Assembly (NCBI RefSeq): GCF_018069625.1 | Contig: NZ_CP072941.1 | Location: 10,296,358-10,360,357, forward strand | From: Streptomyces yatensis | GTDB taxonomy: Bacteria; Actinomycetota; Actinomycetes; Streptomycetales; Streptomycetaceae | Direction: 5' to 3' | Length of the DNA: 64,000 nucleotides | Part shown: positions 1-64,000 of the stretch, one piece after another | Numbering within the stretch: position 1 is the stretch's first letter | Layout: each line of letters starts with the position of its first letter | Made by a program: the position numbers and the translations under genes | Notes under the pieces: model-generated | Database searches by the model: none | What the model was told of the DNA's origin: nothing | The model's input: only the letters and a program-made list of their open reading frames with translations

Positions 1-2
1 CC

Positions 3-1687
<1,685 letters not shown>

Positions 1688-1741
1688 GGACGCTGAGCAG
1701 CCTCTCCGGCGGGACGCACTGAATCAGACGGAAAGAACGAA

Positions 1742-2176
1742 ATGACTGTCAACGGATTTGACCAGATCTTCCCGCTCGGGGAGAAGAACGACGCCTTCGC
1801 GCAGTACTTCATCGGCCAGAGCTACCTGGCTCCGCTCGCCTCGGGGAGCGTTCCCGTCAGCAATGTCTCCTTCGAGCCGGGCTGCCGCAATTACTGGCAC
1901 ATCCACCACGGCACGGGCGGCGGCGGTGACCAGATCCTGCTGTGCACGGCGGGCAGTGGCTGGTACCAGGCCGAGGGCGAGGAGCCTGTCAGCATGGTGC
2001 CGGGAACGGTGGTCCGCGTCCCGGCGGGCACGAAGCACTGGCACGGCGCGAAGGCCGACTCGTGGTTCTCCCACGTCGCGTTCATCACCCCGGGCGAAGG
2101 CGTCAGCAACGAATGGCTCGAGCCCGTCACCGACGAGGTGTACGGCGAGCTGCCGAAGAACGGAGCAACCGCATGA
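1742..2176 (+). CDS. small single-domain cupin protein
   Basis: This is a 144-aa protein with one conserved beta-barrel cupin. Metal-ligand motif 1 is visible around WHIHHGTGGGGDQILLC, and motif 2 is PAGTKHWHGAKADSWF. It resembles the cupins that accompany carboxymuconolactone-decarboxylase-like and aldo/keto reductase genes in actinomycetes, some of which act as lyases or isomerases on small oxygenated compounds. The actual reaction is unknown. It sits between two aldo/keto reductases and its stop overlaps the next start by ATGA, which indicates translational coupling. Confidence 0.85.
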   Translation: MTVNGFDQIFPLGEKNDAFAQYFIGQSYLAPLASGSVPVSNVSFEPGCRNYWHIHHGTGGGGDQILLCTAGSGWYQAEGEEPVSMVPGTVVRVPAGTKHWHGAKADSWFSHVAFITPGEGVSNEWLEPVTDEVYGELPKNGATA

Positions 2177-3030
2177 CCATCCTGGACGAGACCTACACGC
2201 TGTCCCACGGCGTCGAGATCCCCAAGCTGGGGCTCGGCACCTGGTTCATCGACGACGACAAGGCGGCCGACGCGGTCCGCGCAGCCGTGGAGATCGGCTA
2301 CCGCAACATCGACACCGCCCAGGCCTACGGCAACGAGCGAGGGGTCGGCGAGGGGGTGCGCACATCCGGTGTGCCCCGCGGCGAGCTGTTCGTCTCGACC
2401 AAACTCGCTGCGGAGATCAAGGACTACGACCAGGCGGTCGACGCGATCGACGGTTCCATGCGGAAGCTCGGCATCGAGTACATCGACCTGATGCTCATCC
2501 ACAGCCCGCAGCCGTGGGACGACTTCCGCGGTGGCGACTACGCCGAGGGTAACCGCGCAGCGTGGCGCGCGCTCGAAGAAGCGCATCAGGCCGGCAAGAT
2601 CCGCTCCATCGGGGTGTCCAACTTCCAGCAGCAGGACGTGGAGAACATCCTGCAGGGCGCGACCGTCGTGCCGCATGTGAACCAGCTGCTCGTCCACGCC
2701 GGCAACACCCCCTCCGAGCTGCTGGCCTATTGCGAGAGCAAGCAGATCCTCGTCGAGGCGTACTCGCCGATCGCCCACGGCGCGATCCTGCAGAACGCCG
2801 AGGTCCAGGCGATGGCGGAGAAGTACGGCGTGTCCGTCCCGCAGCTGTGCATCCGCTACACCCTGCAGCTGGGCACCGTGTCGCTGCCCAAGACGGCGAA
2901 CCCGGAACACATGCGCTCCAACGCCGAGGTCGACTTCGAGATCTCCGGCGAGGACATGGACGCCCTGCGGGGCCTGCGCGACGTGGACTACGGCGAGCAC
3001 GGCATGTTCCCCGTCTACAGCGGCAAGTGA
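2173..3030 (+). CDS. aldo/keto reductase (2,5-diketo-D-gluconate reductase-like, AKR5 type)
   Basis: The 285-aa protein is a different subfamily from the reductase at 701. It starts MTILDETYTLSHGVEIPKLG and has the AKR5-like motifs GYRNIDTAQAYGNERGVGEG (Asp and Tyr), FVSTKLAAEIKDY (Lys) and DLMLIHSPQPW (His). The C-terminal cofactor segment is LPKTANPEHMRSN. The ATG at 2173 overlaps the cupin stop, so the frame upstream of it is not coding. The family reduces ketones or aldehydes of sugars and keto acids with NADPH. With the cupin and the first reductase it forms a compact catabolic or detoxifying operon. The substrate is unknown. Confidence 0.9.
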   Translation: MTILDETYTLSHGVEIPKLGLGTWFIDDDKAADAVRAAVEIGYRNIDTAQAYGNERGVGEGVRTSGVPRGELFVSTKLAAEIKDYDQAVDAIDGSMRKLGIEYIDLMLIHSPQPWDDFRGGDYAEGNRAAWRALEEAHQAGKIRSIGVSNFQQQDVENILQGATVVPHVNQLLVHAGNTPSELLAYCESKQILVEAYSPIAHGAILQNAEVQAMAEKYGVSVPQLCIRYTLQLGTVSLPKTANPEHMRSNAEVDFEISGEDMDALRGLRDVDYGEHGMFPVYSGK

Positions 3031-3279
3031 CGCAGTCGGCAAGCCAAGCCGAGCTGGACCGGGAGATGGTTGAGTGGTTGGCCTCCCGGGCTCGCGCCGA
3101 GGCGCTGAACATGGCCGGGCAACTCCCGCAACGGCACGTCGAAGAAGGCCGTGCTGACCGATGTAGGGCTGGCCGCACCACGGCCACGATCCGGACGGTC
3201 AGGTCCGTGGCCAGGGCACGGAAGGCGTTGCGGGTTGGGGGGTTCACCAGCGCCCGCCGTGCGGTGACGGTCATGATCT

Positions 3280-3929
3280 GAAGGTAAGAGCAGAGCCCGG
3301 CATCGGGCGCGACAAAGACTCCGTCCGCCTCCACCAGGATGGTGGCGGGGTCCCCTTCTGTGGTGATCACGCCTTGCACGAAGATCTTGCGCTCGTCGGC
3401 TCCTGCGACGCGGGCAGTCACTCGCAGGGGGTTCCAGGGGGACCGGGCCTTGGTAGCGCATCTGAAGAGCGATGGTCATGCCCGGTTTGCCGGCGGCGGC
3501 GCATGCCCATCCCATCAGTTCGTCCAGGAGCGTGCCGCTGACGCCGCCATGGCCGTAGCCGGGTGGTCCTTCATGGGCGCTGCCGAGGAGGCACCGTCCC
3601 ACGACGCCGCCGTCGACAGGAGTCACCCGCATCGGCGGCGCGAGCGCGCTGCCCGCGCCGGTGACTGGGCTGTACATCCGTACGCCGCCCGGGAACTCGT
3701 CCACCTCGGGGATCTCCGTCGGCGCGTGGCGGCGGCCGGTGAGCTCTCGGGTGAGGGTGCAGACGCCGTCTGCCAGGTGGTGCAGTGTCTCCGGGGAGGC
3801 CGCGGTGCGGACGGTGGCGTCGACGAGCAGGCGCAGTTCGTGGCCCAGGGCGGCGATGGCCTTCCGTTGGCGTCCCAGGCTGCCCTCGGCTGCGGGATCG
3901 GGCGGGGCGGTGGTGTGGCGCTTGTTCAT
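3280..3929 (-). pseudogene. hotdog-fold (PaaI-like) thioesterase, frameshifted
   Basis: Reading from 3929, the first ~165 codons encode a thioesterase of the PaaI/hotdog type: GRRHAPTEIPEV, then CLLGSAHEGPPGYGHGGVSG and TLLDELMGWACAAAGK, which hold the HEGPPG...HGG and LLDE catalytic motifs. At about 3430 a run of five C (coding sense) breaks the frame. The next frame restores the family's C-terminus (RVTARVAGADERKIFVQG, ILVEADGVFVAPD). One extra base therefore separates the halves. Whether this is a mutation or a homopolymer error cannot be decided here. The gene faces the reductase operon. Confidence 0.7.
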
Positions 3930-4019
3930 CGGGTTTCTCTGTGTGCGTGGTAGCGCGAAGCAACGACGTGGTCAGCGCTGGGCCACCCTGACCCGGGCGG
4001 CGCTCCCGTCCCACCCGCC

Positions 4020-4433
4020 GCCCGCGAGCTGTACACGAACTGGGACGAGGTCGCGGAGATCGTCGTGGCCAATCTGCGCCTGGAGGCCGGACGCCACCCC
4101 GACGACGCCCTGCTCAACGAACTCATCGGCGAGGCCGTCGTGAAGGTGCCGGAGTTCAGCGCCTGGTGGGACAGCCACCGCGTGGCCCAGTGCGCCCACG
4201 ACACGCAGCACCTCCACCACCCCGTGGTCGGCGAGCTCACCCTGCGCCACGAGACCCTGGCGTTCCCGGCCGACCCGGACCAGGCGGTGTGCGTGTACAC
4301 CGCCGAACCCGGCTCCGCCTCCGCCGAGGCCCTCGCCCTCCTCGCCAGCTGGAGCGCCCCGACGCCCAGCGGGACAACAACAACACCTCACCCGCCGCCT
4401 GGCCCGACAGCACAGCCCGCCCGGAGTGACAGA
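4020..4433 (+). pseudogene. fragment of a second MmyB-type regulator (C-terminal domain only)
   Basis: The frame encodes ARELYTNWDEVAEIVVANLR, then GRHPDDALLNELIGE, HHPVVGELTLRHETLAF and VCVYTAEPGSASAEALALLA. Each segment aligns with the regulator at the left edge of the window. There is no HTH domain and no credible start; the sequence upstream is antisense to the thioesterase. It is a remnant, now joined in frame to the arginase-like start at 4470. It suggests that regulator-plus-reductase blocks were duplicated or recombined here. Confidence 0.7.
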
Positions 4434-4469
4434 CGGGCCGTGCGGCGGGCCACCCGTGAAAAGTTATCC

Positions 4470-5030
4470 ATGAGTCACGCCACTTCCTCCGACGCCTTCC
4501 GCAGCACAGGCGACCACCTGCGTCTCGTCTGGCCTCAGTGGCAGGGGGCCGGCGCGGCCGTCGTCAAGGAGTTCGCTCCCGAGTTCCCGCTCGACGTCGC
4601 CCGCCGTGGCTACACGATCGGCACCGCCGTCCTGGAAGCGGTGCTGCCGCCGCACGACGGCCCTACCGCAACCGTCCCGGTCACCATGACCGACGACGGC
4701 CTGGAGGAACGCGACGGCATCGAAGCCAAGACGGTCGTCCTCCAGCAGCTGGCCGATGCCCTGCACGTAATCAGCGACCACAACGCTGCGCGGATCACGA
4801 CGCTCGGTGGCGAGTGCGTGGTCAGGGTGGCCTCGTTCGCCGAACTCACCCGCCGCTACGGCGACGACCTGGCCGCGTCCGGCGGGACGAATACGCAGGG
4901 CGACGAACCGCGAGTACATGCGTTTGACACCGCTTTGGCCCTTGCCCGGTCAGTTCGGCACCGGTACGGCCCGGTCTTCCACGACTCGGTCGGCAACGGC
5001 ACCGACACCCCACGCCTCAAAGTGGCGTAG
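4470..5030 (+). pseudogene. arginase/ureohydrolase-family protein, N-terminal half only
   Basis: From the ATG at 4470 the frame reads like the N-terminus of actinobacterial arginase-family enzymes: DHLRLVWPQWQGAGAA, EFPLDVARRGYTIGTAVLEA and TLGGECVVRVASFAELTRRYGDDL. The family then needs the metal-binding DAHxD motif. Here the sequence leaves the family right after RYGDDLA, and no DAH motif follows before the stop at 5030. The enzyme therefore lacks its manganese site and cannot work. The family hydrolyses arginine, agmatine or related guanidino compounds. Confidence 0.65.
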
Positions 5031-5470
5031 CAAAGGCGTATGTGTCGGCGGCGGCTTCCACCCGAGCCACCGCATGGTCTCAGCTGGCGTACGAACTGGA
5101 GACCCCGGAGAACTACTGGGACGACGAGAAGGCCGTGTGCCTGCTGGTCGAGTACTTCACCCGACGACGCTCAAGGAGTGATCTCATTTTTTCCGGCGCG
5201 CACTTCGAGCGTGGACCCGCGTGGGGTGGACCACCCCTTCTGGGCCGCGTCGGCTGAGGCTCTGCGGGCGGACAGGGGCGCCTTCCACGATCAGTTGGTC
5301 CCTCTCCGGACAGCACTCCTAGCCAGTCGGCGGGCTACAGCAGTGCCCCGAGGACGAGGACGAGGTGGAGTGGCCCAGTTCTGCCACGGTCGCGACACGC
5401 GTCGCCGAAAAGTGTCATGCCGTTCGGCTGGATGCGGAAGGACGGGCCGATTTCCCGGGAGTACCGCTCG

Positions 5471-5503
5471 GCCAGGGCCAGGCCAGGGCCAGGGCCAGGG
5501 CCG
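5471..5503. repeat. short tandem (GCCAGG)n tract
   Basis: About 32 bases are made of imperfect GCCAGG hexamers. On the minus strand they encode Pro-Trp runs that have no biological meaning. Confidence 0.8.
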
Positions 5504-5737
5504 CGGCCTTCGGCTCGGCGATCCGCGGCTCGCCGGCCTCGCCGAGGGTGATCGGCACGAGCCGCAGCTCGGCCGGCCCCTATGGGGGCAGGCGTCGTGC
5601 CGTCGAGCACGAGGCTCTGGGCGATCCGGATCGGGGCGATGCCTGGTCTCGTCGAGGTGGCGTTGGCCCCGGGCGGGAGGGTCGAGCAGAAGCTCTGGAC
5701 GGCCGGCCTGGTTCCTTCCGCGGTCTCGATGACGACA

Positions 5738-5812
5738 CCCCGGCGTCGGCCCCGGTGAGCGTGTGCCCGCCCCGGCGTCGGCCGCGTCGAGCGTGTGCCC
5801 GCCCCGGCGTCG
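5738..5812. repeat. 32-33 bp tandem repeat, about 2.3 copies
   Basis: Units starting at 5738, 5771 and 5803 share CCCGGCGTCG and GAGCGTGTGCCCGC. They lie in decayed sequence and probably arose by slippage. Confidence 0.75.
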
Positions 5813-6099
5813 CGCCCCCCGGCCTGGTCGAGGGCGGAGATCGTGCTGAGCAGTCCCTCGATGCCGTGGTCGAGTGCATGGTCCGTCGCCGGCGAGACGA
5901 CGTCGATGCCGATTTTCGCAGGTGCTGCCCGGTGTCGGTGGGTACCCGGAGCGTTGTCTGGGCTTCCTGGTCAGAGCGGTGTCGCCTACGAGCACGATCT
6001 TCATCGCGTCTCCTTCGCTCGTGTTTGGACGGGCGGCACCGTTGCGCCGCGGCGGTTGACAGAACCCGCTCACCCCATTCAGGATCTGTCCCATCCTTA

Positions 6100-6125
6100 T
6101 GAACAGTCGTTCCGACTACGTGAAC
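6100..6125 (+). promoter_or_regulatory. predicted IclR-type operator upstream of the catabolic operon
   Basis: GTTCC at 6109, seven bases, then TGAAC at 6121, with a further GAAC half-site at 6101, ending 18 bases before the ATG at 6143. It mirrors the sites at 11417-11441 and 16422-16446. The likely binder is the IclR regulator at 16490. This is inferred from motif recurrence. Confidence 0.6.
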
Positions 6126-6142
6126 GAACGGGAGCGTACTTC

Positions 6143-7021
6143 ATGAATTTGGGCCGGACGCTGTTGTTCTCGCCTGGCGACCACGCACGGCGGGTGGAAC
6201 GTGCCCTGGCGTCGCCGGCGGCCACCGTCGTCCTCGATCTGGAGGACGGCGTCGCCGAGGGCGCGGCCAAGGAGGCCGCCCGTGCCACGATCGCCCGCGC
6301 ACTGTCGAGCACGCGCCGTACCGGGCTATTCGTGCGAGTCAACGGGACGGGCAGTCCTGAGCAGGCCGCCGACCTCGCCGTGCTCGCTCCGGTCCTCGGC
6401 CACGTCACCGGGATCGTCGTCCCCAAGGTCGAGTCCGGTAAAGAGGTGGCCCAGCTCGGGGAGCGGTTGCACGAGATCGAGCGTGACCTGGGGATCGAGC
6501 CCGGCTCGCTCCTTGTCGTGCCGGTGGTCGAGACCTGCGCGGGCTTGCTCGCCGCGCCAGGTATCGCGGCCGCGCCACGGGTCGCCGCGCTGATTCTCGG
6601 CGTCCTCGACCTGGCCGCCGAGCTCGGTGTGTCGCCAGTGGCCGGCAGTGGCGGCCTGGACCACGTCCGGGTGCACCTCGCGGTGGCCGCTCGGGCGGCC
6701 CGGCTCCCGGCGCCGGCCGACGGCCCGCACCCCGATCTTGAAGACGACGAGGGACTCAGGCGGAGCAGCCTGGCCTCCCGGGCGCTCGGATTCGGTGGCC
6801 GGGTCGTGCTGCATCCCCGCCAGCTCGAAGCGGTGGAGCGGGCCTATGCCCCGACTGCGGACGAGGTCCTACGGGCGCGCCGTGTCGTTGAGGCGGCCGC
6901 GGCGGGGGCGGGCAGCCTCCGTCTGCCGGACGGGACCTTCGTCGACGAGCCGGTCATTGCCTGGGCACGTGCGGTGCTCGCCGAGACCGGGGAGGTGACG
7001 CGTGAGCACGCTCCCGCTTGA
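6143..7021 (+). CDS. HpcH/HpaI (CitE-like) CoA-ester lyase
   Basis: The 292-aa protein belongs to the CitE/beta-methylmalyl-CoA lyase family, Mg-dependent TIM-barrel enzymes that cleave or hydrolyse malyl-CoA-type thioesters. Visible motifs are RTLLFSPGDHARRVERAL, VLDLEDGVAEGAK-like text with the metal-site Asp/Glu, LFVRVNG, GIVVPKVES (VPKVE) and VVPVVET. The C-terminal FGGRVVLHPRQLEAVE is the lid and CoA region. The usual GSEDF motif is replaced by LGVLDLAAELG, so the exact reaction may differ. ATG 6143 is chosen because homology begins there and the operator lies just upstream. It is the first gene of a five- to six-gene operon with a CoA-transferase, a hydratase and a dehydrogenase. Confidence 0.88.
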   Translation: MNLGRTLLFSPGDHARRVERALASPAATVVLDLEDGVAEGAAKEAARATIARALSSTRRTGLFVRVNGTGSPEQAADLAVLAPVLGHVTGIVVPKVESGKEVAQLGERLHEIERDLGIEPGSLLVVPVVETCAGLLAAPGIAAAPRVAALILGVLDLAAELGVSPVAGSGGLDHVRVHLAVAARAARLPAPADGPHPDLEDDEGLRRSSLASRALGFGGRVVLHPRQLEAVERAYAPTADEVLRARRVVEAAAAGAGSLRLPDGTFVDEPVIAWARAVLAETGEVTREHAPA

Positions 7022-8162
7022 GGACATCACAGTGGTCGGCCTGGAGCAGGCCGTGGCCGCGCCGTTGGCCACCCGCCGGCTCGCCGACCTGGGCGCGCGG
7101 ATCATCAAGGTCGAACATCCCGATGGTGGAGATTTCGCGCGTGCGTACGACGACGTCGTGGGCGGGCAGTCCAGCGTCTTCGTCTGGCTCAACCGGGGCA
7201 AGGAGTCCGTCCAGCTCGATCTGAAGAACGACGCCGACCGGGCGGCCTTCGAGGAGGTCCTGGCGGCCGCGGACGTCTTCGTCGCGAACCTGTCGCCGCG
7301 CGCCCTCGTCGACCTGGGCCTGGACTCCGAGGCACTATGCGCCCGGCATCCGGGGCTGATCGTCTGCACGATCTCGGGATACGCGCCGGACGGCCCGCAG
7401 CCCGGCAAGAAGGCCTATGACGCGCTGATTCAGGCCGAGGTCGGCCTGATGGCGCTGACGGGATGGCCGGACTCGCCGGCCAAGACCGGGATTTCGGTCG
7501 CCGACATCGCCGCCGGCTCGTTCGCCTACAGCGGCGTGCTGGCCGCGCTTCGGCACCGCGACCGGACCGGCGAGGCGCTCCCGGTGCACGTGCCACTGTT
7601 CGGTGCGCTGACCGAGTGGATGGCCTACCCGCTTTACTACACGGCGCACAGCGGGCGGACCCCGGCGCCGATGGGGACGGCACACCCCACCATCGCCCCG
7701 TACGGCGCGGTGCCGACCGCGGAGGGCCGACACGTGATGATCGCGGTACAGAACGAGGGCGAGTGGCGTCGGCTCTGCACCGAGGTGCTGGACATCCCGG
7801 AGCTGCTCGACGACGCTCGGCTGTCCAGCAACGCGCTGCGGGTGGCGCACCGCGCGAAGCTCGATGAGCTGCTCGAGCGGGCGTTCCGGACGCTGCCGGA
7901 GGCGGTGCTGGTCGAGCGGCTGGAGGCGGCCCGGATCGCGTGGGCCCGGCTGAACCATGTCGCCGACCTGGAGCACCACCCTGAGCTGGCCGTTCCTGCT
8001 CGCTGGCTCGACACACGCACTCCAGCCGGCCCGATCCGCACGCTGACCCCGGTCGCGGCCCCGGGCGGGCGGGTCGCCCGCGGCGGCGCGGTCCCGGCGC
8101 TGGGCCAGCACACCGCGTCGGTGCTCGCCGAGCTGGCAGCCCGACGGAAGGAGACGGCATGA
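7002..8162 (+). CDS. family III (CaiB/BaiF) CoA-transferase
   Basis: A GTG at 7002 inside the end of the lyase gene (20-base overlap) starts a 386-aa protein. Family features are the N-terminal VVGLEQAVAAPLATRRLADLG, IIKVEHPDGGDFAR, VFVWLNRGKESVQLDLK and the active-site region KTGISVADIAAGSFAYSGV, whose Asp forms the acyl anhydride. Such enzymes move CoA between carboxylates, typically activating a dicarboxylate with succinyl-CoA. Placed next to a hydratase and an acyl-CoA dehydrogenase, it is the likely activation step of the pathway. Confidence 0.9.
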   Translation: MSTLPLEDITVVGLEQAVAAPLATRRLADLGARIIKVEHPDGGDFARAYDDVVGGQSSVFVWLNRGKESVQLDLKNDADRAAFEEVLAAADVFVANLSPRALVDLGLDSEALCARHPGLIVCTISGYAPDGPQPGKKAYDALIQAEVGLMALTGWPDSPAKTGISVADIAAGSFAYSGVLAALRHRDRTGEALPVHVPLFGALTEWMAYPLYYTAHSGRTPAPMGTAHPTIAPYGAVPTAEGRHVMIAVQNEGEWRRLCTEVLDIPELLDDARLSSNALRVAHRAKLDELLERAFRTLPEAVLVERLEAARIAWARLNHVADLEHHPELAVPARWLDTRTPAGPIRTLTPVAAPGGRVARGGAVPALGQHTASVLAELAARRKETA

Positions 8163-8650
8163 CCACACACGACGGCTGGCAGGGCCGGTTCTTCGAGGAC
8201 TTCGTGCCCGGCGACGTCTACCGGCACCCCTTGGGCCGCACGATCACCACCACCGACAACATCTGGTTCACCCTGCTGACCCAGAACACTGCGCCGCTGC
8301 ACTTCGACCATGAGTACGCCCGGCGCACCGAGTTCGGCGAGCCACTGGTCAACTCGACGTTCACGCTTGCCCTCGTTGCGGGGCAGAGCGTCACCGACGT
8401 GTCCCAAAACGTGTTCGCCAACCTCGGCTGGACCGACATCGTGCTGCCCGCCCCGGTCTTCGAGGGCGACACGATCCGTTCCCGCTCCACCGTGGTGGAG
8501 GTCAGGGAGTCGCGATCGCGGCCGACCCTCGGCGTCATCACTGTGCGGACTGCCGGGGTCAAGCAGACCGGCGAGACGGTGATCGAGTTCAGCAGGACCT
8601 TGCTGGTTTACAAGCGCGGGCACGGCCCGCGATCGGAGGACGTGGTATGA
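8159..8650 (+). CDS. MaoC-family hydratase (mesaconyl-CoA hydratase-like)
   Basis: The 163-aa protein is a single hotdog-fold MaoC dehydratase. It begins RFFEDFVPGDVYRHPLGRTI and continues TQNTAPLHFDHEYAR, where the D/H pair of the hydratase motif sits. Later APVFEGDTIRSRSTVVEVRE is typical of mesaconyl-CoA and related hydratases. It would add water to an enoyl-CoA made by the neighbouring dehydrogenase. ATGA overlaps join it to both the transferase and the dehydrogenase. Confidence 0.88.
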   Translation: MTTHDGWQGRFFEDFVPGDVYRHPLGRTITTTDNIWFTLLTQNTAPLHFDHEYARRTEFGEPLVNSTFTLALVAGQSVTDVSQNVFANLGWTDIVLPAPVFEGDTIRSRSTVVEVRESRSRPTLGVITVRTAGVKQTGETVIEFSRTLLVYKRGHGPRSEDVV

Positions 8651-9825
8651 CAACCGCCGCGACAGCTGCCCGCAGCGACCGCACCGAGCTGCGCCGTGAC
8701 CTGCGGCAGCTCATCGACACCATCTGCGCGGACTACCCGGACGCCTACTGGCGGGAGGTCGACGAAGCGCGCCACTACCCGGAGGAGTTCGTCAACGCCC
8801 TGACCGGAACCGGATGCCTCGGCGCCCTGGTGCCCGAGGAGTACGGCGGCCTGGGCCTTGGCGTCGGTGACGCGTCGGTACTGCTGGAGGGGATCAACGC
8901 CAACGGCGGCAACGCCGGGCCGGTCCACGCTCAGCTCTACACGATGGGCTCGGTGCTGCGACATGGCAGCGAGGAGCAGAAGCGGCGCTACCTTCCCGAC
9001 ATCGCGGCGGGGAAGGTTCGGCTGCAGGCATTCGGCGTGACAGAGCCGACTGCGGGGACCGACACCACCCGGATCCGGACCACGGCGACGCGCACGGACG
9101 ACGGGTACGTGATCGACGGCCAGAAGGTCTTCATCTCCCGCGTCCAGCACTCCGACCTGATGCTGCTGCTCGCCCGCACCGCCCGCCGCGAGGACGTGGC
9201 GCGCAAGTCCGACGGCATGTCGCTGTTCCTGATCGACCTGCGCGAGGTTGAAGGCGTCGAGCTGCGGCCGATCCGGACCATGGTCAACCACGAGACCAAC
9301 GAGGTCTTCTTCAACAGCGTGCGTATCCCCGCCGACGCCCTGATCGGCGAGGAGGGCGAGGGCTTTCGCTACGTCCTGGACGGGATGAACGCAGAGCGCA
9401 TCCTCATCGCCTCCGAGTGCGTCGGCGACGGGCGCTGGTTCGTGCAGCGCGCCTCCCGGTACGCGACCGAACGCGAGGTGTTCGAGCGGCCCATCGGCCG
9501 TAACCAGGGCGTGCAGTTCCCGATCGCGCAGGCCCACGTGCACATCGAGGCAGCCGATCTCATGCGCTGGAAGGCCGCGGACCTGTTCGACGCCGGGCTG
9601 CCCTGTGCGGCCGAGGCGAACATGGCGAAGCTGCTGGCGTCGAACGCCTCCTGGGAGGCCGCCGACGTCGCACTGCAGACCCACGGCGGCTATGGCATGA
9701 CGGCGGAGTACGACATCGAGCGGAAGTTCCGGGAGACCCGGCTGTACCGGATCGCGCCGATCTCGTCGAACCTGATCCTCTCCTACATCGGGGAGCACGT
9801 CCTCGGCATGCCCCGGTCCTTCTGA
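8647..9825 (+). CDS. acyl-CoA dehydrogenase
   Basis: The 392-aa FAD enzyme has the ACAD architecture: an N-terminal helical domain (EEYGGLGLGVGDASVLLEGI), a middle beta domain with the FAD-binding AFGVTEPTAGTDTTRIRTTA and KVFISRVQHSDLMLLLAR, and a C-terminal helical domain with MNAERILIASECVGDGRWFV and LQTHGGYGMTAEYDIERKFR. The glutamate in the AEYDIER region is near the usual catalytic-base position. It oxidises an acyl-CoA to the enoyl-CoA for the MaoC hydratase. The substrate is probably a branched or dicarboxylic acyl-CoA given the neighbours. That is inference. Confidence 0.92.
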   Translation: MTTAATAARSDRTELRRDLRQLIDTICADYPDAYWREVDEARHYPEEFVNALTGTGCLGALVPEEYGGLGLGVGDASVLLEGINANGGNAGPVHAQLYTMGSVLRHGSEEQKRRYLPDIAAGKVRLQAFGVTEPTAGTDTTRIRTTATRTDDGYVIDGQKVFISRVQHSDLMLLLARTARREDVARKSDGMSLFLIDLREVEGVELRPIRTMVNHETNEVFFNSVRIPADALIGEEGEGFRYVLDGMNAERILIASECVGDGRWFVQRASRYATEREVFERPIGRNQGVQFPIAQAHVHIEAADLMRWKAADLFDAGLPCAAEANMAKLLASNASWEAADVALQTHGGYGMTAEYDIERKFRETRLYRIAPISSNLILSYIGEHVLGMPRSF

Positions 9826-9835
9826 AAGGAGCAGC

Positions 9836-11053
9836 ATGGCCAGCACGTTCCGCGAGCTCGCGGACTGGGCCGTGGCCTTCGCGCCCACCGAATCGGATCT
9901 GCGGCTGGCGCGGACGGCCCTGACCGACACCCTCGCCGTCGCCCTCGCCGCGGAGCACGAGCCGATCGTGGAGCACACCGCGGGCCTGCCGGCCGCGCTG
10001 CGCTGGACGGCGATCGGGCACACCCTCGACTTCGACGACGTCCATCTCCCCTCGACCTCCCACATCAGCGTGGTCTGCGCGAGCGCCACCCTCACCGTCG
10101 GTGGTGGCGACCGGGAGTTCCTGGCCGCGGCCGGCGTGATGGCGCGGCTCGGGACCGCGCTGGGATGGGGCCACTACCAGCGGGGCTGGCACGCGACCTG
10201 CACGGCCGGGGCGCCGACCGCGGCGGTCGCGGCCGCGCTGGGTCTGGGGCTCGGCGCGGAGGGCGTGCTGCGGGCGATGGCCTTGGCCGTCCCCGCCGCC
10301 GGTGGACTGCAGCGCGCGTTCGGCACTGAGGCCAAACCGCTGCAGGTCGGCTTCGCGACCGACGCGGGGGTCCGGGCGGCGCGGCTCGCCGCCGGCGGGG
10401 CGAGCGCCGATCCCGCCGCCCTCGACCACTGGTTCGATCTGGTCGGAGGCGAGCACGGGCTCGACCTCTCCGGGCCCGCGGTGCCGGACGGGCTCGCGGT
10501 CAAGCCGTTCCCGTGCTGCTACGCCCTGCAGCGCCCGATCGGGGCCACGCGACTGTTCGGCCCGGTCCCGCTCGACCAGGTCGCTTCGGTCGAGATGCTG
10601 GTCGAGGAGTCCACCCTGCAGCCGCTGGTCCACCACCGCCCGCGCGCCGGTGCGGAGGGCAAATTCTCGCTGCCCTACGCCGTCGCCGCGACCCTGGTCG
10701 ACGGGTTCCCCACGGCAGCGAGCTTCACTGACGCGGCCGTCGCCCGGCCGGAGATCGTCGTCCTCCTCGATCGCACCGCCGTACGCACGCGGCCGGGAGG
10801 GTCCGGTGTGCTCGCGGGGGACACCACGATTGAAATCGGCCTCACGGACGGTTCCACCACCCGCCGCGCTTTGCATTTGCCGCCGGGGCATCCCGCGGCA
10901 CCCCTCGCCCCCGACGAACTGGTTGCGAAGATCACCGGCTGTGTGGGCCCGGAGCGCAGCCGGCAGGTCGCCACCGCCGGCTGGGCCGAGGCCGCCCGGA
11001 TCCTGGCCGGGGCGTTTCCACCCGACACCACAGTCCCCGAACCGAGAAAGTGA
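9836..11053 (+). CDS. MmgE/PrpD-family protein
   Basis: The 405-aa protein matches the MmgE/PrpD fold (2-methylcitrate dehydratase and iminodisuccinate epimerase relatives). Signs are ELADWAVAFAPTESDLRLA, DTLAVALAAEHEP, TAIGHTLDFDDVHLPSTSH (the family's active-site region), GWHATCTAGAPTAAVAAALG and VKPFPCCYALQRPIGAT. AAGGA precedes the ATG by about 6 bases. In this operon it could dehydrate or epimerise a hydroxy-dicarboxylate. The substrate is not predictable. Confidence 0.88.
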   Translation: MASTFRELADWAVAFAPTESDLRLARTALTDTLAVALAAEHEPIVEHTAGLPAALRWTAIGHTLDFDDVHLPSTSHISVVCASATLTVGGGDREFLAAAGVMARLGTALGWGHYQRGWHATCTAGAPTAAVAAALGLGLGAEGVLRAMALAVPAAGGLQRAFGTEAKPLQVGFATDAGVRAARLAAGGASADPAALDHWFDLVGGEHGLDLSGPAVPDGLAVKPFPCCYALQRPIGATRLFGPVPLDQVASVEMLVEESTLQPLVHHRPRAGAEGKFSLPYAVAATLVDGFPTAASFTDAAVARPEIVVLLDRTAVRTRPGGSGVLAGDTTIEIGLTDGSTTRRALHLPPGHPAAPLAPDELVAKITGCVGPERSRQVATAGWAEAARILAGAFPPDTTVPEPRK

Positions 11054-11060
11054 GCTCCCC

Positions 11061-11363
11061 ATGGCCGACTTCCTGGTCACCATCGACACCACCGGCGTCA
11101 TGGCGCTGCCGGTCGACACCCGCGTTGACGTGATCGAGCGGGAACGTGCCGCCGGCCTCGCGCTGATCGAGGCCGGCACGTTGAAGGGAATCTGGCGGCT
11201 GCCCGGTGAGAAGGGCAACGTCGGCATCTGGTCCGCCCGGGACGCCGACGAGCTGCACGACGTCCTGCAGTCGTTGCCGATCTTCCCGTACGCCAGGTTC
11301 GAGGTGCGGGCACTGGCGACCCATCCGCTGATCTCGGGCGACTACAACTTCGCCCGAGCCTGA
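11061..11363 (+). CDS. muconolactone delta-isomerase-like small protein
   Basis: The 100-aa protein starts MADFLVTIDTTGVMALP and carries RAAGLALIEAGTLKGIWRLP, GNVGIWSARDADELHDVL and LPIFPYARFEVRALATHPL. This is the ferredoxin-like fold of muconolactone isomerases, which act as multimers on small lactones. It is the last gene before the next operator, 7 bases after the PrpD stop. Its exact role here is unknown. These proteins often accompany pathways unrelated to muconate. Confidence 0.8.
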   Translation: MADFLVTIDTTGVMALPVDTRVDVIERERAAGLALIEAGTLKGIWRLPGEKGNVGIWSARDADELHDVLQSLPIFPYARFEVRALATHPLISGDYNFARA

Positions 11364-11416
11364 ACGATCCGGCCCGGAGGTCTTGGCGCGGACGGACATA
11401 AAGCATTGACAGCATC

Positions 11417-11441
11417 GTTCCACATTGCGGAACGCCGTTCC
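11417..11441 (+). promoter_or_regulatory. predicted IclR-type operator upstream of the dipeptidase block
   Basis: The best copy of the motif is GTTCCACATTGCGGAAC (perfect arms), followed after three bases by a third half-site GTTCC. It lies 43 bases before the GTG at 11484. The neighbouring text TGCGGAACGCC recurs at 16432. Confidence 0.7.
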
Positions 11442-11483
11442 GAAATGAGGCACAGAGTGACGTCGCCTCAAGGAGGAGTACAG

Positions 11484-12680
11484 GTGGCAACATCACGCTA
11501 CGCCGGGTACCGGTCCTTCTCGTACCTGGAGCCGGGACGGGACTACGCCGAGTTCACACTGGCGGCGGAGGTGGACCGGCTGCCCCCGCACGATCTCGGG
11601 CTGACCATGGACGAGGAGGCCCGTGCGGAACGCCTCCTGGCCGAGAACATCGCCGTCTCGCTGCACGACCACCCGGTGCGCCTGCCGGAGAGGGCGGAAG
11701 CGGAGCTGTTCGCCTGGACCCGCGAGGCCCGCCTCGCCTACGGCTACGAAGGGCTGAGCCGCTCCGGGCTGGACGCGGTGTTCGACAACCTCGGCTGGGG
11801 CGCCTGCGAGTCCCGGAACGGGTGGAAGTGGGACGACGTCATCACCGACCTCGGCATGCGCCTGTGCGACTTCGCCCACCAGGACTACGTGATTCGCGCG
11901 GAGTCGGTCGACGACATCCGGCGCGCACACGCCGAGGACAGGCTCGCCGTCGTCGCGGGGCTGGAGGGGGCGGCCCTGATCGAGAACGAGGTCGACCGGC
12001 TCGACGTGCTCTACGGCCTTGGCATCCGACAGATGGGCGTCGCCTACAGCGACGCGAACTCCCTCGGCAGCGGCCTGCGCGAGAAGAGCGACGGCGGCCT
12101 GACCGCCTTTGGCAGGCGCGCGGTGCGGCGGATGAACCAGCTCGGCATCGCGATCGATCTGTCGCACGCCGGGGACCGCACCGCGCTCGACGTGATCGAG
12201 GCGAGCGAAAAGCCCGTCCTGATCACCCACGCCGGTGCCCGGGGGCTCTGGGACACCCCGCGGATGAAGCCCGACGAGGTCATCCGGGCCTGTACCGAGT
12301 CCGGCGGCATGATCGGGATCGAGGCGGCCCCGCACACGACGGTCAGCCCGGACCACCGCCGGCACACCATCGAGTCGGTCATGGACCACTTCCGGTACTG
12401 CGTCGACCTGGTCGGAATCGAGCACGTCGGGTTCGGTCCGGACACCTTCTTCGGCGACCACATGGGGCTGCACCACGCGATGAGCGAGAAGCTCGGCGTC
12501 GCCGACGCCATCACCTCCGGCCCGCGGTTCGAGCCGGTCGAGCACGTGGCGGGGCTGGAGAACCCCGGCGAGTGCTTCCGCAACATCACCCGCTGGCTGG
12601 TCAAGCACGGCTACTCCGACGCGGAGATCGCTGCCGTGATCGGCGGGAACGCCCTGCGGGTGCTCGAGAAGATCTGGTAA
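11484..12680 (+). CDS. membrane-dipeptidase-type (M19) peptidase
   Basis: The 398-aa protein belongs to peptidase family M19 (renal dipeptidase-like, binuclear zinc TIM barrel). It shows VSLHDHPVRLPE (first zinc motif), VAGLEGAALIENEVDRLDVL with the bridging Glu, LTAFGRRAVRRMNQLGIAID plus LSHAGD, VLITHAGARG and VGFGPDTFFGDHMGL. GTG 11484 is preferred because AGGAGG sits eight bases before it and the operator lies just upstream. A frame from 11406 would run through the operator. Members hydrolyse dipeptides or N-acyl amino acids. With the M20 hydrolase and transporter next to it, the block looks like uptake and cleavage of amide-linked substrates. Confidence 0.88.
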   Translation: MATSRYAGYRSFSYLEPGRDYAEFTLAAEVDRLPPHDLGLTMDEEARAERLLAENIAVSLHDHPVRLPERAEAELFAWTREARLAYGYEGLSRSGLDAVFDNLGWGACESRNGWKWDDVITDLGMRLCDFAHQDYVIRAESVDDIRRAHAEDRLAVVAGLEGAALIENEVDRLDVLYGLGIRQMGVAYSDANSLGSGLREKSDGGLTAFGRRAVRRMNQLGIAIDLSHAGDRTALDVIEASEKPVLITHAGARGLWDTPRMKPDEVIRACTESGGMIGIEAAPHTTVSPDHRRHTIESVMDHFRYCVDLVGIEHVGFGPDTFFGDHMGLHHAMSEKLGVADAITSGPRFEPVEHVAGLENPGECFRNITRWLVKHGYSDAEIAAVIGGNALRVLEKIW

Positions 12681-12772
12681 TACCGCATGCCCGCACCGCA
12701 CCGAAACCCGTGGCACCGAAATCCGGGGCGGCGAAACCCGGGGCGCTCACTCCTGCCCACATCGGAGTTCTC

Positions 12773-14080
12773 ATGCAGAAGAAAATCCTCGGCGCGGCCA
12801 TGGTCGGACACATCGTCGAGTCCTTCGACTTCGTCATCTACGGCTACTCGGCGACGATCATCGCCAAGCACTTCTTCCCCGCCGGAGACTCCACGCTGGC
12901 CATCCTGTCCACACTGGCCGTCTACAGCATCGCGTTCGTGGTGCGGCCACTCGGCGGGGCCGTGTTCGGCAGCATGGGCGACCGTCTCGGCCTCCGCACC
13001 GCGCTGTCCACCGTCGTGCTGATCATGGCGGTCTCGACCGCCGCCATCGGCGTGCTGCCCACTTATGAGGTCGTGGGCATTGCCGCGCCGTTGCTTCTGC
13101 TGCTCTGCCGGCTCGCCCAGGGGCTCTCCATGGGCGCCGAGTACACCAGCGCGGCCTCCTATGTGATGGAACAGGCGCCCCCGGACCGGCGCGCCCTCTG
13201 CACCAGCGCCGTCGGCAGCGCGACCTTCATCGGCGCGGCCCTCGCGGCGTTCACGTTGCTCGCCCTGCGGCTGTCCTCCGCCTCGGCGTACGCGGACTGG
13301 ACCTGGCGGCTGCCCTTCCTGCTCGGTGGCGTGATGGCGCTGATCGGCCTCTACATGCGCCTGCGTCTGGAGGAGACGAAGACCTTCCGAGCCATCGAGG
13401 ACCGCGGCGAGACGACGTCGACCCCGGTCCGGGACTCCTTCCGCGACTGGCGGGTCTTCCTCCTGCTGCTCACGATCTTCTCGCTGCTCGCCGTGGTCGC
13501 CCAAAACTTTCTCGGCTACCTGCCCACCTACCTCACGACCACCGGCGGCCTCCCCGCGGTGACGACGCTCGTCGCCAGCGGCATCGCCCTCGTGCTGTGC
13601 GCCGGGCTGTCCATCCTGACGGGCGCGCTCGCCGACCGGATCGGCCGCAAGCCGCTACTGATCGCCGGCATCGTCGTCGCGGTGCTGGGTTCGGTTCCGG
13701 CCTACGTGATCGCGGCAGGCGGATCACTGTTCACTACAGTCGTCGCGGAGATCCTGCTGGTCATCCCGGCCGCGCTGGTCGGCATGACGGCGACGGTCGT
13801 GGCGGTGGAGCTGGTTCCGCCGCAGATCCGCGCGACCAGCACCGCACTGACCTACAACATCGCCTACGCCGTGCTCGGGGGAACGGCGCCACTGGTCGGC
13901 ACGCTGTTCACAGCCCGGTTCGGCAGGCTCGCACCCGGTGCCTACATCACCGTTCTGGCCGCGCTCGCCCTCGTCGTGGTGATCGTCGCGCTGCCCGAGA
14001 CCCGCAACCGCGCGGTGACCGTGACCCGGCCCCGCGACGCCGACGCCGAGCCCGTCTCCGACGTGCTCTCGAGCACATGA
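12773..14080 (+). CDS. MFS transporter, metabolite:H+ symporter (ProP/KgtP-like)
   Basis: The protein has about 435 aa and 12 predicted membrane segments. MHS-family signatures are GHIVESFDFVIYGYSATIIA, VVRPLGGAVFGSMGDRLGLR (loop 2-3 motif), CRLAQGLSMGAEYTSAASYV and, in the second half, GALADRIGRKPLLIAG. Relatives import dicarboxylates, alpha-ketoglutarate, shikimate or betaine with protons. ATG 12773 has GGAG six bases upstream. A GTG at 12710 in frame would add 21 residues. It lies between two peptidase-like hydrolases and shares an ATGA with the next frame, so it is probably their substrate importer. Confidence 0.88.
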   Translation: MQKKILGAAMVGHIVESFDFVIYGYSATIIAKHFFPAGDSTLAILSTLAVYSIAFVVRPLGGAVFGSMGDRLGLRTALSTVVLIMAVSTAAIGVLPTYEVVGIAAPLLLLLCRLAQGLSMGAEYTSAASYVMEQAPPDRRALCTSAVGSATFIGAALAAFTLLALRLSSASAYADWTWRLPFLLGGVMALIGLYMRLRLEETKTFRAIEDRGETTSTPVRDSFRDWRVFLLLLTIFSLLAVVAQNFLGYLPTYLTTTGGLPAVTTLVASGIALVLCAGLSILTGALADRIGRKPLLIAGIVVAVLGSVPAYVIAAGGSLFTTVVAEILLVIPAALVGMTATVVAVELVPPQIRATSTALTYNIAYAVLGGTAPLVGTLFTARFGRLAPGAYITVLAALALVVVIVALPETRNRAVTVTRPRDADAEPVSDVLSST

Positions 14081-14103
14081 CCCCGTACCTTGAGGAGGAA
14101 CCC

Positions 14104-15303
14104 GTGCCGACCACGGTGAAGGAGCGGATCGCCGCCGAGTTTGGGCGCCACGAGCCCGAGGTTGTCGCGCTGTCGCATCGCATCGGCGAGCATCCAGAGC
14201 TCGCCTTCGAGGAGCACAAGACCACCGCGGAGATCATCGACCTGCTGCGCGCCCACGGCGGGTTCGCGATCGAGGAGGGCGTCGCCGGGCTGGACACGGC
14301 GTTCACCGCCACGGTGGGCAGCGGCTCCCTCGCAGTGGGCCTGTGCGCCGAACTCGACGCGCTCCCCGGCATCGGACACGGCTGCGGGCACAACGTGATC
14401 GCGGCGAGCGCGATCGGGGCCGCCCTCGCACTGGCCCCGGTGGCCGACGAGCTCGGCCTGACAGTGCGGCTCCTCGGCACACCCGCCGAGGAGCGCGGGG
14501 CCGGCAAGGCGATCCTGCTGCGGAAGGGGGCCTTCGACGGGCTGCACGCCGCCTTGATGGTGCACCCGACGCTCAAGGACATGGCCACCCCACACATCCG
14601 GGCCCTCGGGCACTGGTCGCTGGAGTACCACGGCCGCACCGGCCACGCCTCGCGTCCGTTCGACGCGCTCAACGCGGCCGACGCGGTCACCGTCGCCCAG
14701 GTCGCGATCGGGCTGCTGCGCCAGCAGCTCAAGGACTCCGACCGCGTCCACACGGTGATCAAGGAAGCCGGGACCGCGGTCAACGTCATCCCCGGACACG
14801 CCGTCGTCGAGGTCATGATCCGCTCCGACACACTCACCGAGGTTGAGGCCCTGTGGGCGCGGGTGCGGAACTGCTTCGAGGCCGGCGCGCTCGCCGCCGG
14901 GGTGCGGTTGACGGTCGGGGAGCCGCTGATGTGGCTTAACGGCTTCCGCCACGACACGGACTTGGCGGAGCTCTTCCAGAACAACGCCGAGGCGCTGGGC
15001 CGGACCTTCCCGGACTACCCCGACCGCTCCCTCGGCTCGACCGACATGTCCGAGGTGTCGGTGCACATGCCGGCGATCCATCCGGTGCTCTCATTCGACC
15101 GCCCGGCCGAGGAGGGCAACCACACCGCCGCGTTCGCCCGCGCCGCCCGCGGGCCGGAGGGCGACCGCGCGATCCACGACGGCGGGCTCGCTCTGGCCTG
15201 GACGACCGCCGACGCCGCGCAGGACGAGCGCCTCCGACACCGGCTCACCCACACCGGCCCCTTCAGCTGGGCCGGCTCGACGGAAGAAGAAGGAGAACGA
15301 TGA
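14104..15303 (+). CDS. M20D amidohydrolase (N-acyl-amino acid/aminobenzoyl-glutamate type)
   Basis: The 399-aa protein is a peptidase M20 with the AbgB/IAA-amido hydrolase pattern: LSHRIGEHPELAFEEHKTTA, LCAELDALPGIGHGCGHNVI (metal-binding GCGHN), LLGTPAEERGAGKAILL (catalytic Glu pair) and a dimerisation domain with YHGRTGHASRPFDALNAADA. The GTG at 14104 follows GAGGAGGA and is preferred to the ATG at 14077 that overlaps the transporter stop. It should hydrolyse an amide bond of an N-acyl or aryl-amino acid. The next gene starts inside its stop. Confidence 0.9.
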   Translation: MPTTVKERIAAEFGRHEPEVVALSHRIGEHPELAFEEHKTTAEIIDLLRAHGGFAIEEGVAGLDTAFTATVGSGSLAVGLCAELDALPGIGHGCGHNVIAASAIGAALALAPVADELGLTVRLLGTPAEERGAGKAILLRKGAFDGLHAALMVHPTLKDMATPHIRALGHWSLEYHGRTGHASRPFDALNAADAVTVAQVAIGLLRQQLKDSDRVHTVIKEAGTAVNVIPGHAVVEVMIRSDTLTEVEALWARVRNCFEAGALAAGVRLTVGEPLMWLNGFRHDTDLAELFQNNAEALGRTFPDYPDRSLGSTDMSEVSVHMPAIHPVLSFDRPAEEGNHTAAFARAARGPEGDRAIHDGGLALAWTTADAAQDERLRHRLTHTGPFSWAGSTEEEGER

Positions 15304-16334
15304 GGGCAGCGCGAATCACCGCGTTCGGCGGACCGGAGGTCTTCGAGGTCACCGACGTACCCGCCCCCGAGCCGGCCGCGGGCGAAGTGCTGGTGCGGCT
15401 ACACGCCGCCGGGCTGAACCGGGCCGACATCATCGTCAGAGAGGGCAGGTTTCCAGAGGCACCGAAACCACCGATGATCCTCGGGGTCGAGGGGGCCGGA
15501 GAGATCGCCGTCGTCGGCGACGGGGTCACCGGGTTCGCCCCAGGCGACCGGGTCGCGATCAACCCGATGAAGGTCTGCGACAAGTGCGAAAAGTGCCGGA
15601 GCGGCCGGGACAGCGAGTGCCCCCGCCTGCAGATCGTCGGGGAGCACTTCGACGGCGCCTACGCGGAGTACATCGCGCTGCCCGCCCGCAACGTCGTCCC
15701 GGCCCCCGCCGGGCTGGGGTACGACCAGCTCGCCGCCGGCATCGTCGCCTACATGACGGCCTGGCACATGCTGAAGACCCGCGGTCAGCTCCAGCCCGGC
15801 GAGACCGTGCTCGTCGTCGGCGCGGGCAGCGGTGTCGCGAGCGCCGCGGTGCAGGTCGCGAAGGCGCTGGGCGCCACGGTGATCGCCACGACCAGCACCG
15901 AGCGCAAGGAGGAGCAGGTCCGCGCGCTCGGCGCCGACGAGGTGGTCAACTACCATGCGGAGTCGAACTTCCACGAATCGGTGCGCAAGCTGACCGGCGG
16001 ACTGGGCGTCGACGTGGTGCACGAGACCGTTGGGCGCGCGACGGTGCAGAAGTCCGTCCTGTCCGCGCGACACGGTGGCCGGCTGGTCGGCATGGGCTCG
16101 CACACCGGCAAGACCGCCGAACTGGACCTCTGGAGCCTCTACCGGCGCGAGATCACCTTCATCGGCTGCCACACCTCGAACCGCGCCGAGATCGCCGAGT
16201 TCCTGCCGCTGCTGGCCGACGGCTCGCTCAGCCCCGTCGTCGACTCGGTCTTCCCGCTGGGCGCCGCGCCCGAGGCCCAGGCCCGGCTCGACGCACCCGA
16301 CCGCTTCGGCAAGGTCGTGCTCTCGATCGGCTGA
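15300..16334 (+). CDS. zinc-binding MDR dehydrogenase/quinone oxidoreductase
   Basis: The 344-aa protein has an N-terminal GroES-like domain and a Rossmann domain (VLVVGAGSGVASAAVQVAKA). A structural zinc site is visible as CDKCEKCRSGRDSEC (C-x2-C-x2-C-x7-C). The catalytic zinc ligands of true alcohol dehydrogenases are not evident near RADIIVREGRFPEAP, so a quinone or enone reductase role is possible. NADPH use is suggested by the conserved TSTERKEEQVRALGADEVVN segment. It is the last gene of the IclR-linked block. Confidence 0.87.
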   Translation: MRAARITAFGGPEVFEVTDVPAPEPAAGEVLVRLHAAGLNRADIIVREGRFPEAPKPPMILGVEGAGEIAVVGDGVTGFAPGDRVAINPMKVCDKCEKCRSGRDSECPRLQIVGEHFDGAYAEYIALPARNVVPAPAGLGYDQLAAGIVAYMTAWHMLKTRGQLQPGETVLVVGAGSGVASAAVQVAKALGATVIATTSTERKEEQVRALGADEVVNYHAESNFHESVRKLTGGLGVDVVHETVGRATVQKSVLSARHGGRLVGMGSHTGKTAELDLWSLYRREITFIGCHTSNRAEIAEFLPLLADGSLSPVVDSVFPLGAAPEAQARLDAPDRFGKVVLSIG

Positions 16335-16421
16335 GGCCCGCGTCCCTACCACCGGGAATGACCGCGGGGCGGCGCGGGGCGGGCTGATGCCAGGACCGAA
16401 GAGCCCAGATCCTGCTAGCCT

Positions 16422-16446
16422 GTCCCACGGTGCGGAACGCCCGTTC
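16422..16446 (+). promoter_or_regulatory. predicted IclR autoregulatory operator
   Basis: GTCCC at 16422, seven bases, GGAAC at 16434, four bases, GTTC at 16443. It shares TGCGGAACGCC with the site at 11417 and lies 44 bases before the IclR start. It fits autoregulation. Confidence 0.65.
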
Positions 16447-16489
16447 ATGCATGGTGGCGTTCCTTTGCGTTGGAGAGCGGGAGTCGGCG

Positions 16490-17263
16490 ATGGGACAGCT
16501 GGAAACGAGCAAGGGCATCAGCAGCGTCCTGAGCACCCTGCAGGTGCTGGAGGTCGTCGCGCAGCGCCAGCCGATCGGGGTGTCCGAATTGGCGCGCGCC
16601 ACCGGCATGCCGAAAAGCAGCGTCCACCGGTGCCTGGTCACCCTCCGAGAGGCGGGGTGGCTGAAGATCGTGGACCCGAACCGGGTGCTCTGGGGAGTGA
16701 CCAGCAAACCCCTCGACATCGGACTCAGCAGCTCCGGGGAGCAAAGCCTGCGCGACGTCGCGCACCCCCATCTTGAGGCCCTGCGCGACTCCATCAACGA
16801 GACCGTCCACCTCGTCATCCGAGACGGCAACTCACTTACGATCATCATGCGGGAGGACAGCCGGCAGGCCGTGCGGACGTTTGTCGAGATCGGGACCCGG
16901 GCCCCGCTGCACGCCACCTCGTGTGGCCTGGCCGTGCTCGCGAAGCTCGGCGACGACGAGATCAACGGCCTGCTGGCCTGCGGTCTCAACCGCTACACCG
17001 ACACCACACCTACCTCGCTGGAGCGGGTCCGGGAGGAGATCGAGCGGACCCGCACCCGGGGGTTCTCGACCAACGACGAGTCCTGGTGGCGGCCGGGGGT
17101 CAGCGCCATCGGCGCCGCCATCATGAACTCGGCCGGGCGTCCGGTGGCCGCGCTCGCCGTATCGGTGCCGTCCAGCCGTTTCGAACGCGACAAGATCGCG
17201 GCCTACGGCGAGTGCGCGGTGAAGACGGCGGCGGCGATCTCGGAGTCGCTGGCGGACCGCTGA
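16490..17263 (+). CDS. IclR-family transcriptional regulator
   Basis: The 257-aa protein has an N-terminal winged HTH (SVLSTLQVLEVVAQRQPIGV, SELARATGMPKSSVHRCLVT) and a C-terminal IclR effector domain (LEALRDSINETVHLVIRDGN, APLHATSCGLAVLAKL, TRGFSTNDESWWRPGVSAIG). ATG 16490 is preceded by GGGAG at six bases and leaves the operator in the leader. IclR proteins bind small carboxylates and repress or activate nearby catabolic genes. The three matching operators make it the likely controller of 6143-16334. Confidence 0.92.
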   Translation: MGQLETSKGISSVLSTLQVLEVVAQRQPIGVSELARATGMPKSSVHRCLVTLREAGWLKIVDPNRVLWGVTSKPLDIGLSSSGEQSLRDVAHPHLEALRDSINETVHLVIRDGNSLTIIMREDSRQAVRTFVEIGTRAPLHATSCGLAVLAKLGDDEINGLLACGLNRYTDTTPTSLERVREEIERTRTRGFSTNDESWWRPGVSAIGAAIMNSAGRPVAALAVSVPSSRFERDKIAAYGECAVKTAAAISESLADR

Positions 17264-17329
17264 TCCCCCAGCCCTCTTACGGACGCGGACTTCGCTTGTT
17301 CGGTCCGAGGACTCAAGCACCGCCCCGCT

Positions 17330-17435
17330 GCGCCGGCGCGCCCTGGGCGTCGGCCTGGACGCGCACATGGTCGCCGGAAACGACGTCCTGGCCGTGCACG
17401 CCGTCACGCGGGCCGCGGCCGGGCAGACCGGTCAT
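17330..17435 (+). pseudogene. remnant of a ThDP-dependent E1 alpha (AcoA/PdhA-like) gene
   Basis: A stretch of ~35 codons reads LRRRALGVGLDAHMVAGNDV followed by LAVHAVTRAAA. This matches the region of 2-oxo acid dehydrogenase E1 alpha subunits that follows the ThDP fold. Nothing else of the gene remains. It abuts the 3' end of the phosphatase gene on the other strand. Confidence 0.45.
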
Positions 17436-18469
17436 GCGTCGAGCGTGGCATGCGCTGCCCGTGCGGCATCAAGAGCACCCCGGGATTTCCCGCACGCATC
17501 CCGTTGGGGGAGGTCCTGTTCGGACCAGATGCATTTGCCATCGTCGAGGTAGCGCGCACGCCAGCGCCGGGAAAGGGCGGAGACCAGTAGCAAGCCGCGG
17601 CCACCTTCGTCGGTGTAGCTGGGGTGGCGGATGCGCGGGGTACTGAGACTGCCGTCGAAGACCGCGCAGATCAGAGAGCGGCTCCGCAGCAGGAGTAGGC
17701 ACAGCGGGCCTCTGGCGTGCCGGATGGCGTTGCCGACGAGTTCGCTGACCAGGAGCTCGGTGGTCGTGATGAGCTCGTCCAGTCCCCAAGCGGCCAGTTG
17801 TTCGCGGACATGCCGGCGGGCCTGTCCGGCGGCCTGGGGATTCTCCGGAAGAGGACAGGAAACGACATCACCGGCTGCAGTGCACCGGGTATGAGCGATC
17901 AACAGGGCCGCGTCGTCGTTGGTCTGCCCACGGTCGGGTTGCCATGCCGAGACGATCCCGTCACACAGGTCATCGAGGTGCCGGACGTCATCGTCCTGGT
18001 GTTCTGCCCGGAAGTACGGTGCCCGGGTCGCGGCCTCGGTCAGGAGCCGCTGGAGCTGGGCCAGTCCCTGTTCAATGTCCTGCGTGGCGGATTCGACCAG
18101 CCCGTCGGTACACAGGACGAGAAGGCTCTCGTCGGGTAGGTGCAGCTCGTGTGTTTTGAACGGTGGTTCGGCGGCGCCCAGCGGCGGGTCGGCGACCAGG
18201 TCGGGCATGTGGACGGCGCCGTCGGGATGGACGACGACCGGCGGGGGATGACCGGCCAGGGAGAACGTGCAGCTTCGGGCGACCGGGTCGAACACGGCGT
18301 ACAGGCAGGTGGCGTATAAGTCTTCGCCGAGGTCGTTGACCAGGTCGTTGAGGCGGCCGAACAGTTCTGCGGGGGGCATCTCCAGATCGCCGAGGGTGCG
18401 CACGGCGGTGCGCAACCGGCCCATGGTGGCCGCCTCGGCGATGCCGTGGCCCATCACGTCGCCGATCAC
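17432..18469 (-). pseudogene. SpoIIE-type PP2C phosphatase with HATPase domain, N-terminally truncated
   Basis: The frame encodes about 345 aa. The first ~200 are the C-terminal two thirds of a PPM/SpoIIE phosphatase (VIGDVMGHGIAEAATMGRLR, DLYATCLYAVFDP, SLLVLCTDGLVES, TNDDAALLIAH, with metal-binding Asp residues). The last ~130 are a GHKL ATPase of the anti-sigma type (ELITTTELLVSELVGNAIRH, GGRGLLLVSALSRRW). Streptomyces proteins of this class also carry PAS/GAF sensor domains and several hundred residues before this point. Here the homology starts at VADRVALVIGDVMG near 18493, and a different short gene begins on the other strand. The N-terminal sensor and first metal ligand are missing, so activity is doubtful. 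Confidence 0.75.
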
Positions 18470-18499
18470 CAGCGCGACCCGGTCGCCGACCAGCTACGC

Positions 18500-18778
18500 A
18501 TGAGCGACGACTATGCCGCGATCGTCGCGAGTATCAGCCTCGCCGTGCTGCTCATCGGTGTTGTCGATAGCCACTTCGACCTGAGCAACGCGAAAGCCCT
18601 CGCAGCAGCCGCCCAGCCGCCGACAGCAGTCGCCAGAAGAACGCGTCGCGGCGACCACACCTATGGGCTCATCAAGAGCTGCCTGGAGACCCTGCACATC
18701 TGGTTCTACACCTGCACCTACTTGATCACCTCGCTGGGGCGTGTACGGAACTTGGCTCTGATCCGTAGTCGTTGGTGA
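18500..18778 (+). CDS. small hypothetical protein with one predicted membrane helix
   Basis: A 92-aa frame starts MSDDYAAIVASISLAVLLIG with a hydrophobic stretch that could be a membrane segment. A basic middle and a second semi-hydrophobic segment (LHIWFYTCTYLITSLG) follow. It begins exactly where the truncated phosphatase homology ends, which suggests an insertion or recombination joint. I recognise no family and see no clear ribosome-binding site, so it may not be expressed. Confidence 0.35.
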   Translation: MSDDYAAIVASISLAVLLIGVVDSHFDLSNAKALAAAAQPPTAVARRTRRGDHTYGLIKSCLETLHIWFYTCTYLITSLGRVRNLALIRSRW

Positions 18779-18791
18779 CGCTGGGTACCTG

Positions 18792-20011
18792 TCAGGGCAG
18801 GAGGATGCGGTGGCGGAGAAGGTCGAATGCGGCGCGCCCGTGCATCTGTCTCATGATCCTCTTGGGGCGGGTGTTGACGCCTTCGGTGCGGCCGTTCTGG
18901 TAGGGCAGGGTGAGGCCGGCGTCCGCGGCGGGCCGGTCAATTTCGAGGCCGTTGGTGAGACTGCGCAGGTGGGGCAGGTCGACTGCGCGGGCCGCTGCGA
19001 TCCACTCGGTGAGTTTCACGTCGTTGCCCGCAGCCGGTTTCAGCAGGACGGCGAAGCCGCGTACCAGATCGGCGAATGCGGTCATCTCCGGGCAGGCTGC
19101 GGCGATCTTTTCCAGCAGGGTCGTTTCCTTCGGGCGCAGGTTTTCGGGCTTGGTGAGCAGGAGGCGGCCGGCGTGACGGGGGGTTGTGACGGGGCGGTCG
19201 CCTTCAGCGCGGCCCTGGTTGAGGTACCGGACCAGCAGGTTGGCGCGCTGCCGGTGTAGCCCAACTCCCGGATTCCCTGAGCAGGTGGGTGACAGAGGCT
19301 GCGGGGGTCAGCCGCGCGACGGGCGCGCAGATGGTCGCGGTAGGGGTCGACGAGGGTCGGGCGGTAGAGGGGGGCGATGCGCAGGGCCTGGGTTCGGGCA
19401 TGCGGGCATAGCGTTTGACCGTGTTCAGGGCCACGTCGAGGCGGCGGGAACAGTCGAGCAGGCCGACGCCCTGGCCGAGGAGATCGTGGACCTTGTTCCA
19501 GCGTCCGCGGGTGGTCTGCTCGCGTACTCCGCCGGGGCGGGGCGGGTTGATGGTGGCCCAGCATCCGGCGTGCGCGCGGACTTCGAGCAGGACTTTGTCG
19601 CAGAGATTTCGCCAGAGGTGCCATCGATCGCTGACCTGCACCGCGTCGGGCAGGACACGGCGGACAGCCTCGGCGTAGGTGGCCGAGCCGTCCCGGCACA
19701 CGACCTCGACACCAGGGTGTTCGCGCAGCCAGGACTCCAGGGTGGCCGCGTCGCGGTCGGGCAGGACCGCGACGCGTCGGCCGGTCTCGGCATCCGTGAT
19801 GATCGTGGCGTAGCGGTGGCGGCGGCGCAGAGCGAAATCGTCCACCCCGATCACCCGTGGGACCGTTTGCTGGGGCAGCGGCGCCGTAGATGGCGCAACG
19901 CTGGTGCTGCGGGACACGGGCACGGCGAGGACGCCGGCCAGGCGTGCGGCCGCCCGGCCGCATAACTCCCGGCTGATCGGGGCCGTCCCACGGCGACCGT
20001 GCGACTTTCAA
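18792..20011 (-). pseudogene. ISL3-family transposase, frameshifted
   Basis: Read from ~20000 down to 18792, fragments in several frames add up to an ISL3 DDE transposase: PQQTVPRVIGVDDFALRRRH, GRRVAVLPDRDAATLESWL, VQVSDRWHLWRNLCDKVLLE, then (after frame changes near 19260-19400 and 19085) IREL GYTGSA-type text, FADLVRGFAVLL, NGRTEGVNTRPKRIMRQMHG and DLLRHRILLP. At least two frameshifts make it inactive. It separates the SpoIIE remnant from the lipoprotein gene. It is a different ISL3 copy from that at 40302-41290. Confidence 0.8.
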
Positions 20012-20172
20012 CGGAAGAGAGAAACTGTGAACGCTTCCTCTGACCCGAGCGCTGTCCGGTCCCGGGTGATGCTTGACAGTTCGGTCCCAGCTGATGGTTG
20101 ACAGTGGCCGTGATCGGCTTTTCTGTGCGGGTCGTCACCGGGAGCCGATCGCGCGCCCATCCGCGGACGCGA

Positions 20173-20207
20173 GATCCCGGTCGGGTCGGGACGCCGCGAC
20201 CGGGATC
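20173..20207 (-). terminator. hairpin terminator of the binding-protein gene
   Basis: Perfect 11-bp stem GATCCCGGTCG / CGACCGGGATC with a 13-base loop, 14 bases beyond the stop codon at 20221. Confidence 0.7.
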
Positions 20208-20220
20208 CACGCAACCACCG

Positions 20221-21390
20221 CTATGCGTCCTTCGCCACGCGGTGCGTCGGGCGCACGCCGAGCCAGCCCGGCGACGGCTTGCCCTTCGGCTCGCCCACGT
20301 ACTGAGTCAGCTGGGTCCGGAACCGCTCGGCGGCGGCCCGGTCGGTCATGAACCGCACATAGCCGTCGAGGCTGGTGTTCGGGTACTCCCACACATGCTT
20401 GAAGCCCTTGTGCGGCTGTACGTCCTCGCGCACCGTCCACATGTAGTGGTTCTGCTGAGTCTTCTTCGACAACCACCAGTTCAGGTAGAGCTTCGCGGTG
20501 GCCGGGTGCTTCGCGTCCTTGAGGATCGCCGCTCGCTGCGCCCAGGACATGAACGGTTCCTTCTCCGGCACGACGAAGCGCGACTTCTGGCCGGGGAAGA
20601 GGGCGATCGGCGTCTCCGCGCCGAGCGCGACCTGCTTCTTGCCCGACTCGACCTCGTCGTACGGCGCCTGGGCACCGCGTACCCACTTCACGTCCTGCGC
20701 CGCGAACCGCTTCAGCCAGTCCCAGCCGTAGGTGTCGACCATCTTCTTGTAGAGGAAGAGCACCGCGTCGTCGTCGTTCGGATACGTCGAGATGATCTTC
20801 CCCTTCCACTTAGGGTCGAGGAGGTCCTTGGCGGAGGCAGGCGCCGCCGAGCCAGTGCGGTCCTTGTTGTAGATGAGCCCGAAGCTGTCGGCGAAGATCG
20901 AGGTCCAGGCGCCGTCGGGGTCCTTGAACCCGTCGTGCACCTTGCCGAACCCGGCGGGCTTGTACGGCATCAGGGCGCCGGCCTTCTTCCAGCGCGGGAA
21001 GTCCTGGACGGTCTGCAGCTGGACGACGTCGGGCACCAGCGTATTCGTCGCGAGCTGGTGGTCGATCCGCGCGTCATGGAACTTGCTGTAGTCCACGATC
21101 ATGTTGACCTTGATGCGGGGGAACGCCTTCTCGAACGCGGCCTTGTTCTCGTCCTGCTGGGTCGCCACGTCGCCGCCCGCGTAGACGGTCAGCGTGCCGC
21201 CCTCGGCGCGCGCGTCCTTGTAGAGCTGGTCCAGGCTCCTGGTCTCCTCGCGGACCGAGGCGGCCGCGGCGTTCTTCGTCGACTTCCCCTTCGAGTCGTC
21301 GCCCGAGCCGCCGCCGCACGCGGTGACCAGAGTGAGTCCGGCGGCGGCCAGCGAGCAGCCGATCGAAGATGTACGACGGGAGGGCGCCAT
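20221..21390 (-). CDS. ABC-type substrate-binding lipoprotein (iron/phosphonate class)
   Basis: The 389-aa protein starts at ATG 21390 with AAGGAG eight bases upstream. It has a lipoprotein signal peptide (SRRTSSIGCSLAAAGLTLVT ending at a TAC-GGG lipobox). The mature part resembles family 1 periplasmic binding proteins for ferric iron or phosphonates: GGTLTVYAGGDVATQQDENK, LVPDVVQLQTVQDFPRWKKA, SIFADSFGLIYNKDR, LLDPKWKGKIISTYPNDDDA, YNWW-like LNWWLSKKTQQNHY. It would be membrane-anchored and deliver ligand to a permease. No permease or ATPase gene lies nearby, so it is an orphan. Confidence 0.85.
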   Translation of the reverse strand: MAPSRRTSSIGCSLAAAGLTLVTACGGGSGDDSKGKSTKNAAAASVREETRSLDQLYKDARAEGGTLTVYAGGDVATQQDENKAAFEKAFPRIKVNMIVDYSKFHDARIDHQLATNTLVPDVVQLQTVQDFPRWKKAGALMPYKPAGFGKVHDGFKDPDGAWTSIFADSFGLIYNKDRTGSAAPASAKDLLDPKWKGKIISTYPNDDDAVLFLYKKMVDTYGWDWLKRFAAQDVKWVRGAQAPYDEVESGKKQVALGAETPIALFPGQKSRFVVPEKEPFMSWAQRAAILKDAKHPATAKLYLNWWLSKKTQQNHYMWTVREDVQPHKGFKHVWEYPNTSLDGYVRFMTDRAAAERFRTQLTQYVGEPKGKPSPGWLGVRPTHRVAKDA

Positions 21391-22039
21391 GGCGTCCGTC
21401 TCCTTGGGTGCGAGGGGGGTGGGCGAACGGACCACGAAGCTACTGGGGCGACTTACTGATGTTCAAATTGGAACTGCATTGCCATGGCGAGGCTTACCGG
21501 TCCGCTTGCCAGTGCTCTGAGCTGCTGGGATGCCACCATCAGAGCGGATGGTCGTGTCCGGAAAGGCGTCATGTGATCGCGCGCACACCGCCGTCCGTGA
21601 CCGCGGGCCGAAGTGATGGGCGACCCGTAGGAGCGCTCGGCGGAGTTCCTGGGCGTGGTGATCGCCGGGGCCTGGGGAGTGCCGGCTCTCACGCCGCCCG
21701 ACGCCCTCAAGGGCCTGGCGGTGCAGGACGACTTGGAGGGCACGCCGCGGCGTCACCGCGCTCGCCGCGGACGTCGAACTCCCCGTCGGCCTGCGGGCGA
21801 TGGTCGCGCTCAACGTCGGTCGGCGCGCGGCGACCGGGCCCGGACGGCGCAAAGCTCGGCGGCGGCATCGTCCTGGTCATCCTGTGGTGGTGGCAGACCC
21901 GCCAGGAAGAGGCCATGCGTGCGGTGCTCACTTTGCGGCCTGGCGGCAACAAGGGTGCGCTGGGGCCGGTTCACCGTGCGCATGGCGACCTGTCAGGCTT
22001 GGTCGGCCTTCGTGGCGCGGCGGCTGCCGGGAGGGGCAG
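21391..22039. other. intergenic region with decayed coding sequence
   Basis: About 650 bases hold no convincing gene. Short plus frames (for example around 21640-21870, FLGVVIAGAWGVPALTPPDA and ALAADVELPVGLRAMVALNV) look like remnants but change frame every ~100 bases. The first ~80 bases must contain the lipoprotein promoter. Confidence 0.5.
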
Positions 22040-23164
22040 TCAGTGCCGGGTTGGGATGACCTCGAACGCCTCTGCGGCCTTGTGCCGTTCGATCGCCGAT
22101 TCGTCGAAGACGACACCGTGACCGGGCCGTCCCGATGGCGTTGCGCGGCCGTCGACGATCTGGACCGGCTCGGTTGCCAGGCCGAGTTCGAAGAGGGTTC
22201 CGCCCTCGATGTCCTCGAGGATGTACGCGTTCTCGATCGCGCAGAGGAGGTGCACGGAGAGTTCGCTCATGTAGTGCGGGGCCATCTGGAGGTTGAACGA
22301 GCTCGCGAGGTGGGCGATCTTGAGCCATTCGGTGAATCCTCCGACTCGCGCCACGTCCGCTTGCACGATGTCGACGGCTCCGGCGTGGATGTAGTCGGCG
22401 AACTGCATGCGTGTGAAGAGGCTTTCGCCGAGCGCGACGGGGGTCGACAGCGCTGACCGCACGTGCACGTTGCCGCGCAGGTCCTCCGCCAGCACGGGCT
22501 CCTCGATCCAGGCGGGTGCGAAGCGCTCAAGGGCGCTCACCCGGCGGATCGCCTCGCCCGCGCGCCATTTCTGATTGGCGTCGACGAAGACGGCGACCTT
22601 GTTGCCGACGGTGGCCCGCGCGGTGGCGAGCCGCTCGACGTCCTCTTCGAGGTCGTCGCGGCCTATCTTCACCTTGACGGCGGTGTTGCCCTTGTCCAGG
22701 TATCCCGTCAGCTGCTCTGCCAGCTCATCCCCCTGCAGGTGCAGGTTGAGCCCGGAAGCGTACGCCGGCGTGCTCTCTTGGTACGCACCCCACAGGCGGT
22801 AGAGCGGTAGTTCCAGGGACTTGCCGACGGCGTCCCAGACCGCGATGTCCACCGCGGCGATCGCCAACGAACTGACCCCCGCGTTCCCGACGGCGTGCAA
22901 CTCAGCTGCGCAGCGTTGCCAGATGCGCTCGGCGTTCCGGGGGTCCGCTCCGATGAGTAGCGGTCGGAGGTAGACGTCGATCAACTCGCGCACGGCGGCC
23001 CCTCCCATCCCCAGTGAGTAGGACCATCCCCGCGCTGTCACACCGGTGTCCGTCCTGAGGGTGACGAGGACGAATTCCCAGGTCGTGATCGATTGGATCG
23101 CGTCCTGGAGCTGGATGGTCGGGGGGACCCGGAGCAGGTCGACGTGCAGTTCGGTGATCTTCAT
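22040..23164 (-). CDS. mandelate racemase/muconate lactonizing enzyme (enolase superfamily)
   Basis: The 374-aa protein has the capping domain MKITELHVDLLRVPPTIQLQ and the barrel with AVKVKIGRDDLEEDVERL (Lys of KxK), VFVDANQKW (metal Asp), WIEEPVLAEDL (metal Glu) and VDIVQADVARVGGFTEWLK. The KxK plus D-E-D/E pattern supports the MLE or acid-sugar dehydratase branch. These enzymes abstract an alpha-proton next to a carboxylate with Mg2+. Start and stop overlap the MFS gene as ATGA. With the GntR regulator and the transporter it forms an import-and-catabolism operon, probably for a sugar acid or similar carboxylate. Confidence 0.9.
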   Translation of the reverse strand: MKITELHVDLLRVPPTIQLQDAIQSITTWEFVLVTLRTDTGVTARGWSYSLGMGGAAVRELIDVYLRPLLIGADPRNAERIWQRCAAELHAVGNAGVSSLAIAAVDIAVWDAVGKSLELPLYRLWGAYQESTPAYASGLNLHLQGDELAEQLTGYLDKGNTAVKVKIGRDDLEEDVERLATARATVGNKVAVFVDANQKWRAGEAIRRVSALERFAPAWIEEPVLAEDLRGNVHVRSALSTPVALGESLFTRMQFADYIHAGAVDIVQADVARVGGFTEWLKIAHLASSFNLQMAPHYMSELSVHLLCAIENAYILEDIEGGTLFELGLATEPVQIVDGRATPSGRPGHGVVFDESAIERHKAAEAFEVIPTRH

Positions 23165-24528
23165 GCGGCGATGTCTCCATGGGACGTGGTGGTCGGGGTC
23201 AGGGCGGCCGAGGCCGGCCTGGACGAGGTGCCCAGCCGGTTGCGGATGGCGATCACGAGCACGGCGGCCGCCAGCAGCACAATGCTCATGACGATCATGG
23301 GTGGGCGGTAGGAGCCGCCCGAGGCGTCGGCGATCGCACCGGTCGCGTACGGCGCGGCGAATCCCGCGATGTTGCCCAGCGAGTTGATCAGGGCGAGGCC
23401 ACCCGCTGCCGCGGTGCCGGTCAGGAACTCGGTGGGCAGCTGCCACAGGCTCGGATAGGCGCCGAAGAGACCGGCGGCACCGACACTGAGGGCGAGGAGC
23501 GCGGCGATCGGCGATCCGAAGAACAGGGCGCCCGCGAAGGCGACCGCTGAGACGAGCACGGGTATGGCGACGTGCAGCGGGCGTTCGCCGGTGCGGTCCG
23601 AGTGCCGGCCGACGACGAGGAGGGCCGCGGCGGCGAAGAGGTAGGGGACTGCTGAGATCAGCCCGACCTCGACGAGGGAGAAGTGCGTGCCGGCCCGCTC
23701 TCCGAGGGAGTCGACGATCGTGGGGAGAAAGAAGGTGAGGGCGTACTGGCCGAAGACGAGACAGAAGTAGATCACGCACAGCACCAGCACCCGGGAGTTG
23801 AACAGGGAAGTCCTGAGGGAACTGAGGCCGTGGGCGTCGGCGGTGTCCCGCTCCTCCTCGGCAAGCTTGGCCGTCAGCCACTCGCGTTCCTCGGCCGAGA
23901 GCCACTTCGCCTGACCGGGGCGGTCGGTGAGGGCGAACCACACGACGAAGGCGAGGACGACGGCCGGCAGACCCTCGATGACGAACATCCACCGCCAGCC
24001 CGCAAGGATCCCGTGCCCGTCGAAGGCCGACATGAGCCAGGTGGACAGCGGCGAGCCGAGCACGGAGGCGAGCGGAATGGCCAGCAGGAACAGTGCGGTC
24101 ACGCGTGCGCGTTGTTCACGGGGGATCCAATACGTCAGGTAGAGGAGTATGCCCGGGTAGAGGCCCGCCTCGGCGATGCCGAGGAGGAAACGGCCGATGG
24201 AGAATATCGTCACATTGGGTACGAAGCCCATCAGGGAGGAGATCACGCCCCAAGTGATCATGATGCGGGCGATCCACTTTCGCGCGCCGAATCTGTGCAG
24301 GGCCAGATTGCTCGGCACTTCGACCACGACATAGCCGATGAAGAAGATGCCGGAGGTCAGACCGAAGGTCGTCGCCGTCATGGACAGGTCGTCGGACATC
24401 TGCAGCTTCGCAAAACTGATGTTGGACCGGTCCAGGTAGCTGACGAAGTAGATCGCGACCAGCAACGGCACCAGGCGGCGGCTCACCTTGGCCGTGGTGC
24501 GCTTTTGCAGGTCGGTGTCGAGGTCCAT
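23161..24528 (-). CDS. MFS transporter, anion:cation symporter (GudP/PhtT-like)
   Basis: The 455-aa, 12-helix protein starts at ATG 24528. Signatures of the ACS/tartrate-phthalate family are VAIYFVSYLDRSNISFAKLQ, GIFFIGYVVVEVPSNLALHR, GIAEAGLYPGILLYLTYWIP and GWRWMFVIEGLPAVVLAFVV. Relatives carry glucarate, galactonate, tartrate, phthalate or 4-hydroxyphenylacetate. It lies between GntR and the enolase-superfamily enzyme, all on the minus strand. The upstream frame to 25026 is non-coding. It likely imports the enzyme's substrate. Confidence 0.92.
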   Translation of the reverse strand: MDLDTDLQKRTTAKVSRRLVPLLVAIYFVSYLDRSNISFAKLQMSDDLSMTATTFGLTSGIFFIGYVVVEVPSNLALHRFGARKWIARIMITWGVISSLMGFVPNVTIFSIGRFLLGIAEAGLYPGILLYLTYWIPREQRARVTALFLLAIPLASVLGSPLSTWLMSAFDGHGILAGWRWMFVIEGLPAVVLAFVVWFALTDRPGQAKWLSAEEREWLTAKLAEEERDTADAHGLSSLRTSLFNSRVLVLCVIYFCLVFGQYALTFFLPTIVDSLGERAGTHFSLVEVGLISAVPYLFAAAALLVVGRHSDRTGERPLHVAIPVLVSAVAFAGALFFGSPIAALLALSVGAAGLFGAYPSLWQLPTEFLTGTAAAGGLALINSLGNIAGFAAPYATGAIADASGGSYRPPMIVMSIVLLAAAVLVIAIRNRLGTSSRPASAALTPTTTSHGDIAA

Positions 24529-24821
24529 GCAGGCGTTCCTCTCGGGCTTGGGGCAGGCGTCACTGGTCTGGAGGGGCGGGTGTTCGGCCGGCCGTGCCGG
24601 CTGTCCGGTGTCGGTGCCGCGAACCGCATGGTCGATGAAGTCGGGCGCCGGTTCAGCCGGCGGTCCGGCACTGTCTCCGACGGTGTTCCGCAGGGCGAAG
24701 ACACTCGCCGAGTGCTTGCGCGCCCGTCGGGACGCGGTCATGGGACGGGGCTCCCGCGACGTAGCCGTATGTGTCGCGCCTTTGGCGATCGACTGCGCTG
24801 CGTCCCGGCGTCCGGAGCAAT

Positions 24822-25481
24822 TCAGCGGAACGATCGCTCGATCCGGCGCTGACCGCGCCTGAGGTGGTTCTTCATGGCGGCACGAGCCGCACGCGCGTCG
24901 CCGGCCGCGATCGCCTCGACGATCTCCGCGTGTTCTTCGAGAGCGTCCGTGGTCACGGTCGTGCGGTACTGCAACCGGAACAAGTGCAGGTGCGGGTGCA
25001 GGCGGGTGATCGAGTCCTCCAGCCACGCATTCCCTGTCGCGCCGGCGATGCGATGGTGCAGCTGGCCGTCGCCCTGGGCGAAGAGCGCGTACGGCAGTGC
25101 GCCGTCCCGGACCGCCTGGCCGGTCATCTCGTCCTGCAGCGCCTTCAGCGCGACGACCTCCTCGTCCGAACGTTGCTCGGCGGCCAATGCCGCGGCCTGC
25201 GGCTCCAGCAGGATGCGTACCGCGAAGAGGTCGTCGAATTCCTTACGGCTCAACAACTCGCTGGCGCGGTACCCGACGAGGTGGGTCTTGCTGACCAGCC
25301 CCTCTGCCTCCAGCGTGACCAGCGCCTGCCGGACGGGCGTCTGCGAGACCCCCAGTCTGCGCACCAACTGGTCGACGGCGATCCGCCCGCCCGGCTCGAT
25401 CTCGCCCGACAGCAGCAGGCCGTAGATCAGCTGGTACGCGTCGGCGGCGGCTGCGGTGGCGCCTGCCTCGGACGACCTCAT
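24822..25481 (-). CDS. GntR/FadR-type regulator with FCD domain
   Basis: The 219-aa regulator has an N-terminal winged HTH (DAYQLIYGLLLSGEIEPGGR, RLGVSQTPVRQALVTLEAEG) and a helical FCD domain with candidate metal ligands Asp/His in EFDDLFAVRILLEPQ, QGDGQLHHRIAGATGN and ALEEHAEIVEAI. The GGGAGG site six bases before ATG 25481 fixes the start. FCD members sense small organic acids. It faces the dehydrogenase operon across a ~180-bp gap that holds tandem palindromic repeats, and it heads the transporter/enolase-superfamily operon on its own strand. Confidence 0.9.
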   Translation of the reverse strand: MRSSEAGATAAAADAYQLIYGLLLSGEIEPGGRIAVDQLVRRLGVSQTPVRQALVTLEAEGLVSKTHLVGYRASELLSRKEFDDLFAVRILLEPQAAALAAEQRSDEEVVALKALQDEMTGQAVRDGALPYALFAQGDGQLHHRIAGATGNAWLEDSITRLHPHLHLFRLQYRTTVTTDALEEHAEIVEAIAAGDARAARAAMKNHLRRGQRRIERSFR

Positions 25482-25558
25482 CGATACCTCCCGTGCGGGG
25501 CACCCGGACGGTGCCCTTGACGCGGAACTGTTGCACAGGCGACGGTAAGTGGCAAGGA

Positions 25559-25597
25559 ATCCGATCGGATCCGATTCGGGATTCGATCGGATACGAT
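25559..25597. promoter_or_regulatory. predicted GntR operator pair
   Basis: ATCCGATCGGATCCGAT (25559) and ATTCGATCGGATACGAT (25581) match at 15 of 17 positions and are 22 bp apart, about two helical turns. Each has a dyad core (the first contains two overlapping perfect 12-bp palindromes). They lie between divergent operons, so one regulator could control both. Confidence 0.65.
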
Positions 25598-25636
25598 CCG
25601 AGTCACCCACCGTTATCGCATGTCAACGGAGACCCC

Positions 25637-25666
25637 ATGACATTCACATCCCCCCGGGTTCGATGA
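25637..25666 (+). CDS. possible nine-residue leader peptide
   Basis: ATG 25637 follows ACGGAG by seven bases and reads MTFTSPRVR-stop. Its TGA overlaps the ATG of the dehydrogenase (ATGA at 25663). The dehydrogenase itself has no good ribosome-binding site, so translation may be coupled through this mini-frame. Confidence 0.4.
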   Translation: MTFTSPRVR

Positions 25667-26679
25667 TCGCCGGGCCCGATCGGCGCGATTCCGCGCAGCT
25701 CACCGCACTCGCCTGCCGCATCCTGACCGCACAGGGAGTACCGCCCGCTGCCGCCATGTGGCAGGCCGGACTGCTCGTAGACGCTGAGCTGAAAGGGCAA
25801 CGCTCGCACGGCCTCCTCCGTCTGCCGCGCCTGGTCAACCGGATCCGCAACGGCGTCGCGGACCCCACGGCGACCGGGGTCCACACCTGGCGCACGTCGG
25901 CTTTCCTCGCCGTCGACGGCGGACAGGGCCTCGGCCCGGTCATCGCGCGGACCGCGCTCGACGCCGCGATCCCACGGGTCGCGGACACCGGCGTGGTCTG
26001 CGTGACCGTATCGGCGGCCAACCATCTGGGCATGCTCGCCTGGTACGCCGAGTACCTCGCCGGACGGGGCCTGATCTGCGTCGCGTTGACCACCAGCGAG
26101 GCGCTCGTGCACCCGTATGGCGGGCGCGGCGCGCTGCTGGGCACGAACCCGATCGCGATCGGTGTCCCGGCCGTCCCCGAACCCTTCGTACTCGACATGG
26201 CCACCAGCGAGATCTCCATGGGCAAGATCCATGCGCACGCCCTCGCCGGAACCCCGCTGGAGCCGGGCTGGGCACTCGACGCCGCAGGCAATCCCACCAC
26301 CGACGCCGAAGCGGCGAAGGCCGGTGCCATCGCGCCGTTCGGAGGAGCGAAGGGCTACGGGCTCGGTCTCGGTATCGAGCTGCTCGTCGCCGCACTCACC
26401 GCCAGCGCCACCGGCACGGATGTCCACGGCACGCTCGACGAGACGAAGCCCGCGACCAAGGGCGACGTCTTCCTCCTGCTCGACCCCGTTGCCGCCCCGG
26501 ATCAGCTGACGGGCTACCTCGACCAAATCCGTGCCAGCGGGTACGACCAGCCCGTACTGGTCCCCGGCGACCGGGCCCGGGCACGGCGCAACGCCGCCCT
26601 GCGGGAAGGCATCGAGCTTCCACAGGCGCTGCTCGACCAGCTCGACGAACTTGACCCGAACCGAAAGGCGACCCCATGA
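25663..26679 (+). CDS. malate/L-lactate dehydrogenase-family oxidoreductase (Ldh2/YlbC type)
   Basis: The 338-aa protein belongs to the NAD(P)-dependent LDH2/MDH2 family, which lacks a Rossmann fold and includes ureidoglycolate, 2,3-diketogulonate and delta-piperideine-2-carboxylate reductases. It shows KGQRSHGLLRLPRLVNRIRN (catalytic His of SHG), VSAANHLGMLAWYAEYLAGR, GRGALLGTNPIAIGVPAV, LDMATSEISMGKIHAHA and APFGGAKGYGLGLGIELLVA. It opens an operon with an iron-type alcohol dehydrogenase and an aldehyde dehydrogenase, next to the GntR operators. It likely oxidises a 2-hydroxy acid made from the imported substrate. Confidence 0.9.
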   Translation: MIAGPDRRDSAQLTALACRILTAQGVPPAAAMWQAGLLVDAELKGQRSHGLLRLPRLVNRIRNGVADPTATGVHTWRTSAFLAVDGGQGLGPVIARTALDAAIPRVADTGVVCVTVSAANHLGMLAWYAEYLAGRGLICVALTTSEALVHPYGGRGALLGTNPIAIGVPAVPEPFVLDMATSEISMGKIHAHALAGTPLEPGWALDAAGNPTTDAEAAKAGAIAPFGGAKGYGLGLGIELLVAALTASATGTDVHGTLDETKPATKGDVFLLLDPVAAPDQLTGYLDQIRASGYDQPVLVPGDRARARRNAALREGIELPQALLDQLDELDPNRKATP

Positions 26680-27929
26680 CCACGAGCGCAGCCGGCCAGA
26701 GCCCACGTCGAGCGGCGGCGGCAGAGCCCTTCGGTCTGCTACGCCAGCCCCGGGAAGTCCTCTTCGGCACCGGGCAGCGCGCCGCCGTCCCCTCGATTGT
26801 CGCCTCCCTCGGCAAGCGGGTCTCGATCGTGACCGACGAACGCATGACGCAGGACGCGTTCTACCACGAGCTGCGCGAAGGGCTCGTCGCTGCCGGGGTC
26901 ACCGATGTGTCCGTCTTCGACCGCACCGAGCCCGATCTGCCGCTCCGTACGATCGACGCCGCGGTGGGTCGGATCCGCGCCCAACGACCGGACGTCCTGA
27001 TCGGGCTGGGCGGCGGAAGCTGTATGGATCTCGCGAAGGTCGTGGCCGTACTGCTGACCCACGGAGGCAGTACGCGCGACTACTACGGTGAATTCGCGGT
27101 GCCCGGCCCCACACTGCCGGTCGTCGCGATACCGACTACTGCCGGCACCGGATCCGAGGTGACGCCCGTCGCCGTGTTGAGCGACCCGGACCTCACCATG
27201 AAGGTCGGGATTTCGTCACCGCACCTGATCCCCTACGCCGCGGTCGTTGACCCGGCACTGACCCACAGCTGCCCGCCTGGGCTGACCGCTAGCGTCGGCG
27301 CCGACGCCCTGGCCCACGTCGTGGAGTCCTTCACCGCGATTCGGCACCCCGCCACTCCAGGGCTCAGCCGTGAGCGGGTGTTCGTCGGCAAGGGCGAACT
27401 GACCGATCAGTACGCCCTTCACGGGATCGAGCTGATCGGACGCAGCCTGCGGGCCGCAGTCGACGGCGGCCCCGGTGCGGACACCGCGCGCAGCGAGATG
27501 ATGATGGCGGCGCTGTGCGGCGGTTTCGCCCTCGGCACGGCGGGAACCGCGGCCGCTCACGCCTTTCAGTACCCCGTCGGTGCGATGACCCACACCCCGC
27601 ATGGTGTGGGGGTCGGCGTCCTGCTGCCCTACGTCATGGCCTTCAACGGGTCTCGACGTCCCCAGGAGATGGCCCGAATCGCGGAGCTGCTGGGTGTGGA
27701 CGCGGGCGCGAACCCCACAGCTGCGGCCGTGCGCGCGGTCGCGGACCTGCTCGCCGCAGTGAAGATTCCGGCGACCCTGAAGGATCTCGGCGTCCGCCGG
27801 GACGACCTCGACACCGTGGCCGAACAGGGCCTGCGCGCGAAGCGGCTGGTCGAGAACAACCCGGTCCACCTCGGTCCGGAGGAAGCCCGCGAGCTCGTCG
27901 AGAACGCCTTCACCGGCCGTCTGCTCTGA
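26676..27929 (+). CDS. iron-containing (group III) alcohol dehydrogenase
   Basis: The 417-aa protein starts with an ATGA overlap. Family motifs are REVLFGTGQRAAVPSIVASL, DVLIGLGGGSCMDLAKVVAV (NAD site GGGS), IPTTAGTGSEVTPVAVLSD and the metal site DALAHVVESF ... AHAFQYPVGAMTHTPHGVGV with His residues. Similar proteins are 4-hydroxybutyrate, lactaldehyde or maleylacetate-type reductases. With the aldehyde dehydrogenase downstream, the pair would convert an alcohol to the acid through the aldehyde. Confidence 0.9.
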   Translation: MTTSAAGQSPRRAAAAEPFGLLRQPREVLFGTGQRAAVPSIVASLGKRVSIVTDERMTQDAFYHELREGLVAAGVTDVSVFDRTEPDLPLRTIDAAVGRIRAQRPDVLIGLGGGSCMDLAKVVAVLLTHGGSTRDYYGEFAVPGPTLPVVAIPTTAGTGSEVTPVAVLSDPDLTMKVGISSPHLIPYAAVVDPALTHSCPPGLTASVGADALAHVVESFTAIRHPATPGLSRERVFVGKGELTDQYALHGIELIGRSLRAAVDGGPGADTARSEMMMAALCGGFALGTAGTAAAHAFQYPVGAMTHTPHGVGVGVLLPYVMAFNGSRRPQEMARIAELLGVDAGANPTAAAVRAVADLLAAVKIPATLKDLGVRRDDLDTVAEQGLRAKRLVENNPVHLGPEEARELVENAFTGRLL

Positions 27930-27971
27930 CCACCCACGCCATCCACGCCCCAGAAGATTCGGAGCACCTCC

Positions 27972-29435
27972 ATGACCGTGAAACCCGAAATCGTCCTGCC
28001 CTTCCCGAACCTCACCACCGATCTGATCGTCGGCCCCGCACGCCTGCCCGGTAGCGGTGAGCGGATCGTGGTGCTCGACCCGTCGACCGAGCAGGCACTC
28101 GCCACCGTCGCCGATGCCTCGGTCGAGGAAGCCCTCGCCGCCGTGGAGGCGGCGAAGGCCGCGGCTGCGGACTGGCGCGCTCGTTCGCCCCGGGACCGCG
28201 CGGAAATCCTGCGCCGATGCTGGGAGCTGATGACCGAGCGTGCGGAGGATATCGCCCTGCTCATCTCCTTGGAGAACGGAAAGTCCCTGGACGACGCGCG
28301 GGGTGAGGTGGCCTATGCCGCCGAGTTCTTCCGCTGGTATTCGGAGGAAGCGGTCCGGGTGATCGGAGAGATCTCCCGTTCGCCCGCGGGTAACAACCGC
28401 ATCGTCGTCCAGCACGAGCCGATCGGCGTCTCGGTACTCATCACACCGTGGAACTTCCCCGCGGCGATGGCGACCCGCAAGATAGCCCCCGCGCTCGCCG
28501 CCGGCTGCACCGTAGTGCTCAAGCCCGCCACCCTCACCCCGCTGACCGCCTACGCGGTCGCGGACATCTTGCGTGCCGCCGGTGTCCCGGACGGCGTCGT
28601 CAATGTCGTCACCACCCGTAGCACCGGGCCCGTCGTCTCCGCGATGCTGCACCATCCGGCCGTGCGCGCGATGTCGTTCACCGGGTCCACCGAGGTCGGC
28701 CGGACACTGCTGCGCGAATCGGCCGACCAGGTGCTCAAGTGCTCGATGGAGCTGGGCGGCAACGCACCGTTCATCGTGCTCGAGGACGCCGAGATCGAGA
28801 GCACGGTGGACGCGCTGATGATCGCCAAGATGCGCAACGGCGGCCAGGCTTGCACCGCGGCCAACCGCATCCTGGTGCACCGGAACCTCATGCAGCCGCT
28901 CGCCGACGCACTCGGCGCCCGGATGAGTGCTCTCCGGGTCGGCCCCGCCTGCCGTGAGGACATCGAACTCGGCCCGCTCATCAGCCCGCAGGCTGTGGCC
29001 AAGGTGACCGAACTCGTCGACGACGCGGTGCATCAGGGCGCGAAGGCGAGCACGGTGGGGGACCGCCCCGCAGGCCCCGGCTACTACTACCCGCCGACCG
29101 TGCTCGTCGACGTCCCCCTGGACGCGGCCATCGTGGCCGAGGAAATCTTCGGCCCCGTCGCGTCGCTGATCCCGTTCGACAATGACGCCGAAGCGATCGA
29201 GCTGGCCAACGATACCCAGTACGGCCTCGCCGCCTACGTCTACGGCGGCGACCTGCGCCGTGCCATGCAGGTGGCCGAACGGATCGAAGCCGGCATGGTC
29301 GGCGTCAACCGCGGTCTCGTCTCCGACCCGGCCGCGCCGTTCGGCGGTGTCAAGCAGAGCGGTCTCGGCCGCGAAGGCAGCAGGGAAGGGCTGCTGGAGT
29401 TCAGCGAAACCAAGTACATCGCCGTCCAATGGTGA
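27972..29435 (+). CDS. NAD(P)-dependent aldehyde dehydrogenase (succinate-semialdehyde type)
   Basis: The 487-aa ALDH has all core motifs: [20 protein letters not shown] (Asn of PWN), [13 protein letters not shown] [20 protein letters not shown], the general base in [15 protein letters not shown] (Glu), the nucleophile in [15 protein letters not shown] (Cys) and [23 protein letters not shown] precedes the ATG. Gene order and the GabD-like sequence suggest oxidation of a semialdehyde. It is the last gene of the operon and is followed by a strong hairpin. Confidence 0.92.
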
Positions 29436-29559
29436 CCTCCCGAGCCCCGCGAAACCGAGACAGAGGTGGCAAGAGCGCGTTCCGGGCGCCGCGAGGCCGC
29501 GGAGAACCGCCAGAAGCACTCTGACGGTCACAACCGCGCCAGTGGCGGCGTGAGCGTCT

Positions 29560-29591
29560 GCTCCGCGCCGGGGCCGACCCCGGCGCGGAGC
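29560..29591 (+). terminator. strong hairpin terminator
   Basis: Perfect 14-bp stem GCTCCGCGCCGGGG / CCCCGGCGCGGAGC with the 4-base loop CCGA, 125 bases after the aldehyde dehydrogenase stop. It lies between convergent genes and may serve both strands. Confidence 0.85.
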
Positions 29592-29793
29592 TTCCCCGGC
29601 ACTCGCCCTGGTGCGGCGATCAGCCGGTGGCACTGGCCGCGGGCTAGATGAATGGGCTGTCAACTGACCATGTAGGACACGGTCTTAGGCCAGGGCGTGT
29701 ATCGGACTTGGAGAAACCCGCCTCCTACCCACGGCTTCTGGATAGAACTTCTTCCTTCCGCTCACGAGAGCTGCTGCTGGGCGTCGGAGGCGG

Positions 29794-30363
29794 TCACACG
29801 TGTTCGATGAGGGAGACGGCGGTGGTACCGGGGGAAAGCGCCTGGAAGGTGTGCGGGTGGTCGCCCGGGTAGGCGATGTAGTCGCCAGGGCAGAGTGTGA
29901 CGGGGGCGTCGGGGTGGCCGACCAGGGCGCGGCCGGTGCCGAGCCAGACGTGTTCCATGGTGCCGGGCATGTGGGGGTCGGAGTTGCGTGCGGAGCCGGG
30001 CTCGGCGCGGATTACGTACATGTCCCGGCGGGCGTTCGGCGGGCAGGCAGCGAGCAGGGTGGCGCTGTAGTTGGCCCGTTCGGAGTGGACCACCGGGCCC
30101 TCGCCGGCCCGGATCACGGTGACGCTCGGCTTCGGCGGGTCGACCAGGCGGCTCAGCGGGACGCCGAGGGCGACGGCGAGCGCCCAGAGGGTTTCCACGC
30201 TGGGGTTTCCGCTGCCGGATTCCAGCTGGGACAGCGTGGACTTGGCGATCCCGGCGCGTTTGGCCAGGTCCGTCAGGGACAGCCCGGTGGCGCCCCGCTC
30301 CCGGCGCAGGGCTCGGGCGATGATGTCCAGCGGGGCGGATCGTGAGGGTTCGGCCATGGCCAT
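29794..30363 (-). CDS. XRE-family regulator with C-terminal cupin
   Basis: The 189-aa protein has an N-terminal HTH (LTDLAKRAGIAKSTLSQLES, GSGNPSVETLWALAVALGVP) and a C-terminal cupin sensor (GDYIAYPGDHPHTFQALSPG). AGGAG lies eight bases before ATG 30363. This architecture binds small ligands, often amino-acid or sulfur related, and controls a divergent gene. Two matching inverted repeats lie in the gap to the cysteine-synthase-like gene. Confidence 0.9.
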   Translation of the reverse strand: MAMAEPSRSAPLDIIARALRRERGATGLSLTDLAKRAGIAKSTLSQLESGSGNPSVETLWALAVALGVPLSRLVDPPKPSVTVIRAGEGPVVHSERANYSATLLAACPPNARRDMYVIRAEPGSARNSDPHMPGTMEHVWLGTGRALVGHPDAPVTLCPGDYIAYPGDHPHTFQALSPGTTAVSLIEHV

Positions 30364-30445
30364 GTGGTCGCTCCTGGATGGTCCGGTGGAGTGGTCGCCG
30401 CGCAGTGTGGCTGACGCACAGCCCGTTCGGTAGAGGAGTCTGATC

Positions 30446-30461
30446 GTTCGGATTGACGAAC
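30446..30461. promoter_or_regulatory. operator A of the XRE-cupin regulator (predicted)
   Basis: GTTCGGATTGACGAAC: arms GTTCG/CGAAC around six bases. Same design as operator B, 49 bp away. Confidence 0.65.
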
Positions 30462-30494
30462 ACAAATCGGTGTGTTCATTATTGCAGGTGTCAC

Positions 30495-30510
30495 GTTCGG
30501 TCTGTCGAAC
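30495..30510. promoter_or_regulatory. operator B of the XRE-cupin regulator (predicted)
   Basis: GTTCGGTCTGTCGAAC: the same arms and spacing as operator A, inside the shared promoter region. Confidence 0.65.
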
Positions 30511-30616
30511 GATGTGGGCTCCAGGTGAGGCTCACGTGCCCGGATTGAGGCTGGGAACCGCGGCCTCAGCGAGAACACATCCGTCCCGATTCACGGCGAT
30601 CAGCGAAGGATTGAAG

Positions 30617-31579
30617 ATGAACACTGTTTTGCCGTCTGCCGTGGAAGCCATCGGCGCGACACCGTTGGTTCGGCTCGATCGGATCACGAGGGGGCTGGAC
30701 GGGACCATCCTGGCCAAGCTGGACTACCTGAATCCAGGCGGATCCAAGAAGGACCGCGTGGCAAAAGGGATCATTGAGGAAGCTGAGGGCTCCGGGCACC
30801 TCAAGCCCGGACAACCGGTAGTCGAGCTTACGAGCGGCAACACGGGAACCGGGCTGGCGATCGTATGCGGCGTCAAGGGCTATCCGTTCATCGCGGTCAT
30901 GTCCAAGGGGAACTCGCTGGAGCGAGCCCGGATGATGGCAGCGCTCGGCGCCGAGGTGGTGCTGGTCGACCAGCTGCCCGGCTCCGTACCCGGGCAGGTT
31001 TCCGGTGGAGACCTGGAGCTGGTCGAAGCCAGAACGAAGGAGATCACCCAAGCCCGCGGTGCGTTTCGGCCCAACCAGTTTCATCATGACGGCAACTGGC
31101 TCGCCCACTATCGCGGCACAGGCCAGGAGCTGTGGCAGCAGACGGGCGGTGCGGTCGACGGATTCGCAGACTTCATCGGCTCAGGCGGAACGTACGCAGG
31201 CGTGACCAGGGCCCTCAAGGAACACAACCCCGCTGTGCGCTGCTTCGCCGTCGAACCCGCGGGCGCCGCGGTCGTGGCCGGCCAGCCGCTCACCAACCCT
31301 GATCATCCGATCCAGGGAGGCGGCTACGCCATGGACGACTTGACCTATCTCAAGGGCGTGCCGGTCGACGGCTTCGTCCAGGTCACTGGCGACGAGGCGA
31401 AGCAGGCCGCCCGCCGGCTAGCGACCACGGAAGGCATCTTCGGCGGCTTCTCCTCCGGCGCCAACCTCGCCGCGGCCCTGAACCTGCTGGACGGCGAGAT
31501 GCGAGGCAAGACCTTGGCCATCATGATCTGTGATAGCGGCCTCAAGTACCTGTCCACGGACCTGTGGCCCGACGCCTGA
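30617..31579 (+). CDS. cysteine synthase-like PLP enzyme (fold type II)
   Basis: The 320-aa protein follows the CysK/CysM pattern. It has IGATPLVRLDRIT, the PLP lysine in YLNPGGSKKDRVAKGIIEEA, the substrate loop VELTSGNTGTGLAIVCG, GTYAGVTRALKEHNP (glycine loop) and GIFGGFSSGANLAAAL. The usual PGGSVKDR reads PGGSKKDR, so an extra Lys flanks the PLP lysine. The N-terminal frame continues upstream to 30470, but ATG 30617 after GAAGGA fits homologues. Divergent from the XRE-cupin regulator, it may make cysteine or a related amino acid by beta-replacement. Confidence 0.88.
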   Translation: MNTVLPSAVEAIGATPLVRLDRITRGLDGTILAKLDYLNPGGSKKDRVAKGIIEEAEGSGHLKPGQPVVELTSGNTGTGLAIVCGVKGYPFIAVMSKGNSLERARMMAALGAEVVLVDQLPGSVPGQVSGGDLELVEARTKEITQARGAFRPNQFHHDGNWLAHYRGTGQELWQQTGGAVDGFADFIGSGGTYAGVTRALKEHNPAVRCFAVEPAGAAVVAGQPLTNPDHPIQGGGYAMDDLTYLKGVPVDGFVQVTGDEAKQAARRLATTEGIFGGFSSGANLAAALNLLDGEMRGKTLAIMICDSGLKYLSTDLWPDA

Positions 31580-31619
31580 GGGACCAGCACACCCCGCTCG
31601 GCAGCCCTGCGCTTGCCGA

Positions 31620-31985
31620 AAATTTCATCCGCTCTGGTCGGAGGCCTGCGCCCGGGCCGGCGGTGCCTTCGCGCCCAACCACAAGGGCATGGAGATGCCC
31701 GGCCCGGCGGGGGAGCGGTGGGGCCATCTGCGCCGCCAAGTCCTGACCTCGCGTAACGTGCGGGGCGGGCCGGTCACGGACTGGCTTCTGGGCGGGCTGA
31801 ACTACCAGATCGAGCACCACCTGTTCCTGAATATGCCCAGGTGTCACCTGGAGCTCGTGCAGCCTCTGGTCCGGGAACATTGCCGCAGCCTCGGCCTCCC
31901 GTATGCCGAGACCGGACTGCTCGACTCCTACCGGCAAGGGCTGCGGCACATGCACACGGTCGGCGGTGCGGCCCGGCCCGAATGA
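31620..31985 (+). pseudogene. fatty acid desaturase, C-terminal fragment
   Basis: About 120 codons end at 31985 and match the last third of delta-type membrane desaturases: GAFAPNHKGMEMPGPAGERW, VLTSRNVRGG, LLGGLNYQIEHHLFLNMPRC with the third histidine box (QIEHH), then VREHCRSLGLPYAETGLLDS. The first two histidine boxes and the membrane helices are absent, and no start is present. It is a remnant fused to the 3' side of the cysteine-synthase-like gene. Confidence 0.8.
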
Positions 31986-32739
31986 GCGCGCAGACGGCTG
32001 CGGAGCCACGGACCGGACGCGTGGCGGTCGCGCGGGGTGACCGGGGCGACCCAGCACGGCGCCCGTCCTCGCCCGTCTCGACGTGGTCGGCGAGCTGAGC
32101 GATGACCTGTCCGGGCCGGAGACCCTTCGGGCCGCGATGCCACGCACCCATGCGGCGGCTGGTGTCGGCGGACAGCCGGACCCGCGCCCGCAATCCGTCT
32201 TTCACATCCCGCTGCGCCGCACCCTCGCGGACGGAGCGGAAGGTGTTCACCCGGCCTGCGCCGGAATCCGCGCAGGCTCAGGTGATATTTCCTCAGTCCG
32301 GGCCGGGCGTGGCGGGGTTCGCGTTGCGGTGCCCGCGCCTACCGTCCCCCTGGACGGAGGCCGGCCCGGCACCGTGGACCACGCACGGCGACGGGTCGAT
32401 GCCGCGTGGCACCATGCTCGACCACCGCACTGGTTCATCCCGGGCCGTGATGACCAGGACCCCAGACCCGGCTCGGACACGTCCACCTCGTCGATACTGT
32501 CCATGCCTTACGCGACGGCGTCGGCACCAGGCCGGTTCACCGGCGGTATGCACACCAACCGGACGAGCACCCCCGTGCGAGTCCGGACTTACAGCCCCGA
32601 ACGGCTTCGGCTTGCGAGGGTCTCGCGACAGAGTCGCGGACGGCCACACCACAGGTCGCCGCGGGGGGCGTAGCCCGTACGCGGTGGGCTGGCCACCGTG
32701 CGCCGCAGCGGCTGTGCGAGCGAGTGGGTGACCCGTCGC
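31986..32739. other. 750-base region with no supported gene
   Basis: Frames on both strands are Arg/Pro/Gly-rich and share no motif with any family I know. I see no repeats. It may hold decayed sequence downstream of the desaturase fragment. Confidence 0.5.
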
Positions 32740-32798
32740 CGGGACCTGCGGGCCCTCTTCACCCGGGGGCTACGGCCCCCTTTGGGCCCGAAGTCCCG
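32740..32798. terminator. two-tier hairpin downstream of the secreted protein gene
   Basis: Outer arms CGGGAC..CGGGCCC pair with GGGCCCG..GTCCCG, and an inner GGGGGC/GCCCCC stem lies between. It begins 18 bases beyond the minus-strand stop at 32816. Confidence 0.65.
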
Positions 32799-32815
32799 AC
32801 CCGCCGTCCGGAGGG

Positions 32816-33628
32816 CTATGTGCGGGGGAGCGAGGTGTTGGTGATCGGGAGCGGCTGGTCGGCGCCCGCCACGTAGAGGTCGGTTGGGGCCGTGCGCAGC
32901 CGGAACGTGTCGTCCTCGCGCGAGACGCGTACGGACAGCACGAAGAAACCGTCGTCCTCGGCGGTGGTCTTCACGTGGTACTCGCTCTCCCAGTAGGTCT
33001 GCAGGAAGACTTCGGTGCCCGCGGGCTCGACCCCTTCGGGGAGGGTGACCTTGCCCTGGACGGTGAGGATGTCGCCTGCCTTCACCTTCTTCTTGTTGAC
33101 CTGGTAACTGACGGAGCTGGGTTTGGCGTTGGCGGCCACGGTGGTGTCCGCGTAGTAGCCGTCCTGTGGGGTGTTGGGGTCGCCGTCCTCGTCGTAGAGG
33201 GCCGTGATCTGCACTTCGTGCTGGGCGTTGAGCAGGCTGCTGCCGGTCACGTGGTCGATGTCGACGTCGGGGATGGTGAACTTCCCGTTGGTATCGGTGA
33301 CCGGCGTGCCCAGCTCGCGCGGCTCGTAGTAGGTGGGGTCGATGGGGTCGCCCCACGGATTCCAGGTGGTGAAGAGGACGACCTCCTGGACGGTGACGGG
33401 GATGTTGGGGGCCGGGGTGCCGTCGGCCTTGGTGACGGTGCCGGTGACGTCGACGTGGCGGTTGTCGTAGTCGGTCCTGGGCGGATTGGTGCTCACCGTC
33501 AGCACGTAGGCGTCGCCTGGGGAGGCGTCCGAGGGCTTCGCCGAGGCGGCCGGCGCGGACAGGGCGCCTGCGGCGAGCAGGAGCGCGGCGGTGGCGGCGA
33601 GCCGCGTCGGCAGGGACTTTCTGGGCAC
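32816..33628 (-). CDS. secreted beta-sandwich (Ig/carboxypeptidase-regulatory-like) protein
   Basis: The 270-aa protein has a Sec signal peptide (LAATAALLLAAGALSAPAAS then AKPSDASPG). The mature part contains two beta-sandwich repeats. The first is VDVTGTVTKADGTPAPNIPV with TDTNGKFTIPDVDIDH. The second is VKAGDILTVQGKVTLPEG with TTAEDDGFFVLSVRVSRED. These resemble the Ig-like or CNA-B/carboxypeptidase-regulatory folds of extracellular Streptomyces proteins. No catalytic residues, anchor or sorting signal are seen. The role is unknown; adhesion or cell-surface function is a guess. It stands alone. Confidence 0.75.
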   Translation of the reverse strand: MPRKSLPTRLAATAALLLAAGALSAPAASAKPSDASPGDAYVLTVSTNPPRTDYDNRHVDVTGTVTKADGTPAPNIPVTVQEVVLFTTWNPWGDPIDPTYYEPRELGTPVTDTNGKFTIPDVDIDHVTGSSLLNAQHEVQITALYDEDGDPNTPQDGYYADTTVAANAKPSSVSYQVNKKKVKAGDILTVQGKVTLPEGVEPAGTEVFLQTYWESEYHVKTTAEDDGFFVLSVRVSREDDTFRLRTAPTDLYVAGADQPLPITNTSLPRT

Positions 33629-34093
33629 GGGGCAACTCCAACTTCGGTCGGGACTGGAGGAGTCGCGCCGGGCGGCACCGGTTCCGCCGCGGCGCGGGTG
33701 TGCGACGCACCAGGTTCGACCGGTGGGGTGGGGCGGGAGTTGTCCCCTGCGCGGCCGCTGTTACGCGGCTGTGGCAGGAGGCGGGTTTGTCCGGGTTCCG
33801 TGTTCACCTGGGCGTCGGCCGCAGGTCGCCCCGCATTGCCCTGGGCGGATGGATGATGGGGATGCGGGGGGAGTGGAGAGAGAACCGGGAACGGGCTGTC
33901 CTGGCGACGGCGCGCGGCCCGCGGGGCGCGGCCTCGGCGTGGCGGCCTACCTGCAGGCGCACGGCCGGCAACTGCGCGGCGGGCTCGCGGATGGGAACGG
34001 TCTGATCGTGGCCGTTGAACTGACCTGTCGAAGAGCCACAGCTGGGGACGAAGCGGACGGGGGTTGGTTGGCGGCACGGGACATGCTGGTGTG
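33629..34093. other. promoter side of the secreted protein; no gene
   Basis: Contains the presumed promoter of the minus-strand gene. Arg/Pro-rich frames only. Confidence 0.5.
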
Positions 34094-34330
34094 TCAGCTG
34101 ATCCAGATGCCCTCGGGTGAGATCCGGTGTGCGAGGCGTCGGCCGGCCTCACTGATCGGGGTCGACCAGGACACATCGGCGATCTGGCACCCGAAGTCGT
34201 CGGCGAGTGCCTCTACGAGCGTGGCGCCGACGCCTTTGCGGCGGTAGGCGTCCGCCACCCGGCGCCCTGCCACGCCAGGAAGCCGACGAGACGAGCGATG
34301 AAACTGCGGTAGAACGCACTGAACTCGCTT
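34094..34330 (-). pseudogene. GNAT acetyltransferase, C-terminal fragment
   Basis: The frame ending at 34094 encodes DAYRRKGVGATLVEALADDF then SEAGRRLAHRISPEGIWIS. The first part is the acetyl-CoA-binding motif A (RRKGVG) of GNAT enzymes. Upstream the reading shifts frame within ~40 bases (FYRSFIARLVGF-type text), and no N-terminal half is present. It is inactive. Confidence 0.5.
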
Positions 34331-34903
34331 GCTATGCTCGCTCAACGAAGCCCCCGTTCTCCGAGCGGCTTGGTCGTCTGCGCGTACTCCTGGTGTTTCC
34401 GCCACAACAAACGCAGATACTGGCCCACCAAGGCCAGACGCCGTACACCTGGGCGGGTGGTGAAAACCACCCTTGAACTGATCGCCGTATCCATCGCCAC
34501 CCCCTCGATCGCGGCCGTTGAACGCGGCCTTCATCAGGGAAGTGGCGTAAATGGTCCGCAGCGTGAACTGCCTACTCAAAACGGTCTGCGAAGGTGACGG
34601 CCGTCACATAGACAGCTTCAGCAACCGTTCACCATTCCCCTCCCTCCACGGGGTCGTGCTTGGTCAGGCTGTGCATATGGAGGCGGCGCTGGTGTGGCAG
34701 CGCTCGGCCCGTCTCCGGCACGCGATTCGAGAACCTCCCGAAGACTGTGAGGTGCTGGGACTGCGGGCCCCGTAACCCGCTGCGCGATCCTGGCCCGGAG
34801 TAGACGAGCGCTCGACTGTCGGTCCCTCTCCGTACTCTTGGCGCTCAGCCGCTTGGGCTACGGCCCGTGCTGGGCCTTGGATCAAGGGAAGCGGGACCGC
34901 ACA
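34331..34903. other. no supported gene
   Basis: Low-similarity frames only. A locally AT-richer stretch at 34540-34660 could hold a promoter for the downstream gene. Confidence 0.45.
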
Positions 34904-35695
34904 GTGACATCGATCTACCTCTCTTCCGACAACCCCAGGTGGATACCGAAGACCGAGGCCGACCTCCAGGCCGCTGTCGACGGCGGCCTGTTCGAGGAGA
35001 GCCATCACCTGGACCTGAAGAAGGCCCCGAACAGCAAGGGCGACAACAAGGAACTGGCGCGAGATCTGTCCTCGTTCGCCGTCGACGGCGGCACCCTGAT
35101 CATCGGTGTGCAGGAGAACAAGGAGAGCCTCACCTTCGAACTCGCCCCCCAGCCCCTAAACGGGCTGCCGGAGAAAATCGAGCAGGTGGCACGAACGATC
35201 CCCGACCCGCCGCTGGCCATCCTCACCGAGGAGATCAGCGCTGCGGCCGACGACGGGACCGGCTATCTCATCGTGCACATCCCTGCCAGCCCCGTCGCAC
35301 CGCACATGGTCGACAACCGCTACTTCGGCCGCGGCGACAAGACGAAGTACCAGATGGGCGATGCCGAAGTCGTCAGCCTGCACGCGCGGCGGCGCAACAC
35401 CGAGGCCGATACCCTCGCCCTACTGCGCAAGGAGATGGACGAAGACCCGCTGCGCGACGTCGGAGCCCAGTCCCACCTCTTCCTGGTCGCCCGGCCCACC
35501 GCCGGGCGACGGGACATGTGCCTGTCCATCACCGGTGCACAGGACTGGAACATGCGCCTGCACACCCTGGTCCGCCGTGTCCACGAGAACCGGTTCTGGC
35601 ACAGCTTCCGTGCAGCGGCTACTCTGCGTAGTTGCTGCGGCTACTCGGCCGTAATTCCCGGGCGGTCATGGTGGCGGGTCTCGTGCGGTGCCGAG
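34904..35695 (+). pseudogene. AlbA_2/schlafen-type putative DNA-binding protein, 3' truncated
   Basis: From GTG 34904 the frame has the AlbA_2 (divergent AAA-4/schlafen) domain: EADLQAAVDGGLFEESHHLD, LKKAPNSKGDNKELARDLSS, GGTLIIGVQENKE and YFGRGDKTKYQMGDAEVVSL. Homologues continue well past the segment VHENRFWHSF. Here the sequence departs at about 35610 and runs without a stop into an acetyltransferase. In the window it is a chimera, not a natural fusion, because the join text (CCGYSAVIPGRSWWRVSCG) looks like leader DNA. Confidence 0.6.
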
Positions 35696-36226
35696 ATGTT
35701 GACTGTACGAGCTATGACGGAAGCTGATGTCCCGGCTGTATCAGCGATACGTGTGACCGGCTGGCAGACCGCGTATGCCGGAATCGTGCCCCAGCCCTAC
35801 CTCGATGAAATGACGGTTGAGGTCGATGTCCAGCAGCGCCGCCGGCACTTCGAAAGGTCGAACGAGGGCACGACCAACCTGGTAGCGGTCGACGCACTTG
35901 GACGAGTCGTGGGGTGGGCGTGCCTCGGACGCTTTCGCGGCAATAGCACGAGTACGGCTATGGGTGAGCTCTACGCCCTATACGTTCAGCCCTCACTCAT
36001 TGGGTCCGGAATCGGTCGCATGCTCCTCGACGCCGTGCACGCTCACGCTCAGGCGGACGGCTTCAGCCTGATGCTGTTGTGGGTCCTCACCGACAACACT
36101 CGGGCACGTCACTTCTATGAGCGAGCGGGCTATATCGCTGACGGCGCTGTCCAGGCTTACGACTACGACGGAGTATCCGTACCGAAGTTCGTTACCGGCG
36201 CACCCTGTAGGAAACGTACTGAGTGA
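35696..36226 (+). CDS. GNAT-family N-acetyltransferase
   Basis: From ATG 35696 a complete 176-aa GNAT follows: MLTVRAMTEADVPAVSAIRV, TGWQTAYAGIVPQPYLDEM, ELYALYVQPSLIGSGIGRML (acetyl-CoA pyrophosphate loop) and LWVLTDNTRARHFYERAGYI. The last residues (APCRKRTE) may come from the adjoining ISL3 end. The upstream frame is open into the AlbA-like remnant, so a fused product is possible. The acceptor is unknown. Confidence 0.75.
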   Translation: MLTVRAMTEADVPAVSAIRVTGWQTAYAGIVPQPYLDEMTVEVDVQQRRRHFERSNEGTTNLVAVDALGRVVGWACLGRFRGNSTSTAMGELYALYVQPSLIGSGIGRMLLDAVHAHAQADGFSLMLLWVLTDNTRARHFYERAGYIADGAVQAYDYDGVSVPKFVTGAPCRKRTE

Positions 36227-36238
36227 GTTCGCCGGAAG

Positions 36239-36310
36239 TCAGGCGAGGAGAACCCGTTTCCGCAGAAGAGGAAAGCCCGCGCGGCCGAACATCTGCCGTT
36301 TGAGCATCTT
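36239..36310 (-). pseudogene. ISL3 transposase, C-terminal tail (separated by insertion)
   Basis: These 24 codons, read on the minus strand, are the classical ISL3 C-terminus KMLKRQMFGRAGFPLLRKRV plus LLA-stop. They are the missing end of the transposase whose body lies at 40302-41290. The break is exactly between the Ile codon ending VEGHVNRI and the Lys codon starting KMLKRQ. Confidence 0.85.
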
Positions 36311-36320
36311 AAAAGTTACG

Positions 36321-36329
36321 TGGAATCTG
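36321..36329 (+). repeat. left terminal inverted repeat
   Basis: TGGAATCTG, 10 bases inside the left junction. Confidence 0.65.
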
Positions 36330-36377
36330 CCGGGGTGATCATGTCTCTCCGGTGCAACCACGGACTTGGGGAATGTG

Positions 36378-37449
36378 TTGAGCGGCACGACGGTGCTGAT
36401 GGAGAAGTGGCCGGTGCTCGGCCGGCATGAGCAGGCGGCGACCTGGCTGACGATCTGGACGGATCTCGGACGTGCGCCCCGCACGATCGATACCTACGCC
36501 CGCGGGCTGGCCGAGTACTTGCTGATGTGCGAACGGGAGAACGTCGACCCGGTCACCGCGAACCGCGCACATACAGCCGTCTACGTAAGGGAGTTGACCT
36601 CACGGCCTCACCGTCGAGGAGCCAATGTGGTCACGATCGACTCGGGGTCGGGGCTAGCGAATGCCACGATCCAACAGCGGCTGGTGCCGGTCCGCCTGTT
36701 CTACGACTTCCTCATGGAGGAAGGCATGCGGGAGTCGAACCCGGTCGGCCGGGGCCGCTTCACCCCAGGGCGCCAGAGGGGCGGGCAGCAGCGCGGGCTG
36801 GTGCCGCGGCTGACGAAGCTGCCGTGGATCCCCAGTGAACAGCAGTGGCTCGGGATCCTGCAGGTCGCGCGGGAGGAGCCGGTCCGCAACCGAGTGATGC
36901 TGGCCCTGGCCTACGATGCCGCGCTGCGACGAGAGGAACTGTGCTCACTTCGGACCGATGACCTCGATCCGGCCCACCGGACGCTGAGGGTGCGGGCGGA
37001 GACGACGAAGAACCGATTGGAGCGGGTGGTGCCGTACTCGCCGTCGACCGGCGTGCTGATGTCGGCCTACCTCGCCCACCGGGCCACGGTCAGCCGGGCC
37101 AGGGGGCCGCTGTTCCTTTCGGAGTCCCGGCGCAACCACGGGCAGCCGCTGACCCTGTGGACCTGGTCGAAGGTGGTCCGCCGGATCGCCCTGGAGGCCG
37201 GTGTCCCGCGGTTCTCGACCCACACCACCCGGCACCTGTGTCTGACCGATCTGGCCCGGACGGGCTGGGAGTTGCACGCGATCGCGACCTTCGCCGGCCA
37301 CCGCAACACCGATTTCCACGCTCCAGTACATCCACCTGTCCGGCCGGGACCTGGCCGACAAGCTGGCCCGCGGCATGGAGCACATCCATGCCTGGCGAAT
37401 ACAGATGCTCACGTCTGCGGACGGCACAACGGCGGAGGTGTCGAGGTGA
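36378..37449 (+). pseudogene. tyrosine recombinase 1, frameshifted at the C-terminus
   Basis: The protein has an N-terminal SAM-like core-binding domain (QAATWLTIWTDLGRAPRTID, TIQQRLVPVRLFYDFLMEEG) and a catalytic domain with Arg in YDAALRREELCSLRTDDLD, and HxxRH in FSTHTTRHLCLTDLARTGWE. At GATTTCC near 37312 one extra T breaks the frame. In the next frame the text resumes as TLQYIHLSGRDLADKLARGM with the catalytic Tyr and ends at 37449. Without the change the stop would overlap the next gene's GTG by GTGA. As written, translation would lose the active tyrosine and read on into recombinase 2. The start is uncertain; TTG 36378 after GGGGA is one option. Confidence 0.8.
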
Positions 37450-39785
37450 CCGCACCACCACCGGCCATCGCCGCCGAGGACGGGGCCGGACGCTGGTCCT
37501 GGCCGATCTCCCCGCCCCGCGACAACGCCGCGGTGGCAGTGCGATCTGCTGAAGCCAGGGCCGTGGCCGACCTGGGCGTGCGTAATCTGCGGCGACTGCA
37601 GTACCACGACCCGTCCGCGCAGGGCTGGCGGGTGATCGGTCGGCTGCTGGGTCCGCTCGAGGCGGTCAACGCCGCACTGGACTCCCCACTCACCCCGCAC
37701 CGTCGGCGGGCCATGCTCGACGTGGTCGCTGTGCTGCTGACGCGGTGCGCGGAGACCGGCAGGACCTTCTGGGGCTGGAGCGAGGAGGAATGGTTCCACC
37801 TGCTCGGCCGCACTCAGGCCGAGTTCCGCCAGCACGCGCCGAGCTGGGCAGGCGACGAGGTCCGCCCTTATCTCGCGGCGCACGCTTACCTGCTCGGTGG
37901 CTTCAACGAGTTCCACCGACTCGGTAGTTTCCAACGACTCACCCTGGCCTGGCGGATCTTCGGACGCGACCGCGTCAACGGCGAGATCGCACGACTTCGT
38001 ACGGTCCTGGGCGCTTGGGGCTACCGGCTCGGCCGGGACGAGGACACGCTGCTGCCGATGGTGGTCTGCCAGCTGTTCCTGCTCAACCGCAGCCCGCATC
38101 TTGAGGATCTGGACACTGCGCTGTTCGACCGGGTTCGCCGCGACGGGCTGCTGGAGGGCAGTCGTCTGAACACCCTGCACGCGATGCAGCGGGCGGTCGC
38201 CGAGCTCGGATTCTGTGATCCTCCGCGTCCCGGCACCGGCCGCCACTCGGCTCGGGCGACCGGTGGCGCGCAGATCTGGGAACAGTGGGCCGACCGCTGG
38301 CACACCACCTCGACACTGACGCCGCGTGTCCGCGGCAGCGTCCGCTCGAACCTGCTCAAGGTCGGCCGGTGGATCGCCGCCGAACAGCCCGACGCCGCCG
38401 ATCCGGCCGACTGGACGCGTCAGACCTGCGCTTCGTGGATCGCCGCGCTGGACCGGATGAAGGTCGGCGACTACGTCCAGCGCACGATCGGGCTGGGCGA
38501 CCGTCTCGGCAAGCCACTGGAAGCGCCCAGCAAGGCTGGGCAGATCACCGCGCTGCGGACGTTCTTCCGGGACTGCCAGGAATGGGAGTGGCTGCCCCGT
38601 CGCTTCGATCAACTGCGCGCGCTGGCCATCCCCCGCAGCATCACGGCCCTCCTCGGGCCCGATCCCAGAGTGATCGCCGACGAGATCTGGGCGAAGCTGT
38701 TGTGGGCGGGCCTGAACCTGGAGCTCGCGGATCTGCCGCAGACCCGATCCGGGCATTTCTACCCCTTCGAACTGGTCCGCGCCGTCACGCTGACCTGGCT
38801 GTTCTCCGGCCAACGCAGTGACGAGATCGCCCGGTTGAGGGTGGGCTGCATCCGCTGGCAGCACGACGGGGCACCGATTGTCGGCGACTCGCAGCAGGTC
38901 CTGGCCCGCGACGCCGTCTGCCTGCTCGACGTCCCGACCCATAAAACCAGCTCCTCGTTCACCAAACCGGTCGATCCGATCCTGGGCCAGGCCATCGACG
39001 CTTGGCAGAGCATCCGCCCGGATCAGCCGAAGTTCACCGACCGCCGCACCAGCGAGGTGGTCGACCCGCTGTTCGCCGTCCGGGCCCGCCGCGTCTCCAC
39101 CAGCTACATCAACAACACGATCATCCCGATGCTCTGCCGCAAGGCCGGAGTCCCGGCCGCCGACGTCCGCGGCAACATCACCAGCCACCGGGCCCGGTCC
39201 ACCATCGCCAGCCAGCTCTACAACGCCAAGGAGCCGATGACGCTGTTCGAGCTGCAAGCATGGCTCGGACACCGCTCACCGCAATCCACCCAGTACTACG
39301 CGAAGATCACGCCCAACACCCTCACGAAGGCATACACCGAGGCCGGGTACTTCGAGCGCAACGTCCGCACGGTCGAGGTCCTGCTCGATCGCGACGCCAT
39401 CACCTCCGGGGCCGCGGCCACCGGTGAACCCTGGCAGTACTACGATCTCGGTCACGGGTTGTGCTCCTACTCGTTCTTCGAACAGTGCCAGCACCGGATG
39501 GCCTGCGCTCGCTGCGACTTCTACACGCCCAAGGAATCGACGAAATCCCAACTCGTCGAAGCCAAGGCGAACTTGCAGCGCATGCTCGTGAGCATTCCGC
39601 TCACCGAAGAGGAACGCGCCGCCGTCGACGACGGCCAGAGCGCCCTCGACCGCCTTCTCCAGCGCCTCGCAGAGGTGGCCACCCCAGCCGGCCCGACCCC
39701 GAGCGAGCTCCGCGCCGAACCCGGCCGGCCCCTGCCACTGACCGTCCGATCACCACCTGACCCCATCGACCGAAAGTGCTGCTGA
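37446..39785 (+). CDS. large tyrosine recombinase 2
   Basis: The 779-aa protein from GTG 37446 has a long N-terminal region of unknown fold and a C-terminal tyrosine recombinase domain: box I Arg in TWLFSGQRSDEIARLRVG, HxxR in NITSHRARSTIASQLYN, and LGHRSPQSTQYYAKITPNTL with the nucleophile Tyr. After the catalytic domain a Cys-rich tail (CSYSFFEQCQHRMACARCDF, C-x8-C-x5-C-x2-C) may bind zinc. This matches the large second recombinase of tandem-recombinase transposons. It overlaps recombinase 1 by four bases and is followed two bases later by the phosphatase gene. Confidence 0.88.
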   Translation: MTAPPPAIAAEDGAGRWSWPISPPRDNAAVAVRSAEARAVADLGVRNLRRLQYHDPSAQGWRVIGRLLGPLEAVNAALDSPLTPHRRRAMLDVVAVLLTRCAETGRTFWGWSEEEWFHLLGRTQAEFRQHAPSWAGDEVRPYLAAHAYLLGGFNEFHRLGSFQRLTLAWRIFGRDRVNGEIARLRTVLGAWGYRLGRDEDTLLPMVVCQLFLLNRSPHLEDLDTALFDRVRRDGLLEGSRLNTLHAMQRAVAELGFCDPPRPGTGRHSARATGGAQIWEQWADRWHTTSTLTPRVRGSVRSNLLKVGRWIAAEQPDAADPADWTRQTCASWIAALDRMKVGDYVQRTIGLGDRLGKPLEAPSKAGQITALRTFFRDCQEWEWLPRRFDQLRALAIPRSITALLGPDPRVIADEIWAKLLWAGLNLELADLPQTRSGHFYPFELVRAVTLTWLFSGQRSDEIARLRVGCIRWQHDGAPIVGDSQQVLARDAVCLLDVPTHKTSSSFTKPVDPILGQAIDAWQSIRPDQPKFTDRRTSEVVDPLFAVRARRVSTSYINNTIIPMLCRKAGVPAADVRGNITSHRARSTIASQLYNAKEPMTLFELQAWLGHRSPQSTQYYAKITPNTLTKAYTEAGYFERNVRTVEVLLDRDAITSGAAATGEPWQYYDLGHGLCSYSFFEQCQHRMACARCDFYTPKESTKSQLVEAKANLQRMLVSIPLTEEERAAVDDGQSALDRLLQRLAEVATPAGPTPSELRAEPGRPLPLTVRSPPDPIDRKCC

Positions 39786-39786
39786 C

Positions 39787-40269
39787 ATGCGACGCGACCT
39801 CTTCACCATCGACTTCCCCGGCCCGGGACGACTGAGCACCATGGCCAGACCCCGTGGCAATGACTGGCTCGAAGACGAGATGGCCGCACTGAAGACCTGC
39901 GGCGTCGACGTCCTGGTCTGCGCGCTCCCCGGCCCCGAACTCGACGAACTCGGCCTCGCAGACGAACCCCGGACAGCCGTCACGGCTGGGCTGCAGTTCG
40001 TCGCCATACCCATCCCCGACCGCACCGTCCCCGACCTCACCACGATCCGGCCTACCCTGCACAGACTCGCCGAACAGCTACACGAAGGCGCACACGTAGT
40101 CGCCCACTGCCGAGCCGGCATCGGACGCTCATCCCTCCTCGCGGCCGCACTCCTCATCCTCAACAATGTCGATCCCGACACTGCCTGGAACCAGATCGAA
40201 CGAGCTCGCGGGCTCGCCGTCCCAGACACCGCCGAGCAGCGAGAGTGGACGATGGAACTGCGCAAATAG
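39787..40269 (+). CDS. dual-specificity/tyrosine protein phosphatase
   Basis: The 160-aa protein carries the CX5R signature in VVAHCRAGIGRSSLLAAALL and a candidate general-acid Asp in IPIPDRTVPDL. This fold is cysteine-dependent phosphatase. It starts one base after the recombinase 2 stop, so it belongs to the element's operon. It could be cargo or a regulator of transposition. Recombinase trios usually have a third recombinase or small helper here, so the phosphatase is unusual. Confidence 0.85.
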   Translation: MRRDLFTIDFPGPGRLSTMARPRGNDWLEDEMAALKTCGVDVLVCALPGPELDELGLADEPRTAVTAGLQFVAIPIPDRTVPDLTTIRPTLHRLAEQLHEGAHVVAHCRAGIGRSSLLAAALLILNNVDPDTAWNQIERARGLAVPDTAEQREWTMELRK

Positions 40270-40286
40270 GCATGATGTTGACAAAT

Positions 40287-40295
40287 CAGATTCCA
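40287..40295 (-). repeat. right terminal inverted repeat
   Basis: CAGATTCCA, six bases inside the right junction; reverse complement of the left repeat. Confidence 0.65.
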
Positions 40296-40301
40296 TAGAA
40301 T

Positions 40302-41290
40302 GATCCGATTGACATGACCTTCGACGACGCCCGAATTCCAGGGCAGCGTGAGTCCGGCGATGACGGCGTCGCGGTCGCGGTCGATGCCGGCGGCGAGCGT
40401 GTGGAGGCTGGGCAGGTCGTCCTGACGGACGGCATCGAGCCAGTCCGGCAGACGCTCGCCCTTGCGGCCGGTGACCATGGCCGCGAAGGCACGGACGTGC
40501 CGGGTCAGAGCGTCGAGTTCGGGGCAGTGAGCCCGGACGACCTTGAGCTGGAGATGCTCGGATTCGGTGAGGGTTTCCGGATTCCGGAGGATCCATCCGG
40601 CGACGGCTCGGGGCGACGGCGGCCGAGCAGTCACCGGACCTGGTGAAGTGCGCTTGTCGTGCAGGTAGGCGCGAACGCGCTGGTAGCTGCCCTTGTAGCC
40701 GAGGGGGACGATTCCTCCCACAGCTTCCACGCGTTTGTGCAGCCCTCGTTCCAGCGGTCGTCCAGGTAGGGCTTGTAGTCATCGAGGACCGAAGGCCGGT
40801 TCTGCCATTGACCGGTGAACAGCTCCTCCGGCGTCGCGACGTCGGCGAACTGCTTGACGGTTCGCCAGCTCATCCCGAGCTGGCGCTGGACCGAGCGTCG
40901 ACTGTGCCCTGCGTTCAGCAGGGCGTGGACGGCAGTGTGCCGGGCCCGTGTCCGGTCGGCGAAGCGGTGTCCTCGTGGCCAAGGCGAAGCCGACGGGTCC
41001 GCGGCCGGGACTGCCTCGGGTTCGGGCTGAGGTGCTGCGGGCGTCAGAACCTGCAGACATCGGCGGTGCTGAGCGACGCTCCGCTCGGCGGCCTCGCTCA
41101 GGTTGTGCCAGAGATGCCACCTGTCCGCGACCTGGACCGCTTGCGGCGCTCCGGCCGCAGCGCCTTCAGCGAAGAACGGCGCGCGGTCCCGGCAGACGAC
41201 CTCGACGCCGGGCCGCTCGGCGAGCCATGCAGCCAGGCTGGATGCCTCCCGGTCCGGGAGCAAGTCGACCGGACGGCGGGTTTCGACGTC
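40302..41290 (-). pseudogene. ISL3 transposase body, interrupted at both ends
   Basis: Read from 41290 downward: DVETRRPVDLLPDREASSLA, AWLAERPGVEVVCRDRAPFF, AVQVADRWHLWHNLSEAAER, HRRSVQRQLGMSWRTVKQFA and KLWEE. After one frameshift near 40720 it continues VPLGYKGSYQRVRAYLHDKR, ERLPDWLDAVRQDDLPSLH and LPWNSGVVEGHVNRI. The C-terminal tail lies at 36239-36310 because of the recombinase transposon. The N-terminal ~150 codons are missing: homology stops right before DVETRR at 41290, where the CRISPR island begins. Confidence 0.85.
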
Positions 41291-41396
41291 TGCTGAGTCT
41301 CATTTCAATGTCCATTCATATTTCTCGTTGTGATGTCACTGGTACGGGAGCTTAGGCAGGTAGCTGACCTGGTGTCACCGCAAGTACATCCCTTTT

Positions 41397-41468
41397 GTGA
41401 GACGACAGCGGGTGAGAAAAATGGCTGTCACGTTGTGAGAATTGCCAGGACATTTTCGTGAGAATTGC
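41397..41468 (+). repeat. direct repeats resembling transposase end-binding sites
   Basis: GTGAGA occurs at 41397, 41412, 41435 and 41458. The last three are exactly 23 bp apart, and two share GTGAGAATTGC. Tn7/Tn5053-like ends carry several ~20-bp TnsB sites in this kind of arrangement. They lie ~110-170 bp inside the ISL3 junction. Confidence 0.5.
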
Positions 41469-41590
41469 TATAGCGAGTCCCGTCTGACCTGTGGTTTCTC
41501 GGTGGTCGATGCTGTCATGCCTGCAGGATCGACGGCCGCGCCCCCGCCTACCGCGAATGGCTCCAACCGCTTGACCAGTATCAACACAGG

Positions 41591-41973
41591 CAATCCATCT
41601 TGCTTGCGCGGCGCTTACGGCGCGGAGGTTCCTTAGCTCGTGCCCATCCCTGCTTGCGCGGGACTTACGCGAGAGCACCCTCCATGACGCGCGGGTACTT
41701 CGAGCCATCCCTGCTTGCGCGGGGCTCACGTCGGCGGCCTGCTGGGCTCGAGACCTGATGCCGAGCCATCCCTGCTTGCGCGGGGCTGGCTGTCGCCTCT
41801 ACATGACCGCGACTCCACGCATCGATCCAGTCCCGCTTCCGCAGGACCTGTCGTCGCCTCTACATGACCGCGACCCCACGGCTCGATCCATCCCTGCTGA
41901 CGCGGAGCTTGTCCCGAGAAGGTGCGCGTGGACCGCGGTAAGGGCGATTCATTCCTGCTTGCGCGGGGCTTGT
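41591..41973 (-). CRISPR. type I-E-like CRISPR array, 7 repeats, 61-bp period
   Basis: Repeats of 28 bp start at 41591, 41641, 41702, 41763, 41824, 41885 and 41946. The core on the plus strand is CCATCCCTGCTTGCGCGGGG. The minus strand (AGCCCCGCGCAAGCAGGGAT) has the I-E hairpin-like form, so the array is probably read leftward, with its leader toward cas3 at 41974-42146. Spacers 2-6 are 33 bp; the first interval is only 22 bp. Repeats at 41591, 41824 and 41885 carry 3-9 changes. Spacers 4 and 5 are close relatives (see findings). Confidence 0.9.
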
Positions 41974-42146
41974 CTCTTCGTGGCCTGATGTTCTCGGGTG
42001 AGTTTAGCAGCGTTTGTGTGTCATCGGTGGTCGTGTGGCGGACGGTTGCTTCCGGCCGGGGTGGGTGACGTGGTGTGGGCTGTAAGGGGGGCTGGTGCGT
42101 GGGAGGGTTGTGGTTTCTCGGCGGACCGGTGGTGGGGGTGGCGGTG

Positions 42147-45010
42147 ATGGGGGCTGTTGAGGACGCCCGGCTGGGGGGTATCGATCTGGGGCCGTGGACG
42201 GAGTTCGATGCGGCTTCGAATACGGTGTATCCGCTGTTGTTCGGGATGCTCGACAGTGCGGTGATGGCGTTCGAGGTGTGGGAACGTGTGGTGACCGTTT
42301 CCCAGCGGGATATGCTGAGCGAGGGTATGGGGCTGCCTGCGGCGCAGGCGCGGTCGGTGGTGGCGTTCCTGGCCGGGCTTCAGGATCTGGGACGCATGGT
42401 TCCCCGATTCCAGCGCGCGCACCATGCCGCCTGGGCGCGGCTCGATGACACGCTGGTGGAGCAGGCGGGCGGCGATACCGGGTGGACACCGACCGCGCGC
42501 AGTTCGATGCATGTGGCGCTGGGGGTGCTGACCATGAGCGGCTACGCGTGCGCCGGCAACGCCAGTCCCGCGGTGCGGGCGGCCCAGGTGGTCGGTGGCT
42601 GCAGGGGATTCTTCCTCCAGGCTGATATCGAGGGTGCGGCGTCCGCGCGCCGGGTGTCTGTTGCGGCCGGGGGAGAGGCATGGGACAGGCTGCGTCACCG
42701 TTACGCGGCCGTGGTGCGGCATCTGACGGGAGCCGTACACGTTCCCGAACGGCTGTCCGTCCCCGCGGCGGTACTCGCGGCCGGTGTGGGGACGGTGGCC
42801 GGCCAGCTGGCGAGGCAGCGGTCCTACTGGCTGCCGAAGGCGCACATGCCGGCCTTCGGGGCGGCCGAACACTTCACTCTGGCAAGCGGGGAGGCGCGGG
42901 ACGTTCTGGATGCGGCATGGCTGGAGAAGCTGGAGTGGCAGGACGTGCCGTTCGCGGTGGCGCATCCGCGCGCCAGGCGCCCCAACAGGTTCCAGGAGTC
43001 GCTGATGACCCAACTGCCCTCCCTGGTCGGGAAGTCGGGCAGCGGTATCCTGGTGGCGGCGGATGCGACCGGGACGGGCAAGAGTGTCGGCGCGCTGCAG
43101 GCGTCGCGGATCTTCAACGCGGCCTGCGGGAGTAGGGGAGTGGCGTGGCTGTCGCCCAGCACCGCCACCGCGGATGCCTCCTGGGAACTGCTCGAGGACT
43201 ACGTGCGCCGGCACGATCCCTACCGGGCACCGGTCGCTCTCGCGCACAGCCACAGCTGGCTCAACGCCGCCTACAGCGACCGCCGGCTCGCCGCGGTGGA
43301 ACTCGCCCCGGTCCCGGTGGCCGCAGGGGAGAGGGTGCCGCCGACGGGGGACGCCGCTGGCGCGGGTGATGACGATCCGGTGACGGAGCCCCCCAGGCTG
43401 CTGCGGGGGCACGACGCGGCCTTGCTGGCCCCGTTCTGCGCCGCGACGGTCGATCAGGCGCAGATGGCTGTCCTGCCCGTCCACTCCAACGCGGTACGGC
43501 TGCTGGGCCTGTCCGGCAAGACGGTCGTCGTCGACGAGGCGCACGCCCTGTCTGCCTTCAGCCACCTGCAACTGCTGCGCCTGCTGGGCTGGTTCGGGTC
43601 CCTGCGCACCCCCGTGGTGCTGCTGTCGGCGACTCTGCCCGCCTCCACTGCCGACGCATTCGTGCGCGCCTACCTGACAGGTGCCGGCCACAGGGCCTCC
43701 GCTCTGCCGCAGGGTGCCTTCAGCCCGTCGTATCCGGGCTGGCTGTTCGCCGATGCCGCGACCGCGACCGCCACCGTCATGGACGAGACCGCACGCCTTC
43801 GTCACGCCGCAGGCCAGCACCGTCAGGCCCGTATCCGCGTCCACGACGTGCGGCGCACACGGCTCGGCCCGCAGCCGCGCACCGTCGGGAGCACAGAGCG
43901 CCTCGCGGTGATCGGTGACGTGCTCACGCCCGTCATCAGCCACGGCGGATGCGCCGCGGTGACCTGCGCGACTGTCCCGGACGCCCAGGACACCTACCGG
44001 CACCTGAAGCACACCTGGCCCGGCGACCCGGCCGACCTCGTCCTGCTGCACGCCCGCTTCCCCGGCCACCACCGTGAACGTCTCCTGCGCACCCTGAGCC
44101 GCCGGCTGGGACCCACCGGCGAGCGCCCGGAGCGGCTCGTCGTTGTCACCACGAGCCTGCTCGACACGAGCCTGGACATCGACGTCGACCTGATGGTCAG
44201 CGACCTGGCCTCCGTCGCCCGCCTGCTGCAGCGTCTGGGACGCCTCGCACGCTTCGCCCTACGCTGGCAGAACGATGATGCCTCCCGCCGCCCGGTGTGG
44301 TGGGGCGACGGCCACATCCCGGACTTCCACGTCCTCGAACCCGTCTCGGCCGCCGGCGCCACTTCGATCCCGGCCGGCTGGCGCACCCTGGAATCCCCCT
44401 TCGTCCTGCGCGCCACTGCCGACCTGCTGCGCACCCGCTCACTGATCAGCCTGCCCGGCGATGTGCAGGACCTGGTCGAGCAGATCCACGGCCCGCACTC
44501 GCCCTTCGCCGGGGCCACCGAAGCCCTCAGATACGACGCGGCCCGCCTGCGGACAAAGGACACCATCGAACGGCACCTCAGCGCCCAGCATCTCCTCCCG
44601 CCGCCGGGCCGTGTCTCCTCCCTGGCCGACCTCCACCGCCAGCGCCTGACCACCGCGCAGGCCGCCACCCGGCTGGGCACGCTGCCCGTGCGGCTGCTGC
44701 CCTGCTACCGCACCGCCTCCGGCGGCCTCGCCCTCGACCGGGCCGGCCGCCACCCCCTTCCCACCGGGCCGCGTCTGGAGACCGCCGGCATCCGCCGCGT
44801 CCTGCAGCACACCCTGCCCGTCCCCGCCGCCTGGGTCGCCCGCCGCGGCCCCCAGCACCGTCCCCCGAGGCCTGGAGCACCCACCCCCTGCTCGCGGACC
44901 TGGTCCTGCTGCCCGCACCGGCCCACCACACCGGACACACCGAACAGTACGGCCGCTACCTGCTGCGCATGGACGACGAACTCGGCCTTGTCCACACCAC
45001 AGCCCGCTGA
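42147..45010 (+). CDS. cas3: Cas3 helicase with inactivated HD nuclease domain
   Basis: The protein has about 954 aa in the I-E Cas3 order: HD region, SF2 helicase, C-terminal domain. The helicase motifs are intact: Walker A DATGTGKSVGAL (~residue 310), DEAH in TVVVDEAHALSAFSHL (~462), LLSATLPAST (motif III) and LLQRLGRLARFA (motif VI). The HD metal ligands are gone: YPLLFGMLDSA has Gly33 where family members have His (YPLVFHMLD), AGLQDLGRMVPRF has Gln79 in the HD motif, and GGHHG reads GGCRG (151-154). It should unwind or translocate on DNA but not cut it. A frameshift near 44865 separates the last ~45 codons (WSTHPLLADLVLLPAPAHHT..LGLVHTTAR). ATG 42147 is the likely start. Confidence 0.88.
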
Positions 45011-45306
45011 CCGGCAGGAGAACACCTCCCCGCCGCCGGGTATTCGTATGACTTATCTCGCCGTTTGTACACGCGGGGTCACTCTGTGATTATCTGAATG
45101 TGTGCCCGGTCGAAGATTCCACCGAGGCAAACGCCCCTGTGCCACAAGCACTCTGACGGGCCGCATGCACCATGTCCCGCCCGTTCCCGGCCGAGTGACG
45201 CCCAGGCCGCGGCCCCGCCGCCCTCCCCGCCGTCCCGGGACAGGGAAGCCCCGCACTCTCATCCCCCTCGCCCTTCTTCTCCTGCTGCCTCTGTGGAGCA
45301 CCACCG
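45011..45306. other. gap between cas3 and cas8e
   Basis: About 300 bases with no supported gene. It probably contains the promoter of the Cascade operon. Confidence 0.4.
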
Positions 45307-47454
45307 TTGACACCGCCCGACCGCTTCAGCGCGGCCGACGACCCCTGGATCGACGTCCGTGACCAGCACGGCTACCACCGCACCGGCCTGCGCGGCCTGA
45401 TCCTTGACGCCCACACCATCGAAGACCTCGCCGTGGCCGCCGCCCCGGCCGCATCGGCCATCCTGCGCATCGCGACCGTCCTGGCCGCCCGCATCACCGG
45501 CCTCGACGACCCCGAACTGAACGCCGACACCTGGAACCGGCACCGCAGTGAACTCCTCGGCCGTACCGACGGGTTCGACACCGACGCCGTCAACACCTAC
45601 TTCGCGAAGTACTCCTTCGACGTGTTCGACCCGTTACGGCCCTGGATGCAGGACCCCCGGCTGCGCGAGCAGTGCGCGATACCCTCCGGCATCAACACGC
45701 TCGTCTTCGGACGCCCCGCAGGCAACAACCTGGCCTGGCTCAGCCCCCACCACGACCAAGCAGCGATGCCCCTGCCCACCGGCGAGGCACTCCAGCACCT
45801 CCTCATCCACCACTACTACGGAGCATCCGGCGGCTGCACCTCCCGCACAGCCGGCACACTCACATGCCCCCGCGCCGCCGCCGGCCCCCTGCGCGGCACC
45901 GTCTCCTTCCACCCCCTGGGCCGCACCCTGTACGAAACGCTCCTGGCAGGCATCCCGAAATTCACCGCCGACGAACAGAGCGAACCAGACCACTGCCCAT
46001 GGGAAGAGCCCCAACTCCCCGACCCGCAAGCCCCCTTACCGCCCGCCACCTGGCCGGGACGGCGCCTGACAGGCATGAACCGGCACTCCGTGCTCCTCGT
46101 GCCCGGCGACGACGCGAGCACCGTCACCAACGCCTACCTGACCTGGTCCACCCAGCAGCCCCGGCTCGCGGTGACCGACCCCTACCTCGTCGTCCGCACC
46201 GGCACCGGCCGCCCGCCCCAAGCCCGTCCCCGCCGCGCGGACGCCGACCGCGCCTGGTGGCGCGAGCTGGACTCCCTGGTCCTGGCTCCCGACGAACAGC
46301 ATGCGACACGCCGCCCGGAAGTCTTCGACACCCTCAACGACCTCCCACCCCCAGTACGCAAGAGCCTGCGCGTACGGGTCCACGGCTTCGACCAGGACAC
46401 CAAAACCATCCAGCGCCGCTGGTACACGGCCATCACCCCGCCCCTGCTCGCCTGGAGTCAGGAACACGACCCCGCACGCGCCAACCGCATCTCCGAATGC
46501 TGCACCGCAGCCGAGAGCACCGCCTCCCGCCTGACGTTCCTGACCAACCAGGCGTGGAAGGACACCTGCCACGCAGCCCCCTCCTCAAAAGATCCCTCGT
46601 GGACCGCCACAGCCCGCAGCCTGTACTGGCAGCAAGCCGAAGCAGCGTTCTGGCACCTCCTGGACACCGACACCCCCGCACGGATCACGTTCGCCGACAC
46701 CGCAGCCCGCGCCCTGCGCACCGCGACTGCCAGCGCCCGCTTCCGCCACCGCGCCGCCGCCCGCGCCATCGCCACAGCAGTCGACGCCCTCTACACCCGC
46801 CCCCCGCCGCCCGCGCACGCCAGGACCCTGATGCCCACTGCGATTGAGTACCGCCGCCACTACACCGGCTTCACCGCAAAGGTCGAGAAAGCCTGCACCG
46901 ACCCCAAAGCGCGGCGGACCCTGCGCCAGGGCCGCGGCCGCCCGGTCGACGACTGCAACGGCATGCACCGCTTCCTGTCCGTGCTCACCCACGGCTACGG
47001 GCAACGCCGCGTCCACTACACCGTCGCCTCCCTGATCGCCCACGTCGACCCCCTCGATGCCGTACGGGCAGCACACGCCACCAGCACCGAACAACCCACC
47101 ACCCCCGCAGCCACGAACCCCGACCCTGCCCCCGACCTCGACCCCTACAGTCCGGCCACCTGGCGGAAACGGCCCAACCTCGGCGCGACCCTCGCCCACG
47201 CGGTGCGCACCGCCGACTTCAACGAGACCCGTACCGACGAACTCCTCGCCGTCCTGGTCCGTCTCAGCGAGAACCAGCTGCACCGCCGCCTGCCCTCCCT
47301 GACCGGCCGTCTCATCGACGCAGACCTCACCCCCGACTGGCCGGTTCTTCTCGACGACCTCGCCCAGCGCGACCACGACCGGGGCCGGGTCGCCACCCGC
47401 TGGCAGGACGCCTTCTACCGCACCCTGTACCTGACCTCCAAGGAAACCCCGTGA
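45307..47454 (+). CDS. cas8e: Cas8e (Cse1) fused to Cas11 (Cse2)
   Basis: The 715-aa frame starts with TTG 45307. Residues ~1-505 are Cse1, the large Cascade subunit that finds the PAM and recruits Cas3: ADDPWIDVRDQHGYHRTGLR, IPSGINTLVFGRPAGNNLAW and TSRTAGTLTCPRAAAG with family-typical order. From ~residue 511 it is Cse2, the small subunit lining the target strand: IEYRRHYTGFTAKVEKACTD, DCNGMHRFLSVLTHGYGQRR, HYTVASLIAHV, GATLAHAVRTADFNETRTDE and RWQDAFYRTLYL. In standard systems these are separate genes (about 500 and 180 aa). A Pro/Thr/Asp-rich insert sits inside the Cse2 part. The stop overlaps the next GTG. Confidence 0.88.
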   Translation: MTPPDRFSAADDPWIDVRDQHGYHRTGLRGLILDAHTIEDLAVAAAPAASAILRIATVLAARITGLDDPELNADTWNRHRSELLGRTDGFDTDAVNTYFAKYSFDVFDPLRPWMQDPRLREQCAIPSGINTLVFGRPAGNNLAWLSPHHDQAAMPLPTGEALQHLLIHHYYGASGGCTSRTAGTLTCPRAAAGPLRGTVSFHPLGRTLYETLLAGIPKFTADEQSEPDHCPWEEPQLPDPQAPLPPATWPGRRLTGMNRHSVLLVPGDDASTVTNAYLTWSTQQPRLAVTDPYLVVRTGTGRPPQARPRRADADRAWWRELDSLVLAPDEQHATRRPEVFDTLNDLPPPVRKSLRVRVHGFDQDTKTIQRRWYTAITPPLLAWSQEHDPARANRISECCTAAESTASRLTFLTNQAWKDTCHAAPSSKDPSWTATARSLYWQQAEAAFWHLLDTDTPARITFADTAARALRTATASARFRHRAAARAIATAVDALYTRPPPPAHARTLMPTAIEYRRHYTGFTAKVEKACTDPKARRTLRQGRGRPVDDCNGMHRFLSVLTHGYGQRRVHYTVASLIAHVDPLDAVRAAHATSTEQPTTPAATNPDPAPDLDPYSPATWRKRPNLGATLAHAVRTADFNETRTDELLAVLVRLSENQLHRRLPSLTGRLIDADLTPDWPVLLDDLAQRDHDRGRVATRWQDAFYRTLYLTSKETP

Positions 47455-48605
47455 CTGCTGCCCGCTTCCTCGACATCCACGCCCTCCACCCGAGCACGGC
47501 CGCCAATCTGAACAGCGACGAGAGCGGGGAACCCAAAACCCTCGAACTGGGCGGCGCCATCCGCACGATGATCTCCTCCCAGGCATGGAAACGCCCGATC
47601 CGACTGGCCGTCGAAGAAGAACTCGACGAGCACGCCGCCCGCACCCGCATGGTCCCTCCGACCGTCACCGACGCGCTGCGCGCCGAGGGCTGGACCGAGG
47701 ACCTGGCATCGTTCGCCGCGGCCCAGATCGCCGCCAGCGCGAAGACCGGGGGACTCAAGACCAATCCCCAAGAAGACCACCGCACCCAGGCCATGTTCTT
47801 CCTGCCCGCCGACACCGCCCGCCACCTGACACAACTGTGCCGCACCCACCGCACCACCCTCGAAGAAGGCCTGGCCAAACAGACCGCCACCAAGAAGCCG
47901 GCCCCCGCACTCCTGCCCACCGACGAGATCACCGCCCAGCTCACCCGCCGCACCGCCAGCATCAGCCTCTTCGGGCGCATGCTCACCGAAATCCACGACG
48001 GCCACATCCAAGCCGCCGTACAGATGGCCCCGGCCTTCACCGTCCACCGCAGCGAGCCCCAGCCGGACTTCTTCACCGCCGTCGATGACTGGCCCCGCCC
48101 TGGCGAAGCAGGCAGCGCCCACCTCAACACCGCCTACCGCTCCACCGGACACTTCTACCGCTTCGCGACCGTCAACACCACCACACTCCTGGCCAACCTG
48201 AACGGCGACACCACCACCGCCCGCACCCTCATCGACCTGTTCACCCAGGCATTCATCATGACCATGCCCCGCGGCGGACAGACCTCCGCAGCCGCGCACA
48301 CCGTGCCCGACCTCGTCCACTACGTCGTACGTGACCGCCGACCCGTCTCCTACGGCGCCGCCTTCGAACAACCCGTCCGCTCCCACGGCCAGGGCTACGT
48401 CCTGCCCGCCCGCCAGGCCCTCACCACGTACGCCACCACCATCGACCGCCTCATCGGCACCCGCCACCGCATCACCCACGGCCACGCCACCACCGCCGGC
48501 ACCCCCATCGGAGAACTGGGCACCCACCACACCGGTTTCGATGACCTCGCCGCCACCTGCGCCCGCACGGCCCTGCCCGACACCCCCAGCCAGGCCGCCG
48601 CATGA
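47451..48605 (+). CDS. cas7e: Cas7e (Cse4) backbone subunit
   Basis: The 384-aa protein forms the Cascade backbone along the crRNA. It begins MTAARFLDIHALHPSTAANL, then NSDESGEPKTLELGGAIRTM and ISSQAWKRPIRLAVEEE. Later it has GRMLTEIHDGHIQAAVQMAP, HLNTAYRSTGHFYRFATVNT and AFIMTMPRGGQTSAAAHTVP, all standard for Cas7e. GTG 47451 overlaps the cas8e stop. The frame is intact, unlike cas5e next to it. Confidence 0.93.
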   Translation: MTAARFLDIHALHPSTAANLNSDESGEPKTLELGGAIRTMISSQAWKRPIRLAVEEELDEHAARTRMVPPTVTDALRAEGWTEDLASFAAAQIAASAKTGGLKTNPQEDHRTQAMFFLPADTARHLTQLCRTHRTTLEEGLAKQTATKKPAPALLPTDEITAQLTRRTASISLFGRMLTEIHDGHIQAAVQMAPAFTVHRSEPQPDFFTAVDDWPRPGEAGSAHLNTAYRSTGHFYRFATVNTTTLLANLNGDTTTARTLIDLFTQAFIMTMPRGGQTSAAAHTVPDLVHYVVRDRRPVSYGAAFEQPVRSHGQGYVLPARQALTTYATTIDRLIGTRHRITHGHATTAGTPIGELGTHHTGFDDLAATCARTALPDTPSQAAA

Positions 48606-49399
48606 GCCGCGGACTGGTCCTGCGCGCAGCCGGCCTCCTGCAGTCCTACGGCGAGGCAGGCACCTTTCACCACCGCGACACCACAACCTTCCCCACCCGG
48701 TCCGCACTGATCGGCATGTTCGCCGCCGCCCAGGGACGCACCGCCGAACACGCCCTGGACCCTTACCCCGAACTGCCGGGCACCCCCAGCCACCGCGACC
48801 TTGCCCTCACCATCCGCGTCGACTGCCCCGGCACCCCTACCGCGACTGGCACACCACCGGCGGCGGACGCCCCCACCGCCAAGGCCTGCACACCAGCGAC
48901 GGGAAATACCGCACCCAAAACAGATCCACGCACATCTCCCAACGGGACTATCTGACCGGCGCCGTCTTCACCATCGCCGTCCAAGGCCCCGCCCGCTCCT
49001 GGCGCACATCGCCACCACACTCACCACCCCGCGCTTCTCCCCCTACCTCGGCCGACGCGTCTGCCTGCCCGACGAACCCTCCTCATCCACACCGACATCC
49101 CCGACCCCGAAACCGCCCTGCGCGACCGCGTCCCCCTCAGCCTCGCCCACCCACCCCGCCCCGGCCAGACCCACGTGCCCATCGACTTCTGGGCCGAACA
49201 CCCCCCACACCCCGGCACCCCACCCGACCGCGAAACCCCGAGCGAACCAGCCGACTTCACCCACACCCGCCGCCACCACCTGCTCCGCCCCCTGTGGAGA
49301 ACCACCGAACCACTCCCCACCACCCTCTACGCCGGACCCCGGCCCATCGACACCCTCACCGACTACATCCTCAAGGACACCCCATGCCGGCAACCCTGA
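48602..49399 (+). pseudogene. cas5e: Cas5e (CasD), three frameshifts as written
   Basis: ATG 48602 starts a normal Cas5e: GLVLRAAGLLQSYGEAGTFH, then RDTTTFPTRSALIGMFAAAQ and LPGTPSHRDLALTIRVD. At ~48835 the text passes to the second frame (YRDWHTTGGGRPHRQGLHTS, RTQNRSTHISQRDYLTGAVF, TIAVQGPA). At ~49003 it passes to the third (LLAHIATTLTTPRFSPYLGR, RVCLPDEP). At ~49078 it returns (PDPETALRDRVPLSLAHPPR, HVPIDFWAEHPPH) and ends at 49399. Each step is one missing base. Joined, they give a full-length ~265-aa Cas5e, which caps the crRNA 5' handle. Either the gene is dead or the sequence has errors. Confidence 0.85.
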
Positions 49400-50022
49400 C
49401 CCGCATCATCCTCAACCGCCACCACCGCAGAGCCTGCAACGACCTCGCCTACCGACCCGGCCTCCACAAAACCATGATGCGCCTCCTGCCCCACCCCGAC
49501 GGCCCCCACCCCCGCAAAGCCGGCGGCCTCCTTTTCCGCCTCGACCCCGGCCTCGACCCCGTCCTCCTCGTCCAAACCGCCGACACCCCACACCTCGCCG
49601 GCCTCCCCGACGGCTACGGAGACATCACCACCCGCGACCTCACCCCCATCCTGACCGGCCTCACTCCCCACCTCCCCGTGCGCTACCGCATCACCGCCGC
49701 CCCCGTCGTCAGCCGCAGCGCCGACGCCGTACCCCACCCCGTCACCGGACGCCTCCGCGGCAAACTCACCCCCCTGACCGGACCGGACGCCATCGCCTGG
49801 TGGCAACGCCGCGCCCCGGCCGCCGGCCTGCACCTCACCAGCCTCCCCGCAGCCACACCCTGCCCCTTCCCCTCTCCCCGCCCAGGACCCTACGAGCGCC
49901 TGACCCAGTTCGACGGCACGGCCACCATCAGCGAACCGGCCCTCCTCGACACCGCGATCCGCGAAGGCATCGGCCGCGGCAAGGCCTACGGAGCCGGCCT
50001 GCTCACCCTCACCCCCGGCTGA
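49384..50022 (+). CDS. cas6e: Cas6e (CasE) CRISPR endoribonuclease
   Basis: The 212-aa protein cuts the repeat hairpin to make crRNAs. It begins MPATLTRIILNRHHRRACND and contains the catalytic His in PGLHKTMMRLLPHPDG, ferredoxin-like cores, and the Gly-rich C-terminal loop REGIGRGKAYGAGLLTLTP. It overlaps the cas5e end by 16 bases. The frame and the key residues are intact, so the arrays here could be processed. Confidence 0.92.
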   Translation: MPATLTRIILNRHHRRACNDLAYRPGLHKTMMRLLPHPDGPHPRKAGGLLFRLDPGLDPVLLVQTADTPHLAGLPDGYGDITTRDLTPILTGLTPHLPVRYRITAAPVVSRSADAVPHPVTGRLRGKLTPLTGPDAIAWWQRRAPAAGLHLTSLPAATPCPFPSPRPGPYERLTQFDGTATISEPALLDTAIREGIGRGKAYGAGLLTLTPG

Positions 50023-50063
50023 ACCATCCCGCCCTCCACGAAGCACGAAAGGCACCCCCCGCC

Positions 50064-51647
50064 ATGCAACCGCCCCTGCCCGCTCCCGACGACACCCGGC
50101 TGCGAGCCCTGGCAGTCAGCCGCCTGCTACACCACAGCGAACTCGGCACCCTCGCCCCCGGGCACACCCGCGCCGTATGCGACGCCTTCGGCGTCACCTC
50201 CCGTACCGTCCGCCGCTGGATGAAAAACGCCGCGGCCAACAACGGCACCTACACCCCACAGGGCCGCCCCGCCTACCAGCTCACCGACCACGCCATCGAA
50301 GTCATCGCACGATTGCGGGGCAACGTCACCGCCGCCTACAAGGAACTCAAAGAAGAACCCTTCAAGGACGAGAAACTCCCTTCCCCGGCCACGTTCCACC
50401 GGGCAGCCCAACGCCACTGGAACAAAGGACAGCGCGCCGGCCTGAGCGGAGGAGAAAGCGCCCGCCGCCGCTACGACATCCACGGAGAACGCGAACACCA
50501 CCACCGCAACTATGCCTGGGAAACCGACCACGTCGAAGCCAGCGTCCCCGTCATCCTCGACGGCCACGTCCGCAAACCATGGATCACCTGGTTCATCGAC
50601 TGCGCCACCAAATGTATCTGCGGCGTCGCCATCACCCCCCAGACACCCAGCAGGGAAAGCATCCTCGTCGCCCTGCGCGACGCCATCCTCACCGAAGCGC
50701 CGCACAACCCCTATGGCGGGATCCCCGACCGCATCCGCGTCGACGGCGGCCGCGACTTCCTCTCCCGCACCGTCGGCCAGGCACTCGGCTCGCTCGGCAC
50801 TGAAACACATCGTGCTGCCGCCCCGCCGCCCCGACCTGAAAGCCACCGTCGAAGCAGCCAACGGCGCCATCAAAAAAACCCTCTTCGCCGACTTCCCCGG
50901 CTACACCGAAGCCCCCACCCTGTCAGGCGGCAAACCCGTCGACCCGACCAGCCCCTCCTGCACTTCGAAGGCTTCGTCGCCCTCGTCCTCGACTGGATCC
51001 GCAAACGCAACACCGTCCACACCATGGACAAACTCGACGGAAAAACCCCCGAGCAGGCATGGACGGACGACCTCACCCCCATCTTCGATGTCCCTGCCGA
51101 AGACCTGCACACCCTCACCCTTGAGCGCGCCGGTAAACCCCTGACCATCAACAACAGCGGCGTCCGCTGGCGCAAACGCGACTACATCGCCGAATGGATG
51201 CACGGCCACGCCGGCGAAAAGGTCCACCTGCGCCACCTCCTGCACCACGACCACCGCGTCGAGCTCTACGAGCCCGGCACCCTCCGCCACCTCGGCCCCG
51301 CCTTCCTCACCGATCAGGTGACCCCCGCCCAGCGCAGAGCACTCGACCGAGCCCGCCGCAGCGAGGCCGACCGACTGCGCAACGCACTCAAAAAGGCCGA
51401 GAGGAACCGCAACGCACGCTACGAAGCCGTCACCGAAGCACGCCCACCCCGACGGCTGGACGCCCTCACCCAGGACGAAGCGACCGAACAACTACGCGAA
51501 CTCAACGCCACCAGCCAGGCATTCGAACCGCTCCCGGACTTCATTCCGCTTCCCGAACCCTCCGACGACCTGACCATGCCCCTGGACCACCGCCCCAACC
51601 AGCCCGAGGACGAACACCCCGACGACCAGACCGGACTCCGAACATGA
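50064..51647 (+). CDS. DDE transposase, TnsB/Mu-like
   Basis: The 527-aa frame has an N-terminal HTH region (DAFGVTSRTVRRWMKNAAAN, AYQLTDHAIEVIARLRGNVT), an RNase H-fold integrase core and a Mu-type C-terminal barrel (GVRWRKRDYIAEWMHGHAGE) followed by a charged coiled-coil tail, typical for binding the AAA+ partner. Asp155 is in WETDHVEASV and Asp227 in RIRVDGGRDF. Glu (codon at 50851, VEAANGAIKKTLF) is 36 codons further on. Between ~50800 and ~50955 the homologous text lies in another frame (KHIVLPPRRPDLKATVEAAN), so two compensating indels remove the catalytic Glu from the written product. AAAGG lies upstream of ATG 50064. It follows cas6e by 41 bases. Confidence 0.85.
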   Translation: MQPPLPAPDDTRLRALAVSRLLHHSELGTLAPGHTRAVCDAFGVTSRTVRRWMKNAAANNGTYTPQGRPAYQLTDHAIEVIARLRGNVTAAYKELKEEPFKDEKLPSPATFHRAAQRHWNKGQRAGLSGGESARRRYDIHGEREHHHRNYAWETDHVEASVPVILDGHVRKPWITWFIDCATKCICGVAITPQTPSRESILVALRDAILTEAPHNPYGGIPDRIRVDGGRDFLSRTVGQALGSLGTETHRAAAPPPRPESHRRSSQRRHQKNPLRRLPRLHRSPHPVRRQTRRPDQPLLHFEGFVALVLDWIRKRNTVHTMDKLDGKTPEQAWTDDLTPIFDVPAEDLHTLTLERAGKPLTINNSGVRWRKRDYIAEWMHGHAGEKVHLRHLLHHDHRVELYEPGTLRHLGPAFLTDQVTPAQRRALDRARRSEADRLRNALKKAERNRNARYEAVTEARPPRRLDALTQDEATEQLRELNATSQAFEPLPDFIPLPEPSDDLTMPLDHRPNQPEDEHPDDQTGLRT

Positions 51648-52434
51648 CCCAGCCACCCGCCCCCGCCTGCCGGCTTCCCGACCCCATCCACGACCACTAC
51701 CAGCGCCTCGCCGGAGCCCACACGGTAGGCACCAAGGCAGCCCGCGAAACGGAACAACTCATCAAGGAGGCCATCGAGCACCACTCCATCATCTGCATCC
51801 ACGGACAAGTCGGCCTCGGCAAGACCTTCGCCGTCCACCGCGCCCTGCGTAAATTCGCCCCCACAACACCGTCCGCCTCCGCTTCGACGCCAGCGCCACC
51901 AAGACCGAGGTCTACCACGCCTTCTGGCGCGCCCTCGCCCTGCCGGGCAAGCCCCTCGACAACCTCGCCGCCTGCAAAGGCGACATCCGACAGGCCCTCG
52001 CCAGCCAGCCCCACGTCCTGCTCATCGACGAAGTCCAGAACATCAACACCTCGCTCATGGAGAGCGCCCGGATCCTGTGGGACGAAGAGACAAACCCCCT
52101 CACCGTCATCCTCGTCGGCAGCGGCAACACCCGCCAACGAGTCCTGCGCCACGCACCCCTGCACTCCCGCCTCTACCAGGCCCAGCAGTTCAGACCACTG
52201 AGCCTTGCCGAGGTCTTCAACAACATCCCTCCCTACCACGCCGTGTGGAACGACGCCGACCAGGACCTCCTGGCCTTCACCGACGACGCAGGCGCACACG
52301 GCTACTTCCGTAACTGGGCCAAGATCACCTTCCATGCCCAGGAAGCCCTGAAGAAGAACCCCGAACTCACGATGAGCAAAGAACTCATCCGCTGGATCCT
52401 CGGTCGGCTCGACACCACCACCCGTCACTCCTGA
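51644..52434 (+). pseudogene. AAA+ ATPase, TnsC/TniB-like (one frameshift)
   Basis: ATG 51644 overlaps the transposase stop. The first frame gives DPIHDHYQRLAGAHTVGTKA and SIICIHGQVGLGKTFAVHRA (Walker A GQVGLGKT). Near 51862 one base is missing, and the next frame continues VRLRFDASATKTEVYHAFWR, HVLLIDEVQNINTSLMESAR (Walker B), VILVGSGN (sensor) and a C-terminus ending at 52434. Rebuilt, it is about 263 aa. Such ATPases load on target DNA and activate TnsB/MuA. In CRISPR-associated transposons they link the guide complex to the transposase. Confidence 0.82.
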
Positions 52435-52469
52435 ACCCGCCGGAGCGGGCCCGCAGACAGGGGAGGTGA

Positions 52470-53268
52470 GCAGTCCTTGTCGGAGCGAACTTCAGTCGCT
52501 GCAACCACCAGGCTCCCACCGACGACCGCGCTGGCACAGGCCGGTGGATCGCCATCGACGAGTCCGGTTACCACGGCGATCAACTCCACGGCGGCGACCG
52601 TTACGTGATCATAGCCTCGGTGGCCATCGACGACGCGGAAGCAGCCGGATCGTGGACACGCTGCGACGAGAGGCGGGAATCCAGAAGTCCGCGACAGAGG
52701 TGAAGCTCCAGAAGATGTTCACCGGCGGGGAAGCCGGTCAGCGCCGTCGGCTCTTGGGCGAACTGCTGGCACCCGGCGCGCCCTTGCACGACCGTGCTTC
52801 GGTGTACGTGATCGACAAGCACTACTTTGTCGCGGCCAAGCTCGTAGACCTCGTGCTGGAGGATACGCCTACGCTCGCCGCCGCAAGGCCCCCCAGGCGA
52901 AGAAGGCGGCAGAGGTCCTGGACATGCTGCGCAAGACCCGCCCAGAAGCCGATGAGTTCGCCCGTGAGCGTCCGGCCGAGGCCACACCGACCGGAGAGCA
53001 CGGCCTCCTGGACGACACTACGGACCTCCTCGTCACCGCGGTGCCCACGGTCATTCTCCACGCGTCGATACGCTACGGCGGCAAGCCCCAGGTCCTCGCG
53101 GACGACCAGAGGCTGCTGACTGACGACAAACTCGACGTCCTGGAACGCGGGGCCACGGCCGTGGGCTTGGTCCACGGCCTCATCAACGGGGCCGTCACCG
53201 AAACTGAAGCTCGGACCGCTCACTGCGGAGGACGGCCCGCGGTGAATACCGGGGCCGACGGGTGCTAG
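52470..53268 (+). pseudogene. DUF3800-like protein, frameshifted
   Basis: The segment RWIAIDESGYHGDQLHGGDR and YVIIASVAIDDAEA has the D-E-S start of DUF3800 (RNase H-like fold, common in defence and mobile loci). Further frames give DTLRREAGIQKSATEVKLQK, RASVYVIDKHYFVAAKLVDL, LDMLRKTRPEADEFARERPA and HGLLDDTTDLLVTAVPTVIL. At least three frame changes occur (near 52555, 52640 and 52875). It lies just after the transposition genes and could be cargo. Function unknown. Confidence 0.6.
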
Positions 53269-53534
53269 GGAGCGCCGTCGACTCTGCTTGTTCGTCTTCG
53301 GTCACCGCCGCCAGCGGGTGACCGGCCACGCGCCGCTATGCGCCGCCACGGGCCTGCCCATCTTGTCAGGGACGCGGGTGCCCAGACCGGCTTGCTGTCC
53401 GGATGTGTCGGACAGGACCCTAAGCCTGCCCAGCGAGCACTCTTCTGGCGCTCCCTTGAACCCTGCGGCCAGGATCTCGAACGCCTCCCCTTGACCACCG
53501 GCGCTCCGAGTTCGTGCAGGTCAGCCACCAGAAC

Positions 53535-53942
53535 CTAGCGCCACATCAGGTGGGGGCTTGTACGGTCGTCGTCGGTGAGCGTGCGCTCGCCTATGTGACG
53601 GGTGGCGCCCTCGGTGAAATAGCTGCGGTGGGCTGCCCACAGGCCGGCGTAGAAGTGCCGGAAGATGAAGTCCATGAACCGTCCCACGTGCATAGGTGCG
53701 GCACAGGCGATTCGGCACTGTATGGAGTTGAGGGTCAGATGTGAGGCAGGGTGTCCCGGAGCGGCGGATGCCGGGTCGTAGTCGAAGCGTATGGCCGAGT
53801 GCAGCACCATACTGGTGGGGGTGTCTGCGGCGTAGATGTTCACGACGTCCAGTAGTGGTTCGACACGGACGAGGTCTGGGTCCATGCGGTAGGGCGTGGG
53901 TATGTAGGCGAGCCGGTGGCCGGCGGCAGGCCCGTCACCCAC
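53535..53942 (-). pseudogene. DUF2290-like protein, N-terminally truncated
   Basis: The 135 codons encode LVRVEPLLDVVNIYAADTPT, HSAIRFDYDPASAAPGHPAS, HLTLNSIQCRIACAAPMHVG and RFMDFIFRHFYAGLW. This resembles the C-terminal part of DUF2290 proteins, which sit in restriction or defence islands. The start region is replaced at 53940 by an IS fragment on the other strand. Role unknown. Confidence 0.5.
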
Positions 53943-54128
53943 AACCGATCTCTACCGCGACCGCAACACGGTCGAGCGGGCCATCAACAGGATGAAGGAC
54001 TGGCGAGGCATCGCGACCCGCTACGACAAGACGCCCGAGAGCTACCTCGCCGGACTTCATCTCCGCGCAGCGACCATCTGGATCAGCAACATCCTAAAAG
54101 CCCAATGATCACAACTGGAGACAGTCCC
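53941..54128 (+). mobile_element. IS5-type transposase fragment with terminal repeat
   Basis: The plus frame TDLYRDRNTVERAINRMKDW, RGIATRYDKTPESYLAGLHL, RAATIWISNILKAQ-stop (54108) is the C-terminus of IS5-group DDE transposases, with the catalytic-Glu segment VERAINR. Just after, ACTGGAGACAGTCCC looks like the right inverted repeat. The rest of the IS is absent. Confidence 0.75.
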
Positions 54129-54690
54129 TAGTGACCTGTGGGTTCGAGGCTCGGCGGGCCGTGTTTTGCTCACTTTACCGGAGCCGGATGTTTCGGTGAG
54201 GGCGTTGCTGGGTGGGGCGCCCCGGCAGGCTATCTCTGATCCTGACCTCCGGCCGGGCCGCCGCCGCGACGGCGACCGTTGCTGCTCGGCGTGGCAGGAG
54301 CGCGCTGGGGCGACGCTGAGTCCGGGCAGTCCGGGGGGAATGCCGCCGGCGCGTCCCGGCGGGAGGTCGTCGCGTACGGCGCGGCCGCCCCGCCGTCGGC
54401 TTTGCGTCATTCCCGACACGCCCGGTGGTCAAGGCATGCTTGACATCGCAGTGAAAGGCCGGGACCGGAACCGTTCGAACGGGTGACCTGAGGCGAGGCT
54501 GCGCTGCCCGCTTCGCGTACGCGACTCTCCCCATGCGGCCTAATTTATATGTCGTCACGAACTGACCTCTCATTGATTCTCTTGCATGGTTTTCCGTCAC
54601 ATGCGGCTTTTGGGGTTGTGGGCGCGATGACCTCTTTGCACGCTGATGAGCAGATGTCATCACAACCGTGAGCACGTGCAGGGGGACGCG
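54129..54690. other. no supported gene
   Basis: About 560 bases. The minus-strand frame here is shadow-like. The stretch 54540-54640 is AT-richer and may contain a promoter for the operon at 54691. Confidence 0.45.
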
Positions 54691-55139
54691 TTGGACGCCG
54701 AAATTGATGTCATGGCCGTGGCAACTCAGAGTGTCGCCGCACTGGTGACAGAGATGGTCCGCGGAGGATGGGATGCGGTCCGGGGCGCGTTCGCCCGCTT
54801 CCTGCACCGCGACGGACAAGCAGCCGACCGGCAGCTGGCCCTGTTCGACGAGGCGGCACAGACCCTGGCCAGCGGGCGGACACGCCCGACAGCGAGGAGA
54901 GGCGACGCCTGGAGAACCGCCTGGTCCTTCAACTGGCTGCCTATCTCGACCGCTTTCCCGACATGGCGGACGAACTGCGCGCTCTGCTGCCCGATGACAC
55001 GCCCGCGTCAGGAGCACAAGGCCCGCCGCTGAGCGCGCAGCACAACACCCACAGCCAGGTCGTGCAAGCACTCGGCAACGTGGACGCCGGCAGCGGTGGC
55101 ATCAACTACGGCGTCTCGCCACGCGCGGCGGACGCGTGA
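54691..55139 (+). pseudogene. small helical protein of an ATPase operon (one frameshift)
   Basis: TTG 54691 after AGGGGGAC starts LDAEIDVMAVATQSVAALVT and EMVRGGWDAVRGAFARFLHR. A frame change near 54880 leads to EERRRLENRLVLQLAAYLDR, FPDMADELRALLPDD and a tail SQVVQALGNVDAGSGGINYG. Streptomyces genomes contain many such ~150-aa proteins before STAND-like ATPase genes, with this helical domain and a closing VQALGN..GGIN motif. It probably partners the ATPase downstream. Confidence 0.5.
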
Positions 55140-55146
55140 CCGGGCC

Positions 55147-57131
55147 GTGACGTCTCCCACCGCACACTCCACCGGCCTCCCACCCGCCCAGCCCACGATC
55201 AGCGCCAGCGACAACTCCTACTCCACCATCTACCAGGCAGCAGGCGACATCAACCTGCACCAACGCCCGACACTGCCGACATTCCCCGTGACGGACAGCG
55301 AGATCAAGGCCGTACGCCGCGCCTGGGTCAAAATCACGCCCGCCAACACCCCGCTGACAACGGCCGACCAGATCCTGAAGCTGCTGCGCGAAGATGAGCC
55401 GATCGTCGTCATCAGCGGCCCGCCCGGTACCGGAAAGACCGCCGCCGCACTGCGGGCCCTGACCGACTTCGCCTCCAGCGCTCCGCACCGGACTCAGCGC
55501 GAGGACGGCTCCACCTCAGGCACGTCCTGCCCGACTGGGACGGTCCCGACTCCGACCTGCTGCCCGCGAACCAGGCCGCGGCTACATCCTCGACGTGGCG
55601 GGAGAAACCTGGAGCGACCCGCCCGCAGCCGCCCGACAAATCCTTGGACACGCCGACACGCTGCGGCACAGGGGCTCATGCCTCATCGTCATCACCGGTG
55701 CAGCCAACTGGCCGAGCGGACACGACCCGCAGATGGGCCGCATCGCCATCACAGCCGAAGCCCCCCGCGGAGACCTAGTACTGGAACGCCACCTCAACGT
55801 CCTCTACCCGGATCCGGACAAGATCGGCTGGCTCGCCAGCCATGACGGCAAGGACAGTGGCGGACTGACGGACCTGCTGCGGCCCGACATGCCGCCGGGA
55901 GAGGCTGCCGGCCGCGCTGTCGCACTCAGCCGCATCGACGCCACACGACCCGATGCCCTGAGCAGGGCACGGGATGCGATGACCGGATGGCAGCACCTCG
56001 TCGCGGCAACCTTCGCCGACACCGAGGGCAGCGCCGACGATCGGGCCCTGCTGCTCGCGGCCATCGTCCTGGACGGGAACAGCTCAACCGATGTCCTCAA
56101 GGCCGCCCGAACGCTACTTCAGCAAGATGAGCACCGCGCCATCACCGACATTCTTACTGCGCCCGCCCTCGCCACCCGCCTCGAGAAGGTGCAGGCCAAA
56201 GTCGAGGCCAGCGCGTCAGCTTCGACCACCTGCCCGGCTACCCCGACGCAGTGCTGCGCTACGTCTGGCGTCGCTCAGCGACGCCAGCAGCCGCTGCTGG
56301 AACTGGATCCAGAAGCTCACCACCCCCAAGGGCCCTGCCGCACCCCGCATCGACGCCCTCGCTGGGCTGCTGGCCGACCTCGCCGTCGCCGAGCACGACC
56401 TCAAACCCCTCGACATCACCCAGGCCTGGCCCAAGCCGGCTCACCAGGGCAACGGGCCGCCGCCACCATGCTCGCCACCGCTGCCCAACACCCACCCTGG
56501 GCTCGGAGGTCCGCGCCCGGCTGCGGACCTGGGCATCGAACCCCCGGAAGGCACCGCCACGGTCACAGCCGTCGCCTGCCAGGGCGAGTTCGCCTCCCTC
56601 TACCCACGCCAGGCCCTGACCTGCCTGCGATGGGTCCTGGACCGGCCGCGTCACGACCAGGCCGTCACCGAAGCAGCCCAAGCCCTGCGCACCATGGCCT
56701 CCAACCTCCACCTCCTGCCGAAGGTCTGGGACGCCGTCACCGCCTGGAGAAGCGGCCCCGCACAAGGCGAGCGAGGCCACCGGGCCGGACGCAGGGCCTT
56801 CATCGCCCTGCTCACCCCCCAGGCCGACCCATCGCCGGCCCCCCTCCTGCTCGCCAACGCGCTCACCGACCCAGCAACCGCCGACGACCTCGCCGCCGGC
56901 TGGTGCGCCGTGCTGGAAGAACCCGCCTTCGACGAGCCAGCCGAAACACTGCTGACCGACTGGGCCCAGGCCGTCGCCGACGCCGCCCTCGACAGGCAAG
57001 CCGTCATCCGCATCCTCGACCGCGTCATCGACCAGCACCTCATGACCGGCCCCATGGCAGCCTTCCTCATGGGCCGCGAAGGCCACGCCCACACCCCCGC
57101 CGCCGTCATCGACTGCGCAAACACCTCATGA
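55147..57131 (+). pseudogene. P-loop ATPase of a probable conflict system, several frameshifts
   Basis: GTG 55147 follows the previous stop by 7 bases. The N-terminus repeats the motif SYSTIYQAAGDINLH. Walker A is VVISGPPGTGKTAAALRALT. After a change near 55500 the frame from 55595 gives GSCLIVITGAANWP (Walker B-like region), RDAMTGWQHLVAATFADTEG and LLAAIVLDGNSSTDVLKAAR. After ~56210 a third frame gives CWNWIQKLTTPKGPAAPRID, LTCLRWVLDRPRHDQAVTEA and LIDQ-like RILDRVIDQHLMTGPMAAF, up to 57131. Rebuilt, it is ~650 aa with C-terminal helical repeats. The target is unknown. Confidence 0.55.
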
Positions 57132-57316
57132 TCAGCTACCGCGCGCCGGCACCACCCGGCCCGGAGCCGCACGAGCCGATCCACCCGAAACCCCGACCGC
57201 GCCGAACCGGCGCCGCGGGCGCCGACTCTCCGCCAGCCGGACCCCTCGCCACGCACCCACATGCACTCGCCGATGCTGCCCCCTCGCTCAACGGGCTCGG
57301 ACGGGAGAGCGCATGA
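57128..57316 (+). CDS. small proline-rich hypothetical protein
   Basis: ATG 57128 overlaps the ATPase stop and the 62-aa frame ends overlapping the next ATG (57313). It is Pro/Arg/His-rich (SYRAPAPPGPEPHEPIHPKP) with no domain. Position, not sequence, is the only support. Confidence 0.35.
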   Translation: MISYRAPAPPGPEPHEPIHPKPRPRRTGAAGADSPPAGPLATHPHALADAAPSLNGLGRESA

Positions 57317-58160
57317 CCCACACCACCCGGCGAGCTCGCCACCGCGCGCTGCGGCGAGGCGTCACCGACTTCCCCGCTCTCCTGCGCAGTTCCGCCCGGC
57401 ATCCACTTCACGCCCTCATCACCGCCACGGTCCTCACCGACCCCGATAGCGCCAACGACACGGACCTCATCGCCAACCACATCCGGCAGGCCCTGCGATC
57501 CGCCGCAGCCGAGGCCCTGCGCGAGCAGGACCCCACCGACCTCCCTGCCGCCCGCGACGCCTGCAACCGTCACCTGAGCACCCCCGCACCACCGCCACGG
57601 CATCAAGGTGACGGCCGCCGCCCGCCTCACTCTGGCCCCGGACGACCAGGCCGCAGTAAACGAACTCCTCACCGCGGCCCGCACCCAGGGCATCAAAGAC
57701 ACCCTGGAAAGCCAGCGCACCCAGGCGCTCGCGAACGACTCGCCCACCCCGCAGCCCTCCTGGCCTGGCTGCTTTCCAACTCCACCACCGACCTGGCCGG
57801 CCTGCCGGACGACAAGGCCCTGGCCGACACCGCAGAGCGCCTCGCCCGCTACCCCGCTCCGAAGGCGAGCCCTTCGAAGTCCAAGTCCTCGCCCTCGTAC
57901 GGGACTTCTTCGACCAGTTCCCCCGCCAAGAGCAAAGCGCATGCTCATGCAACTCCTCGCCGACGCCATGCGCGGAGCCCGCCAACCCGCACACGCGGAC
58001 AAGATCCAAGAACTCTCGAGAACACAACGAACCCCGCCGGCACTGTCCCGGCCATGACCCCCACCCTGCTGCGCTGCCTGCTGTCCCCCTCACCAGCTGG
58101 TACGCCCTGAGGCTGATGCGCCGAGCCCGCCGCGAAACACACCGCACTACCCACCTTTGA
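57313..58160 (+). pseudogene. third gene of the ATPase operon, frameshifted
   Basis: From ATG 57313: RALRRGVTDFPALLRSSARH, PLHALITATVLTDPDSANDT and LREQDPTDLPAARDACNRHL. After ~57600 a new frame gives IKVTAAARLTLAPDDQAAVN and LLTAARTQGIKDTLESQRTQ, and then LLAWLLSNSTTDLAGLPDDK in the first frame. The pattern (beta/helical N-terminal part, charged coiled coil, helical tail) recalls SPFH/band-7-like partner proteins of actinobacterial conflict operons. That is a tentative reading. Confidence 0.4.
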
Positions 58161-58543
58161 CGCCGCCTGGCGCCGCGCCCGGGTACAACGCCACCCGACG
58201 AAGCCCCGTACCTGCTGTACGGGCACGGCGCACCTGACCCTCATACCCGCGCTACCCCCACCGAGGACCAGACACGTCCCGACCGGCCGTGACCCCAACC
58301 GGCGCCACGGGCAGCAAGTGCCCGAGTCAGTGTCCTGCGCGCTGCCGACTGGGGGGAAGGCCATCATGACCCGCTACGCCGCCTGACGGCAGCTACGTAA
58401 ACACGGCGGCGGCCATCTCGAACTCGACCTCGGCGCACAGATCTTGACGTACATCGAACCCTGACCGGCTCCCGCTCCGCCGTACTCCTCTACAGCGGCG
58501 ATGGAGGACCCGGCTCCGGACATCTGCCCGCACGCGTCTGTGC
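58161..58543. other. no supported gene
   Basis: Short frames only, ahead of the second repeat array. Confidence 0.45.
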
Positions 58544-58692
58544 GGCAGACTCCCATGAACATAGGGAAGGGCGTAGTTGCCGCACTCGCTCGGCGAGGCC
58601 ATCGACAGCCCCCCACATGCGTGGGGAGCACTCGGCCCATGATGGGGCCGCAGTTTACGCCTCCGACAGACCCCCACATGCGTAGGGAGCAC
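58544..58692 (-). CRISPR. second I-E-like mini-array, 2 clear repeats plus 1 degenerate
   Basis: Repeats at 58604 and 58665 (28 bp, 61-bp period) share CCCCCACATGCGT and GGGAGCAC. A degenerate copy starts at 58544. On the minus strand they read GTGCTCCCCACGCATG..., the general I-E form but not the same sequence as the first array. Spacers are 32 and 33 bp. No cas gene lies next to it. Confidence 0.7.
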
Positions 58693-59616
58693 GCTTGCTG
58701 GCCTGCAGGGTCAGCATCTTACGTGAGTGATTTTGCTCATCCTCGGGGCCGACCACACCGAAGAACGCTCCTATGGCTCCGCCACCAGCGGCGGTTTCGA
58801 CGCAAACCGACTTCGCCCGCCGCGTCGACGCTGCCAGCGGCGGTGTCACCGCGGCCGTACACCAATGGCTGGTGGAGACCAGCCGTATCCGCCCCGACGC
58901 CGAGATCATTGACCTTGAGATTCGTACCTGGTGCCCGCGCTGACCGAGACCAGGCAAGCGATCTTCACCCGGCACGCAGGCTCCGGAATCCCGACACCAG
59001 CTTCTCCGAAGAGGAAGCGGTTCATCACAGCCCACAGCCCGAGCGGCCTGTCGGGCTGATGACCCTGTCGTCATGCGGCCCCGAGCCCAGGCACGCCATC
59101 ACCTGCGCCTGCCCGACGACGCCTACGGCACCGAGGAAGCGCACCGACACGTCACCGCACGGCCGGCCGCCCACCCGGACCTCCCCCGATACGACGGTCG
59201 ACTCGAAACTAAGGGGAGGAGCTCATCCCGAGCTGAACGCTGGCCCTGTCTCTCAGACCCTCGCCTCGACCATCAGCCATATGCCGATGACATGGGTGAC
59301 AGCGTGGCACCAACGCATGAACGGGCACATGAGTCTGATTTCGCATATGCCCGGCCGTGATGAAACCGATCGCGCCGTCAGTGAGCCATATGCGGTGGTG
59401 ATGGGAGAGCGCGCTCTCCATGCAATGCGCGAGTGCGCTCCCGCGCGCCGGGGTGTGACGTTTTTTCTCTGTTTCACGACCAGAATTGGCCGATCACCGT
59501 TCGGAACCTGAGGCCCTGCGAGAAGGGAATAGGGCGGGAACGGCGAGTGGCTCGATTAACGGACCGTAATGTTGGTGCGCTGTCCGCGTGACCATGTAGC
59601 GTCCCAGAACACGAGG
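58693..59616. other. no intact gene; possible remnant at 58800-58946
   Basis: A plus frame near 58800 reads TDFARRVDAASGGVTAAVHQ and WLVETSRIRPDAEIIDLEIR before a stop. It looks like real protein but has no start and no family I can name. The rest is unremarkable. Confidence 0.4.
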
Positions 59617-59654
59617 GAGCCCCGGACCTGGTTGGCATGCCGTAGCCGGGGCTC
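59617..59654. terminator. terminator-like hairpin
   Basis: Stem GAGCCCCGG / CCGGGGCTC (9 bp) with a 20-base loop. Confidence 0.55.
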
Positions 59655-60140
59655 ACTCGCTTCTGTACTTTCGATCAAGGAGAGCTATGCCTCCCGACCG
59701 TTTCCTGCTCCGCCGACTGCCGCGAATGGCCCGTGCGGAGCGAGTCGACCGTAACATCCCTCAGTTGCGCCTGGTGAAACCAACGAGGTGCATGACAGAA
59801 CGGTCAACATGCAGATGGGAGCGTTCATCGCCGCTCCCGTGCTGGGCATTGTGCTGGTCTGCCGCCCAGAGGCCAAGACGTGGCACTGGCTGCCATGGTG
59901 ACCCTGACGGCCGCCTTGCGGCGTTCGTACTTCCGTCACCGGCACCTTCGCGTCACCTGACGCCGACGGCCTGTGGAAGTCAGACGCACATCTGGCCTCC
60001 ACAAGCCGGACCGGAAGGGCGGGACCCCACTCCACTGGTGTCAGCGCACGGTGAAGGGGATTCCGCCCTCCTCGTTGGCAAACCGCCAAGTTCTGAGGTC
60101 AAAGTCCACGGTCACTCATCCCCGAAAGGGACTACACACC
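59655..60140. other. no supported gene
   Basis: An open plus frame starts at 59687 (MPPDRFLLRRLPRM) after AAGGAGAGCT, a good ribosome-binding site, but its text soon looks random. A short or frameshifted gene is possible. Confidence 0.4.
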
Positions 60141-60487
60141 ATGCCCCCGAAGGATCCGCTCTCCATCCGCTGCTTCAACCCCAGTTGTCCGAACACGTTA
60201 CCCAGGTGAAGAAGTCCGGCCGCCCTCGCCATACTGCAGCGAGGCATGCGGCAAGCTTACCGCAAGAACCGGGACGTACGAACGCTCAGGTGAGCCGCGA
60301 CCAGGCTGCCTACACCAGGGAGGTCGCCGATGAGGTTGCCCGACAGGTCGCGGTCTGTCTGGGTGCCGCACGCACGTGCGACCCACTGACGGCGCTGCGC
60401 CAGGTGGTCCAAGCGGAGAAGAACTTCGTGACCTCAAGGACGCCCTCGTCCAGCAGGCCCGGCACAGGGCATGAAATCCGCTTGTAA
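60141..60487 (+). pseudogene. small zinc-finger protein with helical tail, frameshifted
   Basis: ATG 60141 follows AAAGGGAC. It begins MPPKDPLSIRCFNPSCPNTL. Across a frame change near 60205 it continues YCSEACGK-like text, giving a C-x4-C...C-x3-C zinc ribbon. After another change comes DQAAYTREVADEVARQVAVC and LTALRQVVQAEKNF, a long amphipathic helix. It is likely a small DNA- or RNA-binding protein. It precedes an HTH gene on the same strand. Confidence 0.45.
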
Positions 60488-60498
60488 TCGCGGAGGCG

Positions 60499-61268
60499 AT
60501 GAGCATCAGCCCTTACAAGCTCTCCCGTGGCATGTCGACCCCTTCTGTCACACGCCGCATCGAGAACCGGTACAAAGCCCGCAACAGTGAAACCGCGCTT
60601 CCGCTGCCCAGCCGCACTACGCCGCCGCCGGCACCGTCCCAAGCAACGGCACCGCGCTTCCCCTCCGGACGCAGCTTCCCACCGACACCCGCACCCACCT
60701 CACCAGTCTCCAATGAAGCGAGCACTCCGGCCGAGGAGGCCAAGCCCGCCGACACCCTCGCCCGCGCGCTGACACATCTGCAACGCACCAGCGATAAAAC
60801 CCTGCGCGCACTGGCCGGGGAATCCGGAGTATCTGCCTCCTACGTCTCCCGCATTCTGTCCGGGGGCCGTTGCCCGTCCTGGAAGATCACCCAGCAGATC
60901 GCGCTCTCCTGTCGTGCAGACCCTGCCGAATTAAAACCACTGTGGGATGCCGCCCGCGGCCACCCTATTGTCCAGGCCGACACCTCCACCCTGCCTTGCG
61001 GGGGCTGCACCTAGCCGCTTCGTGCCCGGAACCCGACACGATCCGGCGACTCAGCCACAACGCCCTGACCGTAGACGAGATCACCATGCTCCTCCACGGC
61101 CAGCAAGTACCGGATTGGCAAGTTGTCCGCCATTTCGTCGGTGCCCTGCGAGGCCGGCCCGAGACCGTCCGCCCACTGTGGAAAGCCGCACGTCACGCCG
61201 CACTGGCCGTCCAGCCAACCGAGTCCACAGCGTCGGCGAGCGTCGGGTCGGCGTCCGAAACCCTGTGA
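60499..61268 (+). pseudogene. XRE-like protein with two HTH domains, frameshifted
   Basis: ATG 60499 begins a Pro/Thr-rich N-terminal part. It is followed by HTH 1: TLRALAGESGVSASYVSRIL with SCRADPAELKPLWDAARGHP. Near 61005 a G run shifts the frame, and HTH 2 follows: DTIRRLSHNALTVDEITMLL, DWQVVRHFVGALRGRPETVR and PLWKAARHAALAVQP. Each unit ends PLW-x-AA, which shows an internal duplication. It is probably a DNA-binding regulator of the neighbouring defence-like genes. Confidence 0.6.
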
Positions 61269-61305
61269 TCCGCCACGCCTTCGTCTGTCTGTTCAAGGGG
61301 GAACC

Positions 61306-61824
61306 ATGCCTGCCGATAGCGCAACGCCGCCACACCCCGCGCAGACCGTGTCCTGGGACTCACCGCGACCCCAGTGGCGCGCAACCGCCGGCTGTGACTT
61401 TGCCTCCCGCCTTTCAGGCATTCCACCACCTGCACTACGAGCGCTACCTTGAGTACGCCCAGGCGCACCTGCCGGAGTCGACAGCGACGCGAGCGGTCCG
61501 GGAGGCATTCGGCTACCTCGCCACCCACTGGCCCTACATCGTCAGCCGCCTCAATCCGACATCCTGCGCTTGGTCCTGGTTCACGACCCGCATCCGTATT
61601 GTCAGCCGCCCCGTTCTCACAGCCGTCGCCCACGCCAATACGATGCTGTCCTCCTCCACTGCGTCCTCGGCCACCCCATCAAGGAAGCCGCCGCACTCAT
61701 GGGTGAACACCCCAGCAAATTGAGGTACTTGACCAGCCGGTACCAGGGCCACAGAGCGCAAGGGCCCCCCGACGCCCGCCTCTTCACGCACCGCAGGAAA
61801 ACCGCTGACTCCCTTGCAGTGTGA
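61306..61824 (+). pseudogene. sigma-factor-like helix-turn-helix protein, frameshifted
   Basis: ATG 61306 starts a frame that breaks near 61395. The next reads AFQAFHHLHYERYLEYAQAH, REAFGYLATHWPYIVSRLNP. Near 61640 it passes into YDAVLLHCVLGHPIKEAAAL and MGEHPSKLRYLTSRYQG, which looks like a sigma-70 region 4 or LuxR-type HTH. Assembled, it is ~165 aa. It probably acts with the XRE-like gene upstream as a local regulator. Confidence 0.5.
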
Positions 61825-62026
61825 CCGCAGCTCCTGACCCGCCTGCAGAGGCCCGGCGGGATCTCGATACCGGAGAAGGGGGTTCCACACCCGCGGGTGC
61901 ACCAGGAGGCTTTGTGCTGCGGCCCGCCTGAGCGCTTCGCAGGGTCGTAGGGCCTGGGCGGTGTCACAGGCCCGTCTAGGCTTGTCATTTCGGTACGGGC
62001 ACGGGAAATTCGAGCAGGGGAGCAGC
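61825..62026. other. intergenic; probable promoter for the NACHT gene
   Basis: About 200 bases without a gene. GCAGGGGAGCA precedes the GTG at 62027. Confidence 0.4.
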
Positions 62027-64000
62027 GTGACGGACTTCACGCGGCACAGGCCAACTACCTCTACGAGCGGTTGACGGAAAAAAACTCCAGCGTCTGTGCG
62101 CAGCCCTCCTCGCCCACCTCACCCCGACGCCCGCTGCACCCGGTCGGGCACTCCGACGGCGGCCGGGACATGACCCGTACCGACGGCACCGAAACCGTCG
62201 TCTATCAAGTGAAATGGACCAGCAAGTCGATCCAGAACCCGTGTCCTGGCTCACGCGCAGCGGTGCGGGCGAAGCGGACAACATCCGCCGGCTGGTGAGC
62301 GGCGGCGCGACCCGGTACGTGCTCATCACCTCCGTCGCCGGCACAGCCGTCCCGGGCCGGGCAGTAATGGACCGTCTGGACCCGAACTCGCTCGGCTCCA
62401 GCGTGACTTCAACATACCCGTGCAGGTGTGGTGGCGCTCCGACGTCGACGCCGCGCGCGTCGACGCCGCGCCCACCGAGCTAAGTGGGCCTACTCCGACA
62501 TGCTGGCCGGCCACGACCTGGTGCCGCTACTTCATTCCACGGCGCCCAGGCACGGCCCAGGACCAGGGACTGCGGGCCCTGCTGATGAACGTGATCGCCA
62601 CGCAGTGGGAAAAGACTCCAAGGTCAAGTTCAAGCAGGTCGAACTGACCACCCACAACCTCGACGACCTGTTCATCGACGTCGGAGCCTCCCGTGTCTCC
62701 GAGCCGAGCAACCTGCGGCGCTCCCTGCCCATGCGCTGGAGTTCGCCAGGGCCCCGCCCGAACTGGCCGGTGCCGCACACTACCTACTGCGAGCCGACCG
62801 CCCGTACACCCTGGTGCGCGGCGAACCCGGCCAAGGCAAGTCCACCCTGACCAGTACCTGTGCCAGCGCCACCGCGAGGCCTACCTCAACGAAGCCGAAG
62901 AGCCCGCTGCCGACCCGGCCGCGCAGGAGCAACCGCCGACCCCCGTATCGCACTGCGTATCGACCTGCACGACCGCGCTGGCTGGCAGGCCAGACCCTTT
63001 CGCCGACGAGATGACAACGGCCAAGAAGCGCCTGCGCCGCGACGGACAGCTCGAACACTTCCTGGCCGCGTTCCTCACCGCCCACGGCGGAGGCCTGCCC
63101 GCCGACGCCACGACGGCACGACCTGCTTGCCCGACTGCCCGTCCTGCTGGTCCTTGACGGACTCGACGAAGTCGCCAGCCCCGCCACCCGCAAACGCGTC
63201 GTCAGCGAGATCGACAGCTTCACCGCCCGGCTGCGCACCGCCCTCAACGCCCAGCTGATCGTCACCACCCCGGCCCAACGCGGCAGAGCTGGCCGAACCG
63301 TCCGAGACCCTGTTCGAAACCATCACACTCACCCGCCTCAGCCCCGAACTGCGCACCACCTACCTGCACAAATGGGCCCGCCCGGGGCATATCAGGCCCC
63401 GGCCTGGTGGAGCTGGAACTTACGTTCAAGCAGCGCTCAGCCGAGCCGCACATCGCCCAACTGGCCGACAACCCCATGCAGCTGACGATCCTGCTGTTTT
63501 TGATGCAACGACGCGCGCCAACTCCGTGCCCACCAACCGCACCGCGCTCTACACCTCCTACATGGAACCTTCCTGGACAGGGAGGCAGAAAAGACGCCGA
63601 CAGTCCACGAACACCGGGCTGACCTGGAGGAAGTCACGGCGTTCTTGGGATGGCACCTGCAGGCACGCGCCGAGGCGGAGAACCGCAACGGCCAGATGCC
63701 CACCCCGAGCTGCTCAGAGCCATCATGAACTACCTGTTCGACGTCGAGAAGGACCAGTCGATGTTCACCGACTTGTTCACCGCCGTCACCGACCGGGTCT
63801 GGGCCCTCACCAGCAAGGTGCAGGGAACCTTCGAGTTCGACGTGCAGCCGCTGCGCGAGTACTTCGCAGCCCGCTACCTTACGAGTACGCGCGCGGCGCC
63901 GACCAGCGGGCTTCGATGCCGGCGACGTTCTGCGCAACATGGTCCGGCGCGGGTACTGGCTCAACACCCTGCGCTTCTATGCCGGATTCGCCAACCCCAA
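62027..64000 (+). pseudogene. NACHT ATPase with Mrr-like N-terminal domain (3' cut by window, many frameshifts)
   Basis: GTG 62027 begins the gene. Rebuilt across about eight frame changes, the N-terminal ~200 residues hold GHSDGGRDMTRTDGTETVVY and QVKW (the D...QVKW pattern of restriction-endonuclease/Mrr folds). A NACHT module follows: LVRGEPGQGKSTLTQYLC (Walker A), PVLLVLDGLDEVASPATRKR (Walker B), FETITLTRLSPELRTTYLHK, QLADNPMQLTILLFLMQRRA and DLEEVTAFLGWHLQARAEAE. Avs-type antiphage NTPases have nuclease-NACHT-sensor layouts, and the C-terminal sensor lies outside the window. As written it cannot be translated whole. Confidence 0.65.

What the first reader, a model, noticed from the sequence alone, without database searches (positions are those of the whole stretch)
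41291..52434. Candidate CRISPR-associated transposon built on type I-E Cascade
Seen: a CRISPR array, cas3, cas8e-cas11, cas7e, cas5e, cas6e, then a DDE transposase with Mu-type C-terminal barrel and an AAA+ ATPase, all on one strand. Only 41 bases separate cas6e from the transposase, and ATGA couples the two transposition genes. cas1 and cas2 are absent. The left border cuts into an ISL3 gene. Known: guided transposons of types I-F, I-B, I-D and V-K pair an effector complex with TnsB/TnsC and lose interference. Inference: this is the same principle with a I-E complex that keeps a helicase-only Cas3. I saw no tniQ or tnsA, so target coupling would have to use another route, possibly Cas3 or the ATPase directly, and joining could be replicative. 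I cannot check whether relatives have been published.
Basis: partly seen in the sequence, partly recalled or inferred. Interest (0 to 1): 0.95.

Follow-up and report, generated by a model that had tools for sequence, protein, structure and literature searches.

The report
CRISPR-guided transposon at chromosome tip
The tip of this Streptomyces chromosome is likely a jumping element; it carries a CRISPR complex whose Cas3 has lost its DNA-cutting residues, and several of its guide sequences match genes near the ends of other linear replicons, where they would likely steer its landing; the general kind is already published, and this nuclease-dead branch looks like a new variant.

Summary
Window 41291-52434 carries a degenerate CRISPR array, cas3, cas8e, cas11, cas7e, cas5e, cas6e, tnsB and tnsC; searches found no Cas1, TniQ or TnsA in this genome. 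The window's frameshifts look like assembly errors: the other copy of this terminal repeat encodes intact genes. The gene row is conserved in at least 12 of 392 sampled genomes of the genus and on a linear plasmid. The kind is known: Nature Microbiology 2025 names it I-E5, a TniQ-less CAST in telomeric transposons, and says its Cas3 nuclease is active. Here it is not: this element and two relatives have lost five or six of six catalytic HD residues but keep the helicase motifs. The element's inner end maps to base 41291: the same end joins two unrelated flanks in this genome, one a rival transposon's tnsC-like gene. Spacers match DNA near chromosome ends, mostly with an AAG PAM: 50 hits from 30 of 127 spacers in 400 kb of terminal DNA, against 1 hit in 400 kb of core DNA. 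Targets include tnsB and tnsC of rival telomeric transposons and terminal helicase genes. Guided insertion itself is not shown. Verdict: a nuclease-dead variant of a known kind.

The parts
39750..41290 (-). ISL3-family transposase pieces, cut at 41290/41291: flank of the right-arm insertion, not part of the element
   Evidence: Pfam DDE_Tnp_ISL3 in both ORFs, E 0.0015 and 9.4e-7; the repeat shared with the left arm starts at 41291
41291..41490 (+). inner end of the element, starting TGCTGAGTCTCAT, with spaced TGAGAA-type repeats (presumed TnsB sites)
   Evidence: joined to two unrelated flanks in this genome; contig G028:C792 starts at the homologous base, 22 of 24 identical; exact only twice in the genome
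41594..41974 (-). degenerate CRISPR array of seven repeat units; crRNA strand inferred to be minus
   Evidence: the repeat finder; unit search; AAG PAM on that strand
41669..41700 (-). spacer s2: matches a gene of Streptomyces linear plasmids, AAG PAM
41791..41883 (-). spacers s4 (41791-41822) and s5 (41852-41883), 28 of 32 alike, matching helicase-associated-domain genes, many close to replicon ends
41913..41944 (-). spacer s6: matches tnsB of telomeric transposons without cas genes, AAG PAM
42147..45010 (+). cas3: helicase motifs kept, HD nuclease residues lost (954 aa in the other copy; frame broken near its end in the window)
45307..46831 (+). cas8e (508 aa in the other copy)
46831..47454 (+). 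cas11 (207 aa in the other copy; merged with cas8e in the window by frame errors)
47451..48605 (+). cas7e
48602..49399 (+). cas5e (broken in the window, intact 266 aa in the other copy)
49384..50022 (+). cas6e
   Evidence: annotated relative; below cut-off
50064..51647 (+). tnsB, Mu/Tn7-type DDE transposase (broken in the window, intact 527 aa in the other copy); DDE residues present
51644..52434 (+). tnsC, AAA ATPase (broken in the window, intact 263 aa in the other copy)
41291..64000 (.). terminal inverted repeat of the chromosome shared with G000:C1:69391-92174; its inner edge is the element end
   Evidence: blastn 99.5%, 0 mismatches, 114 gap bases

Best explanation
The locus is a type I-E Cascade gene row with tnsB and tnsC, and a Cas3 that has lost its nuclease residues, starting at the inner edge of a chromosome-terminal repeat; it is likely a telomeric CRISPR-associated transposon (published variant I-E5) whose guides would steer insertion of this chromosome end into rival telomere-borne elements. 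Shown by sequence: a conserved gene row; intact DDE residues and helicase motifs; a dead HD domain; one end sequence joined to two unrelated flanks, one of them a rival transposon's tnsC-like gene; guides matching rival tnsB/tnsC and terminal helicase genes, mostly with AAG PAMs. Inferred: Cascade binds a protospacer in another telomere-borne element, the Cas3 helicase (in place of TniQ) helps to recruit TnsC, TnsB joins the single inner end near there, and the distal part of the target is replaced by this element's own telomere. Losing the HD nuclease would keep the target from being shredded.
For: Row cas3 to tnsC conserved in at least 12 of 392 genomes and on plasmid NZ_CP134205. Cas-linked TnsB form one side of one branch, 100/100; DDE columns invariant in 33 of 33. 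HD residues lost in own, L067 and L068, intact in 9 other linked loci; the three form one clade, 100/99. dN/dS below 1 in all Cas3 domains and pairs computed. End mapped by two flanks and by a relative's contig start. The left insertion interrupts a tnsC-like gene 84-89% identical over 185 residues to that of Cas-less telomeric transposons. Spacer enrichment in terminal DNA with AAG. No Cas1, TniQ or TnsA found.
Against: No guide match in the retained flanks of either insertion; by homology the s6 protospacer would lie about 0.9 kb beyond the left junction on the lost side, far more than the spacing I recall for other CASTs. HD-intact relatives carry guides of the same kind, so the guides may serve interference or silencing. 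s2's targets are not near replicon ends in two of its three best records. Not every linked locus is near a contig end: G118 is mid-contig and G253 some 334 kb from the end; in G091 and G068 the terminal repeat runs past the array. The own left arm holds the helicase target with 6 mismatches, next to ACG. Whether the contig ends are true telomeres was not tested.
Confidence: 0.55

Rival explanations
1. A telomeric transposon that carries Cascade as a weapon, not as a guide: insertion is unguided, and the complex cuts (HD-intact lineages) or silences (HD-dead lineages) rival telomeric transposons and linear plasmids.
For: Guides with AAG PAM fall in rival tnsB and tnsC; 9 of 12 linked Cas3 keep the HD residues; no guide match in the retained flanks of the two insertions.
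Against: The HD-dead clade keeps the helicase motifs and its Cas3 stays constrained, which silencing alone would not need; tnsB follows cas6e directly in all linked loci examined.
Confidence: 0.32
2. TnsB and TnsC serve as a substitute adaptation module for a I-E immune system (the idea of Faure et al. 2019 as retold in PMC12231136).
For: No cas1 in the genome; the arrays have irregular spacing.
Against: A mapped transposon-like end with two unrelated flanks; s4 and s5 look like a diverged duplicate, not two captures; dead HD in this branch.
Confidence: 0.05
3. A decaying I-E locus that happens to lie beside an unrelated transposase pair.
For: Degenerate repeats, dead HD, frameshifts in the window.
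Against: The other copy is intact; the row is conserved in at least 12 genomes; dN/dS is below 1 in all Cas3 domains tested.
Confidence: 0.03

Closest known systems
I-E5 CAST in telomeric transposons (PMC12669027, citing Hsieh et al. 2025, Science eadp1973, not held)
   Same: I-E Cascade with Cas3, TnsB and TnsC but no TniQ/TnsD, on elements at the ends of linear replicons
   Different: The published description gives Cas3 an active HD nuclease; here and in L067 and L068 the HD residues are lost. I could not compare with the published reference loci.
Streptomycetaceae I-E loci with tnsB and tnsC (Faure et al. 2019, as retold in PMC12231136)
   Same: Array, cas3-cas8e-cse2-cas7-cas5-cas6, tnsB, tnsC, no cas1/cas2
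   Different: There read as an alternative adaptation module without transposon ends; here an end is mapped
CASTs of types I-F3, I-B2, I-D (named in PMC12669027) and V-K (recalled)
   Same: CRISPR effector plus TnsB/TnsC; interference lost in most
   Different: They use TniQ/TnsD and, as I recall, two transposon ends; here neither TniQ, TnsA nor a second copy of the end was found, and Cas3 is kept as a helicase
Canonical Streptomyces I-E loci (L096, L097)
   Same: Same six effector genes, Cas8e 43-44% identical
   Different: No tnsB/tnsC beside them; HD residues intact

Membership tests
I-E5 telomeric CAST | type I-E effector genes cas3, cas8e, cas11, cas7e, cas5e, cas6e | tested here: met
   Cas6e below cut-off but annotated as cas6e in the relative L066
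I-E5 telomeric CAST | tnsB and tnsC in the same gene row, conserved | tested here: met
I-E5 telomeric CAST | no TniQ/TnsD | tested here: met
   None in this genome; the same search rang in 12 of 30 genomes. The first search's control rang nowhere.
I-E5 telomeric CAST | telomeric element with one specific inner end and the telomere as other boundary (recalled from Hsieh et al.) | tested here: inconclusive
   Inner end mapped; the outer boundary was not tested, and the right contig end stops 69 kb short of the left arm's length
I-E5 telomeric CAST | active Cas3 HD nuclease (reported in PMC12669027; taken here as a reported trait, not a defining one) | tested here: not met
   Own lost 5 of 6, L067 and L068 6 of 6 HD residues; 9 other linked loci intact. 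Hence 'variant', not plain member.
I-E5 telomeric CAST | guide-dependent insertion | not testable with these tools
   Needs an assay; the two junctions show no nearby protospacer on the retained side
TniQ-dependent CASTs (I-F3, I-B2, I-D, V-K) | TniQ | tested here: not met
Canonical type I-E immunity | Cas3 with an HD nuclease | tested here: not met
Canonical type I-E immunity | Cas1-Cas2 adaptation | tested here: not met
   No Cas1 in this genome, control rang in 9 of 14; Cas2 was not searched

The most novel reading that the evidence does not exclude
RNA-guided telomere capture: a chromosome end that is itself a transposon uses a nuclease-dead I-E complex to find rival telomere-borne transposons and terminal helicase genes, lands in them with its single end and replaces their telomere; the retained Cas3 helicase stands in for TniQ as the bridge to TnsC.
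Probability: 0.35. Interest if true: 0.87.

Novelty: new variant of a known kind. Interest (0 to 1): 0.62.

Why it matters
How a CAST without TniQ couples target search to transposition is, as far as I know, an open question. A branch that has lost the Cas3 nuclease residues but kept the helicase makes one answer testable: the helicase, or Cascade itself, hands the target to TnsC. The guide content points to a contest among chromosome ends in Streptomyces, where one telomere-borne element aims at the transposition genes of others; that would help to explain how terminal arms and linear plasmids exchange ends.

Tried and rejected
Rejected: a chance pair of unrelated elements (the row is conserved); a cas8e-cas11 fusion (frame errors in the window copy); anti-phage guides for s2, s5 and s6 (no phage record matches below E 0.3; s1, s3 and s4 were not searched against phages). 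Led nowhere: guide matches in the retained flanks; the element end in 99 other genomes or in plasmids (one search missed L068's end at its threshold); ends of HD-intact relatives, where IS elements and long repeats intervene; spacer s3, no convincing target; the first TniQ search, whose control rang nowhere, was repeated with genomes that ring. A single-end insertion leaves no target-site duplication to read.

Literature: nine searches; passages found by term in PMC12669027, PMC13228271, PMC12231136 and PMC10293859; Hsieh et al. 2025 is not held, so I cannot say that the HD-dead branch or the guide targets are unpublished.
Full report
What is there. The window is the last 64 kb of a 10,360,357-base single-contig chromosome. 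The genus is Streptomyces: G301, called 'same genus', has a contig with the same length and the same tnsB coordinates as plasmid NZ_CP030074 of S. cadmiisoli. Pfam and NCBIfam name Cas3 (HD plus helicase parts), Cse1, Cse2, Cas7e, Cas5e and a transposase with an integrase core and a Mu-type C-terminal domain. Cas6e scores under its cut-off, but a gene in the same place is annotated cas6e in a relative. TnsC is an AAA ATPase with a TniB match just under the cut-off (20.6 against 22.4 bits).

The window copy has errors. Bases 41291-64000 recur reversed at 69391-92174 of the same contig with no mismatches but 114 gap bases. A second alignment gives 105 difference events, most of them single bases missing from the window copy; 11 lie before 52,700 and 94 after it. 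In the left-arm copy cas8e and cas11 are separate, and cas5e, tnsB (527 aa) and tnsC (263 aa) are intact. I read the window's frameshifts as assembly errors, not decay. The left arm runs 69 kb beyond the point where the right contig end stops. Whether either contig end is a true telomere was not tested.

The association is real. TnsB matched 105 of 392 genomes of the genus at E up to 1e-20. Of the 30 loci fetched from that search, nine relatives (L037-L044 and L046) plus the own copy have cas5e or cas6e in front of tnsB and tnsC; larger stretches show the whole row from cas3 to tnsC. Plasmid NZ_CP134205 has it annotated as Cas3, casA, Cse2, cas7e, cas5e, cas6e, a Mu transposase and an ATPase. 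With Cas8e as query, all 12 genomes below E 1e-110 carry tnsB: beside Cas8e in 11, while in G097 the row is split between two contigs. The next best genome (G267, L096) and another (G179, L097) have I-E loci without tnsB. The 30 genome-contig loci found with the window's TnsB show no cas match, and 21 of the 30 also show tnsC. A tree of 33 TnsB (13 linked, 20 chosen from the unlinked) puts the linked ones on one side of one branch, 100/100; it warns that two long branches, L093 and L095, meet. The DDE residues are present in 33 of 33. TnsC Walker A was found in 12 of 12 linked loci examined, and a simple Walker B pattern in 7 of 12.

Position. Cas-less relatives often lie near both ends of a linear chromosome: in the six genomes G049, G093, G129, G151, G199 and G232, whose contig lengths I saw, one lies within 58 kb of each end. 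Among the linked loci, G091 and G068 have one on each arm, roughly 100 and 160 kb from the ends, and G301 has one 44 kb from the end of a 970-kb contig; but G253's is about 334 kb from the end, G118's is mid-contig and the plasmid's is 166 kb from its end. In G091 and G068 the terminal repeat runs past the array as far as I fetched it.

Cas3 has lost its nuclease residues. Aligned with a solved Cas3 (6c66/4qqw, by recall Thermobifida fusca) and with relatives, the residues at H37, H83, D84, H149, H150 and D215 read G, Q, D, C, R, G in the own protein and R, R, E, M, G, G in L067 and L068. Nine other linked loci and the two outgroups have all six. The residue numbers are recalled; the letters come from the calls. 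Walker A, Walker B and the SAT motif are present in all 12 linked loci; motif VI is out of view in L072 and reads HRLGR for QRLGR in L095. The three HD-dead loci form one clade, 100/99. dN/dS is below 1 in every domain and pair computed, the highest being 0.706 for the first helicase domain of L067/L068; their HD domain is constrained too (0.155), so it probably keeps a structural role.

The inner end. The two repeat copies share sequence from exactly base 41291 (TGCTGAGTCTCAT...) but have unrelated flanks: an ISL3 gene on the right arm, a tnsC-like AAA gene on the left arm. That gene is 84-89% identical over 185 residues to the upstream tnsC-like gene of the Cas-less loci L065, L061, L064, L055 and L053. 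In G028 the contig starts at the homologous base, 22 of the first 24 identical. The end carries spaced TGAGAA-type repeats, presumed TnsB sites, partly shared with L068. It occurs exactly twice in the genome, plus two places with 3 mismatches; the reversed control gave none. So no clear second end was found, but a diverged one could have been missed.

Guides. Protospacers are flanked by AAG if the array is read on the minus strand. In one search I scored 127 spacers from nine arrays (not independent: L066 and L070 share many) at up to 7 mismatches of 32. Core DNA, 400 kb from ten genomes: 1 hit, not AAG. Left ends, 400 kb from ten genomes, five of them also in the core set: 50 hits from 30 spacers, 31 AAG. 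Loci around TnsB relatives, 51 loci and 560 kb with some overlap among them: 238 hits from 32 spacers, 135 AAG. Reversed spacers: 0, 1 and 1 hits. Six of the ten end genomes were picked because they carry a TnsB relative there, and four because one search listed none; of those four only G005 gave hits (11). An earlier blastn count gave 26 of 171 units with E up to 1e-3 in 52 loci, best hits in tnsB for 3, tnsC for 5 and other genes for 18; reversed and shuffled controls gave 0 or 1. Of ten other target or possible target genes scanned, six were helicase-associated-domain genes; one more has a sub-threshold TniQ match (E 0.0024).

Own guides. s6 hits rival tnsB with mismatches mostly at positions 1, 6, 9, 15, 18, 21 and 24 from an AAG PAM. 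In plasmids, 17 of the 19 records with at least 80% coverage are Streptomyces, and all 17 have the site 4-40 kb from an end; 15 of 17 lie in the outer tenth on either side, 3.4 expected (25 of 82 records were listed). s5, and less well s4, hits helicase-associated-domain genes: 18 of 19 listed Streptomyces records within 39 kb of an end, 13 of 19 in the outer tenth on either side, 3.8 expected (25 of 197 records were listed, 19 counted). At the one s5 plasmid site read, the flank is CAG, not AAG. s2 hits a linear-plasmid gene with 1 and 3 mismatches and AAG; its three best records have it 33 kb from an end, mid-plasmid, and mid-plasmid in a 30-kb plasmid, so it is not end-specific. One of these records is the plasmid that carries its own I-E5 row. 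s3 has no convincing target, and s1 was not searched in plasmids. The own left arm has the helicase too, with 6 mismatches and an ACG flank.

How it likely works. The pieces fit a telomeric transposon that uses Cascade to pick other telomere-borne elements. The left insertion lies in an element of the type that s6 matches, but the protospacer would be about 0.9 kb away on the lost, PAM-distal side (905 bases in L065 and L061, 876 in L053; worked out by hand), and the retained flanks hold no guide match above shuffled controls. Guided insertion is therefore a hypothesis. With no TniQ found in the genome, Cas3 or Cascade would have to touch TnsC directly if the idea is right.

Known or new. PMC12669027 (passages) describes I-E5: a CAST without TniQ-TnsD, associated with telomeric transposons, with an active HD nuclease, citing Hsieh et al. 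2025, which is not held. PMC12231136 (passages) retells Faure et al. 2019. So the kind is known. The HD-dead branch departs from the published description. That guides aim at rival telomeres may or may not be in Hsieh et al.; the listings and the passages showed me no report of it.

Noticed in passing
L065, L061, L053, L055, L058 and others: Cas-less telomeric relatives often carry a second, upstream pair: a short TnsB-like N-terminal piece and a second tnsC-like gene. The own left-arm insertion lies in that second tnsC-like gene.
   Followed up: partly
L071 about 2600-4550: Beside the array of G253's I-E5 row lie an AAA (TniB-like by eye) gene and a TniQ match; spacers of the HD-dead arrays L067 and L068 match inside this stretch at 3963-3968.
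   Followed up: no
window 41791-41883: Spacers s4 and s5 differ at 4 of 32 bases and match the same helicase motif (reads RLYMTATPR), as if one guide was duplicated and drifted.
   Followed up: partly
protospacers of s4-s6: Mismatches to targets fall mostly on every third base from the PAM, the wobble positions of the target codons, some of which are the sixth positions that Cascade is recalled to tolerate.
   Followed up: no
window 52700-64000: The end of the contig is dense in small differences from its other copy (94 of 105 events), so gene calls there are unsafe.
   Followed up: partly
L067 and L077 arrays: Two arrays from distant linked lineages share nearly the same spacer against tnsC (31 of 32 aligned bases).
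   Followed up: no
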